64,000 nucleotides of DNA from Planctomycetota bacterium. Lineage in GTDB: Bacteria; Planctomycetota; Phycisphaerae; UBA1845. Location of the stretch: the NCBI GenBank assembly GCA_016200265.1, contig JACQFE010000060.1, positions 1-64,000 of the forward strand, given 5' to 3'. Below are positions 1 to 64,000 of this stretch, in pieces. Position numbers and translations under genes: made by a program. Below the pieces are notes generated by a model, which saw nothing but the letters and a program-made list of their open reading frames with translations, made no database searches and was not told the origin of the DNA. Every line of letters starts with the position of its first letter. Within the stretch, counting starts at the first letter, position 1.

Positions 1-130
1 CAACAGTTGGCTTCACCAATACCGTCGCCTGCGGGTGCGCTACGAACGACGCAGCGACACGCACGAAGCCTTCCTCAAACTCGGTTGTATCCTGATTTGC
101 CATAAATGCCTGATGGGGTCATTTTGTTAG
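1..130 (+). CDS. C-terminal fragment of an IS5-like transposase (cut by window start)
   Basis: Reading frame 2 is open from the left edge to a TAG at 128-130 and encodes about 42 residues, beginning NSWLHQYRRLRVRYERR and continuing through THEAFLKLGCILIC. This matches the conserved tail of IS5/IS4-type DDE transposases, where a W-L-x-x-(F/Y)-R-R-L-x-x-R-(Y/W)-E segment carries the last helix after the catalytic Glu. The catalytic core lies outside the window, so whether the element is intact cannot be judged. The terminal inverted repeat should fall shortly after the stop, but I could not define it. The frame is missing from the ORF track because its start is off the edge. Confidence 0.75.
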   Translation, partial: NSWLHQYRRLRVRYERRSDTHEAFLKLGCILICHKCLMGSFC

Positions 131-224
131 GTGTTCTAAATGTAGTATCGCTGGGCATCGAAGCGCATGCCGCGCCGCTCGATGGGATCAAGTGAATTTG
201 AGATCTCAAGGAGTTGTATTTCAA

Positions 225-3200
225 ATGATCAGCATCGCAAGTGCGCATCGGTCGATCACGGTTTTGATAGTTTTTACTTTCTTTGCTTCCAAGACTTGCA
301 TCGGGGCGACGAATTACCATGTCCCAGCCGACTACCCCACCATCCAAGCTTGCATTATTGCAGCGCAAACGGGTGACGAGTGTGTGGTCGCGCCGGGCAG
401 GTATAGCGAGCGAATCAACTTTCGAGGCAGGGCAATCATATTGCATAGTCTCGGTGGTGCGGCGGTGACCACCATCGATGGCACTGGACTTGGCGGCAGT
501 GTTGTCACTTTCGATCACGGTGAGACCTCCTCCACAATCCTCGACGGCTTCACAATCACCGGAGGAACGGGACCAAATGGCGGAGGCATGTACATTTACA
601 ATGGCAGCCCAATGGTGACAAATTGTGCGTTCATCAGGAACTCGGTGGCGGGGAGCGGCGGAGGCATTTTCAACTACAACAGCAATCCGACGCTAATCAA
701 CTGTACATTTTACGGAAATTCGTCCCTCCAGAATGGCGGAGGAATCTACAACTCCAGCAGCAATCCGCAAATCGCAAATTGTACGTTTAGCGCCAACGTA
801 GCTCAGTACCTTGGTGGGGCAATTTACGGTTCCAGCAGCAACAGCAGTCCGAAAGCGAACAATTGTATCCTTTGGGGCAACCACCCTGACCAGGTCAATG
901 GCAGCGCTACGATTAGTAACAGTGACATCGAGGGCGGCTGGACGGGTTTGGGCAACATCAACGTCGACCCCGTTTTTCTTAATGCGTACGGAGGCGACTT
1001 GCGTTTGCGGTCCGGATCGCCTTGCATCGACGCCGGTGACAACGCGGCCATACCGGTTGGGATCACAACGGACATGGATAGAAACGTTCGGCGCGTTGAC
1101 GATCTTTGTGCGAGCGACACGGGTCATGGCCCTGCCCCGATCGTGGACATGGGGGCCTTCGAGTTGCCCGCGCCTCCACGATGCGGAGATGGCGTCTGCG
1201 ATCCCGGTGACTCGTGCGAGCTTTGTGCCTGCGACTGTGGCGCCTGTTGCGGCGATGGCGTATGCAGCGTCCATGAAAATTGCATTTCATGTCCTGTCGA
1301 CTGTACTTGTCCGACCTTACATGTTCCGGGTGATTACGGCCTGATTCAGGAGGCGATCGCCGCTGCCCATGGCGGAGACGAGATAATCGTTGGACCAGGC
1401 ATGTACAACGAGGCCATCGATTTTCTCGGAAAGGCGATTACGGTCCGGAGTTCCAACGGCCCTTCGACCACAAAGATCGATGCAACTGGGCTTAACAGAA
1501 GCGTGGTCACGTGTCGCCTTGGCGAGGGACCGGCAACTCTTCTTGATGGATTTACAATTAAGGGGGGGAAGGCCAACTCCGGCGGCGGGATGTACAACGA
1601 CATAAGCAGCCCAACCATCAGGAACTGCACGTTCAGCCAAAACGTGGCCACCAATGAAGGTGGCGGAATTTACAACAATCGTGGCAAACCAGTGATTACG
1701 AATTGTAGGTTTATCCACAATTCCAGTTGGATAGGCGGTGCTCTAGAAAATTGGTATAGCAATTCGACAATCGTGAATTGTATTTTTGTGCGCAATGATG
1801 CGAGTTCTGATGGCGGTGGAATTGATAACTACAACAGCAATCCCACGGTCACCAACTGCACCTTCTTTGGAAATACCACTACTGGATTTGGTGGTGGAAT
1901 GTCGAATGCAGGCGGAAACAGCGTCCCAACGGTCACCAATTGTATCCTTTGGGACAATTTTCCAGACCAAATCACCAACCGTCCCATCGTGAGTTCCTGT
2001 GATGTAAAAGGAGGGTGGAGCGGCGTCGGAAACATCAACGCCGACCCCCTCTTTGCAAATGCAAATAAAGGAGACGTGCGCCTCCGATCGGGGTCGCCTT
2101 GCATCGACGCAGGAAACAATGGAGGAGTGCCAGTCGGGCTTACGATGGATCTGGATGGCAGCCCTCGTTTCACGGATGATCGGTGCGCCATCAACGCCGG
2201 TTATGGGGTTGGGCCGTTGGTTGATATGGGAGCCTTCGAGGCAGTGACTGCACCGGAATGTGGTAATGGCATTTGTGAACAAGGTGAGTCATGTGAATCC
2301 TGCGTTTGCGATTGTGGCGAATGTTGCGGCGATGGGATTTGCGCACCATTTGAGGACTGCCTAACGTGTGCCGTCGATTGTTTATGTAAAACGATACATG
2401 TTCCGGACGAGTATGAACTGATCCAAGACGCAATCCAGGACGCAAAAGATGGTGACGAGATATCGGTCGCGCCTGGTCGATACTCCGAGGTGATTGATTT
2501 TCTGGGTAAAACGATTGTTGTACGAAGCTCCGCCGGACCGGACGTAACGACGATTGACGCCACGGGACTGAATTCGAGCGTTGTGACTTGCTGGAATGAA
2601 GAAGGCCCGAATACCGTGCTTGATGGATTTACGATCACAGGAGGGCGAGTCGGAATGACCAGCAATGCCAGCAACCCGACTGTCGCTAACTGCGTGTTCA
2701 CTGGAAATCAGGGCGCAGGGATGACCAATAGCTTAAGCAGTCCCATAGTGAGAAATTGCTCGTTTATCGGAAACTCATCGGCGGGCGATGGCGGCGGAAT
2801 GTCCAATGACTTTTATAGCAGTCCAACAGTGACACGATGCACATTTCGAGATAATACAGTGCAGTATCGTGGGGGCGGCATGGCCAACAACTTTTTTAGC
2901 AGTCCCCAGATGACGAATTGTTCCTTCATCGGAAATAAGGCTCAATGGGGCGGAGGAGCGATTCATAATACATACAACAGCAACCCAACGATTACGAATT
3001 CCACGTTCGATAAGAATTTGAGTGGTCCTTACAAAGACGGGGGCGCTCTATTCAATGATCAAAGCAACCCAACGCTTGCCAATTGCATTTTGTGGAACAA
3101 CTATCCCAACCAGATTACGCAAATTAATGGAGGCGCTACGGCGATAAGCTTCAGTAACATCAAAGGTGGCTGGATCGGCGACGGGAACATCGATGCGGAA

Positions 3201-4727
3201 CCCATGTTCCTCGATGAATTTCGTGATGATCTGCACCTTATGTCCGGGTCCCCGTGTGTCGATGCGGGAAGCAATGCGGCTCTGCCGCTTGGGGCGACGA
3301 ATGACTTAGGCGGCAGTGCCCGACGAGTTGATGATCCGTGCACACTTGATACGGGGCTTGGTACTGCTCCCGTGGTGGACATGGGAGGGTTCGAGCTCGC
3401 GTCGCCGTCTGAGTGTGGAAACGGCGTTTGCGATGGGGGAGAAACGTGCGAATTGTGCGCATGTGATTGTGGCAACTGCTGCGGGGATGGCATATGCAGC
3501 GTCCATGAAGACTGCTTATCATGCGTTGCCGATTGCTCTTGCTTGATTCTGAATGTTCCGGCTGACTACGACGGCATCCAAAACGCCATTGAGGCCGCAA
3601 GAAATGGTGACGAAGTTATCATCAACCAAGGCACGTATTTCGAAGCAATCGATCTTCTCGGCAAGGCGATTACGGTCCGGAGTTCATACGGTCCACGTGT
3701 GACGACAATTGATGCGACGGGCCTGGATACAAGTGTCGTTACGTGTCAGTCTGGTGAGGGGCCCGCAACTCGGATTGATGGTCTTACAATTACGGGCGGA
3801 AAAGCCCATTACGGAGGTGGAATGCACACTGAGTATCACAGCGGTCCTACGGTGTCCAACTGCAAGTTCACCAAGAACGCGGCTAGTGAAGGCGGCGGAA
3901 TGTACAATTCTGGAAGCACGCCGACGGTCATCAATTGCGAGTTTAATGGAAACACAGCCAGTTCGATCGGCGGGGGGATGCTTAACGACAGCTATAGCAG
4001 TGCGACGGTCGTCAATTGCGCATTTTTTGAAAATACCGCTGGCGGCGGAGGCGGAATATACAACTATGACAGCAATCTGGCTCTGACAAGCTGTACCTTT
4101 AGCGGAAATGTTGCGACTGGGGGCGCCATGTTTAACTTCCGTAGCACCGCAAACGTGACTGGTAGCATTCTCTGGGATAATTATCCCAATCAAATCACCA
4201 ATAACACCAGCAACAACGTCACGGTGCGTTTCAGCAATGTCGAAGGCAACTGGCCGGGCACGGGCAACTTAGCGGGTGATCCGCTCTTTGTGCCGGGGCC
4301 GATTGGGTGCTTCTATTTGAGCCAGAAAGCTGCTGGGCAAGCTGTTGACAGCCCATGCCTCAATTCGGGCAGTGATACGGCCGCTATCTTGGGATTGAAC
4401 GCGATGACGACACGCAGCGATGAGGGAACCGACTCAGGCCGCGTTGACTTAGGATACCATTATCCGGTGACTAGGCTCCCGCTCGTCATGGGCGACTTCG
4501 ACAGGAACGAGCGTGCTGAACTCAGTGACTTTTTGGAGTGGAGATCCTGTATGCATGGACCAGCCTACGCGACTGTTTCGCCGTGCTGCCGTATTTTCGA
4601 TATGGAGCTTGATGGCCACGTCGACCTGGCCGATTTTGCCAAATTCCAATCCGCGCTCAGGGACTTCCCGCACCACATTCCACCCAGCTGCGATCCCAAG
4701 GACCCCCGGTGTGAGAGCACAAAATGA
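225..4727 (+). CDS. Secreted four-module right-handed beta-helix protein with C-terminal dockerin
   Basis: The predicted protein has 1500 residues. I place the start at ATG 225, not the upstream GTG at 192, because AAGGAG lies 11 bases before it and a signal peptide follows directly (hydrophobic LIVFTFFASKTCIGA). Four homologous modules begin near residues 31, 365, 724 and 1109. Each opens with (L/H)VPxDYxxIQxAI..GDE, then GLNxSVVTC and LDGFTITGG, then runs of GGGxYN...NPxxxNCTFxxN rungs. These are typical parallel beta-helix (pectate-lyase-like) coils with Asn and Cys stacks. Modules are separated by three Cys-rich linkers of the CGNGxCExGExCxxCxxDCG type. Residues about 1422-1500 form two EF-hand loops (DFDRNERAELSDF and DMELDGHVDLADF), a dockerin-like end. 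The role is probably extracellular or cell-surface; I see no catalytic signature that would name a substrate. Confidence 0.88.
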   Translation: MISIASAHRSITVLIVFTFFASKTCIGATNYHVPADYPTIQACIIAAQTGDECVVAPGRYSERINFRGRAIILHSLGGAAVTTIDGTGLGGSVVTFDHGETSSTILDGFTITGGTGPNGGGMYIYNGSPMVTNCAFIRNSVAGSGGGIFNYNSNPTLINCTFYGNSSLQNGGGIYNSSSNPQIANCTFSANVAQYLGGAIYGSSSNSSPKANNCILWGNHPDQVNGSATISNSDIEGGWTGLGNINVDPVFLNAYGGDLRLRSGSPCIDAGDNAAIPVGITTDMDRNVRRVDDLCASDTGHGPAPIVDMGAFELPAPPRCGDGVCDPGDSCELCACDCGACCGDGVCSVHENCISCPVDCTCPTLHVPGDYGLIQEAIAAAHGGDEIIVGPGMYNEAIDFLGKAITVRSSNGPSTTKIDATGLNRSVVTCRLGEGPATLLDGFTIKGGKANSGGGMYNDISSPTIRNCTFSQNVATNEGGGIYNNRGKPVITNCRFIHNSSWIGGALENWYSNSTIVNCIFVRNDASSDGGGIDNYNSNPTVTNCTFFGNTTTGFGGGMSNAGGNSVPTVTNCILWDNFPDQITNRPIVSSCDVKGGWSGVGNINADPLFANANKGDVRLRSGSPCIDAGNNGGVPVGLTMDLDGSPRFTDDRCAINAGYGVGPLVDMGAFEAVTAPECGNGICEQGESCESCVCDCGECCGDGICAPFEDCLTCAVDCLCKTIHVPDEYELIQDAIQDAKDGDEISVAPGRYSEVIDFLGKTIVVRSSAGPDVTTIDATGLNSSVVTCWNEEGPNTVLDGFTITGGRVGMTSNASNPTVANCVFTGNQGAGMTNSLSSPIVRNCSFIGNSSAGDGGGMSNDFYSSPTVTRCTFRDNTVQYRGGGMANNFFSSPQMTNCSFIGNKAQWGGGAIHNTYNSNPTITNSTFDKNLSGPYKDGGALFNDQSNPTLANCILWNNYPNQITQINGGATAISFSNIKGGWIGDGNIDAEPMFLDEFRDDLHLMSGSPCVDAGSNAALPLGATNDLGGSARRVDDPCTLDTGLGTAPVVDMGGFELASPSECGNGVCDGGETCELCACDCGNCCGDGICSVHEDCLSCVADCSCLILNVPADYDGIQNAIEAARNGDEVIINQGTYFEAIDLLGKAITVRSSYGPRVTTIDATGLDTSVVTCQSGEGPATRIDGLTITGGKAHYGGGMHTEYHSGPTVSNCKFTKNAASEGGGMYNSGSTPTVINCEFNGNTASSIGGGMLNDSYSSATVVNCAFFENTAGGGGGIYNYDSNLALTSCTFSGNVATGGAMFNFRSTANVTGSILWDNYPNQITNNTSNNVTVRFSNVEGNWPGTGNLAGDPLFVPGPIGCFYLSQKAAGQAVDSPCLNSGSDTAAILGLNAMTTRSDEGTDSGRVDLGYHYPVTRLPLVMGDFDRNERAELSDFLEWRSCMHGPAYATVSPCCRIFDMELDGHVDLADFAKFQSALRDFPHHIPPSCDPKDPRCESTK
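1180..3545 (+). repeat. Three Cys-rich linker repeats between beta-helix modules
   Basis: Within the large beta-helix gene, three linkers at roughly 1180-1312, 2260-2388 and 3412-3545 encode near-identical double Cys motifs of the form CG(D/N)GxCxxGxxCExCxCDCGxCCGDG(V/I)CxxxExC. Together with the flanking beta-helix modules they give a repeat period of about 1.1 kb. This suggests that the gene grew by duplication of a module-plus-linker unit. The copies have diverged clearly, so the duplication is not recent. Confidence 0.8.
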
Positions 4728-5115
4728 ACCAGACGCGTCGCCATATTATGATCGATCCCCTGTATTGCGCCATCCATCGCACGTTTCCGGGTGACGGAGA
4801 ATCTGCTATAGGGCGATGCGTGCGTTCACATGGCGTGGTTGCGTTCGTTAATTTGAGTGCGGATCCAACTTATGCGTGCTTGCGCCAGCGAGACTTCAAC
4901 ACGCAAGTTATGCAAGCGCCGCGACAAGCATCGCATGGGCAGGGGAATGTCCGAAGGTCGTCTTCAAAGTCAAAGTAACGCGCCCGGCCCGCCCGTTATA
5001 GGCGTTGAGATGAATTCTTCAGACCGCTTCTGGAAACGTCGTCACCAATCCGGAAGCCACAGTGCAAAGAGACTTTGCATTTCCCATAACTCTTTAGTGA
5101 TTCGCGGTTTAGAAT
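4728..5115. other. Intergenic stretch without a supported gene
   Basis: Two short plus-strand ORFs (4724-4978 and 4857-5141) lack recognisable motifs and look like chance frames. A perfect 7-bp hairpin (TGCAAAG, loop AGA, CTTTGCA) lies at 5063-5079. It has no clear U-tract, so I do not call it a terminator. Confidence 0.5.
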
Positions 5116-5739
5116 TTACTGCCCGCACGTTGCCAATGTGAATGTCGAGAGTTCAAGTCCCTTCACCCGCTTCGAAGAATCTTTGCGAATTATCGCGCAA
5201 GTCCGTCCAAACTTCATAGGTTGACGTGTGCCACCGCATTGACCCTCATTTTCAAGTTCACTGAATGATTGCGCATCGTTTTGCCCTGAAGTGCGTCGCG
5301 AGCGCTGCGCGATATCACAGCCCCAAGTCCCGGCCATCTTCAACGCCTCATTTTCGCGAGCCGGTTCGGTCGGTGGCCACGGCAGACCGACGATTACCGA
5401 CGCCACGAGAAGCAATCTTTCATCTGTGTAAGTGTTCGCTGACAATCGCGGATCGGTATGACGCATGCGTGCTTGTGCAAGTCTCAGCGGGACCGCGTTG
5501 GCGGATAGAAACGTTACCAGTGATTTCTGAACGGCGTGCAGATTCGCGCGGCCCACGTCGGTTGCCCCGGCGATACCGGCGGCCTTTCAGTCACCCCTTA
5601 GCGCCTTCATATCCGGCACCCGCGACAGCACGGCGTCGGTTGCATTGATGTCCACGGGCCTACGGGTTCGCAGGGCATCGATGACTTGTGGGTGAAGCGC
5701 AATGGAGTCGGAGCGCTTCGATTTCGTCGTCAACGTACG
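5116..5739 (-). pseudogene. Degraded tyrosine recombinase (phage-type integrase), C-terminal part
   Basis: On the minus strand one frame reads TTKSKRSDSIALHPQV...DALRTRRPVD, then VPDMKALRGD, an in-frame TGA, then KAAGI...NLHAVQKSLVTFL, MRHTDPRLSANTYTD. This is the catalytic half of a tyrosine recombinase: the H-x-x-R box is NLHAVQ, the second His is in MRHTD, and the Tyr nucleophile is in NTYTD. The internal stop (GAC TGA AAG, near 5590), the loss of the second catalytic Arg (Gln in HAVQ) and a missing N-terminus (TAA just upstream) all mark it as dead. The 5' end given is where homology becomes visible to me. The ORF track shows only the part after the stop (5116-5556). Its 3' end merges with the tRNA-like site. 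Confidence 0.8.
5130..5172 (+). other. tRNA 3'-end-like sequence, probable fossil attachment site
   Basis: The segment contains GAGAGTTCAAGTCCCTTC followed by CACCCGCT. This resembles a T-arm with its TTCAAGT loop plus the 3' half of an acceptor stem. The matching 5' acceptor strand (GCGGGTG) is not found in the preceding 90 bases, and the T-stem is imperfect, so it is not a functional tRNA. It sits at the 3' end of the dead recombinase, whose reverse frame reads through it as GLELSTFTLATCGQ. I remember that integrases embedded in tRNA ends often carry a tail of this kind. Confidence 0.5.
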
Positions 5740-5989
5740 CAGGACATTAGTCGCATGAAGCAGGCTACCTTACAGATTCCAACTCCGCGAGTCAACTGCT
5801 CTCATGGAATTTGACTTGTATCGCAGCCCGATCGGGTTTGCCGATAGGGCATTTGGAGAGGAACCACCGTGAAATTGACACGCAATCAAGCAGGATCCCT
5901 TGATGCGTGCTCCGGTCTGCCTAAGATTCACTGTCAAGTGGTATGGATCGGGATTCGGCCGAGTGTCTTCCCATTGGCGAGCATGCGTT

Positions 5990-6589
5990 ATGAAGCGAAA
6001 GACTTCCCCCGACGATCTCATCAATTCGGTGTACGACGAATTACGCGTCGTCGCGGAAAGCTATCTACGCCGCCAGCCCTCCGATTTCACGCTTTGCCCC
6101 ACGGAAATTGTTCACGAAGCCTGCATTCATTTCATCGAGCATGGCAACGTCAACTGGACGAGCGCAGGTCACTTTCGTGCGATCGCAATCTGCAAGATGT
6201 GGCAGGTGATCGTGGATCACCTCAAACGGCGGGATGCACAGAAACGCGGCGGGCGCGCACGATCCCAAACTGTTTCTGAGTCCCGATCAGAGGGGGTTGG
6301 GGATGGCGCTGTTGCGTCGCCTTGGAAGCGAATTCCGCTCGGCGACGTCACCGTGGAATGGCACGACCGACAGGTGGACCTGCTGGACCTTGCCGAGGCT
6401 CTGAATGAACTTGGCGGCGCCAGCGGCCGTTTGCGCGATGTCGTGACATTGCACTGGTTTGGCGGCCTCACTCACGCCGAAGTGGGGGAGGAGCTCGGGT
6501 TGAGCACCAGCACGGCGGAAAAAGACTATCGACATGCGCTGGCGTGGCTCAACCGGCACTTGCAGGGGAGCCGTGCCGATGGCCACTGA
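5990..6589 (+). CDS. ECF-type RNA polymerase sigma factor (planctomycete kinase-linked type)
   Basis: The protein has 199 residues starting at MKRKTSPDDLINSVYDELR. I chose ATG 5990 over the track start because conserved region 2 begins almost at once and the upstream 30 residues look unrelated. Region 2 (VYDELRVVAESYLRR, TEIVHEACIHFIE, HFRAIAICKMWQVIVDHLKRRDAQKRGG) and region 4 (LRDVVTLHWFGGLTHAEVGEELGLSTSTAEKDYRHALAWL, a helix-turn-helix) are both complete. The TEIVHEA and RRDAQKRGG segments are typical of the ECF group found in planctomycetes beside Ser/Thr kinases. No anti-sigma gene follows; instead its end overlaps the kinase start by 11 bases. Control by the kinase is therefore likely, but this is inferred from context. 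Confidence 0.9.
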   Translation: MKRKTSPDDLINSVYDELRVVAESYLRRQPSDFTLCPTEIVHEACIHFIEHGNVNWTSAGHFRAIAICKMWQVIVDHLKRRDAQKRGGRARSQTVSESRSEGVGDGAVASPWKRIPLGDVTVEWHDRQVDLLDLAEALNELGGASGRLRDVVTLHWFGGLTHAEVGEELGLSTSTAEKDYRHALAWLNRHLQGSRADGH

Positions 6590-7811
6590 TTTTCACATTC
6601 GCGTGGGCGAAATTCTCGAGCGTGCCTTCCAGCAGCCCACCGCCGCACGCGAGGCATTCATTGCGCGAGCGGCACGCGGCAGCGGCACGGTGCTGGGCGA
6701 GGTGAAATCACTCTTGTCGCATTATGCCGCTGTTCGGCGTTTCGAACTCGAGCGGCCGAAGGGCATGCCGTGCGTCCGTTCCCTCGGCAAGAACGTCGAT
6801 GATGACTTGTGGCAACCGCCATTCTCGATTGCCCCATTTCGAGTCACCGAGGTTCTCGGATGCGGCGGAATGGGGGTCGTGTATCGAGGCGTTCACTCGA
6901 AAACCCGGGCTGAAGTGGCCATCAAGGTCATCCGTCGGCGTCTTCTTCTGAATGAGTTTCGTCGGTTCAAACAAGAGGAGGAACTTCTGCGCCGGTTGCG
7001 GCATCCGGGTATTGTCTGGTTCATGTACAGCGGACAAGTCGTGATCCGACGCGGACCGGGCCGTTCGGTCGAGGATCGACGTCCCTATTTTGTGATGGAA
7101 TATGTCGCGGGCATGCCGCTAACGAAGTATGCAAATGATAACAAACTCGACACGCTGCAACGCCTTGCCCTTCTTGCACGAATCTGCGAAGCGGTTCAAT
7201 TCGCGCATCTCCGCGGCGTCGTTCATTGCGACCTGAAGCCCGACAACATTCTGGTGGATCAGTCCGGTCAGCCGCGGATTCTTGACTTTGGCATTGCGAC
7301 TTTGGGGCAAATCCGAGGCGAGCCGGTCATCGACGGCGGCCGTTTTGTCGGTACACCCGCTTATGCGAGTCCCGAACAGGTTTCAGCGCGTCGCTCAGTC
7401 TTATCGCCTGCGACGGATGTCTACTCACTGGGTTTGATCGCGCATGAGTTGCTGGCAGGCCGCCTGCCCAGGAGAGAGGCCGGGCGAATGGCTGTGGACC
7501 TCTCAAACGTGCGGACGTCTGCAGGTCACGATGCACCGAGTCACCGCGACTTGGAATTGCAACACGCCCTGCGCGTTCTCCTTATCGCCGCGCTTCGCGG
7601 GGCGGGCGGTCGGCGTTACGAGAATGCCGGCGAGTTTGGCGCAGACTTGATTGCGGTTCAACGGGCGTTTTCCGAATCATCGGACCGCAAGAATACGCTG
7701 TTGGGATGGCTTGCCGGGCTGCGGAGAGAAGCGCCGAGCGCACCGACGAGCCACGATCAACTTCTTTGTGCGTTGCTCCGCACGCGCATCGGCCTGGGGC
7801 TCAGGATGTGA
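6579..7811 (+). CDS. Ser/Thr protein kinase, cytosolic, paired with ECF sigma factor
   Basis: The protein has 410 residues starting at ATG 6579, preceded by AGGGGAG and overlapping the sigma gene end. The track start at 6534 would sit deeper in the sigma gene. The kinase domain runs from about residue 85 to 370: glycine loop LGCGGMGVVYRG (about 93), VAIKVI Lys (about 117), VVHCDLKPDNIL catalytic loop (about 215), DFGIAT (about 235), GTPAYASPEQ (about 260) and DVYSLGLIAHELL. The catalytic loop has His-Cys-Asp instead of His-Arg-Asp, so it is a non-RD kinase. The first 80 residues resemble the N-terminal helical region usual in planctomycete kinases. There is no transmembrane segment and no C-terminal WD40 or TPR sensor, which makes it short for this class. 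It probably acts with the sigma factor in one signalling unit. Confidence 0.92.
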   Translation: MATDFHIRVGEILERAFQQPTAAREAFIARAARGSGTVLGEVKSLLSHYAAVRRFELERPKGMPCVRSLGKNVDDDLWQPPFSIAPFRVTEVLGCGGMGVVYRGVHSKTRAEVAIKVIRRRLLLNEFRRFKQEEELLRRLRHPGIVWFMYSGQVVIRRGPGRSVEDRRPYFVMEYVAGMPLTKYANDNKLDTLQRLALLARICEAVQFAHLRGVVHCDLKPDNILVDQSGQPRILDFGIATLGQIRGEPVIDGGRFVGTPAYASPEQVSARRSVLSPATDVYSLGLIAHELLAGRLPRREAGRMAVDLSNVRTSAGHDAPSHRDLELQHALRVLLIAALRGAGGRRYENAGEFGADLIAVQRAFSESSDRKNTLLGWLAGLRREAPSAPTSHDQLLCALLRTRIGLGLRM

Positions 7812-7836
7812 GGTTGAGGCTGGGAAACACGGTCAC

Positions 7837-8244
7837 TCATGACGCCGTGCGAAATCGAGCAGTTCGAGAGATTATGTGTTCGGCGATTCGAAGATGGGCG
7901 GTCACGATCACCACATTTGGAGTTTTCCCGTCGACGCGAATCGTCACTTCTCCAATCATGTTTTCAGGGACAATGGCGTTTCCCTCCAATGTGATCGATG
8001 CATTCGGGTCCATTGCTCCATGAACATTGAACCATGCTCGGCCACTATCGATGAGTTGTCTCAGCACGATTTCTTCGTGTTCCTGCCGGGTCGTCCGCAC
8101 CAATTGCGCCGTGTTGGCCATGATCAACGCTGAAAGTGCGGTCGCCAAAACGATGAAGAGGAGCGCCATGACCAGCATGGCCCCACGGCGAGCGATCGCG
8201 ATGGGGCGAACCCGGATTTTCGTTCCTGCTCTATTCATCTTCAT
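7837..8244 (-). CDS. GspK/PilX-like minor pseudopilin
   Basis: The 135-residue protein is the last gene of the minus-strand secretion operon. The start is ATG 8244 (MKMNRAG), which overlaps the previous gene end by 14 bases; the track start would add nine residues. After a basic leader it has a prepilin-like site RRG|AMLVMALLFIVLATALSALI, with Met instead of Glu at mature position 5. Absence of Glu5 is characteristic of GspK-type tip pseudopilins. At 135 residues it is much shorter than a classical GspK (about 300), so it lacks the usual inserted alpha domain. The remainder (RQEHEEIVLRQLIDSGRAWF, VPENMIGEVTIRVDG) looks like a small pilin head. It ends 25 bases from the convergent kinase gene. 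Confidence 0.65.
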   Translation of the reverse strand: MKMNRAGTKIRVRPIAIARRGAMLVMALLFIVLATALSALIMANTAQLVRTTRQEHEEIVLRQLIDSGRAWFNVHGAMDPNASITLEGNAIVPENMIGEVTIRVDGKTPNVVIVTAHLRIAEHIISRTARFRTAS

Positions 8245-8740
8245 GGCCAATCTCACCCGCGCATCGCACAATCCGGTCGATGCGACGGCTTGGTTCCGGA
8301 TCCTTCGCCCCTAATCGGCGCCATGACACGGCAATGCTCACTCCTGTGCCATTCGATGTAGACTTACCTGAGACGATTTCAGCATGAGCAATCAGGGGAG
8401 TCCACGATTTCGGTGCGATGCCCGGCCGCGCCTCTCGTTCCACCTTCTGTTCGAAGAATCGATACACGAGTTGCCCCGATGGCAAATTGAGGGCTACGAC
8501 CTGTCGCACTGTTTCGCCCGCAGTTTCGTGCGTTACAACCGACGTCGACTGACGAACATCGCGAGAAAAACACCGCAGAAAATCGTTGATTTCAGCATAT
8601 TGGTTCCCGAATTCAGCGACCCGCTTTTGGCTGCGCAACATGCTGGCAAGGCCGACGGCCATGAGTGTCCCACCGATCCCGACGATCACGATGACCGTGA
8701 GCATCTCGACCAGAAATACGCCACGACGATTCATAATCAT
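8231..8740 (-). CDS. GspJ-like minor pseudopilin
   Basis: The protein has 169 residues. Start ATG 8740 (MIMNRRG) overlaps the preceding stop as ATGA and has AAAGGAG just upstream, so the 37 extra residues in the track are not needed. The prepilin motif is RRG|VFLVEMLTVIVIVGIGGTLMAVGL with Glu at mature position 5 and a hydrophobic N-terminal helix. Then RSQKRVAEFGNQYAEINDFLRCFSRDVRQSTSVV follows, resembling the helix and start of the head in GspJ/PilW proteins (long helix, then RDVRQA-type segment). Processing by a GspO/PilD-type peptidase is expected; no such gene lies in the window. Translational coupling to both neighbours suggests the three minor pseudopilins are made in equal amounts. 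Confidence 0.72.
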   Translation of the reverse strand: MIMNRRGVFLVEMLTVIVIVGIGGTLMAVGLASMLRSQKRVAEFGNQYAEINDFLRCFSRDVRQSTSVVTHETAGETVRQVVALNLPSGQLVYRFFEQKVEREARPGIAPKSWTPLIAHAEIVSGKSTSNGTGVSIAVSWRRLGAKDPEPSRRIDRIVRCAGEIGHEDE

Positions 8741-9135
8741 GGCCCACTCCTTTGCAAGGGCGCAATGTAAGCTCCAAGTGAGTACCTCGCGGCCCGCCCG
8801 TGCTTCCCGATTGCAGTTGCAGTCACATTGACGCGCAAGAGCGGTCGCCACGATTCTTCAGCATCGACTATTTGGATTTCAAACGCGATCCCCGCATCAT
8901 CGACAATCCTGGCATTTTCAATTGCGACCATGCCGAAGCGCATCCTCTCGACGCACGATTCCGCCGCCAATTGCGCGCGCCGATAATTCACGAAGTAATC
9001 TGTCGCCACCGCATGTCGAGTGAGCAGAAGCGAGGCCATGCCCAGCACCAGTCCGATCAGGGCCAGCGATATGCATGTATCCGTGAGAATAATTCCGCGA
9101 CGAGGGCCCGCCGCACCAAGGCGTCGGCTCATCAT
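8737..9135 (-). CDS. GspI-like minor pseudopilin
   Basis: The protein has 132 residues. Start ATG 9135 overlaps the stop of the upstream GspF-like gene as ATGA; a second ATG follows directly at 9132. The track ORF begins 43 codons earlier, inside that gene, without support. The leader RRLGAAGPRRG is followed by IILTDTCISLALIGLVLGMASLLL, a type IV pilin-like helix with Asp, not Glu, at mature position 5. Then comes RRAQLAAESCVERMRFG, which fits the end of the pilin helix in GspI/PilV-type proteins. Family assignment is by size, order in the operon and general pattern, and a GspH-like identity is also possible. Confidence 0.6.
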   Translation of the reverse strand: MMSRRLGAAGPRRGIILTDTCISLALIGLVLGMASLLLTRHAVATDYFVNYRRAQLAAESCVERMRFGMVAIENARIVDDAGIAFEIQIVDAEESWRPLLRVNVTATAIGKHGRAARYSLGAYIAPLQRSGP

Positions 9136-10358
9136 ATAGTCTCCGAAACGGCGTTGATTAGTGCGATCAATGGCATGAACAGGGCCAGTGCGATAAATCC
9201 CACCAGAAATCCCAGACACAGAGTGACCAATGGCCCGCTCAGTGCCGACATCGCGTGCCACCACCGATAGGCGATGGCTTCATAATAGTCCGCGGCGTGG
9301 CCCAGTGATCGCTCCGCATCCTCGCCACGTTCCACCATTCTCAATGCGCACACCAGCATGCCGCCGAGGTTCGCGTTTCCGGCGGCTTCGTGCGGAGATA
9401 CACCCGCTGAAATCGCTTCGACAAATTTCGCCAATCGACTTCGGAGGTGATTTGTTGGACTCACCACTGAGGGAAGTGAACTCGAAAAAGCACTCGATGC
9501 ACCGCTGCGAATTCCCAGTGCGATGGACCGAATGGCCTGGGCCATGCCCAATCCGTAATCCATCGTTCGGGTGATGGGAAAGGCACAACGTGTCGTGGCC
9601 ACAAAACGCGAAAAGATACCAGGTTCGATTGAGCGTCTTGCATAAATGAGCTTCAACATCAGTATCAGTGCGGTCGCCAACAGGATGGCTGGGAGAATCC
9701 AAACGTACTTCATGAACCAGTCCGATATGGAAATCAGTCTCATTGTTGCATCCGGCAGGCGAACGCCAAAATCGAGAAATATGTCCCGAAATTTCGGCAT
9801 CAACATGGCCATGAACCAGAATGTCAAAGTCACGATGAACAGAATCATGAAGGCCGCGTAGCCAAGGGCATGACGTGAATGCGGCGTGGACGTTACGTGG
9901 AATTCGATGACACGATTCAGAATTCCCTCCTGTTCCGAAAGCGAGGCCGTCAGTTGTCCGCATGATTCAGCTTGGCGCAAAATCTCACTGAGCTGTGTGG
10001 GGCACCCGCGAAAACCGGCGGTCAGCGCTGTCGAGACCGGAACTCCGCTGCGAATGCTCAGGTTCATTTGCTCGAATGTGCGGCGAATCCGTCCGATTTC
10101 TCCGGCAGCGGCGGCTTCCAATGCAGGACACAAAGGCAGGTTTAGTCGCGTGATCACGGCCAGGCGAGAAACAACCGTTTGGAGTTCAATTGCACGTCGG
10201 ATCCTCTTACTGTTGCCCATGAATCCGAGAGGCATCAGCGCCGCCTGTTCGCCGGAAAGCAAACGAGCCGTGTTGCTCGCGATGCTTGCGGCCAAACTCA
10301 ACAGCGCATTGATGATGATGAGAAAGAGGGCGAGCTGTACAGCGACAATCATGTACAT
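9132..10358 (-). CDS. Divergent GspF-like inner-membrane platform protein
   Basis: The protein has 408 residues. Start ATG 10358 (MYMIVAVQL) has GGAAG seven bases upstream and lies 13 bases after the first gspF gene. It shows the GspF plan of two cytosolic helical domains, each before a membrane hairpin: TVVSRLAVITRLNLPLCPALEAAAA... with GVPVSTAL, then ALGYAAFMILFIVTLTFWFMAMLMPKFRDIF-FG-VRLP, and a C-terminal membrane pair VTLCLGFLVGFIALALFMPLIALINAV. The MPKFxxIFxxFGxxLP segment is the family hallmark. It differs from the canonical copy next door by an additional N-terminal membrane segment. Two different GspF-like proteins in one operon suggests a hetero-oligomeric platform, which is an inference. 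Confidence 0.75.
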   Translation of the reverse strand: MYMIVAVQLALFLIIINALLSLAASIASNTARLLSGEQAALMPLGFMGNSKRIRRAIELQTVVSRLAVITRLNLPLCPALEAAAAGEIGRIRRTFEQMNLSIRSGVPVSTALTAGFRGCPTQLSEILRQAESCGQLTASLSEQEGILNRVIEFHVTSTPHSRHALGYAAFMILFIVTLTFWFMAMLMPKFRDIFLDFGVRLPDATMRLISISDWFMKYVWILPAILLATALILMLKLIYARRSIEPGIFSRFVATTRCAFPITRTMDYGLGMAQAIRSIALGIRSGASSAFSSSLPSVVSPTNHLRSRLAKFVEAISAGVSPHEAAGNANLGGMLVCALRMVERGEDAERSLGHAADYYEAIAYRWWHAMSALSGPLVTLCLGFLVGFIALALFMPLIALINAVSETI

Positions 10359-10371
10359 GGCATCTTCCTTC

Positions 10372-11565
10372 TCAACCGCTCACCGATTGCACCATTTGGA
10401 CCAGGGGTAGGAATAGAGCCAGAATCAGCAGCCCGATGACCGCGCCTACGCCAAAAATCGCCGCAGGGGCCACCCAGCCACGCAGCAACAACTGGGAGTG
10501 AATCGCCTGTGATTCGTAGGCCTTGGACAACTGAATCAACCCATCACGCAAAATGCCTAAGTCCGGGCTCCCACCGACGAAGTAGCTGAACATGGCGGGC
10601 ACCAGGCGCGTGCCTCGACAGGCCTCGCCGACGTCGGCGCCGTTCTCGATTGCCAATGCCACACTCCATGCTTCGTGGGAAAGCGCCAAACTGCCTGTGG
10701 CACCGGCGGAAAGTCGAATGGCTTCTGGAAGGGGCACGCCGCTGTCCACGGCAAACGCCATCGCGCGGAGAAACCGGGCACGTAGCGAGTTACGGATCAT
10801 CGCGCCCAGTAGAGGGATGCGGAGTACGATTCGGTCGCACATCAGCCGCCCTGCCATCGACCGATGGAGCACGAGGAACGATGATGCCAAAGCAACGACG
10901 GCGATGCCCGCAAACACGAGCAATTGCGGCAGAGCGTGCGAAAGCGAGATCATCGTCGTGGTAATCCACGGTAGCCTTACGCCGAACCCCGCAAAGGTCT
11001 CGGCAAACTGCGGCACCACGAACAACAGCACCGCACAGAAAACCCCCAGAGCGAGTGCCAGAACGATGGCCGGATACATGAGAGCTTCGCCGAGCAAGCG
11101 CCGCGTCTCGGACACCAGCCGCAAATGATGCGAAAGATTGAGCAACGTCGCGGACAATTGTCCGTTGGCCACGCCGGCGCGGACCACTTGTGCGTAGAGT
11201 GCAGGAACTTGCGGGGCGTGCTTCTCAATCGCATCCGGTAGAGACTGGCCTTGCTCGATTTCATTTGCGATCATCTGGAGCACACCCTGGAGTCGTCGGG
11301 AGTGGACGTCCCTTCCAAGTTGCCTCAGTCCCTCGTCCAGGCAGATTCCCGCATTTGCCAGGGACGCAAGCTGCTCGTTGAAGAAGATGAAATCGTCGCG
11401 ACTCAGCACTCTTCGCATCGGCGCTTGCTTCGCCGCGCGCAGCTCGATGTTCTTCAGGCCCATCGAAGCAAGCTGCTCCATCGCAACCGCGTTGTCCGCA
11501 ACTTCGAAGGTTCCGCTCATTGCAGCGCCGGACTTGCTCTGTGCGCTATATTCAAAATGGGCCAT
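10372..11565 (-). CDS. gspF: Type II secretion platform protein GspF
   Basis: At 397 residues it is the normal GspF length. It begins MAHFEYSAQSKSGAAMSGTFEVADNAVAMEQLASMGL, the typical F-Y-x-A-x-x-x-x-G N-terminal segment. The first GspF domain (FFNEQLASLANAGICLDEGLRQL...GQSLPDAIEKHAPQVPALYAQVVRAG...L) is followed by a membrane hairpin (YPAIVLALALGVFCAVLLFVVPQFAETFAGFGVRLPW). The second GspF domain (RARFLRAMAFAVDSGVPLPEAIRLSAG) is followed by the C-terminal hydrophobic segment ending LFLPLVQMVQSV. It sits in the inner membrane and links the GspE ATPase to the pseudopilus. It lies 37 bases after gspE in the same direction. Confidence 0.92.
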   Translation of the reverse strand: MAHFEYSAQSKSGAAMSGTFEVADNAVAMEQLASMGLKNIELRAAKQAPMRRVLSRDDFIFFNEQLASLANAGICLDEGLRQLGRDVHSRRLQGVLQMIANEIEQGQSLPDAIEKHAPQVPALYAQVVRAGVANGQLSATLLNLSHHLRLVSETRRLLGEALMYPAIVLALALGVFCAVLLFVVPQFAETFAGFGVRLPWITTTMISLSHALPQLLVFAGIAVVALASSFLVLHRSMAGRLMCDRIVLRIPLLGAMIRNSLRARFLRAMAFAVDSGVPLPEAIRLSAGATGSLALSHEAWSVALAIENGADVGEACRGTRLVPAMFSYFVGGSPDLGILRDGLIQLSKAYESQAIHSQLLLRGWVAPAAIFGVGAVIGLLILALFLPLVQMVQSVSG

Positions 11566-11602
11566 TTCGTGTTTTCCCTAAACTCAGCACTCCGACCCGC
11601 GA

Positions 11603-12766
11603 TCAATCCGACAGCTTGCAGCCGAGGATCCGCACAACTTCCTCCTCGTCCGTGACGCCGCTCGCCAGCAACTCCCTGGCACGCCCATTCAGGTCCAGCT
11701 CCTGCTTCTTCAACTCTTCGCGCAACACCGACGCGGGTGATTGCAACAAGATCAGCGACCGCGTTCGTTCGTCCAGCGTGGAAATCTGCGAGATCGCCGT
11801 TCGCCCGCTGTATCCCGTGTTCAGGCAAGCATTGCATCCGCGCAACGGGGACGCGCCGCAATGTCGACATCGCAGGCGAATCAGGCGTTGGGAACACACC
11901 AGCGTCATCGCACTAACAAGTTGATAGGGCGGTATCCCCATTTCGAGAAAACGCACGATCGTCTCCGCCGGATCGCCGCTGTGCATGGTCGTGAGAATAA
12001 GGTGCCCGGTCAGGGCCGCCTCCACGACGATGAACGCGGTTTGACGGTCGCGCACTTCGCCCAAGAGAATGACCTGCGGATCATGACGCAGCACCGATCT
12101 CATGCAGCGTTCGTATCCTAGCTCGCCGTATGGATTGATCTGGACTTGTGCGACGCGATCGAGCCGCTGTTCGACCGGGTCCTCTAAAGCAATGATGCTC
12201 CTGCCGGGAGTCAGACGCTGAATCTCGCGGACCAGTGCATATAAGGTCGTGGTTTTTCCACTTCCCGCAGGGCCGGACACAACGATGAGTCCGGCGGGGA
12301 GCGCCGCCGCCGCTCGCAATTGGGCTGCCGGTTTCGTTGTCAGTCCGAGCGAGTCGAGCGACTGGAGGTGAGTGCTGCGGCGAAAGACCCGCACGACGGC
12401 CCGCTCCCCGCGGACTGTTGGGAATGTAGCGACACGCAACTCTGCTCCCATACTGCTATCATTCGTCGAGCCATGTTCCCACAAAAAGCTTCCTTCCTGC
12501 GGGATGTCAATTCGATAAGTGAGTAACGACGCCATAATTTTCAGCCGAGAAATGACGTTCTCGGAGAGTCGTTGGGAGAGAACTTCCATGTCTCTGAGTT
12601 GGCCGTCGACGCGCGCCCGCACCAGCATTCCGTCGTCAATCGGTTCCCAATGAATGTCTGTCGAGCCGGCTTCAAGCGCCTGGGCAATGATGTCGTCCAC
12701 CAGGTCGGTGACATCATGAACACCCGGTTCAGATGGTCGATCCTTCATTTGCGTTTCGGCACACAC
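11603..12766 (-). CDS. gspE: Type II secretion/pilus assembly ATPase GspE
   Basis: The 387-residue cytosolic hexameric ATPase powers pseudopilus assembly. The start is uncertain: GTG 12766 with an AAGGG ten bases upstream, or ATG 12748. The N2 domain carries the usual ASDIH-type segment (EAGSTDIHWEP), RVDGQLRDM and DIPQEGSF. The ATPase core has Walker A GPAGSGKTT (about 164-172), Asp box IALEDPVEQRL, Walker B VILLGEVRD and His box TGHLILTTMHSGD. A four-Cys zinc site follows (CRHCG...GCNAC). It lacks the N-terminal GspL-binding N1 domain, so it is shorter than typical GspE/PilB (about 500-570). It is the first gene of a six-gene operon; no secretin, GspC, GspL or GspM lies next to it. Confidence 0.93.
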   Translation of the reverse strand: MCAETQMKDRPSEPGVHDVTDLVDDIIAQALEAGSTDIHWEPIDDGMLVRARVDGQLRDMEVLSQRLSENVISRLKIMASLLTYRIDIPQEGSFLWEHGSTNDSSMGAELRVATFPTVRGERAVVRVFRRSTHLQSLDSLGLTTKPAAQLRAAAALPAGLIVVSGPAGSGKTTTLYALVREIQRLTPGRSIIALEDPVEQRLDRVAQVQINPYGELGYERCMRSVLRHDPQVILLGEVRDRQTAFIVVEAALTGHLILTTMHSGDPAETIVRFLEMGIPPYQLVSAMTLVCSQRLIRLRCRHCGASPLRGCNACLNTGYSGRTAISQISTLDERTRSLILLQSPASVLREELKKQELDLNGRARELLASGVTDEEEVVRILGCKLSD

Positions 12767-12995
12767 GCTTCAGAATCCCTTTCAAGCCTTCGGCATCGTG
12801 CCGGAATTGAGGTTCCTTTGCCGCGTCGAATGCCCAGAAGCGATCACCTGCCTCCCGTTGTTACTACGAAAACGGGGCGTCCTTCTCGCAAATAATTTAA
12901 AGCCGAATTGATCGGACGACCCCGAAATTCAACATTTGATGGTCCATCAGTCCGTGGTAAATGCCCCTTGATGCAGCGAGGCAGTGGCTGCGCGA

Positions 12996-13313
12996 TCAAT
13001 CGACCTGCATTTGCTTTCCGCGAGGGAGTCCGCTCCAATGATTCTGGCACAGTTGCAGAGCGCGCCGCAGGCTTTGCATCCATGTCCAATGCCGCCCAAG
13101 AAAGCCCTGAAGGCTTCGGGCCGTTCCAAAACACATGATCTTGCGCAGCACCAGGCTCAGGTTGAAACCGCCCGCATGAGTCAGCAGGCGTTTGAGAATG
13201 TTCTCATGCTTGCGTAGATGCGTCCGATGCATCCCCCCGGTGTCGTAGCAGTGAGCGAAGCTCCGTTCAAGGCGTTCACGGATCCGTTCATGTTTCTGAC
13301 GTGTTGCCCAAAT
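12996..13313 (-). pseudogene. Truncated transposase remnant (IS1182/IS4-like C-terminus)
   Basis: The minus-strand frame reads IWATRQKHERIRERLERSF-AHCYDTGGMHRTHLRKHENILKRLLTHAGGFNLSLVLRKIM-FGTARSLQGF. This matches the C-terminal region of DDE transposases common in planctomycetes (ERSFAH...TGG-R-R--LRG-ENI-KR----A---NL-L-MRK). It contains the catalytic Glu region but a TAA lies right before IWATRQ, and nothing recognisable as the rest of the gene is seen upstream. The frame ends at 12996. It is a decayed insertion fragment between the secretion operon and the sulfotransferase gene. The track splits it into frames at 12996-13232 and 13181-13411. Confidence 0.75.
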
Positions 13314-13474
13314 TTACACGAGCGTGGGCACGATCGATCGGCACTGTTTATCGCGTGGAGTGGGCGGTATGTCCGTATTATGGTTAAATCCTCCGACTTG
13401 CGGTGGACCAATGGCGACAGATACCATCACGACTGTCGATGTACTTTCGCGACCAGACGGAGGAATCATTGCGC

Positions 13475-14203
13475 ATGCCGTTACGATTGGCGATGTGGTC
13501 GGGGCCGAGAAACATCTCCACCGCCATGATGCGCTCCTGGGGCAACCGCGCCGATACCTTTGTGTGCGACGAGCCGTTCTACGCGCACTACCTGAAAGCA
13601 ACCGGAATCGATCATCCTGGCAGGGACGAGGTCATCGCGCACCACGAGACGGATTGGCGGAAAGTCGTAGCATGGCTGACTGGTCCGACCCCAGGGGGCA
13701 AGGCCGTCTTTTATCAGAAGCACATGTCCCATCATCTGCTGCCCAACATCGAACGCAGCTGGCTGGATGGGCTGACGCATTGCTTTCTGATCCGCGATCC
13801 ACGAGAGATGCTCACCTCGTTGCTCGAACATCTGCCGAATCCGACGTTGAATGACACCGGCCTGCCGCAGCAGATCGAGTTGGTCCACCACGTACAATGG
13901 CGAAGCGGCCGGACGCCACCGATCGTTGACGCACGAGACGTGCTGGAGGCGCCTCGCCACATGCTTGAACTACTGTGTGGCGAAGTTGGCGTTGCATTTG
14001 ATGAAGCCATGCTCAGTTGGCTCCCGGGACGTCGGGCGACGGATGGCATCTGGGCGAAACACTGGTACGAGGCCGTGGAGCGATCCACAGGCTTTCAGCC
14101 GTACAAGCCCAAACAGGAACCTTTGCCCGATGAGTTCACGACGCTTTTCGAGCAGTGCATGGAATGTTATTCTGAGCTGCACGTACGCCGACTCCGTGCG
14201 TAG
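13475..14203 (+). CDS. P-loop sulfotransferase-like protein
   Basis: The protein has 242 residues. The start is ATG 13475 (MPLRLAMWSGPRNISTAMMRSW) with GGAGG 11 bases upstream; the track start 24 codons earlier only extends into non-conserved sequence. The segment SGPRNISTAMMRSWGNR is a 5'-phosphosulfate-binding-type loop, DEPFYAHYL follows as in this family, and LTHCFLIRDPREMLTSLL is the 3'-phosphate-binding-like region. This small family is usually annotated as sulfotransferase-like or as a hypothetical P-loop protein; the acceptor is unknown. The aminotransferase gene starts 19 bases after its stop. I recall plant proteins in which an equivalent domain is fused to a class IV aminotransferase, which supports a joint function. 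Confidence 0.8.
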   Translation: MPLRLAMWSGPRNISTAMMRSWGNRADTFVCDEPFYAHYLKATGIDHPGRDEVIAHHETDWRKVVAWLTGPTPGGKAVFYQKHMSHHLLPNIERSWLDGLTHCFLIRDPREMLTSLLEHLPNPTLNDTGLPQQIELVHHVQWRSGRTPPIVDARDVLEAPRHMLELLCGEVGVAFDEAMLSWLPGRRATDGIWAKHWYEAVERSTGFQPYKPKQEPLPDEFTTLFEQCMECYSELHVRRLRA

Positions 14204-14222
14204 TGCGACGAAAGAGATTGCA

Positions 14223-15122
14223 ATGTTCCAACAATTCAATCCCCAAAACAAGGATCTATTGGTGAATATCAACGGCAAGTTGGTTCACCGCAACGAGGCC
14301 GGAATCAGCCCGTTCGACTCCGTGGTGCAAGGCGGCGACGCGGTTTGGGAGGGTTTACGCCTCTATCAAGGAAGGATTTTCAAGCTCCTTGAACACTTGG
14401 ACCGGCTTCGCGACTCCGGGCTTGCCCTTGCCTTTCAACAGATCCCTTCGCAAGAAGAGTTCATTGAACAGATTCGACGGACACTTGCTGCGAATCAAAT
14501 GTCTGACGGAGTACACATCCGCCTGACGCTGACTCGGGGCGTCAAGATCACCTCGGGCATGGACCCGCGTCTCAACCAGTCCGGACCGACGCTCATCGTG
14601 CTGGCCGAACACAAACCTCCGGTTTACAGCAAGACCGGGTTAACTTTGATCACCAGCAGCATCCGCAGATTTCCTCCCGATTGCCTCGATCCGAAAATCC
14701 ACCACGCCAACCTGCTGCAATCGATTCTGGCCAAGATCGAGGCCAACAACGCCGGCGCGGATGACGCACTTATGCTGGACCACCGTGGCTTCGTGGCGGA
14801 AACCAACGCCACACACATTTTTATCGTTCACTCCGGCACAGTCATGACCAGCCTGGCAGTGGCGTGTCCCGAAGGCATCACCCGAGCTACCGTGCTGGAA
14901 CTTTGCAAGAAACACGATATTCCCAGCTGGGAGAAAGATATCTCCTTGACCGAGGTTTACCGCGCCGATGAAGCGTTCTGCACCGGAACGATGGGAGAGC
15001 TGGCTTCCGTTGTCAGGATCGACGGACGATCGATCGGAAGGGGTCGAGTCGGACCCATGACCGAACGCCTGAGCACATTGTTTTGCCGGCTCACGGAAAC
15101 TGTGGGGTACAAAATCACCTGA
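14223..15122 (+). CDS. Class IV PLP-dependent aminotransferase (branched-chain/D-amino acid type)
   Basis: The protein has 299 residues. The start ATG 14223 (MFQQFNPQNKDLLVNINGKLVHR) has AAAGAG upstream; the track ORF start at 13851 lies inside the previous gene. Fold-type IV features are all visible: ISPFDSVVQGGDAVWEGLRLYQGRIFKLLEHLDRL, the catalytic Lys in LDPKIHHANLLQSILAKIEA, the cofactor segment DDALMLDHRGFVAETNATHIFIV, and EVYRADEAFCTGTMGELASV near the end. The family transfers amino groups between 2-oxo acids and L-branched-chain or D-amino acids (or releases pyruvate from aminodeoxychorismate). The sequence alone does not decide the substrate. It is downstream of, and probably co-transcribed with, the sulfotransferase-like gene. 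Confidence 0.88.
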   Translation: MFQQFNPQNKDLLVNINGKLVHRNEAGISPFDSVVQGGDAVWEGLRLYQGRIFKLLEHLDRLRDSGLALAFQQIPSQEEFIEQIRRTLAANQMSDGVHIRLTLTRGVKITSGMDPRLNQSGPTLIVLAEHKPPVYSKTGLTLITSSIRRFPPDCLDPKIHHANLLQSILAKIEANNAGADDALMLDHRGFVAETNATHIFIVHSGTVMTSLAVACPEGITRATVLELCKKHDIPSWEKDISLTEVYRADEAFCTGTMGELASVVRIDGRSIGRGRVGPMTERLSTLFCRLTETVGYKIT

Positions 15123-15311
15123 CAACTACGGAATCGCGAACACATTTGGCGGGTTCAAATCAGAAACACATTTCAATGTGAAGCACCCGGTGCGTGCGGA
15201 AATGGCGATGCCGCGACCGGCGACTCCGTAGACTCACAATCGCAAGGCAGCACGATGCGCCATGACTGTGCGTCACGCGAATATCGAGGACACTGCGGAA
15301 GCGTGCCTGAG

Positions 15312-16412
15312 TCAGCGGGCAGCCGTGAAGCCTTCAAGTCGAATGCGCGGCGTTAGGTAGTCGTCGCGTATCGGCTCCTCGAGGCACAAGTCGGTGGAAA
15401 GGTATTTCTTGTTGGAATCCGGAAGAACGGAAACCACTGCTGTGTCCTCGCCGAGTTCCTCCACGAGTTTCATCGCCCCAAGCACGTTGGCGCCGGAGGA
15501 GATGCCGACCGCCAGGCCAAGGCGACGACAAAGCGCTTGTGCCATGAGTATGGCATCGCCGTCCCAAACGTCAACCACTGGGTCGAGAATCTCAAGGTTC
15601 ACGATAGAGGGTATGAACTCGTCGGAAATGCCTTGAATGCGGTGTTGGCCGGTCTTGTGTCCGGTGCGAAGCGTGGGAGAGTTGGCCGGCTCCAAGGGGT
15701 GGATGCGGACACTTCGTCTCTCGCGCCGCAGATATCGCCCGACGCCCATAACCGTCCCGCCCGTGCCAACGCCCGCCACGAATGCATCGGCCACCCGACC
15801 GAACGCACGAAGCTGCGACTCGATCTCCGGGCCTGTCGATAACATATGGGCCTCGACGTTGGCAGGGTGAGCGAACTGTCGCGGCAGAAAAACGTTGCGG
15901 TGTGTTTCCGCGTAGCGCTTGGTCATCTCGATGGCGCCGACAAAACCGCCATCCTCAGAGGAAACTCCGATGACGGTTGCCCCGAAACTGGCGATCAGCT
16001 GCACGCGCTCGCGGCTCATCCAGTCCGGCATGAAGATCCGAACGGGATGTGCAAGGGCGCTGCCTATGGCGGCAAAGGATATTCCCGTGTTACCGCTGGA
16101 AGCCTCGACAATAGCATCACCGGGGCGCAGATCGCCGGATCGATAGGCGACTTGAAGGATGTGGGCCGCCATGCGGTCCTTGATGCTCCCGGTCATGTTC
16201 ATCAGCTCGTACTTGGCGAAAATACGACGCGGCTTGTGGTCGAAGCGATAGCGTATTTCCAGGAGCGGCGTTTTGCCGATGAGAGGCATCAGTGCTTTGA
16301 TCGGGGTGACATCGGCCTCTGTCTGTATTGTTGCGTTCAACGGGAATCGGTCGGGCGCCTCGGCCCATCTCCTGTCAGAAGAACATACCACGCTCCGCTT
16401 GCCTGACAACAT
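15312..16412 (-). CDS. Cysteine synthase / cystathionine beta-synthase family PLP enzyme
   Basis: The protein has 366 residues; the first 35 are not conserved and the true start could be later, but MPLIGKTPL at residue 42 would cut the family N-terminus. Fold-type II motifs are clear: [10 protein letters not shown], the PLP Lys in [11 protein letters not shown], the substrate loop [12 protein letters not shown], the phosphate-binding [15 protein letters not shown], and [12 protein letters not shown] near the C-terminus. The last part ([16 protein letters not shown]) is the usual end of O-acetylserine sulfhydrylases. It would make cysteine from an activated serine and sulfide, or act in transsulfuration. 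It stands alone on the minus strand, so context does not help. Confidence 0.87.
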
Positions 16413-16756
16413 CGCACGCCTGAATGCGGTGGTTTGCCATCTTCAGAAAGCGATTCACTTTCAAGTCCTCCAATCACATCGCACTCGCCATGACCGCAAA
16501 TACTGTAAGTTCTCCCCAATGCCCCCGTGCTGACCAACAAGCCGCTTGATTGAGCTGCAGGGTCGAGCGAGCGTCCGACCTCCCGCGTTCAGTACCTAAC
16601 TTCTGACGCAATTGGTCTCATTCCGCACAAGCGCCGGAGTACGAACTTGCTTGCTACGGATGCCGGTAATAATCTAACGCTTCGTCCAGCTCCGATGGGA
16701 TGGCGACGGGGCTTCCATCGGAGACGCATCAGCGATTCCCCGCCAGGAGCCTCCTC
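16413..16756. other. Divergent intergenic region
   Basis: This space lies between the divergently transcribed cysteine-synthase-like and M3 peptidase genes and must carry promoters for both. I see no convincing -35/-10 pair, operator palindrome or RNA gene. The only clear signal is AGGAG at 16744-16748, the ribosome binding site of the peptidase gene. Confidence 0.4.
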
Positions 16757-18667
16757 ATGTCACAGAGTCACACGCTACTTCATTGGAAATGGACCACGAT
16801 GATGGTTTTGGTATTGGGTCCCGTAGCCGGCCCCGCGTGGGCCGAGGAAAAGGAAAAGAAAGTGCCGGAACGAAGCGAAATTGAAAAAAAGTACACTTGG
16901 GCGACGGAGAACATCTTTCCCGATGTCAAAGCCTGGGAGGCCGAGTACGCCGCACTGGAGAAGGGCACGAAGGACATGGCCGCGCATAAGGGCATGCTCA
17001 AGAACGGAGCGGATCAACTGCTCAAAGTGCTCAAGGCCAAGGACGACATTGAAGCCCGTGTCGATCGCGTCAACGTGTACGCCTCGCTCACCGCCGATCA
17101 GGACACACGCGAAGGCGCCGCGCAGGCTCTCAAATCGCGGGCGCAGACTCTGGCCGTCAATTACAGTCAGGCGATGTCCTGGTTCCAGCCGGAGCTGACC
17201 GCGATGTCGTTCGATCAGATTGATTCGTGGATGCGTGAGAACAAGGACCTCGCGCAGTATCGGCAATACTTCGACAACCTCTTCCGACAGAAGAAGCACA
17301 TCCTCTCACCGCGCGAGGAGGAGCTCTTGGCCATGGCCGGCGAGGTCAACGCCACGCCGTACAACGCGTACAATCTGCTTGCCAACGCGGACATTAAGTT
17401 CCCGTCGATCAAGGATGCGGAGGGCAAGACGACCGAGCTTTCCGACTCCGCCTTTTACGTCATGATGAGCTCGCCGGACCGCCGCGTCCGAAAGGACGCA
17501 TACGACGCGATCGTCGGCGGCTACGCCGGGCATCGCAACACCGCGGCGGCACTGCTCAACGGCGTCGTACAGGCGCACATCTTCAACATGAAGGCACGCG
17601 GGTATCCGAGCTGTCTGACGGCCTCACTGGACGCCGGCAACATACCTGTCGAGGCCTACAACAACCTGGTCAAGACGGTGGATGACAATTTGCCGCTGCT
17701 GCACCGCTATACGGAACTCCGCAAGCGCGTTCTGAAGCTTGCGGACGGCACGCATGACTACGACCTGTATTGCCCGCTTATTATCGGCCAATCGCCGGAG
17801 TACACGTACGAAAAAGGCGTTGAGGCCATGAATACGGCGCTGAAGCCGCTCGGCGCTGACTACCTGGCGAACATGCAAAAAGGGCTGGATTCACGCTGGG
17901 TGGACGTGTTCCCGACCAGGGGCAAGCGCAGCGGCGCCTACTCCAGCGGCACGTTTCTCACGCAGCCGTACATGCTGCTCAATTTCCACGGACAATACAG
18001 CGACGTGTCCACGCTGGCCCACGAGATGGGCCACTCGATGCACTCGTATTTCTCGCGCAAGACTCAGCCTTATGTCTATAGCGATTACGACATCTTCTGT
18101 GCGGAGGTGGCGTCCACATGCAATGAGATCCTGCTTCAGAATTACGTTCTGGCTCATGCCAAGGACACGAAGGAGAAGCTCTACCTGATCAGTGAGTTCC
18201 TGGAGCGGATGCGGGGCACGATTTTCCGCCAGACCATGTTCAGCGAGTTCGAGCAGCGCGTGCACGAGATGGCCGAAAAGGGTCAGCCGCTCACTGCGGA
18301 TACCCTCGGCGCCGCTTACGGCGAGATCATGAAGAAGTATTACGGGCCTTCGTACGTCCATGACCCCATTGTGGATAATTACTGGGCGAGAATCCCGCAC
18401 TTCTATTACAACTTCTACGTGTACAAGTATGCGACCAGCTATTGTGCGGCCTCCAACATCGCCGCTCGGATCGAGAAAGAGGGCGACAAAGCTCGCGACG
18501 CGTATATCGGTTTCCTCAAGGGCGGCAGCAGCAAGTACCCAATTGACCTCTTAAAAGGCGCCGGCGTAGACATGACCTCGCCCGAGCCGATCCGCGACGG
18601 ATTGAAGCTCTTTGGAGACCTTCTTGACCAAGCGGAAGCAGCGATGAAAGAGCTGGGAATGTTGTAG
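16757..18667 (+). CDS. pepF: Exported oligoendopeptidase F-type metallopeptidase (family M3)
   Basis: The protein has 636 residues. The start ATG 16757 has AGGAG eight bases upstream and begins a signal peptide (WKWTTMMVLVLGPVAGPAWA|EE). The mature protein begins with a typical PepF N-terminus (RSEIEKKYTWATENIFPDVKAWEAEYAALEKG). The zinc site is STLAHEMGHSMHSYFS (HExxH near residue 421) with the third ligand Glu in FCAEVASTCNEILL, followed by the family's C-terminal helices. It cleaves oligopeptides; the exported location suggests peptide scavenging in the periplasm instead of the usual cytosolic role. PepF proteins with signal peptides are less common, so the processing should be noted. No operon partner is evident. 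Confidence 0.93.
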   Translation: MSQSHTLLHWKWTTMMVLVLGPVAGPAWAEEKEKKVPERSEIEKKYTWATENIFPDVKAWEAEYAALEKGTKDMAAHKGMLKNGADQLLKVLKAKDDIEARVDRVNVYASLTADQDTREGAAQALKSRAQTLAVNYSQAMSWFQPELTAMSFDQIDSWMRENKDLAQYRQYFDNLFRQKKHILSPREEELLAMAGEVNATPYNAYNLLANADIKFPSIKDAEGKTTELSDSAFYVMMSSPDRRVRKDAYDAIVGGYAGHRNTAAALLNGVVQAHIFNMKARGYPSCLTASLDAGNIPVEAYNNLVKTVDDNLPLLHRYTELRKRVLKLADGTHDYDLYCPLIIGQSPEYTYEKGVEAMNTALKPLGADYLANMQKGLDSRWVDVFPTRGKRSGAYSSGTFLTQPYMLLNFHGQYSDVSTLAHEMGHSMHSYFSRKTQPYVYSDYDIFCAEVASTCNEILLQNYVLAHAKDTKEKLYLISEFLERMRGTIFRQTMFSEFEQRVHEMAEKGQPLTADTLGAAYGEIMKKYYGPSYVHDPIVDNYWARIPHFYYNFYVYKYATSYCAASNIAARIEKEGDKARDAYIGFLKGGSSKYPIDLLKGAGVDMTSPEPIRDGLKLFGDLLDQAEAAMKELGML

Positions 18668-19144
18668 CGGAATTTCGCGGCAATTCGAGCCGCAAGTTTC
18701 AAACGGCCCGTTGGAGTGCGCATCGAGTACGCGATCGGTTCAGCTTGTCGCACGCGAGAGCCCCTGATCCGCCTCAGACTTTCGCTTCGCGAGGATGGAA
18801 CAACCCGTCGCGCAGCTCACAAGAGGTGTTGCTGCAGCGGATTGGCTGCTGTTACGGAACCATGCGCTCGGCGGAATCGCCGCGAACACCGCTCAGCCTG
18901 CCATGATCCAAACCCCATTGAGAAGACTTCATAATCAAATCTTCGTTCAAACTGAATCTTCTCAAGGTCCGGCAATCACTTAACGAAAACGTTACAAATC
19001 TTTGGCGCAAAATTAACTGCTTTCGCAAACCAGCCTAACGTCGGCGCGGGAGATTCCTCGCCAAAGGTCGGGCCTTAGGCGAACTCGGAGACCGGCGCGG
19101 TCACGGGGAGGCTCGATAGGCACTGTTGGCATAGGGAGATCAGA
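18668..19144. other. Intergenic stretch without a recognised feature
   Basis: Short plus-strand frames here (18716-18934, 18795-18983) show no family motif. No terminator hairpin with a U-tract was seen after the peptidase gene. A GGGAG at 19134-19138 serves as the ribosome binding site of the next gene. Confidence 0.4.
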
Positions 19145-20209
19145 ATGGCGCGAAGGAAAGGGATTCGGCGAGGTGGATTTACGCTGATCGAGCTCATGGT
19201 TGTTGTGGCGATCATTGCTCTGTTGGTCGCGATGTTGCTACCAAGCTTGAGTGCCGCGCGGGCACACGCGAAAACTGTCGCTTGTTCGGCAAATTATCAC
19301 AATGTCGGACTGGCGAATGCAAATTATCTCTTCACATCCAAAGGCACATACCCTGTCTCGTACGCATATCCGGACAATGCGGATGGCCAGTGGTCGCCGA
19401 CGACGCAGAACCCGGATCACCCTTTCGGATATTTGCATTGGTCATACTATCTGTATGACAACGGTCAGATTAATGACAAGGCGTTCCAGTGTCCGACGTT
19501 TGAAAACGGCGGAGCGCCGCGGACCAATCCCGGCCGTGCGAATGTGGATTGGGAGGCGGGCCAGGTCGATCAGAATGGGAATGGCTCGGCCAATGATCTC
19601 ATTGACAAGCAGGCACCGCGAATGTCCATCACTGCCAACGCGGCAATCATTCCACGAAACAAGTTCACGACACTGATTTCCGACGGCCCACGAACCAATG
19701 TTTTTGTCCGCGAACAAAACGTCAAGCACCAGGGTTCGACGATACTGGCAACTGAGTTTATCAACAATTGGAAAGCAATTGGTATTCCAGAAGGCAGCGG
19801 CGTGCTCAGTAAGTCGCATCGGCCGATCAATCCGTTTTACCACGTCGGTTCGGGATTCGATGAATACAAGGCGGATCCAAGTGCACCGGGCTTCATTTAT
19901 GGCATTCCCACGGATCAGGATACGTATGGCCTTCTGCCCTTCGATCAGGTCAAGAACAAGACAAACACACTGGACGGTCCCAAGTCGGGGATTTCGGAAA
20001 TCAATGCGGTCGGTCGCCATCATCCCACGTCGGATTCCGTGTTCTTTAAGAAATTCGGGGGATCGGCGAATTTCTTATATTGCGACGGGCATGCGGAAAA
20101 CATGACCGTGTTGGACTCCGTCGTGAAGAGACAGTGGGGCGATCGGTATTACTCACTGACCGGCGAAAATCAGGTGTTGAACATGAACCCTGTGGCGAAG
20201 ACGCATTGA
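19145..20209 (+). CDS. Prepilin-like protein with H-X9-DG-type C-terminal motif
   Basis: The protein has 354 residues; ATG 19145 is preceded by GGGAG. It starts MARRKGIRRGG|FTLIELMVVVAIIALLVAMLLPSLSAARAHAKTVACSANYHNVGLANANYLF, a textbook prepilin cleavage/methylation site with Glu at mature position 5. The rest is the large extracellular head of the protein class that planctomycetes carry in many copies. Near the end GGSANFLYCDGHAENMTVL gives the CDGH signature. The role of the class is not established; it may be structural pseudopilins or secretion-coupled surface proteins. It could use the GspE/GspF machinery at 9-12.8 kb, which encodes no obvious major pseudopilin. The gene stands alone. 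Confidence 0.88.
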   Translation: MARRKGIRRGGFTLIELMVVVAIIALLVAMLLPSLSAARAHAKTVACSANYHNVGLANANYLFTSKGTYPVSYAYPDNADGQWSPTTQNPDHPFGYLHWSYYLYDNGQINDKAFQCPTFENGGAPRTNPGRANVDWEAGQVDQNGNGSANDLIDKQAPRMSITANAAIIPRNKFTTLISDGPRTNVFVREQNVKHQGSTILATEFINNWKAIGIPEGSGVLSKSHRPINPFYHVGSGFDEYKADPSAPGFIYGIPTDQDTYGLLPFDQVKNKTNTLDGPKSGISEINAVGRHHPTSDSVFFKKFGGSANFLYCDGHAENMTVLDSVVKRQWGDRYYSLTGENQVLNMNPVAKTH

Positions 20210-20777
20210 GGAAGAAATTACAGGGTTCCGTCCGGCGGCGAAACCGATCGCCTAAGGGGGAGCCGCCGCGGAACCCGAATCGTAAAGTCGGCGGCTCAGG
20301 GCGCAAAGTGCGCGCAAGGAATTCGGAGACGCACCACATGGGCGGTCTTCCGCCGCCGACGTGGATTCGCGACATGGCACTATTGACGTGGATCTTGCGA
20401 GCCGACTTGGTTGCTTAAATGGAGTCTCGCAATTGAGAAACTGCCGGTCGTCATGCTGAGAGAAGCGAAGCATCTCACGCTCCGAGATTCTTCGGTCGCC
20501 TGCGGCGACCTCAGAATGACGCGGGTCGTAGGTCTAGGCTGTTTTCAATGTGGTTGAAGGGCAGAGTGGGCGTAATCGGTTGAGTCATTCCGTGCGTGGA
20601 GAAGGAACCGCGCGGCACCAGGCGTGCCGCTCAATTTGCGAGGTCGCATGGGAGATGTGATCTCGCGCTAAAGTTCACTGAATTTACACAAGATTGCAGA
20701 GGTCGACAAAGGCCGGTGTTCCCGGTGTAGGGGATGATGTGCGCCTGCGTCACGACGAATCTGATGGAGGGATGACT
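20210..20777. other. Intergenic region carrying a REP-like repeat
   Basis: There is no supported coding sequence here. The region contains an imperfect inverted repeat described separately (20450-20520) and, at 20766-20770, the GGAGG ribosome binding site of the following gene. Confidence 0.5.
20450..20520. repeat. REP/MITE-like imperfect palindrome (GTCATGCTGAG...CTCAGAATGAC)
   Basis: The outer arms GTCATGCTGAG and CTCAGAATGAC are imperfect inverted repeats. Inside are GAAGCGAAGCATCTC and GAGATTCTTCGGTCGCC, again roughly complementary. This resembles the widespread interspersed repeat whose consensus I remember as GTCATTCTGAGCGAAGCGAAGAATCTC, found between genes in many bacterial phyla. It probably folds into a long hairpin and is non-coding. 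Confidence 0.65.
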
Positions 20778-23700
20778 ATGAATCGGCGATTGGTTTCCGG
20801 AGTCCTTCTCGGCGTCGCGGGCGTATGCCTTTCGGCAACGTCTTCGGTGCGAGCACAGAGTTGCCCCAACGATGGGGCAGGCACAGTTTTCAATCACGAT
20901 CACACGCTTCAATTCAATGTCGATCTTGGGCAGATCACAGGGGCCGGGGCCACGTTGTTTCTCAATTTCTTCTCGGCTCCGGCGTCGACTAATGACTGGA
21001 TTGACGTGGACAACGATGGGCAGGCGGGGTTCTTCAACACCTTCCCGTTCGTGGACCAGCTTGCGGCGCAATTTACGCCGACGCAGCCTCCCGCCCTCAA
21101 TACCGAGTGGATTTTCCAATACCGCCCAGTGGGCTCGGTGAACGGATTTAACGAATTTGTCGAGAACCAGACCTGCGGCGCACTGCGAACCAACATTCCC
21201 GCGGATATCAGCGCCTTTAATGGGTTCACGTACGCATCCGCGGGAGCGCGCGCGTGGGCCGGCCCGTTTGACATCCCCAGTGGCACGCCGCTGGCCCCGT
21301 GTTCAATTGATTTCGCCGCTCTTGACGTACCTGGAGCTTGGGCAGTGCAGGTGCCGGGCACGCCGGAATGGGATCGAAAACCAACGACGGCTGGCTATGG
21401 CCTGAATCCCATCGTGTCGTCGACGGGCTATGTAAGCAATCTTCAAACAGCTAGCCGGCAATGCGGGATTTGCAGCGTTGGCGGTCGCCCATGCACGTCG
21501 GACGTAAACTGCAACGGAACCTGCAATGGCGATGGTCTGACCTGGTGCGTGACCAATGCCGATTGCGCCAATGCCAGCCCCCCCAATAATTGCGTGGGAG
21601 CGTCGACTTGCACTCTCAGCGGTCCCGTGGTTTCACTGAATCAGAATGCATCCGGAAGCCAAAACGCGAACACGATCAACGACAACCCCATGGTTTTCGT
21701 ACCCATTGTTCCGATCGCCAATCGCGGAAGCGGTGTGCAAAACGTTAGCTACACGGACCTCCGATACGTGTTCGTTACCGGGCGAATGCCGAACGGCGAA
21801 AACCTGGTTGCGGCCACACGCTCCGTCGGATCCGGCACGCGCAACGGCGAGATGAACTCACTGGGCATCGACACGAGCTGGGGGCGCGGCGACAACGTGG
21901 GCAACGAAGTAACCGTGACGGGTCGTTTCGACCTCGGTCCGGGCACTCAGCAATCAAACGGCGAAGGCTCGGGACAAACGGAAGAGTCTGTGCGCCAACA
22001 CCGTCTCGCAATTGGCTATACAGGCCTGGGCGGCTCCAGCCGCGCCATTGGAGACACCATTGCGGGGCAATATGAGATCCTCAATGTCTGCAAGGACGTC
22101 GCCGGGTGTGATTGTACGAATCTTGCAAACTTTGTTCGCCCGAGCATTAACACCGTGTTGGACAATTGCAACGCTTGCACGGGATTTACTCTCGGGGGTC
22201 CGGAGACGTTCATTACCCGCGGCGACCCGGATGCGAACCGCGATCCGATGGACCAGCATTACAACGCCGTCGATCCGCCGACAGCCAACCAGCAGGTAGC
22301 CAACTATATCAACAACATCATCGACAGTCTGGCGTCGTTCGACGGCAGCACGCAGCCGGCCCAGTGCTTCGCCGCAGAAGTTTGCCATTCCAAGAAGTGC
22401 AGCAATTCCGCGACGCTCTGCTCAGTCAACGCGGATTGTCCGGGCGGCACGTGTGGGTTTGTGAATTGCGTGGCCGATGGTGATTGCACCCTGCCGACGC
22501 AACCGATTGATCTCGGTGCATGTGACGTGCCGCGTAACTGCACCAGCGACGCCACCTGTACCACGAGGACGTGCAGTGTCGACGGCATGGTTTGCACCGG
22601 CACAGGAAACGGTACTTGTTCGCAGGTTCCCGATCCGCAAACGTGTCGCGCGGACTTCTGCAAATCAAGCGCCAATATGCCGGGGCAATTCATGGCCACG
22701 GCGTTTTTCCTCATCCCATCGCTCGATTGTGCGCAAAGCGTAACCGACCCGGCGGCGTTCAATCCCAATCTGTTGTTCGTTCAGAGCATCCAGGATTATG
22801 TTCGTGCGCACAACGGTCTTGGGGTCAGCTCGGACACACCGGCGTTTGGCTCGGTGAACACGGCCGGACAGGTTCCCGTTCGTATCGCCTTGTCTGGGGG
22901 GAACTTCTATTCTGATGGTTCGACGACAGGGAGCTATGAATACTGGAACGGCGCGAGCTACGTCACGATCAGCAGCGGGCAAAAGCTTTCGAAGCGAAAT
23001 CGCCTGGCAGGTGACTTTAACAATAACGGCGTGCGTGATGTCAGTGATATTTCCGAAATGGTAAAGGCTGTCTACGGACCGCGCGCATGGCAGCAGACGG
23101 CCGCAGCGTCCGGTACCGGGACGGGATTTGATCTCGGCAACATGACGACGGATAACGCCATCCCCGAAGTCATCGGCGACTTCAACGGTGACGGAAGTTT
23201 GGACAAAGAAGACCTTCGCTACATGATGGACGGTCTTTCGATTTCCGGCGGCAGCCTGAATCGTAAGCAGGGTGCGATCGCCGTCGATAATGCTCTCCAG
23301 GCAGGCACCCATGCATTCCCCTGGGCTGAGCCCGCACAATCGACCACGATTTCCGCAGGAGCCTTCCCTGACGCAACGGAACCGACGTTCTCAACTCCTC
23401 ATGACGTCAATGGCGTTCCGAAGTTCCTGAAGACCGGAAAGGTCTATGCAAACGGAGACTTCCGCGGCGATGTGGCCGGCAACGGCTATCAGGCCTGCGT
23501 GAACGGTCACTGCAACTACACGAACGAGACTTGCGTGACTGCGGCCACTTGTCCGCGAACGCCACCCACTCCGGGCGCTCAGCCGATGGGCTGGGACGGC
23601 GTCGTGGATGATAAGGACATCTCGTACTGTTGCAAGATGGTTCGTGCCGGTACGTGGCACAACTTGAGCAACGCCGTTTTGAGCGATCTTAGCTGCGATA

Positions 23701-24656
23701 TGAACGGCGATGCAGATGTCACATTTGCGGACGTTCAGGAACTCGTTCAAGGAATTCTTGGCACCCAGTTCGGCGACGTGAATCTCGATGGTGTCGCCGA
23801 CGCCGCCGATCGCGCCATCATTCAAGCGTCAATCGACGGCCCGAATCCGTGCATCGCCGCTCATGCCTGTGGATGGGCGGACGGTGACATGAATTGCGAT
23901 GGCGTCGTGGATGCGAGCGATTTGGCGAACGTGACGCCGGCTCCGGAGAACGTCGCGAATCCTGTTGACAAGCCAAGATACTTGTCATTCCGCGAGTCAT
24001 CCGCTGTAGCCGCACCGGTGCCGAAGGCAATTCAGGTTACACTGGTCTTGCTCATGCATCCGAGTCCGGGAAACTTGCCTGGGCACCCGGCGCCGGACTT
24101 CACCGGGTTTGAAGGTCAGGTTCGTTACGCGAATAACCCGCACCTTTGCCAGGAATCGGAGACGCCGTTCACTCCCTTCTCCTGCTCTGAGCTGAAATGC
24201 ACGCCCGAGTATCGGGATGACTGGGCGTCATGGGGAGATATCCATCTATATGGGTCGGCAATCGTCCCAAGCTCGAAGTACGACATCCAGGCAATCTATT
24301 TGGATGCGACCGAGCCGTCTGCGGCGTTGACAATTACGACAGGTCGTTGGGGTGATGTTGTGACTCCGTTCCAAGGTGTGTGTACGTGCAATGTGGGTGG
24401 CGCGGAATGCGTCGTCAATTCCGATTGCGGGGCAAATGGTCCGTGCAATTGTCCGGCTTTGACACAGCCGAACATTCAGGACATTTCCGCGATTGTTGAC
24501 AAGTTCAAGAGCGTTCCCAATGCACCCATTATTGCTCGGGCGGACTTGGTGCCGAACATTCCAGATAACGTGGTCAATATCTCAGACGTGGCGGCGTGCG
24601 TGGACTCGTTCAAGAACATCCAATACGTTCAACCCGGCCCATCGGCATGCCCGTAA
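20778..24656 (+). CDS. Very large secreted protein with EF-hand/dockerin repeats and shared C-terminal cassette
   Basis: The protein has 1292 residues. I take ATG 20778 (MNRRLVSGVLLGVAGVCLSATSSVRAQ signal peptide) because GGAGG lies seven bases upstream; ATG 20772 is too close and the track start too early. The N-terminal part is a beta-rich unknown region. Two Cys-rich patches follow (CGICSVGGRPCTSDVNCNG..., about 225-280; CTSDATCTTRTCSVDG, about 575-620). EF-hand loops appear in pairs: DFNNNGVRDVSD (about 746) with DFNGDGSLDKED (about 798), and DVNLDGVADAAD (about 1000) with DMNCDGVVDASD (about 1037), as in dockerins. The last 200 residues (LMHPSPGNLPGHPAPDF to GPSACP) are nearly identical to the end of the propeller protein two genes downstream. 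Function unknown; extracellular calcium-binding scaffold is an inference. Confidence 0.82.
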   Translation: MNRRLVSGVLLGVAGVCLSATSSVRAQSCPNDGAGTVFNHDHTLQFNVDLGQITGAGATLFLNFFSAPASTNDWIDVDNDGQAGFFNTFPFVDQLAAQFTPTQPPALNTEWIFQYRPVGSVNGFNEFVENQTCGALRTNIPADISAFNGFTYASAGARAWAGPFDIPSGTPLAPCSIDFAALDVPGAWAVQVPGTPEWDRKPTTAGYGLNPIVSSTGYVSNLQTASRQCGICSVGGRPCTSDVNCNGTCNGDGLTWCVTNADCANASPPNNCVGASTCTLSGPVVSLNQNASGSQNANTINDNPMVFVPIVPIANRGSGVQNVSYTDLRYVFVTGRMPNGENLVAATRSVGSGTRNGEMNSLGIDTSWGRGDNVGNEVTVTGRFDLGPGTQQSNGEGSGQTEESVRQHRLAIGYTGLGGSSRAIGDTIAGQYEILNVCKDVAGCDCTNLANFVRPSINTVLDNCNACTGFTLGGPETFITRGDPDANRDPMDQHYNAVDPPTANQQVANYINNIIDSLASFDGSTQPAQCFAAEVCHSKKCSNSATLCSVNADCPGGTCGFVNCVADGDCTLPTQPIDLGACDVPRNCTSDATCTTRTCSVDGMVCTGTGNGTCSQVPDPQTCRADFCKSSANMPGQFMATAFFLIPSLDCAQSVTDPAAFNPNLLFVQSIQDYVRAHNGLGVSSDTPAFGSVNTAGQVPVRIALSGGNFYSDGSTTGSYEYWNGASYVTISSGQKLSKRNRLAGDFNNNGVRDVSDISEMVKAVYGPRAWQQTAAASGTGTGFDLGNMTTDNAIPEVIGDFNGDGSLDKEDLRYMMDGLSISGGSLNRKQGAIAVDNALQAGTHAFPWAEPAQSTTISAGAFPDATEPTFSTPHDVNGVPKFLKTGKVYANGDFRGDVAGNGYQACVNGHCNYTNETCVTAATCPRTPPTPGAQPMGWDGVVDDKDISYCCKMVRAGTWHNLSNAVLSDLSCDMNGDADVTFADVQELVQGILGTQFGDVNLDGVADAADRAIIQASIDGPNPCIAAHACGWADGDMNCDGVVDASDLANVTPAPENVANPVDKPRYLSFRESSAVAAPVPKAIQVTLVLLMHPSPGNLPGHPAPDFTGFEGQVRYANNPHLCQESETPFTPFSCSELKCTPEYRDDWASWGDIHLYGSAIVPSSKYDIQAIYLDATEPSAALTITTGRWGDVVTPFQGVCTCNVGGAECVVNSDCGANGPCNCPALTQPNIQDISAIVDKFKSVPNAPIIARADLVPNIPDNVVNISDVAACVDSFKNIQYVQPGPSACP

Positions 24657-24699
24657 GCGGAAATAAGCCCAAAGATAGAAGTAGGAGTTTATTTTCAAG

Positions 24700-24738
24700 C
24701 CGGTTTGGGCTGCACGACAGCCCAAACCGGTTCATTTT
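24700..24738 (+). terminator. Rho-independent terminator after the large EF-hand gene
   Basis: CCGGTTTGGGCTG (24700-24712), loop CACGA, and CAGCCCAAACCGG (24718-24730) form a perfect 13-bp stem, followed by TTCATTTT. It ends the transcript 44 bases after the stop codon at 24656 and separates it from the Cys-repeat gene, which therefore needs its own promoter. Confidence 0.88.
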
Positions 24739-25003
24739 CCGACTTTCCGTTGCGCGGAGGAACCCAGTGACCATTCCATTCCAAAGGGAATTCGACTGAG
24801 CGCATCATCTCGATTGCTATTGACATTGGTACCCCTGCTGGGTAACCTATCGGCCGCTGCGCTCGGAATAGTGGTAGTCTGGGCGTTTTGACGGCGAAAA
24901 TCTCCCCGTTCGCAGGCGAGAACGGTATGGTTGTCCACAAATTGAATCCAAGGCACAAATCGTGCTGGGAGCGTCGAAGCTTTTCATCTAAGGAGGAACA
25001 TCC

Positions 25004-26467
25004 ATGAAATCCGCCCTGGTCTTATTATTCGCTTCGTGTTTGGCATTCGTCTCATCGGTAAATGCGCGCGACGTTCGGTCACCGAAGAGAAACTCGCAAC
25101 GGGAAACGCGTGTGCAAGCTGCGGCGAACGTTGTTTCTCCGGCGTGCATCCAGGCATGCGAACAGCAGGCCGAGGATGTATTCCATTCCTGCATCGAGAA
25201 CGGGGGGACCGAGGAGAATTGTCGACATACGGCCAATGAATTCATGGCGTCGTGTGTCGCGCAGAATTGCGGGCAGCCACCGGATTGCGCCTCACAGTGC
25301 CACATGGCGGCCGAACAACTATTCCAATCGTGCATAGACGGCGGAGGTAGTGAGGACGACTGCCGCGCACAAGCGCATGCGGCGCTGGACACGTGCCTTC
25401 AGGATCAATGCGGACAGCCGCCGAGCTGCCAGGATCAATGCCAGGCTGGCGCCGAGCAGGCGTTTCATGCTTGCATCGGAGCGGGTGGAACGCAGGATGC
25501 GTGCCACACCGCAGCCCAGAATTTCCTGCACAACTGTCTGCAAACGAATTGCGGTCAGCCGCCGAGCTGCGAGGCGCAGTGCCACCAACACGCTGAGGAT
25601 GTGTATCAACAGTGCATTAGCGGCGGAGGTAGTCAGGATGCTTGCTCCGCGCAGGCCCACGATGCGTTCAACGTTTGCCTACAGAATCATTGCAACCTTC
25701 CGCCGCCCCCGACAGATTGCGAGCAACAGTGCCAGCAGCAGGCGGGAGAAGCGTACCATCATTGCATTGATCAAGGCGGCACTCAGGACGAATGTGCTGC
25801 CGCAGCCCACACCGTACTGACGAACTGCATCACGCAAAATTGTCACCAGCCGCCGCCTCCAGATTGCGAGACCCAGTGCGAGGAACACGCCCAACAGTTG
25901 TTCCATGATTGTACGGCCGCAGGCGGATCGCAGGACGATTGCCAGGCTGCGGCGCAGGAATTCTTGGCGCATTGCATCTACGAATTGTGCGGAGGTCCCC
26001 CGCCTCCCCCGCCTCCTCCGGACTGCGAAACTCAGTGCCACAATGCCGCGACGCAGCTTTACAATACTTGCATCAGCAACGGCGGTACGGCTGAACAATG
26101 CGGGCACGTTCGCGACGAATTCCTGCAGCATTGCTTAATCGAGGATTGCAATCTACCTCCTCCGCCTCCTCCGCCGGATTGCCAGGCCTCATGTCAGAAT
26201 GACGCGACTGAGGTTTATGACCACTGCGTGAGCAATGGCGGGACTGCGGAACAATGTGCCGCGGCACGCGATGAGTTCTACCAACATTGCCTTGTTGATC
26301 GCTGCAATGCTCAGCCGCCGCCCCCTCCGCCGAGCTGTGCAGACCAATGTGAGGCCGCCGCGAATGATGTGTACAACAATTGCATCCATCATGGCGGAAC
26401 CGCGGACCAATGTGGACATGCGCGACAGGAATTCCTAACCAACTGTCTTTCGCATTGCGGCCCGTGA
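25004..26467 (+). CDS. Secreted protein of nine tandem six-cysteine helical-hairpin-like repeats
   Basis: The protein has 487 residues; ATG 25004 follows AAGGAGG and begins a signal peptide (MKSALVLLFASCLAFVSSVNA). From residue 48 to the end it is nine repeats with the strict spacing C-x3-C-x10-C-x9-C-x10-C-x4-C, for example DCASQCHMAAEQLFQSC then GGGSEDDC. Each half (C-x3-C-x10-C and C-x10-C-x4-C) reads as an amphipathic helix rich in Ala, Gln and Glu, with a conserved GG(T/S)xxxC turn between. Linkers are GQPP in the first repeats and grow to polyproline (PPPPPPPP) in repeats 6-8. The last repeat has x3 before its final Cys. I do not recognise a named family; the layout recalls CHCH-type disulfide-stapled hairpins. 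It lies between two genes whose products share a C-terminal cassette. Confidence 0.9.
   Translation: MKSALVLLFASCLAFVSSVNARDVRSPKRNSQRETRVQAAANVVSPACIQACEQQAEDVFHSCIENGGTEENCRHTANEFMASCVAQNCGQPPDCASQCHMAAEQLFQSCIDGGGSEDDCRAQAHAALDTCLQDQCGQPPSCQDQCQAGAEQAFHACIGAGGTQDACHTAAQNFLHNCLQTNCGQPPSCEAQCHQHAEDVYQQCISGGGSQDACSAQAHDAFNVCLQNHCNLPPPPTDCEQQCQQQAGEAYHHCIDQGGTQDECAAAAHTVLTNCITQNCHQPPPPDCETQCEEHAQQLFHDCTAAGGSQDDCQAAAQEFLAHCIYELCGGPPPPPPPPDCETQCHNAATQLYNTCISNGGTAEQCGHVRDEFLQHCLIEDCNLPPPPPPPDCQASCQNDATEVYDHCVSNGGTAEQCAAARDEFYQHCLVDRCNAQPPPPPPSCADQCEAAANDVYNNCIHHGGTADQCGHARQEFLTNCLSHCGP
25145..26464 (+). repeat. Nine in-frame repeats of about 141-159 bp
   Basis: The coding DNA of the nine Cys repeats. 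Unit lengths differ mainly through the Pro-rich linker (CCGCCGCCC/CCTCCT tracts). The tracts near 26000, 26155 and 26317 are low-complexity C/T-rich runs, likely sites of slippage. Individual units differ widely in sequence apart from Cys, GG and Pro codons, so the expansion is old. Confidence 0.9.
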
Positions 26468-26487
26468 ATCGAGGGGATGGTGAAGGG

Positions 26488-28098
26488 GTGAAGCGCGGTA
26501 GTGAAAGGCGAAACCGCCGGGGCTTCCGGCGGATGGGAGCAGCCATCCCTTGCGCTGTAGTCTGCTTTTGCGTCTGCAACTTCGTCCGCGCCGGTGACAT
26601 CTATTGGGCTCAATCCTTCGATGACCGAATCCAGCACGCCGATAGCAGCGGCGCAAATGCCGTGACGCTCCTCTCCTGGCCGCAGGTGAATGGTGCCGTG
26701 GGAATTGCGGTGGACGCAATTCATGGAAAGGTGTATTGGGCTCAGACCTTCGGAAACCGCATCGCAACTGCAAGTCTCGATGGCAGCGGCCAACAGACCT
26801 TACTTGAGTGGCCCGAGCTCGACGGTCCAATCGCCATCGCACTGGATATCGCAGGTGGTAAAATCTATTGGGTTCAAAACACGGGCCCGCGAATCATGCG
26901 GGCAAACTTGGACGGCAGCAGCGCGGAGAATGTGGTCATTTGGCCCGATGTGAATGGCCCTGTCGGCATCGCCATTGATTCCGCCGCAGGAAAAATTTAT
27001 TGGGCGCAGACGTTTGGACCGCAGATCATGCGCGCCAATCTTAACGGTTCATCAATCGAAACCGTACTGGCATGGCCTAATCTGAATGGCCCCGTCGCAA
27101 TCGCCGTGGATCCCGCGGCACAGATGGTTTATTGGGCGCAATCTTCGGGCCCGAGCATCATGCGGACCCCTTATTCTGGAACCAATGTGCAGACGATCGT
27201 GCCGTGGCCTGATGTCGATGGGCCTACCGCTATTGCCCTCGACGCCGCAGGCGGAAAAGTCTATTGGGCGCAGAGCTACGATGACCGAATTCGCCGGGCT
27301 GACAAGAATGGTGGAAGCCTTGCTGAGACGCTCCTCTCCTGGCCTGTGGTCAGCGGGGCCACGTCCCTTGCATATGCAATTACGGCCGGAACTCCTGCAA
27401 ACTCGATGAGTCGTTATGTCACCATGGCGCCTGCGCCGGCCGCTCAGCCCGTCGCGTTTCGTGTGAAATTGGTTTCTTTGATGCACCCGAGCCCCTCGAA
27501 CATCCCGCAGAATCCGGCTCCGAATTTCTCTTCATTTGAAAGTCAGGTTCGTTGGGTAGGTCCGCCACACCTTTGCCAGGAGTCAGAGACGCCGTCTACG
27601 ATGTTTTCCTGTGCGGAGGTGCAATGTACACCCGAATATCAAAGCGATTGGGCATCCTGGGGCAATATTCAATTGTATGGAAACGCGATCGTGCCGAGTT
27701 CCAAGTACGCTTTGCAATCCATCTTCCAGGGATCAGATATCAATAACGAGGCCGCGTACTCGTCGGCCTTAACCCTTCAAACCGGTCGATGGGGCGATGT
27801 CGCTGCTCCGTTCCAGGGTCCTTGCACTTGTAACTCGGGCAGCGCGGAATGCGTCGTGAACGCCGATTGCGGCGCAAATGGTCCGTGCAACTGCCCGGCC
27901 TTGACTCAACCAAACATTCAGGACATTTCCGCGATCGTGGATAAGTTCAAGAGTGTTCCCAGTGCACCGTTCGTTGCTCGTGCGGACCTAGTGCCGAACA
28001 TCCCGGACAACGTCGTCAACATTTCGGACGTGGCGGCGTGCGTCGACGCTTTCAAGAATATTCAATATGTGCAACCGGGCCCCTCAACATGCCCGTAG
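26488..28098 (+). CDS. Secreted YWTD-like beta-propeller protein with shared C-terminal cassette
   Basis: The protein has 536 residues from GTG 26488, with GAGGGG ten bases upstream; ATG 26533 is an alternative. Either start gives a signal peptide (IPCAVVCFCVCNFVRA|GD). Residues about 35-300 are seven repeats of about 43 residues of the form GKIYWAQ-xGxxIMRANLDGSxxETVLxWPxxxGPxAIAxD. This is the LDL-receptor class B (YWTD) six-bladed propeller pattern with YWAQ in place of YWTD. The C-terminal 205 residues (LVSLMHPSPSNIPQNPAPNF to GPSTCP) nearly duplicate the end of the 1292-residue protein upstream, including NIQDISAIVDKFKSVP and NVVNISDVAACVD. Gene order and shared ends suggest a common location. 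No enzymatic motif is visible. Confidence 0.85.
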   Translation: MKRGSERRNRRGFRRMGAAIPCAVVCFCVCNFVRAGDIYWAQSFDDRIQHADSSGANAVTLLSWPQVNGAVGIAVDAIHGKVYWAQTFGNRIATASLDGSGQQTLLEWPELDGPIAIALDIAGGKIYWVQNTGPRIMRANLDGSSAENVVIWPDVNGPVGIAIDSAAGKIYWAQTFGPQIMRANLNGSSIETVLAWPNLNGPVAIAVDPAAQMVYWAQSSGPSIMRTPYSGTNVQTIVPWPDVDGPTAIALDAAGGKVYWAQSYDDRIRRADKNGGSLAETLLSWPVVSGATSLAYAITAGTPANSMSRYVTMAPAPAAQPVAFRVKLVSLMHPSPSNIPQNPAPNFSSFESQVRWVGPPHLCQESETPSTMFSCAEVQCTPEYQSDWASWGNIQLYGNAIVPSSKYALQSIFQGSDINNEAAYSSALTLQTGRWGDVAAPFQGPCTCNSGSAECVVNADCGANGPCNCPALTQPNIQDISAIVDKFKSVPSAPFVARADLVPNIPDNVVNISDVAACVDAFKNIQYVQPGPSTCP

Positions 28099-28452
28099 TT
28101 TGAAAAGGACTTTTCCAATGCGCAAGTTTTGAATCCCAGTTCGAGTGAAATTACTCGGACGGGGATCTTAATGTATTCTTAGCGCAATCCGCGTTGCTGC
28201 GACGGCCTTACTGTATTTCGAAAACGATCCAAAGCGTTTGATCTTGCTTAATTTCGCTAATCGAACCGTGCGATTGAGTGATCAACAAGCCTCGGGGGCG
28301 CGAGAATCATGCAAAAGTTCTCACAGTTGCAGCGAATTGGTACCATCATTGGCTCGACCGTTTGCCGTTAGTAAGTTAAGCTCACGCCTGTAGGCATCAG
28401 GAATTCGACTTCCCCAAAGAATTAATCATTACGTGAATTGAAAGGAAACCAA
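28099..28452. other. Intergenic region upstream of the phosphate operon
   Basis: No gene is supported. It should hold the promoter of pstS, but I find no convincing PHO-box-like direct repeats (CTGTCAT-type). AAAGGA at 28441-28446 is the pstS ribosome binding site. Confidence 0.45.
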
Positions 28453-29526
28453 GTGAAGAATTGTGGGTCAGAAACTGTTGAGGCTAACTTAGGCCGAAGC
28501 AGGTCACTATTCGGAATTCGGGAAATTGTTTTTGAAACACGATGTTCTGCGATAGTCTCGACCTTATTTTTCTGTAGCGGACTCGCATCCGCCGCGGACG
28601 TCGCCGGAACCGTGAAGATCGACGGCTCCAGCACGGTGGCGCCGATTTCGATGGCGGCCGCGGAATTGTTTCAGGCAAAAAACAAAGCCGTCAAAGTGAC
28701 CGTCGGAATTTCCGGCACCGGCGGGGGATTCAAGAAGTTTCTCGATGCGCAGGCAGAACTTCGAACGGACATCAGCGATGCGTCCCGCCCGATTGAAGCG
28801 ACTGAACTGAAGAAGGCGGAGGAGCACGGAGTGAAGTTTATGGAGCTTCCGCTGGCATGGGACGGCATCTGCGTGGTGGTTCACCCGTCGAATTCATTCT
28901 GCAATCATTTAACGGTTGAGGAATTGAAACGAATCTGGTCGCCGGACAGCAAGATCAACAATTGGAAGGACATTCGCGGCGGATTTCCTGATCTGCCTTT
29001 GAAGCTCTACGGCCCTGGAACCGACAGCGGGACATTTGACTACTTCACTCAAGCCATCGTCGGAAAGGAAAAGTCCTCGCGGGCGGATTATACGCCCAGC
29101 GAGAATGACAACGTGCTCGTGCAGGGAGTCGCTGGCGATCGAGGGTCGCTTGGCTATTTCGGCTATGCGTATTATGAAGCGAATAAGTCCAAGCTAAAGG
29201 CCATTGCGATTGATTCCGGCGACGGGAAACCGGTAACGCCCAGCGTGGCTTCGATTCGCGACGGCAGCTATAAGCCGCTGTCGCGCCCGCTCTTTTTGTA
29301 TGTGAACGCGGCAAGCTGGAAGCGACCTGAAGTCAAAGCGTTCGTCGAGTTTGTTTTTGCTGACCCGAAATCGATCGTCGAACATAAGCGCGTCAATTAC
29401 GTGTCATTGCCCGACGCGGTTTATGATCTTGCCCGACAACGTTTGAAGGAAGAAAAGACCGGGTCCGCAATGGCCAAAGCTCCGGCGGGCTTGCGCGATC
29501 TGGCGGCCATCTTCAGCGCCCCCTGA
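28453..29526 (+). CDS. pstS: Phosphate ABC transporter substrate-binding protein PstS
   Basis: The protein has 357 residues. GTG 28453 follows AAAGGA at six bases, better than the TTG used in the track. A signal sequence ends FFCSGLASA|ADVAGTVKIDGSSTVAP. Phosphate-binding loops are visible: DGSSTVAPI, GISGTGGGFKKF, ISDASRPIEATE and GPGTDSGTFDYFTQ. This matches the sphX/PstS type with an embedded SRPI segment. It binds inorganic phosphate in the periplasm and passes it to PstC/PstA. It is the first gene of pstSCAB-phoU; a 43-base gap precedes pstC. Induction by phosphate starvation is expected for the family, though no PHO box is seen. Confidence 0.94.
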   Translation: MKNCGSETVEANLGRSRSLFGIREIVFETRCSAIVSTLFFCSGLASAADVAGTVKIDGSSTVAPISMAAAELFQAKNKAVKVTVGISGTGGGFKKFLDAQAELRTDISDASRPIEATELKKAEEHGVKFMELPLAWDGICVVVHPSNSFCNHLTVEELKRIWSPDSKINNWKDIRGGFPDLPLKLYGPGTDSGTFDYFTQAIVGKEKSSRADYTPSENDNVLVQGVAGDRGSLGYFGYAYYEANKSKLKAIAIDSGDGKPVTPSVASIRDGSYKPLSRPLFLYVNAASWKRPEVKAFVEFVFADPKSIVEHKRVNYVSLPDAVYDLARQRLKEEKTGSAMAKAPAGLRDLAAIFSAP

Positions 29527-29569
29527 TCATTCTGGAGTGTGTTCGTCTTCCAAGGGAACATCATTCGAC

Positions 29570-30502
29570 ATGAGTTCTGCGTCCATTCTAACACCAAGTG
29601 AGGCGGCTCGAGGACGTACGCTGCTCTATGTTCGCGAATGGTTCATCCGATCGGCCTTGTTTCTCTGTGCCATGGTTTCGATCGCCACGACGGTCGGGAT
29701 TGTCTGGGTACTCATCGCGGAATCGGTCAGCTTCTTTCGAGTCGTCCCAGTTTTTGATTTTCTAACGGGCACGCGCTGGGCGCCGCTGATCGAGCCGAAA
29801 AGCTTCGGTGTTCTCCCCTTGATTTGCGGTACATCGCTCGTTGCAGGCGGGGCTTTACTGGTCGCAGTACCGATCGGACTCGCGTCAGCTCTATTCATGA
29901 GTGAATTCTCTCCTGCGGGCCTCAGGAATGTTTTGAAGCCGATGTTGGAAATACTCGCCGGGATTCCGACAGTCGTTTACGGCTATTTCGCGTTGACCTT
30001 TATCACGCCGAAAATCCTTCAGCCACTGTTTCAGTCCACGGAAATTTTCAACGCCGCCAGCGCTGCGATCGTCGTCGGAATCATGATTATTCCTACGATC
30101 GCTTCGTTGGGCGATGACGCGCTCCGCGCAGTTCCGCGAACACTTCGAGAGGCCGCGTATGCGTTATCCGCCACGAAACTCGAAGTTTCGACGAGGGTGG
30201 TTTTTCCAGCGGCGGCATCGGGCATTGTGGCGAGCATCCTGCTGGCGTTGGGAAGGGCCATTGGTGAAACAATGGCGGTCGCAATCGCCGCCGGCGCAAT
30301 GCCCCGTCTTTCATTGAATCCGTTGAAAAGTATCGAAACGCTAACCGCGTTTATCGTGGAAGTGGCCGGCGGTGACACTCCGGCCGGCGGCGTCGAATAT
30401 CAAACCATCTTCGCGGTCGGACTCACGCTATTTGTGATCACGCTGTCAATCAATTTTATCGCACGGGCCGTCCTGAATCGGTTCAAGGAGAGTTACGAGT
30501 GA
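29570..30502 (+). CDS. pstC: Phosphate ABC transporter permease PstC
   Basis: The protein has 310 residues from ATG 29570 (MSSASILTPSEAARG), with AAGGGAA upstream; the track GTG at 29537 is less convincing. About six membrane segments are present. The large periplasmic loop after the first one contains FDFLTGTRWAPLIEPKSFGVLPLICGT, as in PstC. The EAA cytoplasmic loop for PstB contact is DDALRAVPRTLREAAYALSATKLEVSTRVVFPAAASGIVAS. It pairs with PstA to form the phosphate channel. Its stop overlaps the pstA start by four bases, so the two are translationally coupled. Confidence 0.94.
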   Translation: MSSASILTPSEAARGRTLLYVREWFIRSALFLCAMVSIATTVGIVWVLIAESVSFFRVVPVFDFLTGTRWAPLIEPKSFGVLPLICGTSLVAGGALLVAVPIGLASALFMSEFSPAGLRNVLKPMLEILAGIPTVVYGYFALTFITPKILQPLFQSTEIFNAASAAIVVGIMIIPTIASLGDDALRAVPRTLREAAYALSATKLEVSTRVVFPAAASGIVASILLALGRAIGETMAVAIAAGAMPRLSLNPLKSIETLTAFIVEVAGGDTPAGGVEYQTIFAVGLTLFVITLSINFIARAVLNRFKESYE

Positions 30503-31386
30503 CTTCCCGGCCCGCGGACATGGATTATGCGCCATTGCTCGTCTGGCGACGAACCAAATCCGCAATGTTTTTGGTCATTTGCGCAGTGATGGGTTGCCTG
30601 GGGCTTGTCGCTCTTGCCGCACTCATTGCCACCATCATCCGCGACGGCGCCAGTCATTTGAGCCTTGACTTTCTAACGAATTTTCCGTCCATGTTCCCCG
30701 AAGCATCCGGGGTCAAGAGTGCGTTGCACGGCTCGATTTGGTTAGTTGTCATTACGATTGTCTTTTCCGTACCCATCGGGATTGGTGCGGCCGTTTACCT
30801 CGAGGAATTCGCCCCCGACAATCGCCTGACCCGCTTGATCCACTTGAATATTTCGAATCTCGCCGGTGTTCCTTCGATCGTCTTTGGCCTGCTCGGATTG
30901 ACGATTTTCGTCCGCTGGAGCCGGTTTGACCGAAGCATATTCTCGGGCGGGCTTACCCTCTGTCTTCTCGTCCTTCCGGTGATCATCATCGCAAGCCAGG
31001 AGGCGCTGCTTGCCGTCCCGAAGTCGTTCCGGTTGGCCGCCTATGCCCTCGGTGCGACCCGCTGGCAGACGGTACGCTACCATGTCTTGCCGGTCGCACT
31101 GCCGGGAATGATGACCGGCATCATTTTGGCGCTTTCAAGAGCCATCGGGGAGGCCGCTCCATTGATCATTGTTGGGGCCATCGCCTACATCACATTTGTC
31201 CCCGATGGTCTGAAGTCGCAATTCACCGCATTGCCAATTCAGATTTATTTCTGGTCCAACCAGCCGGACCCGGAGTTCCAGAATTTGGCCGCCTCGGCTA
31301 GCATTGTCCTGCTTGGCGTGCTGATCCCGCTGAACGCCATTGCGGTCCTGATTCGCGGGTTGCGGCAGAGAAAGAGGGCGTGGTGA
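30499..31386 (+). CDS. pstA: Phosphate ABC transporter permease PstA
   Basis: The protein has 295 residues, with a GTG start in a GTGA overlap with pstC. It has a short N-terminal segment, then six membrane helices ([54 protein letters not shown]). The EAA loop is [42 protein letters not shown], and the later helices include [17 protein letters not shown]. It forms the second half of the transmembrane phosphate pathway. The end overlaps pstB. Confidence 0.94.
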
Positions 31387-32240
31387 ACCAGGTGCTCGAC
31401 CAACCGATCCGGTCGCCAAAGTCGCAAATCGTCCATTCTGATCATCGCGAGTCGAGTCCACGGGAATCCCATCAATCACATACTCCAACGTCGGAAGTTG
31501 TGGTTCGAACCGAGGACCTGACGATCCGATATGGGAATTTCGCGGCGGTTCGGAACGTCACCCTCGATTTATTGGCTCATCAGGTATCCGCGATCATCGG
31601 ACCATCGGGTTGCGGCAAAAGCACGCTCCTTCGAGCGATCAATCGAATGAACGAATTCGTTCCCGGCACATCCGTGGAAGGTCGGCTTTTGTATCGCGGT
31701 CGGCATGTCTACGATTCGGACTGTGATCCGGTCGAGCTTCGCCGCCGAATCGGAATGGTTTTCCAGAAACCCAACCCTTTTCCCAAATCGATCTTCAAGA
31801 ACGTGGCCTGGGGGCCGATGATAAACGGGTATCGAGGCAACATCGGCGACCTCGTGGAGCGGTCGCTCAAGCAAGCGGCGCTTTGGGACGAAGTGAAGGA
31901 CAAGCTTCACGACAGCGCCTATGCTCTTTCAGGAGGACAACAGCAACGTTTGTGCATTGCCCGTGCTGTCGCGCTTGAACCTGACGTCTTATTGATGGAT
32001 GAGCCGTGCTCGGCTCTAGATCCGATTGCCACGGCGAGGATTGAGGATTTGATCGACGCTTTGAAAAAACGCTACACGGTCGTGCTCGTGACCCATAACA
32101 TGCAGCAGGCGGCGAGAGTATCCGATCGCACCGCGTTTCTCTACATGGGCGAGCTCATTGAGGTTAATGACACGAACACCATTTTCACCAAGCCCGGGAA
32201 CCAGCGTACGCAGGACTACATCACCGGGCGGTTCGGATAA
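31380..32240 (+). CDS. pstB: Phosphate ABC transporter ATPase PstB
   Basis: The protein has 286 residues. GTG 31380 or the next GTG at 31383 both overlap the pstA stop. The first 40 residues are a polar extension absent from most PstB proteins. The core begins [25 protein letters not shown]. Walker A is [18 protein letters not shown], the signature [14 protein letters not shown], Walker [17 protein letters not shown], and the switch His [19 protein letters not shown]. The RMNE and [19 protein letters not shown] segments are PstB-specific. It hydrolyses ATP to drive phosphate uptake. Six bases separate it from phoU. Confidence 0.95.
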
Positions 32241-32246
32241 GAAGCC

Positions 32247-32909
32247 ATGACCGCCCATTTCGTCGATTTGCTTAACGAGTTGAAAGGCCGATCGCTCCGC
32301 ATGGCGACGCTTGTGGAAGACATTCTGCAAGATGCCTGCGACGCGCTTTTTCATACCGATCATGTATTGGCGCAGCAGGTCGTCGAGCGCGATCGGGATG
32401 TGGATGCCGAAGAAGTCGAAGTCGAGGCTGAAGTCATTCGGCTTTTGGCGCTCTATCAGCCCGTCGGATCGGATCTGCGAATTCTCTGCACGCTGCTCAA
32501 GATCAACAACGATCTGGAGCGAATCGCGGATTGCGCAGTGAACATCGGCGAGCGGGCGCGACACCTCGATTTGCGAAAGCTCGCCGGGCGATTTCTCGAT
32601 CTTCGAAAGATGGCCCCACTCGTTCAGCGGATTCTGCATGACGCCATGCAGGCATTTGGATCCCAGGCAATCGATGAGGCCGAAAAGGTCTTCAGCGCTG
32701 AACATGCCGTCGATGCCCTGTACGGGCAAACGGTGCGCCAAATCGTTGAAGAAGGTTCAAAGAACGCCGAAGAAATGCCCTCTTTGGTGGACATCCTTTC
32801 GGTGGCCAAAAACCTCGAACGCATCGCGGATCACGCCACGAACATCGCTGAGGATGTCGTCTACGTCCAAACCGGCGAAATCGTTCGGCATCGATTGGCC
32901 CGCATGTAG
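32247..32909 (+). CDS. phoU: Phosphate signalling protein PhoU
   Basis: The protein has 220 residues, the normal length, made of two three-helix bundles with the repeated metal-binding signature E/DxxxD. The first has ERDRDVDAEEVEVEAEVIRLLALYQPVGSDLRILCTLLKINNDLERIADCAVNIGERA. The second has LVDILSVAKNLERIADHATNIAEDVVYVQTGEIVRH. PhoU links the Pst transporter to the phosphate two-component system, and it is the last gene of the operon. No phoR/phoB pair lies within the window. Confidence 0.95.
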   Translation: MTAHFVDLLNELKGRSLRMATLVEDILQDACDALFHTDHVLAQQVVERDRDVDAEEVEVEAEVIRLLALYQPVGSDLRILCTLLKINNDLERIADCAVNIGERARHLDLRKLAGRFLDLRKMAPLVQRILHDAMQAFGSQAIDEAEKVFSAEHAVDALYGQTVRQIVEEGSKNAEEMPSLVDILSVAKNLERIADHATNIAEDVVYVQTGEIVRHRLARM

Positions 32910-33142
32910 ACGGAATCAGACGGCTATCAACCACATGATCCAACGCCCGTTAGCACTGCGGACGAGGTGCTGCGGAGGGCGGGAAATAGAGCCGAAACAC
33001 AAGCAAGGTGTGACACTGGAAAGCTGACTCGGTTGACAATTTATGATGTTTTGGCGATAGTCCAGTACAATCTTTGGATGGCTGTCGCGGCCTAGAGATT
33101 ATCGCGGTCGTAGGTGCTTTGATGCAAAGAGGTCCATTGTCG

Positions 33143-33616
33143 ATGGCCAAGTTTGTGCGTGGCTTCGCTGTCATGGGGATGGTCGGCGCGATGGCGTTGC
33201 GCCCTCCGGGAGCTGACGCTCTCGTGATTCACGATCACGAAGGACACGATACGCACGTCCACTTCGTGGGCCAATCATACCTGCGTCAATGGCCATCTGA
33301 TCACCACCATCATTACGGCGCAGCGCACAAGTCGGAAAAAGGAACACCGAACAACCCGTTGGCGTCAATAGCCAAGTCCCACCAGATCGTGATTCCCCTT
33401 GTCCATTATTCGTCAACTATAGCGCTGCTTGATCGACCTATGGCCCTGGTACCGCTGGGACTCCAATCGTACTTCCAAGTGTGTAGTAATGCAGTGCCGG
33501 ACTTTTGGGCCGCAACTTGTCTAGCGTTTGATCTTGCGCCACCTGCTACCGCCAATGCAACGGCGTCGCGGATGCTCGTGTCGATCCTTCGCAGCAATCA
33601 CGCACTTCTCATTTGA
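33143..33616 (+). CDS. Small His-rich secreted or membrane protein upstream of a metal efflux pump
   Basis: The protein has 157 residues from ATG 33143, with AAAGAGG 11 bases upstream; the track start at a TTG is unlikely. The N-terminus (MAKFVRGFAVMGMVGAMALRPPGADA) looks like a signal peptide. Two His-rich patches follow, IHDHEGHDTHVHF and WPSDHHHHYGAAH, suitable for binding zinc, copper or nickel. The remainder has no recognised motif; two Cys sit near the end (QVCSNAVPDFWAATCLAF). Its position just before an RND adaptor and a CzcA/CusA-type pump suggests a periplasmic metal buffer or sensor. Function is inferred from composition and context only. Confidence 0.6.
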   Translation: MAKFVRGFAVMGMVGAMALRPPGADALVIHDHEGHDTHVHFVGQSYLRQWPSDHHHHYGAAHKSEKGTPNNPLASIAKSHQIVIPLVHYSSTIALLDRPMALVPLGLQSYFQVCSNAVPDFWAATCLAFDLAPPATANATASRMLVSILRSNHALLI

Positions 33617-33714
33617 TCCCGAACTGATGGCCTTGTTGAGTCCGTCGGCGCCCCAAGCACCGACATTTCTTTCTGCGCGCTGAATCTCAAGAAATTAATT
33701 AGGGCCGATGCATT

Positions 33715-34974
33715 ATGCATAAGAATTACACTACCAAAATTCCAATAGTGGTCTGTCTTACATTCGCGAGTGCATGCGAGCGCGTGCCTTCGGGAGACGA
33801 CAATGTGAAAGATAGCCTCAACGCTGCGCACGCCGCACAGCCCAACGAGGCCGAACGATCGTCCCGCGTCACGTTGGATCCGGATGCGGTGCGGCATTAC
33901 GGCATCAAGATCGAGACGGCCAGGCGACTGGTCCTGATTCCCACAATTGTCGCTCCGGCTCGAGTCGCATTCAACGCCGAACGAGTTTCGCATGTCGGGT
34001 CTCTCGTGGGTGGCCGAGTCCGTGAACTCCGAATTCGGCAAGGTGATTTCGTAAAAAAAGGGGACGCCTTGATCGTTCTCGACAGCCAGGAAGTGGGCGA
34101 AGCTCAAAACGATTTTCTACAGAAGAGCACGACGCTTAATGTCACGAATTCGGCGCTTGAATTAGCCAAGATTGCATACGAACGCGACAAAAATCTATAC
34201 GACCAATCGAATGTCATTTCGTTGTCGGAGGTACAAAGGCTGGAAGGGGTTTTCAAGACAGCTGAAGGAAACTGGCACATGGCGGAAGTGGCCGCCTCTA
34301 CTGCGGAAAACAAGCTTCATCTCATGGGTATGGATCAGCAAGTGATCAAAGTATTGGAACAATCACACGAAGTGAATCCCAAGTTTACGCTGGTCGCATC
34401 GATTGACGGGCAGGTGACGCAACTCAATGTCGCGAATGGCGGGCTTGTGCGTCCTGAGCGGGAGTCGATTGTCACTCTCGTCGACATGTCCGTCCTATGG
34501 GTGCTGGCAGATGTTCCCGAACCCAAACTTGTGAACATCTTGCCGGGGGCCGCAGCTCGTGTCAGGATCGGTTCGAGCACGATCGCAGTCGAGGGCACGG
34601 TTTCCTACATATCACCGGAGATCGACTCCGCCACTCGCAGTGCGCACGTTCGGATCGAAGTGAAGAATGTCGATGGCCGACTCCGTGCCGGTGCATTCGC
34701 GCAAGCCGAGATCGCAGCGCCGAGACCCGGCGAACAAGGGATGGCGGTGCTTGCCGTTCCGGATGACGCCATCCAAACGATTGACAACACGCCAGTCGTT
34801 TTTGTGCCGGTTGACGCGGAAGAACATTCTTTCACGAAAAGAGCCGTGGTCATTGGCTCGCCTGTCGGTGGAATGGTACCCGTGTCTTCGGGCCTGAAGG
34901 AAGGCGAAGCATACGTCGCGGCGGGATCATTTATCCTCAAAGCCGATCTCGCCAAATCAACTCTGGTTGATTAG
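33715..34974 (+). CDS. RND efflux periplasmic adaptor (CzcB/CusB-like)
   Basis: The protein has 419 residues. The N-terminus IPIVVCLTFASAC resembles a lipoprotein signal with Cys near residue 21. The membrane-fusion core is seen as HVGSLVGGRVRELRIRQGDFVKKGDALIVLDSQEVGEAQNDF (lipoyl half), a helical hairpin (NSALELAKIAYERDKNLYDQSNVISLSEVQRLEG), and the second lipoyl half (TLVASIDGQVTQLNVANGGLVRPERESIVTLVDMSVLWVLADVPE). A beta-barrel and membrane-proximal domain end the protein. It would join the inner-membrane pump encoded 24 bases downstream to an outer-membrane channel. No CzcC/TolC-like gene is next to it. The extended N-terminal His-rich domain of some CzcB proteins is missing. Confidence 0.9.
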   Translation: MHKNYTTKIPIVVCLTFASACERVPSGDDNVKDSLNAAHAAQPNEAERSSRVTLDPDAVRHYGIKIETARRLVLIPTIVAPARVAFNAERVSHVGSLVGGRVRELRIRQGDFVKKGDALIVLDSQEVGEAQNDFLQKSTTLNVTNSALELAKIAYERDKNLYDQSNVISLSEVQRLEGVFKTAEGNWHMAEVAASTAENKLHLMGMDQQVIKVLEQSHEVNPKFTLVASIDGQVTQLNVANGGLVRPERESIVTLVDMSVLWVLADVPEPKLVNILPGAAARVRIGSSTIAVEGTVSYISPEIDSATRSAHVRIEVKNVDGRLRAGAFAQAEIAAPRPGEQGMAVLAVPDDAIQTIDNTPVVFVPVDAEEHSFTKRAVVIGSPVGGMVPVSSGLKEGEAYVAAGSFILKADLAKSTLVD

Positions 34975-34998
34975 TTATTCGACAAAAAGGCTTTCACT

Positions 34999-37900
34999 AT
35001 GTTCGAGCGTCTCCTTCATTTTTCTTCGACCTCTCATCGCTGGCTGACTGTGGTGTTCGCATTGATGGTGGCCGCATTGGGCGCGTATGCGTTCACCCGG
35101 CTGCCCATCGACGCCGTGCCCGACATCACCAACAATCAGGTTATCGTCAACACTGTCGATCGTTCCCTTTCGCCAATCGAAATCGAAAAGCAGGTGACCT
35201 TCCCTATCGAAACGGCATTGGCCGGAGTTCCGGGCCTGCAATACACACGATCGTTGTCCCGCAACGGTTTTTCCCAGGTGACGGCGGTGTTCGACGACGG
35301 CGTTGACGTGTACTTCGCCCGCCAACAGGTCACCGAGCGGGTAAACCAGGCCAAGGAAAACCTTCGGCCCGGCATCGAACCGAAGCTGGGCGCCATCACC
35401 ACCGGGCTCGGCGAGATTTACATGTATGCTATTGAATATGAACATCCGGACGGAGAAGGCGCTCCCACCAACGATGGGCAGCCGGGCTGGCAACGCGATG
35501 GAGCCTACCTGACCCCCGAAGGTCAACGTCTTAGCACATCACTTGAAAAGGCGGCGTACCTTCGCACGGTGCAGGACTGGGTTATCGCGCCTCAATTGCG
35601 GACCGTGAAGGGCGTCGCGGGCGTGGATTCGCTTGGTGGATATGAAAAGCAGTACATGGTCCAGCCTGACATGATGAAGCTCGTGAGTTACGGCCTGACG
35701 TTTGATGATCTGATCAGCGCGCTTGAAAAAAACAACTCCAACATCGGCGCCGGTTACATTGAGCACAAGGGCGAAGCCTATACTGTGCGCATCACGGGGC
35801 GAATCGAAAACGCCCAGCAAATCGGCACGATCATGGTCGGCGGGCGCAATGGCACGCCGGTTTACATCGATGATGTCGCGACCGTCGGGGTGGGGAAGGA
35901 ACTGCGCACCGGAACCGGTAGCAAGGATGGACACGAAGCCGTCATCGGGACGACATTGATGCGAATTGGCGCCAACAGCCGGACGGTTTCCAAGGCAGTC
36001 GACGCCAAGCTCGTGGAAATCAATCGACTTATGCCGCCGGACGTACGCACAAAGACGGTCCTTAACCGAACGAATCTAGTGAACGCCACCATCCTAACTG
36101 TGGAAACGAATCTCGCGGAAGGCGCACTTCTTGTACTCCTCATTCTCTTTCTCATGCTGGGCAACTTTCGCGCCGCGCTCATCACCGCCTTGGCGATCCC
36201 GATGTCGATGCTGATGACTGCGATCGGCATGGTGCAGGCTGGAATCAGCGGAAACTTGATGAGTCTTGGAGCAATCGATTTCGGTCTCGTTGTCGATGGC
36301 GCGGTCATCATCGTGGAGAACTGTTTAAGGCAACTCGCTGAGAAACAGCATTTGCTAGGTCGAAAACTTGATCTGAAGGAGCGATTGGATGTCGTCTTCC
36401 AGGCCAGCCGCCAGATGATCAAGCCCTCGGCGTACGGGCTGGCGATCATCATTACGGTTTACCTCGCGCTTCTAACACTCACGGGCACGGAGGGCAAGAT
36501 GTTCCGTCCCATGGGTATCACCGTTGTCTTCGCCCTCACATCCGCATTCATCTTGTCATTGACGCTTGTCCCTGCGCTTGTGGCGTTGACCATCACGGGC
36601 AAAGTGCGGGAGAAAGAGAACTTGCCATTGCGTTGGGCCAAAGCCGCCTACGCGCCGCTCTTGGGATGGGCCATCCGCGCACGTTGGGTAGTCATTGGCA
36701 CGACGGCCGCGGCTTTCGTGGCGTCTCTGTTCTTGTTCATGCGCCTTGGCCAGGAATTCACTCCGACGCTCGACGAGAAGGATTTAGACGTGGAAGTGGT
36801 GCGAATTCCCAGCACGGCGCTCAGTCAAACAGTGCTGATGCAGCTCGACGTGGAAAAGGCAATTGGGCGGCTCCCGGAGATCGCCACAGTTTTTTCGAAG
36901 ATCGGGACCGGCGACATGGCCAATGACCCGATGCCCATGAACGCCGGCGACACATATGTCATGCTAAAGCCCCGCGAAGAATGGCCAGACCCACGACTCC
37001 CCAAAAGCGCACTGATCGAAAAAATCGATCAGATTATGTCCAAACTGCCGGGCAACCAATACACTTTCAGCCAGCCGATTCAAATGCGCTTCAATGAATT
37101 GATTGCAGGGATCAAGGCCGATGTAGCGGCGAAAGTGTTTGGAGAGGAATTCGAGCGGATGACGCCGGTCGCGGACTCGGTCGCGCGAATCCTTCAGGGA
37201 ATCGGCGGCGCCGCGGATGTAAAAGTCGAGCAAACCGAAGGCGCTCCGGTGATGAACATCAGAATCGATCGTCTGGCCGTCGCCAGATACGGATTGAATA
37301 TCTCCGACGTACAGGACGTGGTCGCCGCGGCGGTGGGAGGGCGCGTGTCCGGACAGGTCTTCGAGGGCGACCGCCGCTTCGACCTTGTGGTTCGGTTACC
37401 AGACGAAGTTCGCCACGACCGGACCGCTCTGGAAAACCTGCCGATCCCACTGCCAAAACGTGAACGAGAATTTCGAGACACGCGGCTCGCTTCGGCCGCT
37501 CCATATTCGGGAAACGAGGATGCTGATATCTCCGGCGAAAATCTCACCGCGTTTGTCCCGCTCTCGACGGTCGCCACAATTGAAGTGGCCGAAGGGCCCA
37601 ACCAGGTGAGTCGCGAGAACGGAATGCGTCGCGTAGTCGTGCAGGCCAACGTTCGCGGTCGCGACGTGGGGTCGTTCGTCGCCGAGGCCCAGACCAAAAT
37701 CAACGCGCAAGTCAAAATCCCGCCGGGCTATTACATCCAGTGGGGCGGGCAATTTGAGAACCTCTTGGCCGCTCGGGAGCGGCTCATGATTGTAGTCCCC
37801 GCCTGTTTCTTTCTAATATTCCTTCTGTTGTTTTCAACCTTCAATTCAGTTCGGTATGCGCTGTTGGTCTTTACGGGTGTTCCGCTGGCTTTGACCGGAG

Positions 37901-38295
37901 GAATTGTCTCGCTTTGGCTGCGCGACATGCCTTTCTCGATCTCTGCAGCGGTCGGCTTCATCGCGCTATCTGGCGTAGCCGTGCTGAACGGCCTGGTCCT
38001 TGTGACCTTCATTCGTCAATTACGGCATGAGGGAATACCAATGCAGGCGGCGGTGTCGGAAGGATGCTTGAAACGCCTCCGCCCTGTGCTGATGACGGCC
38101 ATGGTGGCGGCGCTGGGTTTCGTACCAATGGCTCTTTCCACGAGCATGGGGGCTGAGGTGCAGCGACCGCTTGCGACCGTAGTGATCGGCGGAATTGTCA
38201 GCAGCACACTGCTCACGCTCGTGGTTCTTCCTGCCGTTTATTCATGGTTTGCACCAAAACACGAGGGCGTCGAAATTGTCGAGGCCAAGTCGTGA
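34999..38295 (+). CDS. Heavy-metal RND efflux pump (CzcA/CusA family)
   Basis: The protein has 1098 residues, twelve membrane segments in the usual 1+5 / 1+5 order, and two large periplasmic domains. The N-terminus is FSSTSHRWLTVVFALMVAALGAYAFTRLPIDAVPDITNNQVIV, the HME signature. The fourth helix has GAIDFGLVVDGAVIIVENCLRQL, with the Asp used in proton transfer in this family. Residues SQPIQMRFNELIAGIKADVAAKVFG match the CzcA/CusA porter domain. C-terminal helices include FIALSGVAVLNGLVLV. There is an insertion around residues 150-180 (EYEHPDGEGAPTNDGQPGWQRDGAYLTPEG) that I do not remember from the enteric CusA. The metal (Cu/Ag against Co/Zn/Cd/Ni) cannot be settled by eye. Confidence 0.93.
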   Translation: MFERLLHFSSTSHRWLTVVFALMVAALGAYAFTRLPIDAVPDITNNQVIVNTVDRSLSPIEIEKQVTFPIETALAGVPGLQYTRSLSRNGFSQVTAVFDDGVDVYFARQQVTERVNQAKENLRPGIEPKLGAITTGLGEIYMYAIEYEHPDGEGAPTNDGQPGWQRDGAYLTPEGQRLSTSLEKAAYLRTVQDWVIAPQLRTVKGVAGVDSLGGYEKQYMVQPDMMKLVSYGLTFDDLISALEKNNSNIGAGYIEHKGEAYTVRITGRIENAQQIGTIMVGGRNGTPVYIDDVATVGVGKELRTGTGSKDGHEAVIGTTLMRIGANSRTVSKAVDAKLVEINRLMPPDVRTKTVLNRTNLVNATILTVETNLAEGALLVLLILFLMLGNFRAALITALAIPMSMLMTAIGMVQAGISGNLMSLGAIDFGLVVDGAVIIVENCLRQLAEKQHLLGRKLDLKERLDVVFQASRQMIKPSAYGLAIIITVYLALLTLTGTEGKMFRPMGITVVFALTSAFILSLTLVPALVALTITGKVREKENLPLRWAKAAYAPLLGWAIRARWVVIGTTAAAFVASLFLFMRLGQEFTPTLDEKDLDVEVVRIPSTALSQTVLMQLDVEKAIGRLPEIATVFSKIGTGDMANDPMPMNAGDTYVMLKPREEWPDPRLPKSALIEKIDQIMSKLPGNQYTFSQPIQMRFNELIAGIKADVAAKVFGEEFERMTPVADSVARILQGIGGAADVKVEQTEGAPVMNIRIDRLAVARYGLNISDVQDVVAAAVGGRVSGQVFEGDRRFDLVVRLPDEVRHDRTALENLPIPLPKREREFRDTRLASAAPYSGNEDADISGENLTAFVPLSTVATIEVAEGPNQVSRENGMRRVVVQANVRGRDVGSFVAEAQTKINAQVKIPPGYYIQWGGQFENLLAARERLMIVVPACFFLIFLLLFSTFNSVRYALLVFTGVPLALTGGIVSLWLRDMPFSISAAVGFIALSGVAVLNGLVLVTFIRQLRHEGIPMQAAVSEGCLKRLRPVLMTAMVAALGFVPMALSTSMGAEVQRPLATVVIGGIVSSTLLTLVVLPAVYSWFAPKHEGVEIVEAKS

Positions 38296-38298
38296 CCC

Positions 38299-38365
38299 GC
38301 GCAACCAAACTCCAGTTGCCGAACGACCGATAAGCACTCCGCAGCCTAGGATCGCCTTGAATCGC
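38299..38365. repeat. 67-bp diverged direct repeat, copy 1
   Basis: By hand alignment without gaps this copy matches 41301-41367 at 53 of 67 positions. It starts GCGCAACCAAACTCCAGT and contains GAACGACCGATAAGCA and TTGAATCGC. Copy 1 begins four bases after the pump stop codon. Together the copies bracket the minus-strand block of four genes. Similarity stops abruptly on both sides. Confidence 0.8.
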
Positions 38366-38404
38366 ATAATTTGCACTTAGCTTATCTTGTTCCTTCACAT
38401 CACC

Positions 38405-39178
38405 TCAACCACCCGTAAAGTGGATTTGCAGTTCCGCAAAATCGAACAAGTCAATGCTCATGCTGTCGTCGAAATCGAAGGCGTTGAAGCAATCAACTTC
38501 GCACGTGGTTATTGAGGAATCATTCGGGGCCGAACGCGCTCCCGGGCCTTCCATGCACGATCGAAACGCCTTGTAGTCCTTCTTATTGACGTCGCTATCT
38601 TCGTCAAAGTCGCCTGATGCCGGCGAATTGGTCGGTGGAAATTCGCCGCCGCGAACCGGCACCGTCGCGAATAAGAACGTAAACGGCGGCGAAGGCCCCA
38701 ATCCGATTCCCGTGTCCACGAACCTGAACGTTCCCTTGAACACGCAAAGGTCGGGGTTGAATCCAGGATCGGTCTTATCGACGAACCACGTCAAGTGAAC
38801 GTGCAGCGTAGCCCCGCCCAACAACATCCTTTGGCCGGGCGAATCCAGCACGATGCCGCTTGGAACGTCGGCGACGAGCAACGCCGGATCCAGCGAGATC
38901 ACTTCCAGCCAGACTTGCACGCCCTGCGGCATCGGCAGCACATCGCCAGCGGGAAATTGTTCGTAATTAAAACCGGGATTATTGTTCGACCAACCGTGAA
39001 GGAACGTGTCCACAGGGAACAGCGGGTTGTACAGAGAGGCGGGTTGGAATCCTGCAGGGCTCCACGCCAGATTCGTCCCGGTTACGCCCGGCCAAACGTC
39101 AGTGTTGTGTTGAGCAAGTGCCACCGAAGCCGACGTTCCTAGAGACACTGCCGCCAACGCGAGTGAAAGGTGTCTCAT
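38405..39178 (-). CDS. Secreted protein with C-terminal dockerin type I-like domain
   Basis: The protein has 257 residues; its start ATG overlaps the stop of the PEP-CTERM gene as ATGA. The signal peptide is MRHLSLALAAVSLGTSASVALA|QH. The mature part has the segment FPVDTFLHGWSNNNPGFNYE, closely similar to PVNSFLHGWANDEPGN in the upstream gene product, and both continue with VWLEVISLDP / NLRLVSIDP and FVDTDPGFNPD / IDSTNPNFDPN. The two are therefore paralogues with different ends. The end here has two EF-hand loops, DFDEDSDVNKKDYKAFRSC and DFDDSMSIDLFDFAEL, a dockerin-like pair. The function of the shared domain is unknown. Confidence 0.8.
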   Translation of the reverse strand: MRHLSLALAAVSLGTSASVALAQHNTDVWPGVTGTNLAWSPAGFQPASLYNPLFPVDTFLHGWSNNNPGFNYEQFPAGDVLPMPQGVQVWLEVISLDPALLVADVPSGIVLDSPGQRMLLGGATLHVHLTWFVDKTDPGFNPDLCVFKGTFRFVDTGIGLGPSPPFTFLFATVPVRGGEFPPTNSPASGDFDEDSDVNKKDYKAFRSCMEGPGARSAPNDSSITTCEVDCFNAFDFDDSMSIDLFDFAELQIHFTGG

Positions 39179-39873
39179 ATTGATGACCCCTTGTGACTAT
39201 TCCGGAGACCGCGTCCGATTGTCGCCACGGCACCAAAGCTCAGCATGGCCAGCGTCATCGGCTCCGGCACCGGCGTAAAATGCAGCGTAAACGGCGCTGA
39301 TTCCGCATAGCCGGTTGTACCCGTATCCACAACGCGGAACGTCACCGCGTAATCGGTCTTGTTTGGATCAAAGTTGGGGTTGGTGGAATCAATGTGGAAT
39401 GTTCCATGTGTATCAAAGTCGGACCCGCCCAAGATGAACGAGCTTCCCGGCGTCGTTAGTGCGGTGGTAAAGCCCGGGCTCCAAACCTTGAAACCCGGAT
39501 CGATCGACACGAGCCGAAGGTTGATAATCGCCCCCGGGGCGAGCGTGAAGAAGTCGTTTGCGGGATTATCCTCGGCCGGAGTCTTGTTCCCGGGTTCATC
39601 GTTTGCCCAGCCGTGAAGGAAACTGTTGACCGGAGGCAGCTCGTTGAGACCGGGTGAACCGATGATCGTTTCGAGCTGGCCGGCGGCGTTATGTCCGATG
39701 ACGGTGTCCTCTTCGTGTCCGGTGCCGGCGACCACACCGCCAAACGCGGACGCTGAAAGTGTCGCGGCAAGCAAGCCAAAGGCCCACACTACCGATCGTT
39801 GCCAGACAGCAGTCTGCTTATTTTCTTCCCGATAAATCATCCACATGTCTGAGTCTTGAAGTTGCTTTTGCAT
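39175..39873 (-). CDS. PEP-CTERM sorted secreted protein
   Basis: The protein has 232 residues from ATG 39873, which has GGAGGAG five bases upstream; the 111 extra residues in the track come from frame extension over the neighbouring gene. A longer signal segment (TAVWQRSVVWAFGLLAATLSASAFGG) begins the protein. The C-terminus is VPEPMTLAMLSFGAVATIGRGLRNSHKGSSI, the PEP-CTERM signature with hydrophobic stretch and basic tail, recognised by an exosortase that is not in this window. The middle domain is paralogous to the dockerin protein encoded downstream. Such proteins are linked to extracellular matrix or exopolysaccharide. Confidence 0.88.
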   Translation of the reverse strand: MQKQLQDSDMWMIYREENKQTAVWQRSVVWAFGLLAATLSASAFGGVVAGTGHEEDTVIGHNAAGQLETIIGSPGLNELPPVNSFLHGWANDEPGNKTPAEDNPANDFFTLAPGAIINLRLVSIDPGFKVWSPGFTTALTTPGSSFILGGSDFDTHGTFHIDSTNPNFDPNKTDYAVTFRVVDTGTTGYAESAPFTLHFTPVPEPMTLAMLSFGAVATIGRGLRNSHKGSSI

Positions 39874-39910
39874 GGTTTCTCCTCCCCAAAAAGCCTGCGC
39901 CGCGTCGGTT

Positions 39911-40687
39911 TCATCGCGCGATCGTCGGGTCGTAGTAGTTTCGTTTCCAAACAATTCCGCCGTGAAGACTGCTATGTTGGTTGTCGATTGCGTACGTTCC
40001 CTCGAAGACATCCGCGGATACGTGGCCGTCGAAAAAGCCGTAATTGGCCTTCTTGAGATGGCGTTCGATGGCCATTTCATGCGACGCAAGCGTGCGCGGA
40101 TTCGACCACCAGGTTTCGGGATGCACGTGATCAGACACGGCGAACGGCCCGACTCCCACAAGTTCGACGAGGAAAATCGTGGTTCCCGCACGCGGAACCA
40201 AACCAAGCTTGTTGTAGGGCCCGCGCCCGCCGATTGTGTCCACCGTAAAGAAATTCGTGCCGTAGCTCGTCCTTCGATACACAGGCTGTGTGGACGGCGT
40301 GCCGCCGCTGTTCGGATCCCCGAAGTTCCCCGAGTTACCCTGCGTGAGCGTGCTTTGGGGCACAGGGTGTATCCAGAAATCGCTTTGATCCGTCGGACAG
40401 CGGGCGATCAACGTGTTTTCCCCGTAATCTTCCTTCAGCAAGTTGATCCATGCCGCTTGCTCGTTGCTGGTGCCGCCGTGAGCGAGCCCCGCGCTAACAA
40501 TTTCATCGCCGTGATCTCCGGCATAGAGATAGACCGCTTGCAGCAAGCCGCGCATGTTCGCGGCGCAGGCGGAAGTCTTGGCCGCCTGTCGGGCATGCGA
40601 CAATGATGGAAGCAGGATGCTGAGCAGCAGGGCGATGATGGCGATCACCACCAATAATTCGATCAAGGTGAATGCGCGTCGGCGCAT
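39911..40687 (-). CDS. Prepilin-like protein with DG-type C-terminal motif
   Basis: The protein has 258 residues from ATG 40687, preceded by AAGGAG at six bases; the track TTG start adds nine codons that include that binding site. It begins [64 protein letters not shown], a strong prepilin cleavage and methylation site. The head ends with [18 protein letters not shown], the FxDGH motif shared with the protein at 19.1 kb. It lies 37 bases before the PEP-CTERM gene in the same direction, so pseudopilin-like, PEP-CTERM and dockerin proteins likely form one transcript. Confidence 0.87.
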
Positions 40688-40846
40688 AGAACGCTCCTTC
40701 CTTGGGACTGACAATCGGATTCCAATTGGCGATTGAAGGGTTCAGGACGTCCCGGCACAACGGACGGCGCTCTGTAAGCGCGTAATCGGCGCGCTAATGC
40801 GCAACTGTCACGCCAAAGCGCGGAGCTTCCCGAACTCGAATATGGA

Positions 40847-41203
40847 TTAAACGGTTGGTGGCGCTCGCGGAGAGCGAAGTGTCAAAGGGAATGTATGAGC
40901 GAGGCACCGCTCAATTGCTGTGCGGCCTGTTCGGATTGAATCGCCGGCGAATGAGACCAAAGGTTGTGTGACGGTCGCCGACGAGCCATGCGTCAATTGG
41001 TGGCACGTCGGACAATCATCTTGCGACGAAGACTTTGATGATAAGGGGTTCGACCCGCCAGAATGTTGGGTCGCTTCCGAAAGATTTAGAGCCTGAAAAG
41101 AGCGAGAATTGTGATCGACTTGGAAGTGAAGTTGAGTTGATAGACCGCTCGCGAGAAAAAGATAGGCGAGCGTCGTGACCGAATTGCGAATGCCGAACCG
41201 CAC
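40847..41203 (-). CDS. Small DUF2946-like protein with CxxC motif
   Basis: The protein has 118 residues. GTG 41203 is preceded by GGAGG at seven bases, better than the track TTG inside that site. It has an N-terminal hydrophobic segment (NSVTTLAYLFLASGLSTQLHF), a polar middle, then DDCPTCHQLTHGSS and an end with RSPRAPPTV. A signal segment, a CPxC(H) motif and an R-x-PP tail are the features I associate with DUF2946-type small proteins often found near metal or copper genes. It could be a regulator or chaperone linked to the RND pump on the other strand; that is inference. Alternative: an unrelated short membrane protein. Confidence 0.55.
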   Translation of the reverse strand: MRFGIRNSVTTLAYLFLASGLSTQLHFQVDHNSRSFQALNLSEATQHSGGSNPLSSKSSSQDDCPTCHQLTHGSSATVTQPLVSFAGDSIRTGRTAIERCLAHTFPLTLRSPRAPPTV

Positions 41204-41300
41204 CGGCTTTCCTCCCAATAGACCGCACCATCATACGAACAAACATCTTTGTGTCAATTGCATTTTCTTGCACCAAGAGCTGCTCTACAACAGGGTCAGA

Positions 41301-41367
41301 GCGCAACCAAACTCCAGTCATTGAACGACCGATAAGCAATCTGCAGGCCGACATTGGTTTGAATCGC
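41301..41367. repeat. 67-bp diverged direct repeat, copy 2
   Basis: This is the second copy of the element described at 38299-38365, in the same orientation. It lies in the space between the DUF2946-like gene and the wzm-like gene. In this copy CAGTCATTGAACG replaces CAGTTGCCGAACG. Confidence 0.8.
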
Positions 41368-41388
41368 TTGGCATAGGCTGCGCGCAGA

Positions 41389-42273
41389 GTGAACGCGGTG
41401 CGCGACGCAAGTTTCGATCGGATTCGCCAACGGCCTTATGGAGTTCGGATGTTCGCTGGAGCGGAAATCGAATCAACGCAATGGAGCTGGTCGCGATGCC
41501 GCGATCTGTTCATCAATCTGACATGGCGCGACATCCGCGTCCGCTACAGTCAATCGATCCTCGGCGCTGCATGGGCAGTCGTCCTGCCATTGTCGACTGC
41601 ACTGATCTTCACGTTCGTTTTCGGCGCGACACTGAAGCCCGTGCAAGGACTAACAAATGTTCCGTATCCGCTTTTTGCCCTCTCCGGACTTGTGCCTTGG
41701 ATATTTTTCAGCAGCAGCCTCAATGCGTGCGTCAATTGCCTCGTTGCGAATCGAAACCTCATTACAAAAGTATATTTTCCGAGGGAAGTGTTTCCGGCCT
41801 CCTGTGTAGCCGCAGCACTCGTGGATTTCGCACTAGGCATTGTCGCGCTTTATGCCTTAATGATCTGGTTTCAGTGGCGTGGCGGATGGAACATTCGGTG
41901 GGGTTGGTGGATTGGCGTCGCGCCGGCAATTATAGGCGCGCAAGCTCTTTTCGCACTTGGCATCGGCATGTGGCTCGCTATGGCCAACTTGTTCTATCGC
42001 GACGTTCGCCAGTTGGTTGGAGTCGGAATCCAGTTATGGATGTTCGTGTCTGGGGTTGTCGTCGCGGCGCCACGTGGAAGCAAGCTTGGTGAGGTTCTGT
42101 ACTTTGCAAATCCAATGACAACATTTGTGGCCTCATTCCGCGCCTGCATTCTCTACGGAATTTCACCTTCACCGGGCGAATTAGCACCGGCAATCGGAAT
42201 TGCATTCCTCGCCTTGATGGTCGGATGGTGGTGGTTTCGCAAGGCGTCCTTTCGATTCGCGGAGTGCATTTGA
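41389..42273 (+). CDS. wzm: ABC-2 type polysaccharide export permease (Wzm-like)
   Basis: The protein has up to 294 residues; the start at GTG 41389 is uncertain and ATG 41449 is an alternative. The N-terminus LFINLTWRDIRVRYSQSILGAAWAVVLPLSTALIFTFVFGATL is the hallmark of polysaccharide/polyol-phosphate exporters. About six membrane helices follow, with PYPLFALSGLVPWIFFSSSLNACVNCLVANRNLITKVYFPREVFP and the end NPMTTFVASFRACILYG. It forms the channel that moves an undecaprenyl-linked glycan, such as O-antigen, across the inner membrane. It overlaps the ATPase gene (TGATG) and heads a cluster of glycosyltransferases. Confidence 0.9.
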   Translation: MNAVRDASFDRIRQRPYGVRMFAGAEIESTQWSWSRCRDLFINLTWRDIRVRYSQSILGAAWAVVLPLSTALIFTFVFGATLKPVQGLTNVPYPLFALSGLVPWIFFSSSLNACVNCLVANRNLITKVYFPREVFPASCVAAALVDFALGIVALYALMIWFQWRGGWNIRWGWWIGVAPAIIGAQALFALGIGMWLAMANLFYRDVRQLVGVGIQLWMFVSGVVVAAPRGSKLGEVLYFANPMTTFVASFRACILYGISPSPGELAPAIGIAFLALMVGWWWFRKASFRFAECI

Positions 42274-43520
42274 TGGCTGCGCCCGTCATACAAGTGGAAG
42301 GAGTATCGAAGGAATTTCGACTGGATCGAGGCCATCGATCACTTCGCGAAGCGTTCACCTCATTCTGGCGACCCAATACCGGAAATGATTCCTCGCACCG
42401 CTTCAATGCATTGAGGGACGTTACATTTTGCGCTGCGGAAGGCGAAGCTCTGGGAATCATTGGCCCCAATGGGGCGGGCAAGAGCACCATTCTCAAACTC
42501 CTCGCGGGTATTCTTCGCCCCGATACGGGTCGCATTAGAGTCACTGGTCGATCGGCCGCCATGATTGAAGTGGGGGCCGGATTTCACGGTGACCTCACAG
42601 GACGAGAGAACATTTTTCTCAATGGCGCGATCTTGGGAATGCCTCGTAATGCAATTCAGGCGAAATTGGACTCGATTGTGGCGTTCGCGGGCATTGAGCG
42701 ATTTCTCGACATGCCGGTGAAGCGATACAGCTCGGGTATGTATGCGCGCTTGGGATTCGCAATCGCGATCCACACAGAGCCGCGCGTTCTGTTGATTGAC
42801 GAAGTGCTTTCCGTGGGCGACGCCGTGTACCGCGTTCGGTGTCTAGACAGAATGCGATCGCTCGTTGAACAGGGGGTCACTCTCATCTTGGTCACCCATG
42901 ATCTTGACCAAATGCAAAGCATTTGCAAACGTGCGATTGTGCTCGATGATGGCACGATTGCGTACGATGGGCCTGCAAGCTCAGCGGCTACCGAATATCT
43001 TACGGCCATGACCAAGTCGCAACCGAGCCGAACGGGCGATATTGCCCTTGTCCATGGTTGTGAAAAAGCGGAGTTGGTTGCATTTCGGGTTCTCGATGAA
43101 TTGAGCGACGAGGTGACTTCGATCGCACCGAATGATTCCATTACTCTCGATCTGCAACTGCGTTTTCCTACGTCGGTCAATGAGCTCGCAATTGAGATCA
43201 ATCTTCATCGCGTGGGTCGCGGACTCGTGATGAGTTTGAATTCAGACCGCGATGACATGCGAATTCAGCCATGTGACTCCTGCATGAACTTAGAAATTGC
43301 CGTCATGCGGCTTCCTCTGTGCGCCGGTCGATATTGCTGGAGCGTGCGCGTATGGCGCAAACCCGATGGCGCATTGTTGCTCGATACGCCGCTCATGTAT
43401 CCGATCGCGATCGAGGACGTAGGAACCAACGCCGGCGCAATCGCCGTGAATCGAGAATGGCGACTGAGCACGGAAGCCAAGTACGCAAAGCTACCGATCG
43501 CAGTGGGAGTCGGGAGTTGA
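42273..43520 (+). CDS. wzt: Polysaccharide ABC transporter ATPase with C-terminal glycan-binding-like domain (Wzt-like)
   Basis: The protein has 415 residues from ATG 42273 (MAAPVIQVEGVSKEFRLDRGHRSLREAF); the track start is in the permease gene. ATPase motifs are GPNGAGKSTILKLLAG (Walker A), YSSGMYARLGFAIA (signature, SSGM as in Wzt/TagH), VLLIDEVLSVGD (Walker B) and LVTHDLDQM. Residues about 260-410 form an extra beta-rich domain (KAELVAFRVLDELSDEVTSIAPNDSITLDLQLRFP...). In Wzt proteins that domain recognises the terminal modification of the glycan chain. A matching chain-capping enzyme is then expected; the double methyltransferase encoded nearby is a candidate. It is co-transcribed with wzm. 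Confidence 0.9.
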   Translation: MAAPVIQVEGVSKEFRLDRGHRSLREAFTSFWRPNTGNDSSHRFNALRDVTFCAAEGEALGIIGPNGAGKSTILKLLAGILRPDTGRIRVTGRSAAMIEVGAGFHGDLTGRENIFLNGAILGMPRNAIQAKLDSIVAFAGIERFLDMPVKRYSSGMYARLGFAIAIHTEPRVLLIDEVLSVGDAVYRVRCLDRMRSLVEQGVTLILVTHDLDQMQSICKRAIVLDDGTIAYDGPASSAATEYLTAMTKSQPSRTGDIALVHGCEKAELVAFRVLDELSDEVTSIAPNDSITLDLQLRFPTSVNELAIEINLHRVGRGLVMSLNSDRDDMRIQPCDSCMNLEIAVMRLPLCAGRYCWSVRVWRKPDGALLLDTPLMYPIAIEDVGTNAGAIAVNREWRLSTEAKYAKLPIAVGVGS

Positions 43521-43526
43521 ATTTCT

Positions 43527-44627
43527 ATGCGCATTTGCCTATTTGCCGACGCCCGTTCCGTTCACATTCAGCAGCTGACAAGAGCGCTCTGCGCTGAGGG
43601 GCATTCAATTCATATTGTCACACACAAGCCCGCACTTGTTCCCGGCGCGACGGTCGAACGCTTCCAGGTTCCAATAGCCGGACTGACGCATCCTCATCGT
43701 TGGAGACGGAGACTGCGCGATTATTTACGACAATTTGTGCGATCGTTTGATATCGTAAACATACAGTTTTTGAGCGACTGGGGGTTTCGATCTGAAGAGG
43801 ATGATTGGGAAGATGGCTGTGTCGTGTGCAGTGCGTGGGGCTCAGACGTTTTTGACCCGCCTGAGGAGACGCCCGCAGGTGCTGAGCTCCTGCGAATTCG
43901 TCGCAACATGTTGCAGCATGCACATGCGATCACCGCATGTGGACTTTCGTTCGCGCACGAATTGGCCGCATTTGGCGGCCTTTCTGAAGACTCAATTTCA
44001 ATCGCCCCGTTCGGCGTGGATTGCAATCTATTTCACTCGCAGGCCAAAGCGACTCACATTCAGAAAATGCTTCGTGTCGGATGCTTCAAGGGATTTCGAC
44101 CAGTGTACGGTATTCCATATTTCATTCGCGCGATGCCGCTCATTGCAAAGCACGTGCCGACTGCGGAGTTCATTCTCGTCGGCGCCGGATGTCAACTTGA
44201 AGAGTGCAAAAAATTGGCAATAGACAGTGGAGTTGCAGACAAGGTTCAATGGATTGGCCGGCAATCCCATGGCTCGCTTCCACACATCCTTGCTGAATGG
44301 GATGTGAGCGTAATGCCCTCTGTTCATGAAGCGTTTGGCGTGGCGGCGCTGGAGAGTTCGGCCATGCAGATTCCGGTCGTGGCTTCCACTGCCCTCGGCT
44401 TTCGGGACACAATTCAGCAAGGTGTAACGGGCGCGCTCGTTTCCGTTCAGGACACGCGAGCCCTTGCGGATTGCATAGTGGGTCTTCTGCAAGATGGAGT
44501 TGAAAGGCGGCGGATGGGAGCGGAAGGTCGCAGGTGGGTTCAGAAGACGTATGACTGGCAAGTTGTCGCGCCTCAATGGTCGTCCGTATTTGAGTCCGCG
44601 CGAGAGCGCACACTGACGATGATATGA
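43527..44627 (+). CDS. Glycosyltransferase, GT4-like (GT-B fold)
   Basis: The protein has 366 residues and starts six bases after the wzt stop. It begins MRICLFADARSVHIQQLTRALCAEGHSIHIVTH, the Rossmann-type acceptor domain. The donor domain has LRVGCFKGFRPVYGIPYFIRAMPLI, AEFILVGAGCQLEEC and VMPSVHEAFGVAALESSAMQIPVVAS, the E-x7-E motif of retaining GT4 enzymes. A CSAWGSDVFDPP segment (SxWGSD) is typical of bacterial glycan assembly transferases. It should transfer a nucleotide-activated sugar to a growing lipid-linked chain at the cytosolic face. The exact sugar is unknown. It overlaps the next gene by ATGA. Confidence 0.9.
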   Translation: MRICLFADARSVHIQQLTRALCAEGHSIHIVTHKPALVPGATVERFQVPIAGLTHPHRWRRRLRDYLRQFVRSFDIVNIQFLSDWGFRSEEDDWEDGCVVCSAWGSDVFDPPEETPAGAELLRIRRNMLQHAHAITACGLSFAHELAAFGGLSEDSISIAPFGVDCNLFHSQAKATHIQKMLRVGCFKGFRPVYGIPYFIRAMPLIAKHVPTAEFILVGAGCQLEECKKLAIDSGVADKVQWIGRQSHGSLPHILAEWDVSVMPSVHEAFGVAALESSAMQIPVVASTALGFRDTIQQGVTGALVSVQDTRALADCIVGLLQDGVERRRMGAEGRRWVQKTYDWQVVAPQWSSVFESARERTLTMI

Positions 44628-45643
44628 GCGGGAGCGATCGGAGTATCGACACAATGCACGCTATGGTGTCCATCATCATTCCGACGTACCAACGAGCCGC
44701 CTTGTTGCCGCGCGCGCTGAATTCGGTGGCTGCTCAGACAAACGACGATTGGGAAGCAATTGTTGTCGATGACGGATCGACCGACGACACCAAGGAAGTC
44801 GTCCGACAATTCGCCTCGAAGACTGGCCGGATCAGATATGTTCATCAGCCCAATCAAGGTGCAAGTGCGGCGCGGAACCGAGGAATTGATGCTGCGAGTG
44901 GAGAGTTCGTCGCATTCTTGGATTCCGACGATGAATACTTGCCGAAAATGATCGAGCGCGAGCTCTCTTTGTTTCGGCGCGCCCCAACCCTTGGACTAGT
45001 GTTCAGTGATTATTCATACGTCGATTTGGACGGTTTGTTGCACGGAAGCGCATTGTGTGACTTTTTTCCAATTGTTCACGCGATGCCGCGAGAACTGATT
45101 GAAACCAACTCATACCTATTTCCCTTGGGAATCAAGGATTGGCTTGGTCAATCATATTTTGTCTCCACAATTGCGGGCATGGTGCGCCGTGACGTGCTCG
45201 GTGATGCGATTCGATTTTCGCGCGAGCATGGCTACGCAGAAGAGTGGCTGTTTTTCGGCCAGGTAGCCGAGCGGTGCCAAGTGGGGTTCGTCAATGAGTC
45301 GTTGGCGTTGCACCATTTTACGCCTGGGAGCATGACAAGAAACGGCGAGGGCAATCACCTGGGCAGAGTCAAGAGCTTAATGGGGATGCTCAACGGCATC
45401 GATAGCCTGACTCATTTGCAAAGACAGAAATTGCGATTGCAATTGAGTGATGCATTTGCAGGCATGAGATATACAAAAACACGAGTGGGAAATGAGTGGA
45501 ATTCCTGTGTTTACTCTTGGAAATCTTTTTTGCAGAGCCCGACGTTGCGCGGGTTGGGGCGGAGTGCGAAACAGGCGTGTAGGGCAATCGTTGCATCATT
45601 AAATGGTAGTGACTGTGGGCGGAGCGCCGCGGGCAATGAATAG
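44624..45643 (+). CDS. Glycosyltransferase, GT2 family (GT-A fold)
   Basis: The protein has 339 residues, coupled to the previous gene by an ATGA overlap. GT-A motifs lie near the N-terminus: VSIIIPTYQRAALLPRALNSVAAQTNDDWEAIVVDDGSTDDT, QGASAARNRGIDAASGEFVAFLDSDDEYLP (the DxD-type metal site is DSDD). Further on GYAEEWLFFGQVAERCQVGFVNESLALHH fits the acceptor side with its conserved ED/EE region. It has no membrane segment. It probably adds a sugar in the same glycan pathway; the specificity cannot be read from the sequence. The end overlaps the double methyltransferase gene. Confidence 0.9.
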   Translation: MSGSDRSIDTMHAMVSIIIPTYQRAALLPRALNSVAAQTNDDWEAIVVDDGSTDDTKEVVRQFASKTGRIRYVHQPNQGASAARNRGIDAASGEFVAFLDSDDEYLPKMIERELSLFRRAPTLGLVFSDYSYVDLDGLLHGSALCDFFPIVHAMPRELIETNSYLFPLGIKDWLGQSYFVSTIAGMVRRDVLGDAIRFSREHGYAEEWLFFGQVAERCQVGFVNESLALHHFTPGSMTRNGEGNHLGRVKSLMGMLNGIDSLTHLQRQKLRLQLSDAFAGMRYTKTRVGNEWNSCVYSWKSFLQSPTLRGLGRSAKQACRAIVASLNGSDCGRSAAGNE

Positions 45644-47183
45644 CTTTCAGGATTCAACAACTATCATTGTAAATGGCGCCATGCGTCTTGCTGGTCCAGA
45701 GCAGATTGGCACGAGTCATGGGCTGTCCGCAAGAGATTCCCATCCGTCGCCGGACGTGAGAGGTGCGCCGGCGGATGTTTGGAGTCGCCTCTGGGAAAGA
45801 ACGAGAACTACAAATGGTCATGACGCGCTTTTGCAGCGAGAGCGCGCGTGCCCGCGCTGGCAGCTGATCAAGGACCGGTTGCTCGGGATATTTGGAACAA
45901 TCAAGGGCTTGCGCACGCTCGAATTGGGCAGTGGACGCGGCGATCTGTCGGCGCTACTTGCGGAAGCGGGCGCCAAAGTCACATTGCTGGATGCGAGCAA
46001 GACGGCTCTCTGTCATGCCAAGGCGCGCTTCGGCACACTTGGCCATGCGGCACAGTTTAGGCTTGGCGACCTTTTTGCTCTATCCGGAGATCTGCGGGGG
46101 CGCTTTGATGTGGTCTTGTCATCGGGTGTGCTCGAACACTTTGTCGGAGGTGCGAGAAAGCGGGGTATCGTATGTCATAAGTATGCGCTCCGAGATGGCG
46201 GTGTTGCCGTAATCAGCGTTCCGAATGCCGCATGTCTACCCTATCGAGTATGGAAACTCTACTTGGAACTGCGTGGGTGGTGGCCTTACGGACTTGAGGC
46301 GCCTTTCACAAGAGCTGAACTCTTGCGGTGTGCGGAACAGGCGGGATTGGAACATACTGTCGTCGATGGAATTGGCTTTTGGCAATCAACGGGCGACCAT
46401 ATTGCTCGTGGCTTGTGCAAGCGTTCAGTGGATTGGAGCAACACGAAGTCCCGATTCGATGCTGCAATGGGCATGTCGTTGCTATTGATGGGGCGACATT
46501 TTGCGGCGGCATCGCGGCAATCCGACCCGCTTGTGGAAAAGCATTTTGCCAAGAGAGGGCGCGGACCAGAGTTTCAAATGGAATCCCGATGGTTGCAGAG
46601 CCATTTGGACTCCTCCAAGCCCGCAATTGTGGAAATTGGATGCGGCGCAGGTGGTTTGCTTCACGCTTTAGGTTATCGCAATGCCATGGGGATTGATGTC
46701 AATATCCAAGGATTGCAGATCACAAAAGCGCGCTCACCCGGCGCGCGAGTGGCCGCGTCGGACGCAATGAGGCTGCCGTTCGGCGATCAGACAATTGACG
46801 TCATTGTCCAGCAGCATGTTGTTGAACATCTTCCCGATCCCATCGCGGCGATGAGGGAATGGCGGCGCGTGCTCAAGCCCGGTGGGACGTTGCTCGTGGT
46901 CACACCGAACGCCGATTTTGCCGATCCAAGTGCATTTGCCGACGACACGCACGTAAGCCTAATGAATCGACCCGCAGCCGTGGAATTGCTCACCATGTCT
47001 GGATTCGAAATCATCGAACATCGAACATTGGGTTTGCCTTTTGCGCGAAACTCTTCGCATTTACCCGGAATGTGGCGACTGCGCCGGTGGCTCATTGGCA
47101 ATGCACGAATCCTATCGAATGTGCCGGGTTGGAAAGACCGAGGTCAAAGCCTGGTGTGTGCCGCCAGAAAGCCTTTAGGATGA
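45636..47183 (+). CDS. Tandem two-domain SAM-dependent methyltransferase
   Basis: The protein has 515 residues from ATG 45636, which overlaps the GT2 gene end by eight bases. Two class I methyltransferase domains are present. Domain 1 (about residues 70-230) has LRTLELGSGRGDLSALLAEAGAKVTLLDAS and FDVVLSSGVLEHFVG. Domain 2 (about 315-480) has AIVEIGCGAGGLLHALGYRNAMGIDVN, MRLPFGDQTIDVIVQQHVVEHLPDP and LKPGGTLLVVTPN. Both keep the glycine-rich SAM loop, so both may be active. In a Wzm/Wzt cluster, a methyltransferase can cap the glycan chain end and set its length; here this is inferred from context. Confidence 0.88.
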   Translation: MNSFQDSTTIIVNGAMRLAGPEQIGTSHGLSARDSHPSPDVRGAPADVWSRLWERTRTTNGHDALLQRERACPRWQLIKDRLLGIFGTIKGLRTLELGSGRGDLSALLAEAGAKVTLLDASKTALCHAKARFGTLGHAAQFRLGDLFALSGDLRGRFDVVLSSGVLEHFVGGARKRGIVCHKYALRDGGVAVISVPNAACLPYRVWKLYLELRGWWPYGLEAPFTRAELLRCAEQAGLEHTVVDGIGFWQSTGDHIARGLCKRSVDWSNTKSRFDAAMGMSLLLMGRHFAAASRQSDPLVEKHFAKRGRGPEFQMESRWLQSHLDSSKPAIVEIGCGAGGLLHALGYRNAMGIDVNIQGLQITKARSPGARVAASDAMRLPFGDQTIDVIVQQHVVEHLPDPIAAMREWRRVLKPGGTLLVVTPNADFADPSAFADDTHVSLMNRPAAVELLTMSGFEIIEHRTLGLPFARNSSHLPGMWRLRRWLIGNARILSNVPGWKDRGQSLVCAARKPLG

Positions 47184-47189
47184 CCGTTT

Positions 47190-48386
47190 ATGCCACTTCA
47201 CGTTCTAATGGATTGTCGAATGTTGCTTGGCCGGTTTTCCGGTGTGGCGCGATTTGTCATGAGCCTGGCGAATGAGTTCGCACGGCGCGATGATCTTCGC
47301 GTAACGATGCTCTGCGGAAATGATCCGGCCCCGACAGGATTATTGAATTCGCAAATTTCAACAGTAACCACAGATTTCAGAAAAGCGGATCGTACGCCGA
47401 TTCGTCGCCTTTTTTGGGAGAAATTGCGACTCCCTGAAATTGTGCGAGACATCAATCCTGATGTCTTTCATGCGACGTGGAACCATGGGGTGCCGCCCGC
47501 TTCGATCGTTCCTTCTGTTCTCACGATCCATGATTTGATTCCGTGGCGCGAACGACAAGACACTGCTTGGGAATATGTCGCGTACCTCGTCTATCACCGC
47601 TCAATGCGGACCTCATTCCGCCGCGCTCGCGAAATCGTCACCGTAAGCAATTTCGTTCAGTCTGATGTCCGCGCGATTCTTGGCGGGTGGAAAGCGATCC
47701 GGACAATTCATAATGGAGTGGGGCACTTAAAGGATGATTCGCCGAAGTCAAGTGATCAAGTCGGCAGGCGACCATTTGCGCTGTATGTCGGCGGCCATGA
47801 AGAGCGGAAAAATATCGCGGGTACCTTCGCGGCCATGCAGTCGTATTGGGCAACCTATCCTGAGCCCTTGGAACTCTGGCTCACAGGCGACCAAGATTCA
47901 TTGTCACCATCCGCCGCGCGTGCGTTTCAACAAATTCGAGATCGGGGCCTCATTCGATTTCTGGGAAATTCGAACGACGAGGCACTCAAGCAGCTTTACG
48001 AATCAGCACGTGTTCTACTGATGCTCTCGTATGATGAAGGATTCGGACTGCCTGCTGCCGAAGCCATGGCGCACGGTTGTCCGGTGATTGTGTCAAACCG
48101 GGCCTCGCTGCCGGAAATTGTCGGCGACGGTGGCATCTTGGTGAGTCCCGAGAAACCGAAGGAAGTTGCGACCGTAATGCACTCCCTAATTCACGATCCG
48201 CAGCAACGGGCGAGGGCGATCGCTCACGGCCTGCAACGGTCTAAAGCATTTTCTTGGAAAGACGCGGCGTCAGCGTACGTTGAGGCTTATCACCGAGTGG
48301 CCGCGCGGCATGGTGCCCGGCACGAAAACACCACCCAAACCGTCGCCAATTTTGCCTCTCGACGGATTCATCATTCCGCATCATAA
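47190..48386 (+). CDS. Glycosyltransferase, GT4 family
   Basis: The protein has 398 residues, starting six bases after the methyltransferase stop. It begins MPLHVLMDCRMLLGRFSGVARFVMSLANEFARRDDLRVTMLCG, the pattern of mannosyltransferase-like GT4 enzymes with a (T/S)GV(A/G)R motif. Later segments are DVFHATWNHGVPP, SVLTIHDLIPW, FALYVGGHEERKNIAGTFAAM, and the donor-site motif LLMLSYDEGFGLPAAEAMAHGCPVIVSNRASLPEIVGDGGILV. The 'VG-HEERKN' form is close to the usual VGTxEPRKN. It is the last gene of the apparent seven-kilobase glycan operon. The final 30 residues are low-complexity and not conserved. Confidence 0.9.
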   Translation: MPLHVLMDCRMLLGRFSGVARFVMSLANEFARRDDLRVTMLCGNDPAPTGLLNSQISTVTTDFRKADRTPIRRLFWEKLRLPEIVRDINPDVFHATWNHGVPPASIVPSVLTIHDLIPWRERQDTAWEYVAYLVYHRSMRTSFRRAREIVTVSNFVQSDVRAILGGWKAIRTIHNGVGHLKDDSPKSSDQVGRRPFALYVGGHEERKNIAGTFAAMQSYWATYPEPLELWLTGDQDSLSPSAARAFQQIRDRGLIRFLGNSNDEALKQLYESARVLLMLSYDEGFGLPAAEAMAHGCPVIVSNRASLPEIVGDGGILVSPEKPKEVATVMHSLIHDPQQRARAIAHGLQRSKAFSWKDAASAYVEAYHRVAARHGARHENTTQTVANFASRRIHHSAS

Positions 48387-48473
48387 TACATGGTTCGCGA
48401 GCGGAGCACTGTGCTTCCTCGATTCGTCCAGTCGCCGACGATTGACAAGTTATGAGTCTCACCCCGGAGGGAT

Positions 48474-50717
48474 ATGCAGCCTGATTCGCTCGTACAGTTA
48501 GCCGGAAGCGGAAATATCGGGACGATCGAGCAGGAATGGGCTCGATTGCTCGATGAATCGGAACCGACCATTTCAAATCTATCGCGTTATCAACCCGTGC
48601 TTGCGGAACTCGGTCGCAATGGTCGGCTTTCCACGGCCGAAACACTCGCCTGGAGCGCAATTGACACGTTGCTCTTGAAGCATCCTCCTGCGGAAGTCCT
48701 GCCACTCGCCGGCACGTTTCTATTGGCGCTGCCCGACAGCAAAGAGCTTCGGTCACAAACCGCGGAGTTGTATCGAAGAGTGCATGGCGAGATTCCGGGT
48801 TTCGAGGCATTACTTGCCGAAGCCGGACTGGCCGTAGGGCGACCTGTTCGACGAGCGATCCGGACGCTCGATGTTTGCCTGTCAGTTCGCGAAGGAGGCG
48901 CCCTCGTCTCACGAGATGACGACGGATGTGCGAGAGTCGAGTCAGTCGATTCGGCATCCTGGGAATTCGCGATCCAAAGCGACGCAGGGTCCGAGCAGCT
49001 TGGAGCGGTCGAATTGGCTGACCGCTATCGACCCGCTTCGAACGATGAATTCCGCGTGCTTCGCGCGTTCGACCGCAGAGGCCTGATTGAACGTCTTCAA
49101 CGTGACCCGACTTCGATCATCCTGGAATTGTGCACGGAGCGGGGCGGAAAAATCACCGACTCAGAGTTGGAAGAAGTACTGTCACCGGATGTCCTCTCCG
49201 CAGCCGAGTGGAAGAAATGGTGGTCCAAGGCGCGGACTGAACTGAAGAAGCGTACGGACCTTGCCGCGTCGGGACGTTCGCCCATCACAATTTCCATTGT
49301 CGATACACCGGCATCCCTCGAAGATGACTTGATCAAAGACATTCGTCGAATGGCCGACCCGCAGCATCAGTTTGATCGAGTGCATCGATACCTCGGCGAG
49401 TGTGCGGCCCGTGGTGCAGAAGTTTCTTCTGTGACCCTGCAGGCATGTGCAATGCTTTTCCTCGAGCAGGCGGGTGAGGCGTTGCGAGAGCATTCCGTCG
49501 CTTCCGGAATGCTGTGGATGATGGCCCGTTGGGCGATGGCGAAATCGGATGCGGTGTCGAATGTGAATGTCTCTGTGAAAACGACTCCGCACGCAGACCC
49601 ATCGGTCGGAGCGGTGACGTTTTTCCAGAAAGTGAAGGATTTCGGTCGCCTGTTTGCCGCCATCACGGATGAAGAGCTTCTTCGGCTTGCGATCGAAACT
49701 CTGAAATCCGCGCGACCATCGGATTGGGGCGAGGCCTTGAAGTCCGCGCTTCCCAGTCTTTCCTTGGCAGGATGTGACATCGTCGCCACGAACTTGATTG
49801 AACAGGGCGTCAAGCCCGGAGATTTCGAGCCGATCGTTCAGCGCATTATTGCAAATCCGATCGCGAGTTTTGACGCCATGCTTTGGCTTTGGGATGGTCC
49901 GTCGGAACCTGATATCGCAAACCCAGCGTCTGGACTGACGCTGTTAACGAAAATGCTTCGTGCCCTCGACGACGCACGGCGGAGCGAGTCGATCCCCAAG
50001 GAAAGGGCCCGGACTGTCGCCACGAGAGCCCGGTCGGTCCTTGCCGCTCGAAATTACGAGCGTTTTCGATCGACGATCGAAGGGCTTGATCCCAGTATGA
50101 TTTCCGTGCTGCGGAGCCAGGTGAATGCACTTGAGAGTCTGGGTCGGGCGGTGAAGGAAGAACTGCTCGATCAGCTTCGGGCCGTCGCTCCGCAGCGCGA
50201 CGACACTCCCATCGTCAAACCGTGGAACCGCGAGGACGCGATCTATGTGACCAAGGGCGCGATGGACCGCAAGCATGTGGAAATCGAAACCCATGTGAAC
50301 GTGAAGATGAAAGAGAATGCCCGTGCGATCGGTGCGGCTGCGGAACATGGCGATTTGAGCGAAAACTCCGAATACAAGTTTGCTCTCGAGGAGCGCGACC
50401 TGCTCCGGGCGCGCCTGGCGCAAATGAATTCCGAAATGGCGATCGCCCATGTGATCAGCCCCCTCGATGTCTCGACGGATCATGTGGGAATCGGTTCCAG
50501 GGTCGTTTTCAAAAAGGAATCGGACGGCGTGCGACAAGAGATGACTTTTGTCGGACCTTGGGATGCGGACCATTCACGACATTGGTACAACTACAAGGCG
50601 CCGCTCGCGCTGTCGATCATGGGCAAGAAAGTCGGTGACGTGGTCCCGCTGGAATTCTCCGGCGGAAGTGGTCAATACAAGATCGCTGAGATCCAAAATG
50701 GTCTTGCTGATGAATGA
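48474..50717 (+). CDS. greA: Transcription elongation factor GreA with a large N-terminal helical extension
   Basis: The protein has 747 residues; ATG 48474 has GGAGG four bases upstream. Only the last 150 residues are GreA. There, KENARAIGAAAEHGDLSENSEYKFALEERDLLRARLAQM is the coiled coil with the acidic DLSEN tip that enters the RNA polymerase channel, and VGIGSRVVFKK to KKVGDVVPLEFSGGSGQYKIAEI is the C-terminal FKBP-like domain. The first 590 residues are mainly helical, possibly TPR- or HEAT-like, without a known motif. E. coli GreA has 158 residues. As I recall, chlamydial GreA is also around 700 residues with an N-terminal extension, so this is probably a PVC trait. It would rescue backtracked RNA polymerase; the extension's role is unknown. 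Confidence 0.9.
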   Translation: MQPDSLVQLAGSGNIGTIEQEWARLLDESEPTISNLSRYQPVLAELGRNGRLSTAETLAWSAIDTLLLKHPPAEVLPLAGTFLLALPDSKELRSQTAELYRRVHGEIPGFEALLAEAGLAVGRPVRRAIRTLDVCLSVREGGALVSRDDDGCARVESVDSASWEFAIQSDAGSEQLGAVELADRYRPASNDEFRVLRAFDRRGLIERLQRDPTSIILELCTERGGKITDSELEEVLSPDVLSAAEWKKWWSKARTELKKRTDLAASGRSPITISIVDTPASLEDDLIKDIRRMADPQHQFDRVHRYLGECAARGAEVSSVTLQACAMLFLEQAGEALREHSVASGMLWMMARWAMAKSDAVSNVNVSVKTTPHADPSVGAVTFFQKVKDFGRLFAAITDEELLRLAIETLKSARPSDWGEALKSALPSLSLAGCDIVATNLIEQGVKPGDFEPIVQRIIANPIASFDAMLWLWDGPSEPDIANPASGLTLLTKMLRALDDARRSESIPKERARTVATRARSVLAARNYERFRSTIEGLDPSMISVLRSQVNALESLGRAVKEELLDQLRAVAPQRDDTPIVKPWNREDAIYVTKGAMDRKHVEIETHVNVKMKENARAIGAAAEHGDLSENSEYKFALEERDLLRARLAQMNSEMAIAHVISPLDVSTDHVGIGSRVVFKKESDGVRQEMTFVGPWDADHSRHWYNYKAPLALSIMGKKVGDVVPLEFSGGSGQYKIAEIQNGLADE

Positions 50718-50760
50718 CGGCGTCTTCGATTCACTCGCCTAACTTGGTAGCGAGATCACA

Positions 50761-51825
50761 ATGAAAGTCGCACTCATCGGACTCCCACAATCCGGCAAGT
50801 CGACGCTATTCTCCGCGGCCACGGGAATTCCGATCGATCCCTACGCGGCGCCGCAAATCCATATGGCCGTCGTCCACGTGCCAGATCCGCGTCTCGCCTT
50901 TCTCACGCAACTTTACAATCCGAAAAAAGTGACCGAAGCGACAATCGAATTCCTCGATGTCCCCGGTCATTCGCTCGAGGACTCCAAGGGTCGCGATGAG
51001 TGGCGAAGAATTCTTCCTGGCGTTCGTCAGGCGGACGGGTTGGTGGTCGTCGTTCGGGACTTCGAGAATCCGGCTGCCGCGATGTATCGGAATCGGATCG
51101 ACGCCAAGGCCGATTTTGACGAGTTGCGAGCCGAGCTATTGTTCGCGGACCTCGAAAGCGTGGTGACTCGCATCGAGAAGATCGAGAAGTCTCTAAAAAA
51201 GCCAAGCGCCACGCACGACGCCGAAAAAAAGGAATTGGCATTGCTCATCAAATGCCGCGAGGCGCTTGAGGCCGACCGACCGTTATCCACCGTTGTGCAC
51301 TCAGCTGAGGATCGTCATCAGGTTTCCAGTTTTGCATTTCTCACGGAAAAGCCGCTGGTCTGCGTTCGCAATGTGAACGACGATCATGCGGCGACCGCGC
51401 AGCCTCTACAGGCCGAACATGTGGCCGCGAGCATTGCACTCTGTGCTTCCATTGAAGTCGAGATCGCGAGCCTTGAACCCGCCGACCGCGACACTTTCAT
51501 GAAAGAACTTGGTCTCACCGCATCGGCAAGGGATCGGTTGATTCAATCGTGCTACGCCGCGATTGGCCTCATTTCATTTCTCACCATGGGGCCGGACGAA
51601 GTGAGAGCATGGACCATTCACAAAGGGAATACGGCAACCGAGGCAGCAGGAAAAATTCACACAGACTTGGCTCGCGGATTCGTGCGGGCCGAAACCGTCG
51701 CCTATGACGATCTCGTCGCCCATGCGGACATGAAAGGCGCCCGCGCCGCTGGGAAAGTTCGCAAAGAGGGCAAGGCCTACGTCGTAGTCGACGGTGACAT
51801 CCTCAACATTCTCGCCAATGCGTAA
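50761..51825 (+). CDS. YchF/Obg-like P-loop NTPase with C-terminal TGS-like domain
   Basis: The protein has 354 residues. The N-terminal P-loop is MKVALIGLPQSGKSTLFSAATG, with GLPQSGKST where YchF has GLPNVGKST. IEFLDVPGHSLEDSKGRDE is the switch II region (DxPG), followed by a coiled-coil insertion (ESVVTRIEKIEKSLKKPSATHDAEKKE) as in YchF. The usual G4 NKxD/NxxE is replaced by VRNVNDD, so nucleotide specificity is open. The end FLTMGPDEVRAWTIHKGNTATEAAGKIHTDLARGFVRAETVAYDDLVAHADMKGARAAGKVRKEGKAYVVVDGDIL is the DUF933/TGS domain of YchF. It is probably ribosome-associated. It may be a divergent paralogue and not the housekeeping copy. Confidence 0.83.
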   Translation: MKVALIGLPQSGKSTLFSAATGIPIDPYAAPQIHMAVVHVPDPRLAFLTQLYNPKKVTEATIEFLDVPGHSLEDSKGRDEWRRILPGVRQADGLVVVVRDFENPAAAMYRNRIDAKADFDELRAELLFADLESVVTRIEKIEKSLKKPSATHDAEKKELALLIKCREALEADRPLSTVVHSAEDRHQVSSFAFLTEKPLVCVRNVNDDHAATAQPLQAEHVAASIALCASIEVEIASLEPADRDTFMKELGLTASARDRLIQSCYAAIGLISFLTMGPDEVRAWTIHKGNTATEAAGKIHTDLARGFVRAETVAYDDLVAHADMKGARAAGKVRKEGKAYVVVDGDILNILANA

Positions 51826-51925
51826 TCTCGATTGAGTCAACACGAATCTTCATCGAAATATTGACTTCCCGACCTAACGGGTGGAGAATCCAGACGCCCG
51901 CATACTTCTCAATTGGGGTTCTTTA

Positions 51926-54900
51926 ATGTCATTATGGAAATGGTCGCGACGGAATTCGTCGAAGGGGCCGGCCGCGCAATCTGCGCTGCAAGACGTCACC
52001 ACCGTCCATACAATTTCAGGCAATGTCATCCGAATCGGTTTCTCGAATGCCTGGATGTTGATGATCGCCGCGTTTACTCCAAGCGTCGCGTTTTCCGCGG
52101 AACCGGAGCCAATCTCGATCATCAATCGCACATCTCGAATAGATGGCCGGACAGTATTTCTATCCGGCGCAAGAGGATTGCCGATCCCCGCTTCTCCAGG
52201 CCAATCCGAAAAGCCTGCGATCACGAGACGTCAGTTCTTCAATTCGTACGGGCGCCTTTTTGGAGTCAAAGATGCGGGTAGCGAATTGGTTGCATCAGCG
52301 CCACAAGTCGACGACCTTGCCCAGATCCATGTCACATACAACCAGGTGTTCAACGGAATTCCGGTTTTCACAGGGATTTTGAAAGTCCACGAGAACGCAC
52401 AGGGCGAAGTCGTGGCGGCTAACGGCCACTTTCATTCCATCGATCCAAAATTTGATGTGACTCCATTGCTCACCAAGCAGGATGCAACGAAGGCCGTGAG
52501 CGCACAAACCGAGTCACCCGGCCCGACTGTCAACAAATGCGAATTGGTGATCGTTGATCCCGGTTGGTACGGCGATCCACCGATCGGCCCGCATCTCGCT
52601 TATTATGTGATTCTCAGTGACTCGAGCATCGGACTCGAAGATGCCTTCTTTATTGACGCGATGACCGGCAAGATTCTCGACCGCTGGACACTGATTGAGA
52701 ACATTCTTCAGCGAGTGATCTATGATGGAGTGGGAGCCCGCGACCTTCCCGGCGTTGTCGCGCGTATCGAAGGCGATCAGCCGGTGCTCTCGCCGGAGGA
52801 TGTAAACAGGGGCTATGACTTCATCGACGACACATATGGATACTATTTTCGCGCCTTCGGTCGTGATGGACTCGACGGTTTCGGATCGCGGATCCGAACC
52901 ACTGTGAATTCGACGGCCCCTGGCTGCCCGAATGCGTTCTGGTCCGATGTGCGGAAGCAGACCGTGTTTTGTGATGGCACTGTGTCCGACGACATCGTGG
53001 CACACGAATTCACACACGGCGTGACGCATTTCACGGCTCAATTGCTTTACCAGAACCAATCCGGCCAGCTCAACGAATCATTTTCCGATGTGTTTGGCGA
53101 ATTGATTGATTTGTTTAACGGCAACGCAGCCTTCCTTGCTGATACGACCCATTATCAATGGCCCCAGACTCTGTCCGGAACCGGGCACGATTTGCCAAAC
53201 TTGCGCCGTGGAGATTCGTGCTCGATTCCGCCTGATTATGCCGGGGGCGTACGCTGGCTCTTTGCGGAGGACGCTTCGGTTTTCGGAGGACTGCTGCGGG
53301 ACATGTGGAATCCGCCTTGTATGGGCCATCCGGATCGCGCGAATAGTCCCCTCGAAACATGCGATCCATTTGATAGCGGTGGTGTTCACAGCGGCAGCGG
53401 AATTCCGAATCACGCGTTTGCCATGCTTACAGATGGTAAGACCTTCAACGGCTTCACCGTCCGAGGAATCGGGCCGATCAAATCTGGCGCGGTTTGGTAT
53501 CGCGCGCTCACCATGTATATGCCGATCGCCCCTGATTTCCTGGATGCCTATTACGCATTCAATCAGGCCGCGTCCGACCTCATTGGAAAATTCCTCAAGG
53601 ATCCCCGAACGGGCTTTCCTTCCAACAGCATGTTTACAGCAGATGATGCGGCGCAGGTGGATCTTGCGCTCCGCGCCGTCGAAATGGACACGCCAGGGCG
53701 CTGCGGTCAGGCCGTGGCTCTCCTGCTGCCCAATCCGCCGCCATCGTGCGCTCAATCGCGAACCATCTATTTTGACGACTTCGAAAATGGTGCACCGGGA
53801 TGGACGGTTGAGAATTCCCAGCCGCCATCGCCGTATGACTGGGTGCTTTCGTCAGTACCATTGCCATTGCAGCGATCCGGGCACGTATGGTATTGCGACG
53901 ACCCTGATGTTGGTGACTGCCATGACAATGACGAATCAGGTTTGCACTCGCTCATCAGTCCGGAAATCAAATTGCAAGGCGATCTCCGATCGCCGCGTAT
54001 ACGGTTCACTCACCATTTTGCCACGGAAGGCGGCTTTGACGGCGGCCAGGTGAAAATTCGAGTCAATGGCAGTGCATGGTTTCTGATTCCGGGCAGCGCT
54101 TTCTTGTTCAATCCGTATACCGGGCCCCTCAATCGCGTGAATCAGGGTAGCACGAACCCTCTCGCGGGAACCGAAGGTTGGTCGGGCGTGAGTGGAAAAT
54201 TCGGCACATCAGTGGCCGCAATCGAACGCTTCGCACGACCAGGCGACACCGTACAATTGCGTTTCGATTTCGGAAAGAACGGCTGCACAGGAGTCCAAGG
54301 CTGGTATGTGGACGACTTCGAAGTGTACGATTGCACCGATTGCGATCGAAACGGACGTGGCGACGATAATGATCTTATCTTCTCACTTGTACTCGAACCG
54401 GCCGGACCGGTCGGCAAGGATACGCCAGTTTCCTTTGATCTTACCAAACTGCCCTTGGCAGGTGACGATGTTTCGATGCGCGTGTCAGCATCCGGCGACC
54501 TTTCCAAGGCGGCCATTGATGAATATCTCGAGGTGAGTCTCGACCATGTTTCCATCGGGCGAGTCTTCGACGGCTCGGGAAACGACTGCGCGGACGTTCC
54601 CGATATCGACGACTTGACGATCGATCGCGATGTGTTCAATGCGGCGATTCAAGATGGACACGCAAAGTTGACTTTCGTCGGCAATGATGAGGTGAATCCC
54701 ACGCTTTGCGATGGCACGTCGTATGTCAGGCCGGTGCTGACCTATCGAACTGCGGTTCCCGATGACAATCACAACAACATCTCGGACATGTGTGAAAACT
54801 GCGGCATTGCCCGATCACCGACTGCGGCAGCCGACGCCACGTCGGCAAATCGATACCTCGTCATAAACAGTACTAATCCCAATCGCATCACCGCCATCTT

Positions 54901-55486
54901 CGTGACACCGGTGGGCGCGGCAAGTGAGGAAAAATCAGTGTGGCAAGGCGAATGGGTCGATCAGCCCGTATTCCAACCTGAACCGCGCGACATCGAAGGA
55001 CCTCTTCTGACTTACGCTTCGTTGACGTGTGAACCGGCCTTCGTGAATTGGAGCTTGCTTGGCGAAATCCGCATTTCCGGCGAAATGCTTGTGCCTGGGA
55101 AACTGTACTCGGTGCGTGAGTTGGATGTCGCCTGCCTGCCGCCGGATGGCGTCATTGATTTCAGCCGGCTTGAACCTAATCTCTCACTGCCGAATGAATT
55201 GCCCACCACGGCGATTTGGGGTGACATCAGCAGCGCAAGCAAGGCAGGCGTCGCCGATGGCAAGGTCGACATGATTGACCTGACGGCCATTCTCGATTGC
55301 TTCGGCCTCTTGTCCCGCGCCGTGCAAACGTATCAAGCGGATCTCGCGCCGGCGAAGCCGGATCACATCGTCGATATCCGCGACATTGCAGCGGAGCTCG
55401 ATGCATTGCACGGAGTTCCGTTGTCCGGTTCGAACGGACCATTATGTCCAATCCCATCGCCTAGGGTTCGCCGGAACCGTCATTAA
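51926..55486 (+). CDS. Secreted thermolysin-like metallopeptidase (family M4) with C-terminal jelly-roll-like and cassette domains
   Basis: The protein has 1186 residues from ATG 51926; the start is uncertain since the hydrophobic export segment (WMLMIAAFTPSVAFSA) lies about 45 residues in, and ATG 52054 near it is an alternative. Residues about 90-200 are an FTP-like propeptide (YNQVFNGIPVFTGILKVHENAQGEVVAANG). The peptidase has DDIVAHEFTHGVTHFTAQL (zinc site HEFTH near residue 358), NESFSDVFGE (third ligand) and GGVHSGSGIPNHAFAM (active-site His near residue 486). Residues about 610-800 look like a MAM/jelly-roll domain (FDDFENGAPGWTVEN...GVQGWYVDDFEVYDC). The last 200 residues are related to the cassette of the two proteins at 20-28 kb and end with dockerin-like DGKVDMIDLTAILDC. 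It degrades proteins outside the cell. Confidence 0.9.
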   Translation: MSLWKWSRRNSSKGPAAQSALQDVTTVHTISGNVIRIGFSNAWMLMIAAFTPSVAFSAEPEPISIINRTSRIDGRTVFLSGARGLPIPASPGQSEKPAITRRQFFNSYGRLFGVKDAGSELVASAPQVDDLAQIHVTYNQVFNGIPVFTGILKVHENAQGEVVAANGHFHSIDPKFDVTPLLTKQDATKAVSAQTESPGPTVNKCELVIVDPGWYGDPPIGPHLAYYVILSDSSIGLEDAFFIDAMTGKILDRWTLIENILQRVIYDGVGARDLPGVVARIEGDQPVLSPEDVNRGYDFIDDTYGYYFRAFGRDGLDGFGSRIRTTVNSTAPGCPNAFWSDVRKQTVFCDGTVSDDIVAHEFTHGVTHFTAQLLYQNQSGQLNESFSDVFGELIDLFNGNAAFLADTTHYQWPQTLSGTGHDLPNLRRGDSCSIPPDYAGGVRWLFAEDASVFGGLLRDMWNPPCMGHPDRANSPLETCDPFDSGGVHSGSGIPNHAFAMLTDGKTFNGFTVRGIGPIKSGAVWYRALTMYMPIAPDFLDAYYAFNQAASDLIGKFLKDPRTGFPSNSMFTADDAAQVDLALRAVEMDTPGRCGQAVALLLPNPPPSCAQSRTIYFDDFENGAPGWTVENSQPPSPYDWVLSSVPLPLQRSGHVWYCDDPDVGDCHDNDESGLHSLISPEIKLQGDLRSPRIRFTHHFATEGGFDGGQVKIRVNGSAWFLIPGSAFLFNPYTGPLNRVNQGSTNPLAGTEGWSGVSGKFGTSVAAIERFARPGDTVQLRFDFGKNGCTGVQGWYVDDFEVYDCTDCDRNGRGDDNDLIFSLVLEPAGPVGKDTPVSFDLTKLPLAGDDVSMRVSASGDLSKAAIDEYLEVSLDHVSIGRVFDGSGNDCADVPDIDDLTIDRDVFNAAIQDGHAKLTFVGNDEVNPTLCDGTSYVRPVLTYRTAVPDDNHNNISDMCENCGIARSPTAAADATSANRYLVINSTNPNRITAIFVTPVGAASEEKSVWQGEWVDQPVFQPEPRDIEGPLLTYASLTCEPAFVNWSLLGEIRISGEMLVPGKLYSVRELDVACLPPDGVIDFSRLEPNLSLPNELPTTAIWGDISSASKAGVADGKVDMIDLTAILDCFGLLSRAVQTYQADLAPAKPDHIVDIRDIAAELDALHGVPLSGSNGPLCPIPSPRVRRNRH

Positions 55487-55614
55487 TTTTCAACTGTCGT
55501 ACACTCACGAAGGATCGTCAACAGTTTGCGTTGACCTGTCAGGGAGCGATCGGTAGATTGTTCTCATGATCCGAGCGAACGCAGCGCTCGAATGAATGAT
55601 TTCGCGAGTTTCTC

Positions 55615-55884
55615 ATGGTCCGAGTCACGTTCACGCGCAATCTTCAACGCTATGTTGCAAGCCCGGCGGAGACTTTGAAAGCCGGCACGGTTCGTGAGGC
55701 GCTTGACGCCGCCTTTGCAATGAACGAGCGTGCCCGTGGTTACGTCCTGGATGATCGCGGCGCGCTCCGCAAACACATGATCGTTTTCGTCAATGGACAA
55801 GCGATCAAGGATCGCGATGCACAGTCCGATCCCGTGCCAGACGGGGCCGAGATTTATGTGATGCAGGCCTTGTCCGGCGGCTAG
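55615..55884 (+). CDS. MoaD/ThiS-like ubiquitin-fold protein
   Basis: The protein has 89 residues. The beta-grasp pattern is VRVTFTRNLQRYVASPAETLKAGTVREALDAAFAMNERARGYVLDDRGALRKHMIVFVNGQAI..., ending PVPDGAEIYVMQALSGG. The free C-terminal Gly-Gly is the sulfur-carrier or conjugation site of MoaD and ThiS. No E1-like activating enzyme or cofactor synthesis gene lies nearby. Instead the BNR-repeat gene follows after 15 bases. I recall this two-gene pairing in several other bacteria, usually annotated as MoaD/ThiS family plus exo-alpha-sialidase, so the pair probably works together in something other than molybdopterin or thiamine synthesis. Confidence 0.85.
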   Translation: MVRVTFTRNLQRYVASPAETLKAGTVREALDAAFAMNERARGYVLDDRGALRKHMIVFVNGQAIKDRDAQSDPVPDGAEIYVMQALSGG

Positions 55885-55899
55885 ATTTCTCGGAGATTC

Positions 55900-57036
55900 A
55901 TGATGGCCGACCGAATGCATGTCGCGACACGCAAAGGATTGTTCACCCTCGAACGCGCCCGCACCAACGGAAGCGCTCCGTGGCAAGTGACGAATTCTAG
56001 TTTTCTGGGCGTTCCGGTGTCCATCGTGCTCGACGACGCTCGCGATGGCTGGCTTTATGCGGCCGTCGGTCACGGTCATTTCGGAACCAAGTTGCACCGA
56101 TCCAGCGATGGCGGAACAACGTGGGAAGAATGCGCCGCGCCCCATTATCCACCGCTCGCCGAAGGTGAAGAACCCTCGCGATGTCCGGTGCGCGGGATTC
56201 CCATTCCTCAAAGCCTGGAATTGATTTGGGCACTCGAACCCGGCGGTCCGGATGAACCCGGCGCGCTTTGGTGCGGCACGATTCCCGGCGGATTGTTTCG
56301 ATCGAATGATCGTGGTTCAACCTGGACTCTCAATCGATCCCTTTGGGATCGACCGGAACGAAGGCAATGGTTCGGCGGCGGGATGGACTATCCGGGCCTG
56401 CATTCGATCTGCGTTCACCCCAAGAATTCTCGCCACGTGACTGCCGGAGTTTCTTGCGGCGGCGTTTGGGTCACCGAGGATGGCGGAGAGACCTGGAATT
56501 GCCGCGCGAGTGGAATGTTTGCGGCCTACATGCCGCCCGAACGCCGGGGCGATCCTGCAATTCAGGACCCACATCGAATGGTCCAGTGCAAAGCCGATCC
56601 CAATGCGCTATGGGTCCAACACCACAATGGAATTTTTCGTACGATCGATGGTACGAAAAACTGGACCGAAGTTTCGAATGCCAAACCATCAACATTCGGC
56701 TTCGCGGTGGCGGTTCATCCGCACGATCCGAATACCGCCTGGTTCGTGCCCGCGGTGAGTGACGAATTGAGAATTCCAGTCGATGGTCGCGTGGTCGTGA
56801 GTCGCACGAGAGACGGAGGGAAGTCGTTCACGATTCTGGACAACGGCCTGCCTCGCCACCATGCCTACGACATCGTCTTCCGCCACGCGCTCGACATCGA
56901 TACGGCGGGAAATTGCCTCGCCTTCGGAAGCACAACCGGCGCATTATGGACGTCTGATAATCAGGGAGATTCATGGACTTGCGTCACGGCTCATTTACCT
57001 CCGGTCTATAGCGTCCAATTCGACAAACGCGGATAA
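55900..57036 (+). CDS. BNR/sialidase-like repeat propeller protein, partner of MoaD/ThiS-like gene
   Basis: The protein has 378 residues; ATG 55900 or the adjacent ATG 55903 follow a GGAG. It contains BNR/Asp-box repeats typical of sialidase-type propellers: RSSDGGTTWEEC, RSNDRGSTWTLN, VTEDGGETWNCR, RTIDGTKNWTEV, SRTRDGGKSFTIL and TSDNQGDSWTCV (SxDxGxTW). The sequence HVATRKGLFTLERA is the usual family start. There is no signal peptide, so it is cytosolic despite the sialidase label. I see none of the Arg triad of true sialidases, so enzymatic activity is doubtful. Close spacing to the MoaD/ThiS-like gene indicates one operon. Confidence 0.85.
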   Translation: MMADRMHVATRKGLFTLERARTNGSAPWQVTNSSFLGVPVSIVLDDARDGWLYAAVGHGHFGTKLHRSSDGGTTWEECAAPHYPPLAEGEEPSRCPVRGIPIPQSLELIWALEPGGPDEPGALWCGTIPGGLFRSNDRGSTWTLNRSLWDRPERRQWFGGGMDYPGLHSICVHPKNSRHVTAGVSCGGVWVTEDGGETWNCRASGMFAAYMPPERRGDPAIQDPHRMVQCKADPNALWVQHHNGIFRTIDGTKNWTEVSNAKPSTFGFAVAVHPHDPNTAWFVPAVSDELRIPVDGRVVVSRTRDGGKSFTILDNGLPRHHAYDIVFRHALDIDTAGNCLAFGSTTGALWTSDNQGDSWTCVTAHLPPVYSVQFDKRG

Positions 57037-57356
57037 TACGCATTCCGTTTTGTACCACACGGGTGTATGGGAGGGCGAGCTCCCGGCGAGCCGCGACTCA
57101 GCAGGAGTTTCACCCTCTCAATACGCCACATACAAACTGATTTCCACTTCAAAAGTTGTCTTGCTTCCCAAAGCGACATTTATGCTCAATGATGGATTCT
57201 CCCACGAACTCGGCTATCATAGGTAGGTAACAGCCCGTCGGGTTATCGGCCAAATCCGTCAACCCGCATCGGGAAGGGGACCAAGGGGAAAGGAATCGGG
57301 CAATCCACGCAATTCAGATCGTGGGCACTCGGCAGTGATTGAAAAAGGGGATTCCA
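57037..57356. other. Intergenic region carrying a palindromic repeat
   Basis: There is no coding sequence I can support. It contains the inverted repeat listed at 57069-57119, and an AAGGGG before ATG 57357 that serves as the next ribosome binding site. Confidence 0.5.
57069..57119. repeat. Palindromic REP-like unit (GGGAGGGCGAGCTCC...)
   Basis: The outer arms GGGAGGGCGAGCTCC and GGAGTTTCACCCTC can pair with few mismatches around the core CGGCGAGCCGCGACTCAGCA. I recall very similar units (GGAGGGCGAG-CTCC-...-GAGCCGCGACTCAGCAGGAG-...-CCCTCC) between genes in planctomycete genomes, in many copies. It is a different class from the repeat at 20450. Confidence 0.65.
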
Positions 57357-59756
57357 ATGGGCATTCTGCGCACTCGTCAACCACATTCGTGGCCAACGAA
57401 ACGATCGATCATGGTCCTGTCGTGGGCGCTCGTGAATTGCCCAGTCTTGGCCGCTGAAAAAGAAGATCAAATCGGTGCGTCGAAAACTTCGAATCAACTC
57501 GTCGTTGGATGCGGTGACGGTTGCACGCTGCAACATATTTCAGGCCAGCCTTATTCACCAAGCGGTTCCGTCGCAACGCCAACGGGGACGACGTATAGCG
57601 TGAGTCATCGCGAAGGCGCGGATTTCGATGGAGACGGCCCAAATCCGCCCCAGTGTATTTATATTGATGACCTCGCCCTGCCCGGTGCGCCCGATGATAT
57701 CGTCACGTTCGATGGGCAACCCGAGGCAATACGTACAGATGCGCTTGGCACCGTTCCGACTGTCACTGAAAGCGAAATGTCTGAGCCTGGCGGAACGCAA
57801 CTCATCACGATCGAAACCAGCTCACCTCATGGCACGGATTTGTTTCCGCCCGGGCGAGTCTTTCAAGGAACGCCCCTGACCTATGCTTGTTTTGACGTTG
57901 GCCTCGAAGATCCTCTGAGCTGGCCGGGCCTGGACACCGTTCTCTCCGCGAACATTGAATATCTAATAGATGGTTCAACCTTCATGGGGCCGTTCGACGT
58001 GCTTAGCTTCTTTCCCTCACCCTGGAACGGCACTGTGGAATTGGCGTTGCCGAACGGAACAGGACTGGGAATTAATGGTGTTCGGCTAAGTATCAATCTT
58101 CACAAAACCGTGAATGTCGCCAACGACAATTGCAACGATCGTACGCCAATCGTGGACGGCACCATCAACTTCAGCAACGTCGGCGCCACTACGGACGGAC
58201 TTGACGCAGGGGCGAGTTGCAGCGAATCCGGTTATTCTGACGTCGGCTCAGACATCTGGTATAGCTATACGTCCAGTTGCACGGGAACGCTCACGGTGGA
58301 TCTGTGCGGTAGCCAATTTGACACCAAAGTTGCGGTCTATGACGGGTGCGGCCGATGCCCGCCCAACACGACACCAATCGACTGCAATGACGATTTTTGC
58401 GGCCTGCGATCATTCCTGACCATGCCGGCGACGCAGGGGCATTGCTACACGATCCGTGTCGGCGGGTACCAGGGCCTACAAGGAACCGGCACGCTTCACG
58501 TCGCGTGCCAGGTGACGCCGCCGAATGGCGCCTGTTGTGTGAATTCGGCTTGCGTCGGCACGATCTCGGAATCATCGTGTCTTTCTCAAAATGGTGTGTG
58601 GAACCCAGGGCAGTCTTGCCCGGTGTTCTCTTGTCCGGCGCCGCCCAACGACACCTGCAACGATTGCGTCCGCGTGCTGACCGGTACGACGTATTCGGGA
58701 ACAACCGTCGGATCACACCCCGATCTCGCCGCACCGTACACCAGTTGCGGAGGCGGAGCGGACTCGCTCGACGTGTGGCATTGCTGGACGGCCGATTGCA
58801 CGGGCTTGGTCGATATTGATACCTGCACTAGCTCGTTCGATACTACACTCTCGGTGTTTAATGCGTGCAATGGAGATGAGCTCTTCTGCAATGATGACGG
58901 GTGCGCTCCGCTGCAATCAAAAGTACACCTGTCCGTCACCAGTGGGCAGGCGTTCTTTTTCCGGGTCGCTGGAGTCAATGGAGCGACGGGCAGCTACAAA
59001 CTCCGAATCAGTCAATGCAGCAATGCGTGTTGCACCGCGCAAGGTCAGTGTTTCAACGTCCCTGCGACACAATGCACCGCGGGAGGCGGCGTCACACAAC
59101 CGGCGGGGACTTTGTGCCTGGGCGACCAAAACGGGAATGGAACCGACGACGCATGCGAAAATTCCTGTCAGACGGCCAACATCCAGGTTGCGATCCCACC
59201 CAAGCATACGGTGGACGCGCGACAGCCGTTCACGCCCAGCAGCGTGTTGCCACGCCAGGGTCTTGGATCACCGGGTGTCAGCGGATCGCCAAAGCAACCG
59301 ATTGATTTGACGTTGTTGCCGCACATCAGCGGCGCAGAAGGCTGCTTCAGCATTTGTGAGACGATGCCCGACCCGGTATTGGGACCGCTTCAGGTCCAGC
59401 AGATCACTTACATTCCCAGCGGAACCTATGAATTCGTTTTCAATCACGCCATCACCGCCGGCGGCGTAACCACTGTGAAATATAACGGCGGTGCGGGATC
59501 GTTTGCCGATTACATTCGCCACCCCGGAAACGTGAACGGCGATGCGACCGCCGATTTCAATGATGCGATCGCACTGATCAACTGCTGCCTTTCCGGACTA
59601 TGTGCGCCGGCATTTGCCGACTACAGTTGCGATATTGACTTTTCCACCAAGCGAACTCCGCTCGATTTATTGGCCCTGATGGATGTGTTAAACGGGGCCG
59701 GATCACTGACCCCTTGGAACAATACCGCCAAACCCCTCAGCGACACGTGCCCATGA
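57357..59756 (+). CDS. Secreted multi-domain protein with pre-peptidase-like repeats and C-terminal dockerin-like domain
   Basis: The protein has 799 residues from ATG 57357, preceded by AAGGGG. The export segment is KRSIMVLSWALVNCPVLA|AEK. Two homologous domains of about 125 residues each begin NDNCNDRTPIVDGTINFSNVGATTDGLDA and NDTCNDCVRVLTGTTYSGTTVGSHPDLAAPY. Both continue with DxWYSYT / DVWHCWT, TLTVDLCGSQFDTKVAVYDGC / LVDIDTCTSSFDTTLSVFNAC and a DDxCG loop. This is the pattern of bacterial pre-peptidase C-terminal-like domains. The last 90 residues have GNVNGDATADFNDAIALINCC and YSCDIDFSTKRTPLDLLALMDVL, an EF-hand pair. It ends in SDTCP, like the -CP ends of the cassette proteins. No catalytic domain is seen. 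Confidence 0.82.
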   Translation: MGILRTRQPHSWPTKRSIMVLSWALVNCPVLAAEKEDQIGASKTSNQLVVGCGDGCTLQHISGQPYSPSGSVATPTGTTYSVSHREGADFDGDGPNPPQCIYIDDLALPGAPDDIVTFDGQPEAIRTDALGTVPTVTESEMSEPGGTQLITIETSSPHGTDLFPPGRVFQGTPLTYACFDVGLEDPLSWPGLDTVLSANIEYLIDGSTFMGPFDVLSFFPSPWNGTVELALPNGTGLGINGVRLSINLHKTVNVANDNCNDRTPIVDGTINFSNVGATTDGLDAGASCSESGYSDVGSDIWYSYTSSCTGTLTVDLCGSQFDTKVAVYDGCGRCPPNTTPIDCNDDFCGLRSFLTMPATQGHCYTIRVGGYQGLQGTGTLHVACQVTPPNGACCVNSACVGTISESSCLSQNGVWNPGQSCPVFSCPAPPNDTCNDCVRVLTGTTYSGTTVGSHPDLAAPYTSCGGGADSLDVWHCWTADCTGLVDIDTCTSSFDTTLSVFNACNGDELFCNDDGCAPLQSKVHLSVTSGQAFFFRVAGVNGATGSYKLRISQCSNACCTAQGQCFNVPATQCTAGGGVTQPAGTLCLGDQNGNGTDDACENSCQTANIQVAIPPKHTVDARQPFTPSSVLPRQGLGSPGVSGSPKQPIDLTLLPHISGAEGCFSICETMPDPVLGPLQVQQITYIPSGTYEFVFNHAITAGGVTTVKYNGGAGSFADYIRHPGNVNGDATADFNDAIALINCCLSGLCAPAFADYSCDIDFSTKRTPLDLLALMDVLNGAGSLTPWNNTAKPLSDTCP

Positions 59757-59807
59757 CGTACACTCCGCTGGTTGTCGGGGCGGCTGAGCCCGGCAACAAT
59801 TGGCGCA

Positions 59808-61076
59808 ATGACTGAATCGATTGCGCTTAATGTCCTGTTGCCCGCTGTTCCGGAACAGCGATGGTCCTGCCATTCTTGTAGCGATTGCTGTCGTACTTTA
59901 GTGGGACACCTTTTCGATAACGAACGTCGGTTTATCCAGGCGCAATCTTGGCCGGAATTGGGCGTTGAACCTGTCGCGTTCGCTCACGGTCGCTGGCTGC
60001 TGAACAAGCGTCCGGACGGCGCCTGCGTTTTTCTCGACGACCAAAACCGCTGCCGCATCCACACTCGCTTTGGCGAAGCCCGGAAACCGATCGCATGTCG
60101 CATGTTTCCGTTCTCGATTCGTCCGGTGACAGGCGGCTGGCAAGCCTCATTGCGTTTCGATTGTCCAAGCGTAATCAGCTCAAATGGCGAGCCGCTTTGG
60201 CGACACAAGAGTTGGCTTAGTGACCTTGCCCAACGTCTCCCGCGAGGCCGCGAAATGCGCGACCGCACCCGTCTCCAGTCGCGTTTGACGGGAACGCCGG
60301 AAGAATTGGACGCCATCACGGCCCGCTTCTCGCGACTTTTTGAGGACGCCTCAAACCTATTGGACATGCGATTGCGAATCGCGGCCAAAGCGACTGCAAC
60401 ACTTCGTCAGGCAAAACTTGTCAACGTTCGCGGCAATCGGTTCGCCGAGCTTCTTGATCTGATTGTGACCGGGATGGCGAGCGATGTAACCAAAATTCCC
60501 GATAGACCCACGCCGCGCCAATCCGGAATGCTCCGCCAACTTGCCTTTGCGCACGCCGAGCACGTGACGCTCCAGGAGCTTCAGGCTGGTTGGTGGGGGA
60601 GCGCGCGGAAACGCTTCCAACAGCTTCGTCGCGCGCGAGCGTTCCTGCGCGGAACAAGGACGGTTCCACTCAGGACCGATGGCGGGGGGTCCCCAACTTT
60701 TGAAACAGTCGATACGATCGTGCCGGACACTACCACAAATAAATTGGTATCGGAGCTTATTTCAAGGTACATCATCACCCGCTTGGCCGGCCGTTCCGTT
60801 TTCGGCGCGGGGTATTACGATTGGCCTGTGCTCGACGGGCTCGACGCCCTCTGGCTTTCGATTTCCTGTGTAGGATGGTTCTCGCGTTTCTTCGCGGCCT
60901 GCCGCGCTCGCGAACGATTTGAGTTCTCTGACGTGGCCAAAGCGCTCGGCGTCGTGGATCGAGCGGTCACGAGGCTGCCCGCGCTTGGAACACGGTCCGA
61001 GCGAGCGCGCATCTTGTATCTGGCGTTGGACGACGGCCCGGCGCGGCTCTTGAACAAATATGCACTCACAACCTAG
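59808..61076 (+). CDS. YkgJ-family Cys-cluster protein
   Basis: The protein has 422 residues from ATG 59808 (MTESIALNVLLPA); the track start 12 codons earlier is possible too. Near the N-terminus RWSCHSCSDCCRTLVGHLF contains the CxxCxxCC cluster, and GACVFLDDQNRCRIHTRFGEARKPIACRMFPF gives the remaining conserved Cys and the PxxCRxFP motif. These bind a zinc ion or an iron-sulfur cluster in the UPF0153/YkgJ family. The remaining 270 residues are an extension without known motif, much longer than the usual 100-200 residue members. The deoC gene overlaps its end by 17 bases. Function in the family is not established. Confidence 0.85.
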   Translation: MTESIALNVLLPAVPEQRWSCHSCSDCCRTLVGHLFDNERRFIQAQSWPELGVEPVAFAHGRWLLNKRPDGACVFLDDQNRCRIHTRFGEARKPIACRMFPFSIRPVTGGWQASLRFDCPSVISSNGEPLWRHKSWLSDLAQRLPRGREMRDRTRLQSRLTGTPEELDAITARFSRLFEDASNLLDMRLRIAAKATATLRQAKLVNVRGNRFAELLDLIVTGMASDVTKIPDRPTPRQSGMLRQLAFAHAEHVTLQELQAGWWGSARKRFQQLRRARAFLRGTRTVPLRTDGGGSPTFETVDTIVPDTTTNKLVSELISRYIITRLAGRSVFGAGYYDWPVLDGLDALWLSISCVGWFSRFFAACRARERFEFSDVAKALGVVDRAVTRLPALGTRSERARILYLALDDGPARLLNKYALTT

Positions 61077-61770
61077 CGGAACAAACCAACCACGCGACCT
61101 GGCATCGTGCATCGAGCACACCCTGCTCAAGCCGGGGGCCACTCCGCAACAAATCGATCAACTGTGCGACGAGGCGATCGGCCACAACTTCTTCGCGATC
61201 TGCGTAAACCCGATTTTCGTTCGCCGTGCGGCCGATCGCCTCGCGAATTCGAAGGCCTCACAAATCGTCGTCTCCGTCGCGGGCTTTCCGCTGGGTGCAA
61301 GTACAACCTCCGTCAAGGTCGCCGAAGCGAAGGCCGCTCTCGATGATGGCGCGATGGAAATCGACATGGTTCTGCCGATCGGTCTGCTGATCGCTGGGGA
61401 CAATTCAGCAGTGCGATCCGATATTGAGGCCGTCGCAACTTCCGTTCATCGATTCGACAAACGGCGACTGTTGAAGGTGATTTTCGAGACGGCCGCCCTC
61501 GACACCGACGCCATCATTCGCGGCTGCCGCTGCTGCGCCGAAGCGGAGGCCGATTTCGTCAAGACATCGACCGGCTTCCATCCAGCCGGCGGTGCAACCG
61601 TCGAACATGTCCGTCTGCTGCACCGCCATGCCGCTCCAATACGTGTCAAAGCCGCGGGCGGCATCCGCACCGCTGCGGCCGCAATCGCCATGCTCGAAGC
61701 CGGGGCGAGCCGTATCGGCACCTCCGTGAGCTGCGCGATCATTGAAGAATGGCAGGGCCTATACGCTTGA
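61060..61770 (+). CDS. deoC: Deoxyribose-phosphate aldolase DeoC
   Basis: The protein has 236 residues, in the normal range. It begins DLASCIEHTLLKPGATPQQIDQLCDEAIGHNFFAICVNPIFV, the standard DeoC start (IDHTLLKP). Further motifs are VVSVAGFPLGASTTSVKVAEAKAALDDGAMEIDMVLPIGLLIAGD, LLKVIFETAAL, the Schiff-base Lys in ADFVKTSTGF (about 168), and the second Lys in RVKAAGGIRTAAAAIAMLEAGASRIGTS. It cleaves 2-deoxyribose 5-phosphate to glyceraldehyde 3-phosphate and acetaldehyde in deoxynucleoside breakdown. It overlaps the YkgJ-type gene, so both are probably co-transcribed, though a functional link is not evident. Confidence 0.95.
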   Translation: MHSQPSGTNQPRDLASCIEHTLLKPGATPQQIDQLCDEAIGHNFFAICVNPIFVRRAADRLANSKASQIVVSVAGFPLGASTTSVKVAEAKAALDDGAMEIDMVLPIGLLIAGDNSAVRSDIEAVATSVHRFDKRRLLKVIFETAALDTDAIIRGCRCCAEAEADFVKTSTGFHPAGGATVEHVRLLHRHAAPIRVKAAGGIRTAAAAIAMLEAGASRIGTSVSCAIIEEWQGLYA

Positions 61771-61822
61771 CGCGAACCCAAAGTGGGTTACGCTTTTGAT
61801 GCAACCTGTCGGGAGTACAAAA

Positions 61823-62329
61823 ATGAGTCGAGACGAAGTTGCCAGTATATGTTCGGAATGTGGCGCGAGCGTGTATCGCCAGCACCTGGAATCCGGGATC
61901 GCACGCTACGAGGGCAGTAAGCTCATGTGCTCCCACTGCGTCGCCGAGTTCGAGCGCAAGCACGATGAGGCCCCGGAAGGTGAAGACACGCTCGAAACGA
62001 TCGAATTCGAGGATGACGAGAAAGAAGCCTCGCGCGTGGACATGTCCGCCAGCCGAATCCACGGCACCACGAAAACCACGCTCGGCGTCGGCGGGGCCTG
62101 GGATGAGAGCAAATTCAAACGCCCACTACGCCCCAATCAGGTCGGTGCCTCCCGCTGCCGCACGTTCCACAGCAAACTGACCGGAGCGGCCATCGACTAT
62201 ATGACCACTCTGATGAACGATTGGATGGACGCCAATCCGGACATCGTCATCAAATTCTCGACCTCCACGATCGGCAACTTCGAAGGCAAGCACACCGAAC
62301 CGAATTTGATTGTGACGGTGTATTATTGA
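61823..62329 (+). CDS. Zinc-ribbon hypothetical protein
   Basis: The protein has 168 residues from ATG 61823, with GGGAG seven bases upstream; the track start 27 codons earlier overlaps deoC. It has a treble-clef or ribbon-type four-Cys site, ICSECGASVYRQHLESGIARYEGSKLMCSHC, then an acidic linker (EAPEGEDTLETIEFEDDEKEA). A C-terminal domain of about 75 residues follows (FHSKLTGAAIDYMTTLMNDWMDANPDIVIKFSTSTIGNFEGKHTEPNLIVTVYY), which looks like an alpha-beta sandwich. I do not recognise the domain by name but believe it recurs in planctomycetes as a hypothetical protein. The C-terminal part may oligomerise; this is a guess from its pattern. Confidence 0.7.
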   Translation: MSRDEVASICSECGASVYRQHLESGIARYEGSKLMCSHCVAEFERKHDEAPEGEDTLETIEFEDDEKEASRVDMSASRIHGTTKTTLGVGGAWDESKFKRPLRPNQVGASRCRTFHSKLTGAAIDYMTTLMNDWMDANPDIVIKFSTSTIGNFEGKHTEPNLIVTVYY

Positions 62330-62336
62330 TTCTCAA

Positions 62337-63323
62337 TTACTTGCGGTGCAAATCCACAATCAAGGGTCGATGATCCGAGCCTTCGCCAATTCCCGTTCGG
62401 CAAGAAATGGGTGCAAACTGTCGGCTTGAGTAAACGTGATCGATGGCGATATTCGGGAGAAATGGAATTTTGAATGTACCTCCGCGCCCATGTCCTGCCA
62501 TTGATTGAGCTTCTGACAAGCCAAAGGAAGTTAGTAGATTTGCCATCGAGGCGCGATTCGTAAAATTGAAATCCCCGCCGACGATCGTAGGACCGTCTTG
62601 TTTCTTCAATTCCGAATACAGTGCAGCGAATTGATCGAGGAATAGTGCGCGATTGCTCCAAGTCGGAGGAACCATATGGACGCAGTATATCTTCACTTCG
62701 CCGGAGGCAAGATTCAGATTGGCGCGCAAGAACGGCGACCGATTCCCGGGCGGGAAACCAGGAAAACGGATAGCGTCTGATATTGGATTTTTTGAGTAAA
62801 TTGCTGCTCCGAAGGCCTGTTCCGCTGGTTGGGCAAATGAAAATGGATACTTTACCGACAGCGCCCGCTTCGCGGCGACATCCCAAGTCGGCGTGTATTC
62901 CTGAAGAAATACCAAGTCTGGGTCTTCACGAAGAATTTCATTCAAGATGAGATCTGTTTGTCGGTTGACCCATAAGAGGTTGGCAGTCATTACTCGAAAA
63001 AGTCCGCTCTTTTCATCGTCGGATTGTATTGCCTTCAACGATTGGAGTGTGGGACCGACACCAATGAGAAACAAAGGCAGGGCGGCAAGGGCGAGTCGAA
63101 ATCGACGAAGCAAGAGAGCCAAAATTGCTATGATGGCATAGACCAAGCCGATGTGATAATCGAAAGTTCTTGCCATGAATGTAGCGTACCAGGCAAGATC
63201 GTGTAGACGCCCACGTTCGAATGGAACCTTTGGTCCAAGATACGCAAACGCAATACAGGCGTACCCGGGCAGCACGATAATTGTCGCCAAGATGTCGAGG
63301 AGACAATTTCGTGTTCGTGTCAT
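62337..63323 (-). CDS. Membrane-anchored endonuclease/exonuclease/phosphatase family protein
   Basis: The protein has 328 residues from ATG 63323 (MTRTRNCLLDILATIIVLPGY). Three hydrophobic segments span residues 8-100 (LDILATIIVLPGYACIAFAYLG; GLVYAIIAILALLLRRF; LALAALPLFLIGVGP). The catalytic domain follows: FRVMTANLLWVNRQTDLILNEILREDPDLVFLQEYTPTWD (metal Glu in LQE), VKIYCVHMVPPTW, PTIVGGDFNFT (GDFN), and the end IAIDHVYSSRQFAP...GEGSDHRPLIVDL (SDH). These match the DNase I/sphingomyelinase-like fold with complete active site. This arrangement is often annotated as a vancomycin resistance VanJ-like or secreted phosphodiesterase protein. The substrate outside the membrane is unknown. Confidence 0.87.
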   Translation of the reverse strand: MTRTRNCLLDILATIIVLPGYACIAFAYLGPKVPFERGRLHDLAWYATFMARTFDYHIGLVYAIIAILALLLRRFRLALAALPLFLIGVGPTLQSLKAIQSDDEKSGLFRVMTANLLWVNRQTDLILNEILREDPDLVFLQEYTPTWDVAAKRALSVKYPFSFAQPAEQAFGAAIYSKNPISDAIRFPGFPPGNRSPFLRANLNLASGEVKIYCVHMVPPTWSNRALFLDQFAALYSELKKQDGPTIVGGDFNFTNRASMANLLTSFGLSEAQSMAGHGRGGTFKIPFLPNIAIDHVYSSRQFAPISCRTGIGEGSDHRPLIVDLHRK

Positions 63324-63518
63324 GGGACTCTTGCAATCTCTCTTGCCATGGATTTCCCAAGATCGTATATCCAAATCCGACTGGCACCAAAGGCATCAAA
63401 TTCGGCGTTGTCATCCTGACGAAACAAGACGGTTCGACAAAACAAGCTTGTGCCTCAAGAATACGCCGTGCTTCAGTGAGCGGTTGCCGAGCACGTTGTC
63501 CGGCTAGGCGGAGACTTT

Positions 63519-64000
63519 ATGTCCGTTCCAACCTCTTGGTGGATCTATTTCAACCTCTTCGTCGGGGTCTTGATTCTACTCGACCTCGTCGTGCTCAACC
63601 GCCGCGCGCATCAGGTCAGTCTTAAAGAAGCGATCTGGTTGAGTATCTTCTGGGTCGTGCTCGCCCTCATTTTCAACGGCGTCCTCTATTTCATCTGGCC
63701 CGATCCGGACCCGCACGCTCGTAACAAGGCCACTTTGGATTTTTTCACCGGCTACGTCATCGAGCGAGCCCTCAGCATCGACAATATTTTCGTGTTCGTC
63801 GTGCTCTTTTCCTATTTCAAAGTGCCGCCCGAACGCCATCGCAGCGTGCTTTTCTGGGGCATCATCGGGGCCATGATCTTTCGCGCTGCATTCATCTTCG
63901 CGGGGACGGCCATCATCAACCGATTTCACTGGGCGCTGTATGTCTTCGGCGGGTTCCTCGTAATCACCGGCATCAAGATGGCCTTCGCCGATGGCGACGA
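63519..64000 (+). CDS. TerC-family integral membrane protein (partial, cut by window end)
   Basis: The ORF is open from ATG 63519 to the end of the window and gives about 160 residues; GGAG lies about five bases before the start. It is not in the ORF track, probably because no stop is reached. The sequence MSVPTSWWIYFNLFVGVLILLDLVVLNRRAHQVSLKEAIWLSIFWVVLALIF is the first pair of helices. TLDFFTGYVIERALSIDNIFVFVVLFSYFKVPPERHRSVLFWGIIGAMIFRAAFIFAGTAII then gives the family signature (E+xLSxDNxFVF). Members such as Alx and TerC export manganese or protect against tellurite. The beginning has the Alx-type topology with a long first cytosolic loop. Confidence 0.93.
   Translation, partial: MSVPTSWWIYFNLFVGVLILLDLVVLNRRAHQVSLKEAIWLSIFWVVLALIFNGVLYFIWPDPDPHARNKATLDFFTGYVIERALSIDNIFVFVVLFSYFKVPPERHRSVLFWGIIGAMIFRAAFIFAGTAIINRFHWALYVFGGFLVITGIKMAFADGD

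Follow-up and report, generated by a model that had tools for sequence, protein, structure and literature searches.

A C-terminal cassette of a beta-sandwich and a remodelled dockerin on unrelated exported proteins of a planctomycete: a candidate tag for docking to cohesins

In the 64,000-nucleotide stretch of planctomycete DNA analysed here (the window), two genes for different exported proteins end in the same tail, and a peptidase gene ends in a divergent version of it, which raises the question of what this tail is and what it does for its carriers. The sequence motifs reported for it in an initial annotation were recovered in the reading frame where ORFs 20694-24656 and 26380-28098 close, and the divergent version assigned to the M4 peptidase ORF 51881-55486 was recovered as a match to the full profile at 54848-55450 (E=1.1e-39). 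As shown in Table 1, a single module accounts for the divergent tail and for those at 23970-24653 and 27409-28095. Copies 1 and 2 are 76% identical across 211 residues (E=2.9e-109), which is far above chance. The copies delimited previously are real, but the module starts about 20 residues before the limits given then, at 23970 and 27409, where a conserved (K)NRYISF motif marks its beginning; for domain A of copy 1, the domain A HMM gave 24027-24374 and the module start was taken from the full profile. The cassette comprises about 210 residues, with a beta-sandwich (domain A) followed by a dockerin pair (domain B), and is closed by a near-invariant GPxxCP-COOH, CP being the final residues in 51 of 62 ORFs. 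The peptidase ORF was assigned by its Pfam matches to Peptidase_M4 (6e-12), Peptidase_M4_C (2.3e-24) and FTP (4.3e-10).

Table 1. Cassette copies in the window and the genes that carry them
Position	Strand	Feature	Evidence
20694..24656	+	1320-aa exported protein, function unknown; internal dockerin-like stretches; cassette at end	
23970..24374	+	Copy 1, domain A (beta-sandwich), KPRYLSF to first Asp of dockerin loop 1 (GRWGDV)	
24375..24458	+	Copy 1, Cys-rich insertion within dockerin loop 1, GVCTCNVGGAECVVNSDCGANGPCNC, also in copy 2	
24459..24653	+	Copy 1, domain B, dockerin-derived, end GPSACP	B HMM E=1.9e-29
26380..28098	+	572-aa exported protein: LDL-receptor-class-B-type beta-propeller, then cassette	Ldl_recept_b E=2.8e-13
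27409..27816	+	Copy 2, domain A (beta-sandwich)	A HMM, full profile; AF2
27817..27900	+	Copy 2, Cys-rich insertion, dockerin loop 1	
27901..28095	+	Copy 2, domain B, dockerin-derived, end GPSTCP	B HMM E=9.9e-31
51881..55486	+	1201-aa M4 (thermolysin-type) metallopeptidase, divergent cassette	
54848..55234	+	Divergent copy 3, domain A	A HMM, full profile
55265..55450	+	Divergent copy 3, domain B; 11 residues, then stop	B HMM E=6.4e-16

A profile search of the 4.56-Mb genome gave 77 matches, so the cassette is not limited to the genes of the window, and about 65 cassette genes were counted. In nearly all copies domain B ends 0 to 6 residues before the stop codon, at the extreme C-terminus. The 62 N-terminal regions, in which 54 Pfam families were recognised, are unrelated, which bears out the view of a tail common to unrelated secreted proteins. 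By a simple rule, a signal-like N-terminus was present in 52 of 63 cassette proteins, and several of the other 11 are cut by contig ends. Peptidases of the M4, M12B-reprolysin, M14, S8 and trypsin types are among the carriers; among the carriers whose domains can be recognised, non-peptidases predominate, namely propellers, beta-helices, MauG, GSDH and RCC1 proteins. Within the searches made, the cassette is almost wholly restricted to one planctomycete family.

Domain A was modelled by AF2 as a confident beta-sandwich in two cassettes, with pLDDT values of 77-94 in most core blocks of copy 2. It has no match in Pfam or NCBIfam and is new to both databases. The cassette as a whole obtained only chance matches there (Dumpy_DPY and others), in keeping with its earlier description as undescribed. 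Its profile found no match among PDB sequences, X-modules included, and Foldseek searches with both AF2 models returned nothing confident, with weak FnIII-like matches.

Domain B is homologous to dockerins, as judged by profile comparison. When aligned by hhalign with 27 canonical dockerins of the same bacterial family, it reached a probability of 77-91% (P 2e-5 to 1.3e-6) over 50 columns, with both repeats in register, whereas the controls (reversed domain B; domain A) reached 0.1-0.2%; this set replaced an earlier, pattern-found one of 6 sequences that had given a weak score. Together with the AF2 sandwich in domain A, this result agrees with the proposed architecture of a beta-sandwich plus a dockerin-like pair. 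The pair had also been described as lacking normal Asp loops, which is correct with regard to insertions in the loops but not with regard to D1, N/D9 and D12, which are retained in most copies. Loop 1 is usually enlarged, often by about 8-10 and by up to about 30 residues, while loop 2 gains about 3. With insertions in both loops, the cassette usually does not show the canonical form of the calcium loop, 12 residues of the pattern D-x-[ND]-x-[DN]-G-x-[VI]-[DN]-x-x-D; a canonical loop 1 occurs only in a few divergent copies, such as WGDVNQDGVVDIRD (L074:5078-5548) and another at L095:4955-5578. Because the calcium loops are abnormal, calcium binding is uncertain. The insertions also explain why Pfam misses domain B: the abundant cassette type had no match to PF00404 (cut-off 22.9 bits), and the best divergent copy scored 22.2 bits. 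The cut-off of 29 bits for NF041540 (dockerin_GC) was reached by no cassette copy tested, the best in this genome being copy 3 (24.3 bits), whose domain B has the loop-1 motif WGDIS...DGKVDMIDL. AF2 placed two helices in domain B at the expected positions with low confidence (pLDDT 31-48 across most of the domain).

Since the cassette is undescribed, combines a beta-sandwich with a dockerin-like pair, and closes about 65 exported proteins that have nothing else in common, it is best read as a shared attachment tail. Dockerins work by docking to cohesins, and cohesin-dockerin parts are known chiefly from cellulose-degrading machines. On balance we favour the view that the cassette is a general C-terminal docking tag, similar to the XDoc dyad of cellulosomes, that binds cohesins and thereby brings about surface display. 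Cassette proteins would leave the cytoplasm via their N-terminal signal peptide, and the remodelled dockerin would then insert into cohesin modules, possibly with a need for calcium. A candidate receptor is a two-cohesin protein (C15) that an IPTL-CTERM-like anchor at its C-terminus would fix to the cell surface, possibly after processing of the anchor, and a protein with HYR, cohesin and dockerin domains (C59) might act as an adaptor. The outcome would be a cell surface on which enzymes, propellers and beta-helix proteins, about 65 in all and unrelated to one another, are displayed. Cohesins are the most likely partners of the cassette, judging from co-occurrence and gene clustering.

Among 51 genomes of the family, cohesins were present in 24 of 25 cassette-rich but only 9 of 26 cassette-poor genomes (Fisher P=3.9e-6), and at the genus level in 17 of 18 versus 7 of 14 (P=0.01), P values that overstate independence because the genomes are kin. 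The Spearman correlation of cohesins across the family genomes was 0.73 with the cassette, slightly inflated by a few cohesin matches within cassette proteins (C67 of this genome; G002, G018), and 0.06 with canonical dockerins, which were rejected on this basis as the sole cause of cohesin presence. A large and uniform class of dockerin-derived tails tracks cohesins over the 51 genomes and canonical dockerins do not. The family has very many dockerin-bearing proteins and few cohesins, and some relatives show as many as 100 canonical dockerin matches although no cohesin could be detected in them. The latter suggests that dockerins in this family may manage without cohesins and is consistent with a different function, in which the cassette is a former dockerin that has lost cohesin binding, as marked by its inserted, non-canonical calcium loops, and now binds a ligand or matrix such as a polysaccharide, the cell wall or another protein; the FnIII-like sandwich before domain B would also fit. 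We consider this unlikely, as the cohesins follow the cassette rather than the canonical dockerins, the three loop positions are still kept in most copies, and domain A matches no known binding domain.

The candidate receptor of the docking tag, C15, has 472 residues and two cohesins (C15:33658-34911) above the Pfam cut-off (PF00963, 46.5 bits). Its C-terminus, IPASGSWGLVVMALVLLIAAKV...R, is an IPTL-CTERM-like predicted membrane anchor, although the IPTL-CTERM models PF18203 and TIGR04174 gave no match in this protein. Orthologues in G015, G012, G048, G018 and G067 have ends of the VPALSAWGLLVLALALLTA type, and in four of seven tested proteins of the C15 family IPTL-CTERM was found below threshold, with up to 19.0 bits versus a cut-off of 20.5. 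A predicted C-terminal anchor resembling a sorting signal is located on the candidate partner and not on the cassette. The best match of the C15 family profile among solved cohesins was to those of ScaB (E=7.6e-7), which are of type II. C59 (960 aa) contains the HYR, cohesin and dockerin domains named above, and C20 of this genome has a cohesin as well. Altogether, the genome encodes five cohesin domains for about 65 cassette tails, and therefore the stoichiometry would be loose or further receptors would exist. No cassette gene lies in the surrounding 4.5-kb stretch that was inspected for the C15 gene; in G018, a cluster (L148) combines a cohesin-plus-cassette gene, an Ig-plus-cassette gene and a three-cohesin scaffold with a predicted anchor. 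Two-cohesin proteins with a predicted anchor are also present in the cassette-poor genomes G003 and G049, and one anchored cohesin in G045, so the scaffold is not cassette-specific. Instead of the cassette, C15 could accommodate canonical dockerins, for which its own genome has 28 matches.

Less likely again is that a dedicated export or sorting machine, as for the C-terminal domains of T9SS substrates, reads RYLSF...GPxxCP and moves or attaches the protein. The extreme C-terminal position, the many copies per genome, the unrelated partners and the near-invariant CP end are in agreement with such a signal, and near-confinement to one bacterial family is expected for a tail with its own machine. 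The tail is, however, neither hydrophobic nor basic, domain B is homologous to dockerins, and no cassette matched the T9SS (including its CTD), PEP-CTERM, IPTL-CTERM, rhombosortase or myxosortase models of Pfam and NCBIfam. The maximum 19-residue hydropathy over all copies was 1.66; lacking a hydrophobic anchor and ending in GPxxCP, the cassette is not of the PEP-CTERM type, and a mechanistic likeness to the PEP-CTERM and T9SS tails, with which the initial annotation compared it in role, finds no support. Exosortase, encoded in 51 of 51 family genomes with or without the cassette, was for this reason rejected as a discriminating partner. That the cassette and a cohesin adaptor serve solely a peptidase complex of the planctosome kind proposed for Nemodlikiaceae, rather than general display, is very improbable: the peptidase carriers fit, as does C59 with the cohesin, HYR and dockerin architecture of the adaptor described for it (PMC6461901), but the carriers with a recognisable domain are mostly non-peptidases.

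If cassette-cohesin binding is true, cohesin-dockerin docking would be a general route of surface display outside cellulosomes, and protein engineering would gain a new class of specificity in the remodelled loops; the small multi-cohesin protein with its predicted anchor is a concrete, testable candidate receptor. It is possible, and proposed here with reserve, that in this one family a single X-dockerin tail with enlarged loops and small IPTL-CTERM-anchored multi-cohesin receptors form a general non-cellulosomal display system, in which cohesin-dockerin pairs replace PEP-CTERM and T9SS tails as the main surface sorting code.

Among known systems, PEP-CTERM, IPTL-CTERM and T9SS tails likewise occur as a single C-terminal tail on many unrelated exported proteins per genome, but the cassette is about 210 residues long, dockerin-derived and free of a membrane segment or basic end. 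With the dockerins of PF00404 and NF041540 it shares two loop-plus-helix repeats and largely the D1, N/D9 and D12 positions, and differs in scoring below the cut-offs, in its expanded loops, in always following domain A and in its GPxxCP end. The planctosome, proposed for Nemodlikiaceae as a peptidase complex built from cohesins and dockerins with a lamin-tail protein as anchor, is likewise a use of these modules in Planctomycetota outside cellulosomes, with a C59-like adaptor and with reprolysin and M14 clients; here, by contrast, the candidate counterpart of the lamin-tail anchor is a small protein that has two cohesins and ends in an IPTL-CTERM-like stretch, the clients are far more diverse, and the consulted passages of the planctosome account (PMC6461901) make no mention of the cassette. 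Close to the cassette, too, is the XDoc dyad of the cellulosomal scaffoldins CipA/ScaA and CipB (PDB 2b59, 5k39), which joins complexes to surface-anchored type II cohesins (PMC5141474). In both, a beta-sandwich directly precedes a C-terminal dockerin (for the cassette, by position and by AF2 models of two copies), and the candidate scaffold matches ScaB cohesins best; yet neither by sequence nor, with confidence, by fold does domain A match the X-module, the dockerin loops carry insertions, and the cassette is found on about 65 unrelated exported proteins, with no cellulosome, instead of on one scaffoldin.

Two ORFs of the window carry the main copies of the cassette, and their C-termini are the strings quoted in the initial annotation; the divergent version that it claimed for a peptidase was found at the end of the M4 peptidase ORF (Table). 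Sequence identity between the main copies is 76% across 211 residues. The module is longer than originally delimited: its first residues are the conserved motif (K)NRYISF (positions 23970 and 27409 in these copies), and its last ones are GPxxCP, directly at the stop codon. Between the two genes, at 25004-26467 (+), lies the gene of a 487-aa exported cysteine-rich protein with ~9 repeats of ~45 residues (CxxQCxxxAxxxFxxCIxxGGTxxxCxxxAxxFxxxCLxxxCxxPP), for which Pfam gave only implausible matches. The window also encodes two other exported proteins whose C-termini are dockerin-like pairs different from the cassette, so the organism seems to possess several C-terminal dockerin classes.

Table. 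Cassette proteins, other dockerin-like ends, and cohesins
Feature	Location	Strand	Remark
ORF with main cassette copy	20694-24656		quoted string at C-terminus
ORF with main cassette copy	26380-28098		quoted string at C-terminus
M4 peptidase ORF	51881-55486		divergent cassette at C-terminus
Exported beta-helix protein	192-4727	+	other terminal dockerin-like pair
Exported GBD_T9SS_assoc protein	57339-59756	+	ends ...LSDTCP; other terminal dockerin-like pair
Cohesin, own genome	contig C15		two in 472-aa protein
Cohesin, own genome	contig C59		one in 960-aa cohesin + HYR + dockerin protein
Cohesin, own genome	contig C67		one, inside cassette protein
Cohesin, own genome	contig C20		one

The genome (4.56 Mb, 80 contigs; the window lies on C76) gave 110 matching pieces in a single-sequence search with the cassette. 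The genome-wide profile count proposed in the initial annotation, performed with the 213-position profile A2 built from 44 copies, yielded 77 matches, which correspond to about 65 cassette genes, allowing for a few cut by contig ends. With iterated profiles, domain A was found in 64 open frames and domain B in 63 (stretches fetched from the genome). Domain B reached the very last residue in 51 of the latter; 51 cassette proteins end in CP, and the penultimate cysteine is near-invariant. By a simple rule, 52 of 63 proteins had a signal-peptide-like start, and several of those lacking it are genes cut by contig ends. Two proteins (L034 on C41, L045 on C75) have a second cassette directly behind the signal peptide in addition to the C-terminal one. 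At C69:8500-20400 (L036), five tandem genes each have a terminal cassette. The assembly itself seems to be broken by the cassette: the starts of C41 and C64 hold overlapping pieces, apparently of one gene, and the end of C69 and the start of C56 hold truncated related genes.

Among 62 N-terminal regions, 54 Pfam families were matched, each in at most five proteins. They include right-handed beta-helices, FG-GAP, Kelch, RCC1 and BNR propellers, MauG peroxidase, glucose/sorbosone dehydrogenase and others, as well as reprolysin, trypsin, subtilase, M14 and M4 peptidases. This diversity shows that the cassette is common to unrelated exported proteins, the central claim of the first reading.

AF2 models predict domain A to be a beta-sandwich with good core confidence; among solved structures it had no confident match, the weak ones being FnIII-, C2- and Ig-like. 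For domain B the AF2 confidence was low. Judged by profile comparison, domain B is dockerin-derived: its profile aligned with 27 canonical dockerins of the same bacterial family with both repeats in register (P = 2e-5 to 1.3e-6), whereas reversed B and domain A, used as controls, gave nothing. Dockerin loop 1 begins with the conserved WGDV that closes domain A. This loop is canonical in one divergent copy of the genome (L074, WGDVNQDGVVDIRDVAAVVDMF), the corresponding reading in a relative's copy (L095) being HGDVDGSGQVDVSDLVHTID; in the common form it is enlarged (GDVVAPFQ...PLTQPNISD), and both main window copies additionally contain a Cys-rich insert within it. Loop 2 is longer by ~3 residues (DLNPAIPDGRVNISD). 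D1, N/D9 and D12 are retained in most copies. The extra residues in loops 1 and 2 account for the absence of any Pfam score and for the closest NCBIfam model, NF041540, remaining below its cut-off.

Named relatives with the cassette are the Planctomycetota/Phycisphaerae MAGs OFTM286, B87T1L10 and Dive96_bin10.178. Of 51 genomes of the family, 25 contain 5-78 copies and 26 none or one; for the order's other families there is one match at most, and a sample of 391 other planctomycete genomes, with seven candidates scored per genome, yielded no match. In a tree, the nine copies of relatives formed one group apart from all 44 own-genome copies (98% of bootstrap trees); the cassette has therefore been multiplied and shuffled onto new proteins within lineages.

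Of the 25 cassette-rich genomes, 24 contain cohesin (PF00963); of the 26 cassette-poor ones, 9 do (Fisher P=3.9e-6). At genus level the figures are 17 of 18 versus 7 of 14 (P=0.01). These P values are guides only, because the genomes are related. The sole cassette-rich exception, G042, has a cohesin detectable with a local profile (L205). Cohesin counts correlated with cassette counts (Spearman 0.73; genus means 0.75) but not with counts of canonical dockerins (0.06; genus means -0.05), which occur in 51/51 family genomes. Five family genomes (G005, G020, G051, G041, G072) have 40-100 canonical dockerin matches (PF00404) each and no cohesin match, hence dockerins without a known receptor. Several large cohesin-bearing genes are clustered side by side in G011, G047, G046 and G022 (L138, L139, L140, L141, L147), many ending in ADLNxDGxxDxxDI single-loop tails.

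With five matches, cohesins are few relative to cassette tails in the window's own genome. The C15 protein ends in IPASGSWGLVVMALVLLIAAKVGFSVLRPPAARKS; its orthologues in G015, G012 (two), G048, G018 (three cohesins) and G067 have similar ends, e.g., CIPVPALSAWGLLVLALALLTA and CELIPTVSGWGLIILALLLLTA. Four of seven tested score just below the cut-offs of IPTL-CTERM models. A profile of these proteins matches the ScaB cohesins of Acetivibrio (E=7.6e-7). All 51 family genomes encode exosortase, the class of enzyme that is expected to process IPTL-CTERM-like anchors. In G018, a cohesin+cassette gene, an Ig+cassette gene and the three-cohesin anchored scaffold form a cluster (L148). Three genomes with 0-1 cassette also have such proteins: G003 and G049 encode anchored two-cohesin proteins, and G045 an anchored cohesin. 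This candidate receptor is therefore not exclusive to the cassette.

The proposed role as a putative attachment tail stands, but not the comparison with PEP-CTERM or T9SS tails: the cassette is a variant of the dockerin/XDoc kind. No description of it was found in the literature searched. The known architecture most like it is the X-module-dockerin dyad, whose receptors in the cellulosome are type II cohesins (PMC5141474). The closest described system is the planctosome of freshwater Nemodlikiaceae, a hypothetical cohesin-dockerin peptidase complex (PMC6461901), with which the genome shares the adaptor architecture, in its C59 protein, and peptidase families among some cassette clients. New are the cassette itself, in which domain A precedes a dockerin with enlarged loops, as well as the scale of its use, the diversity of its clients and the small anchored multi-cohesin protein.
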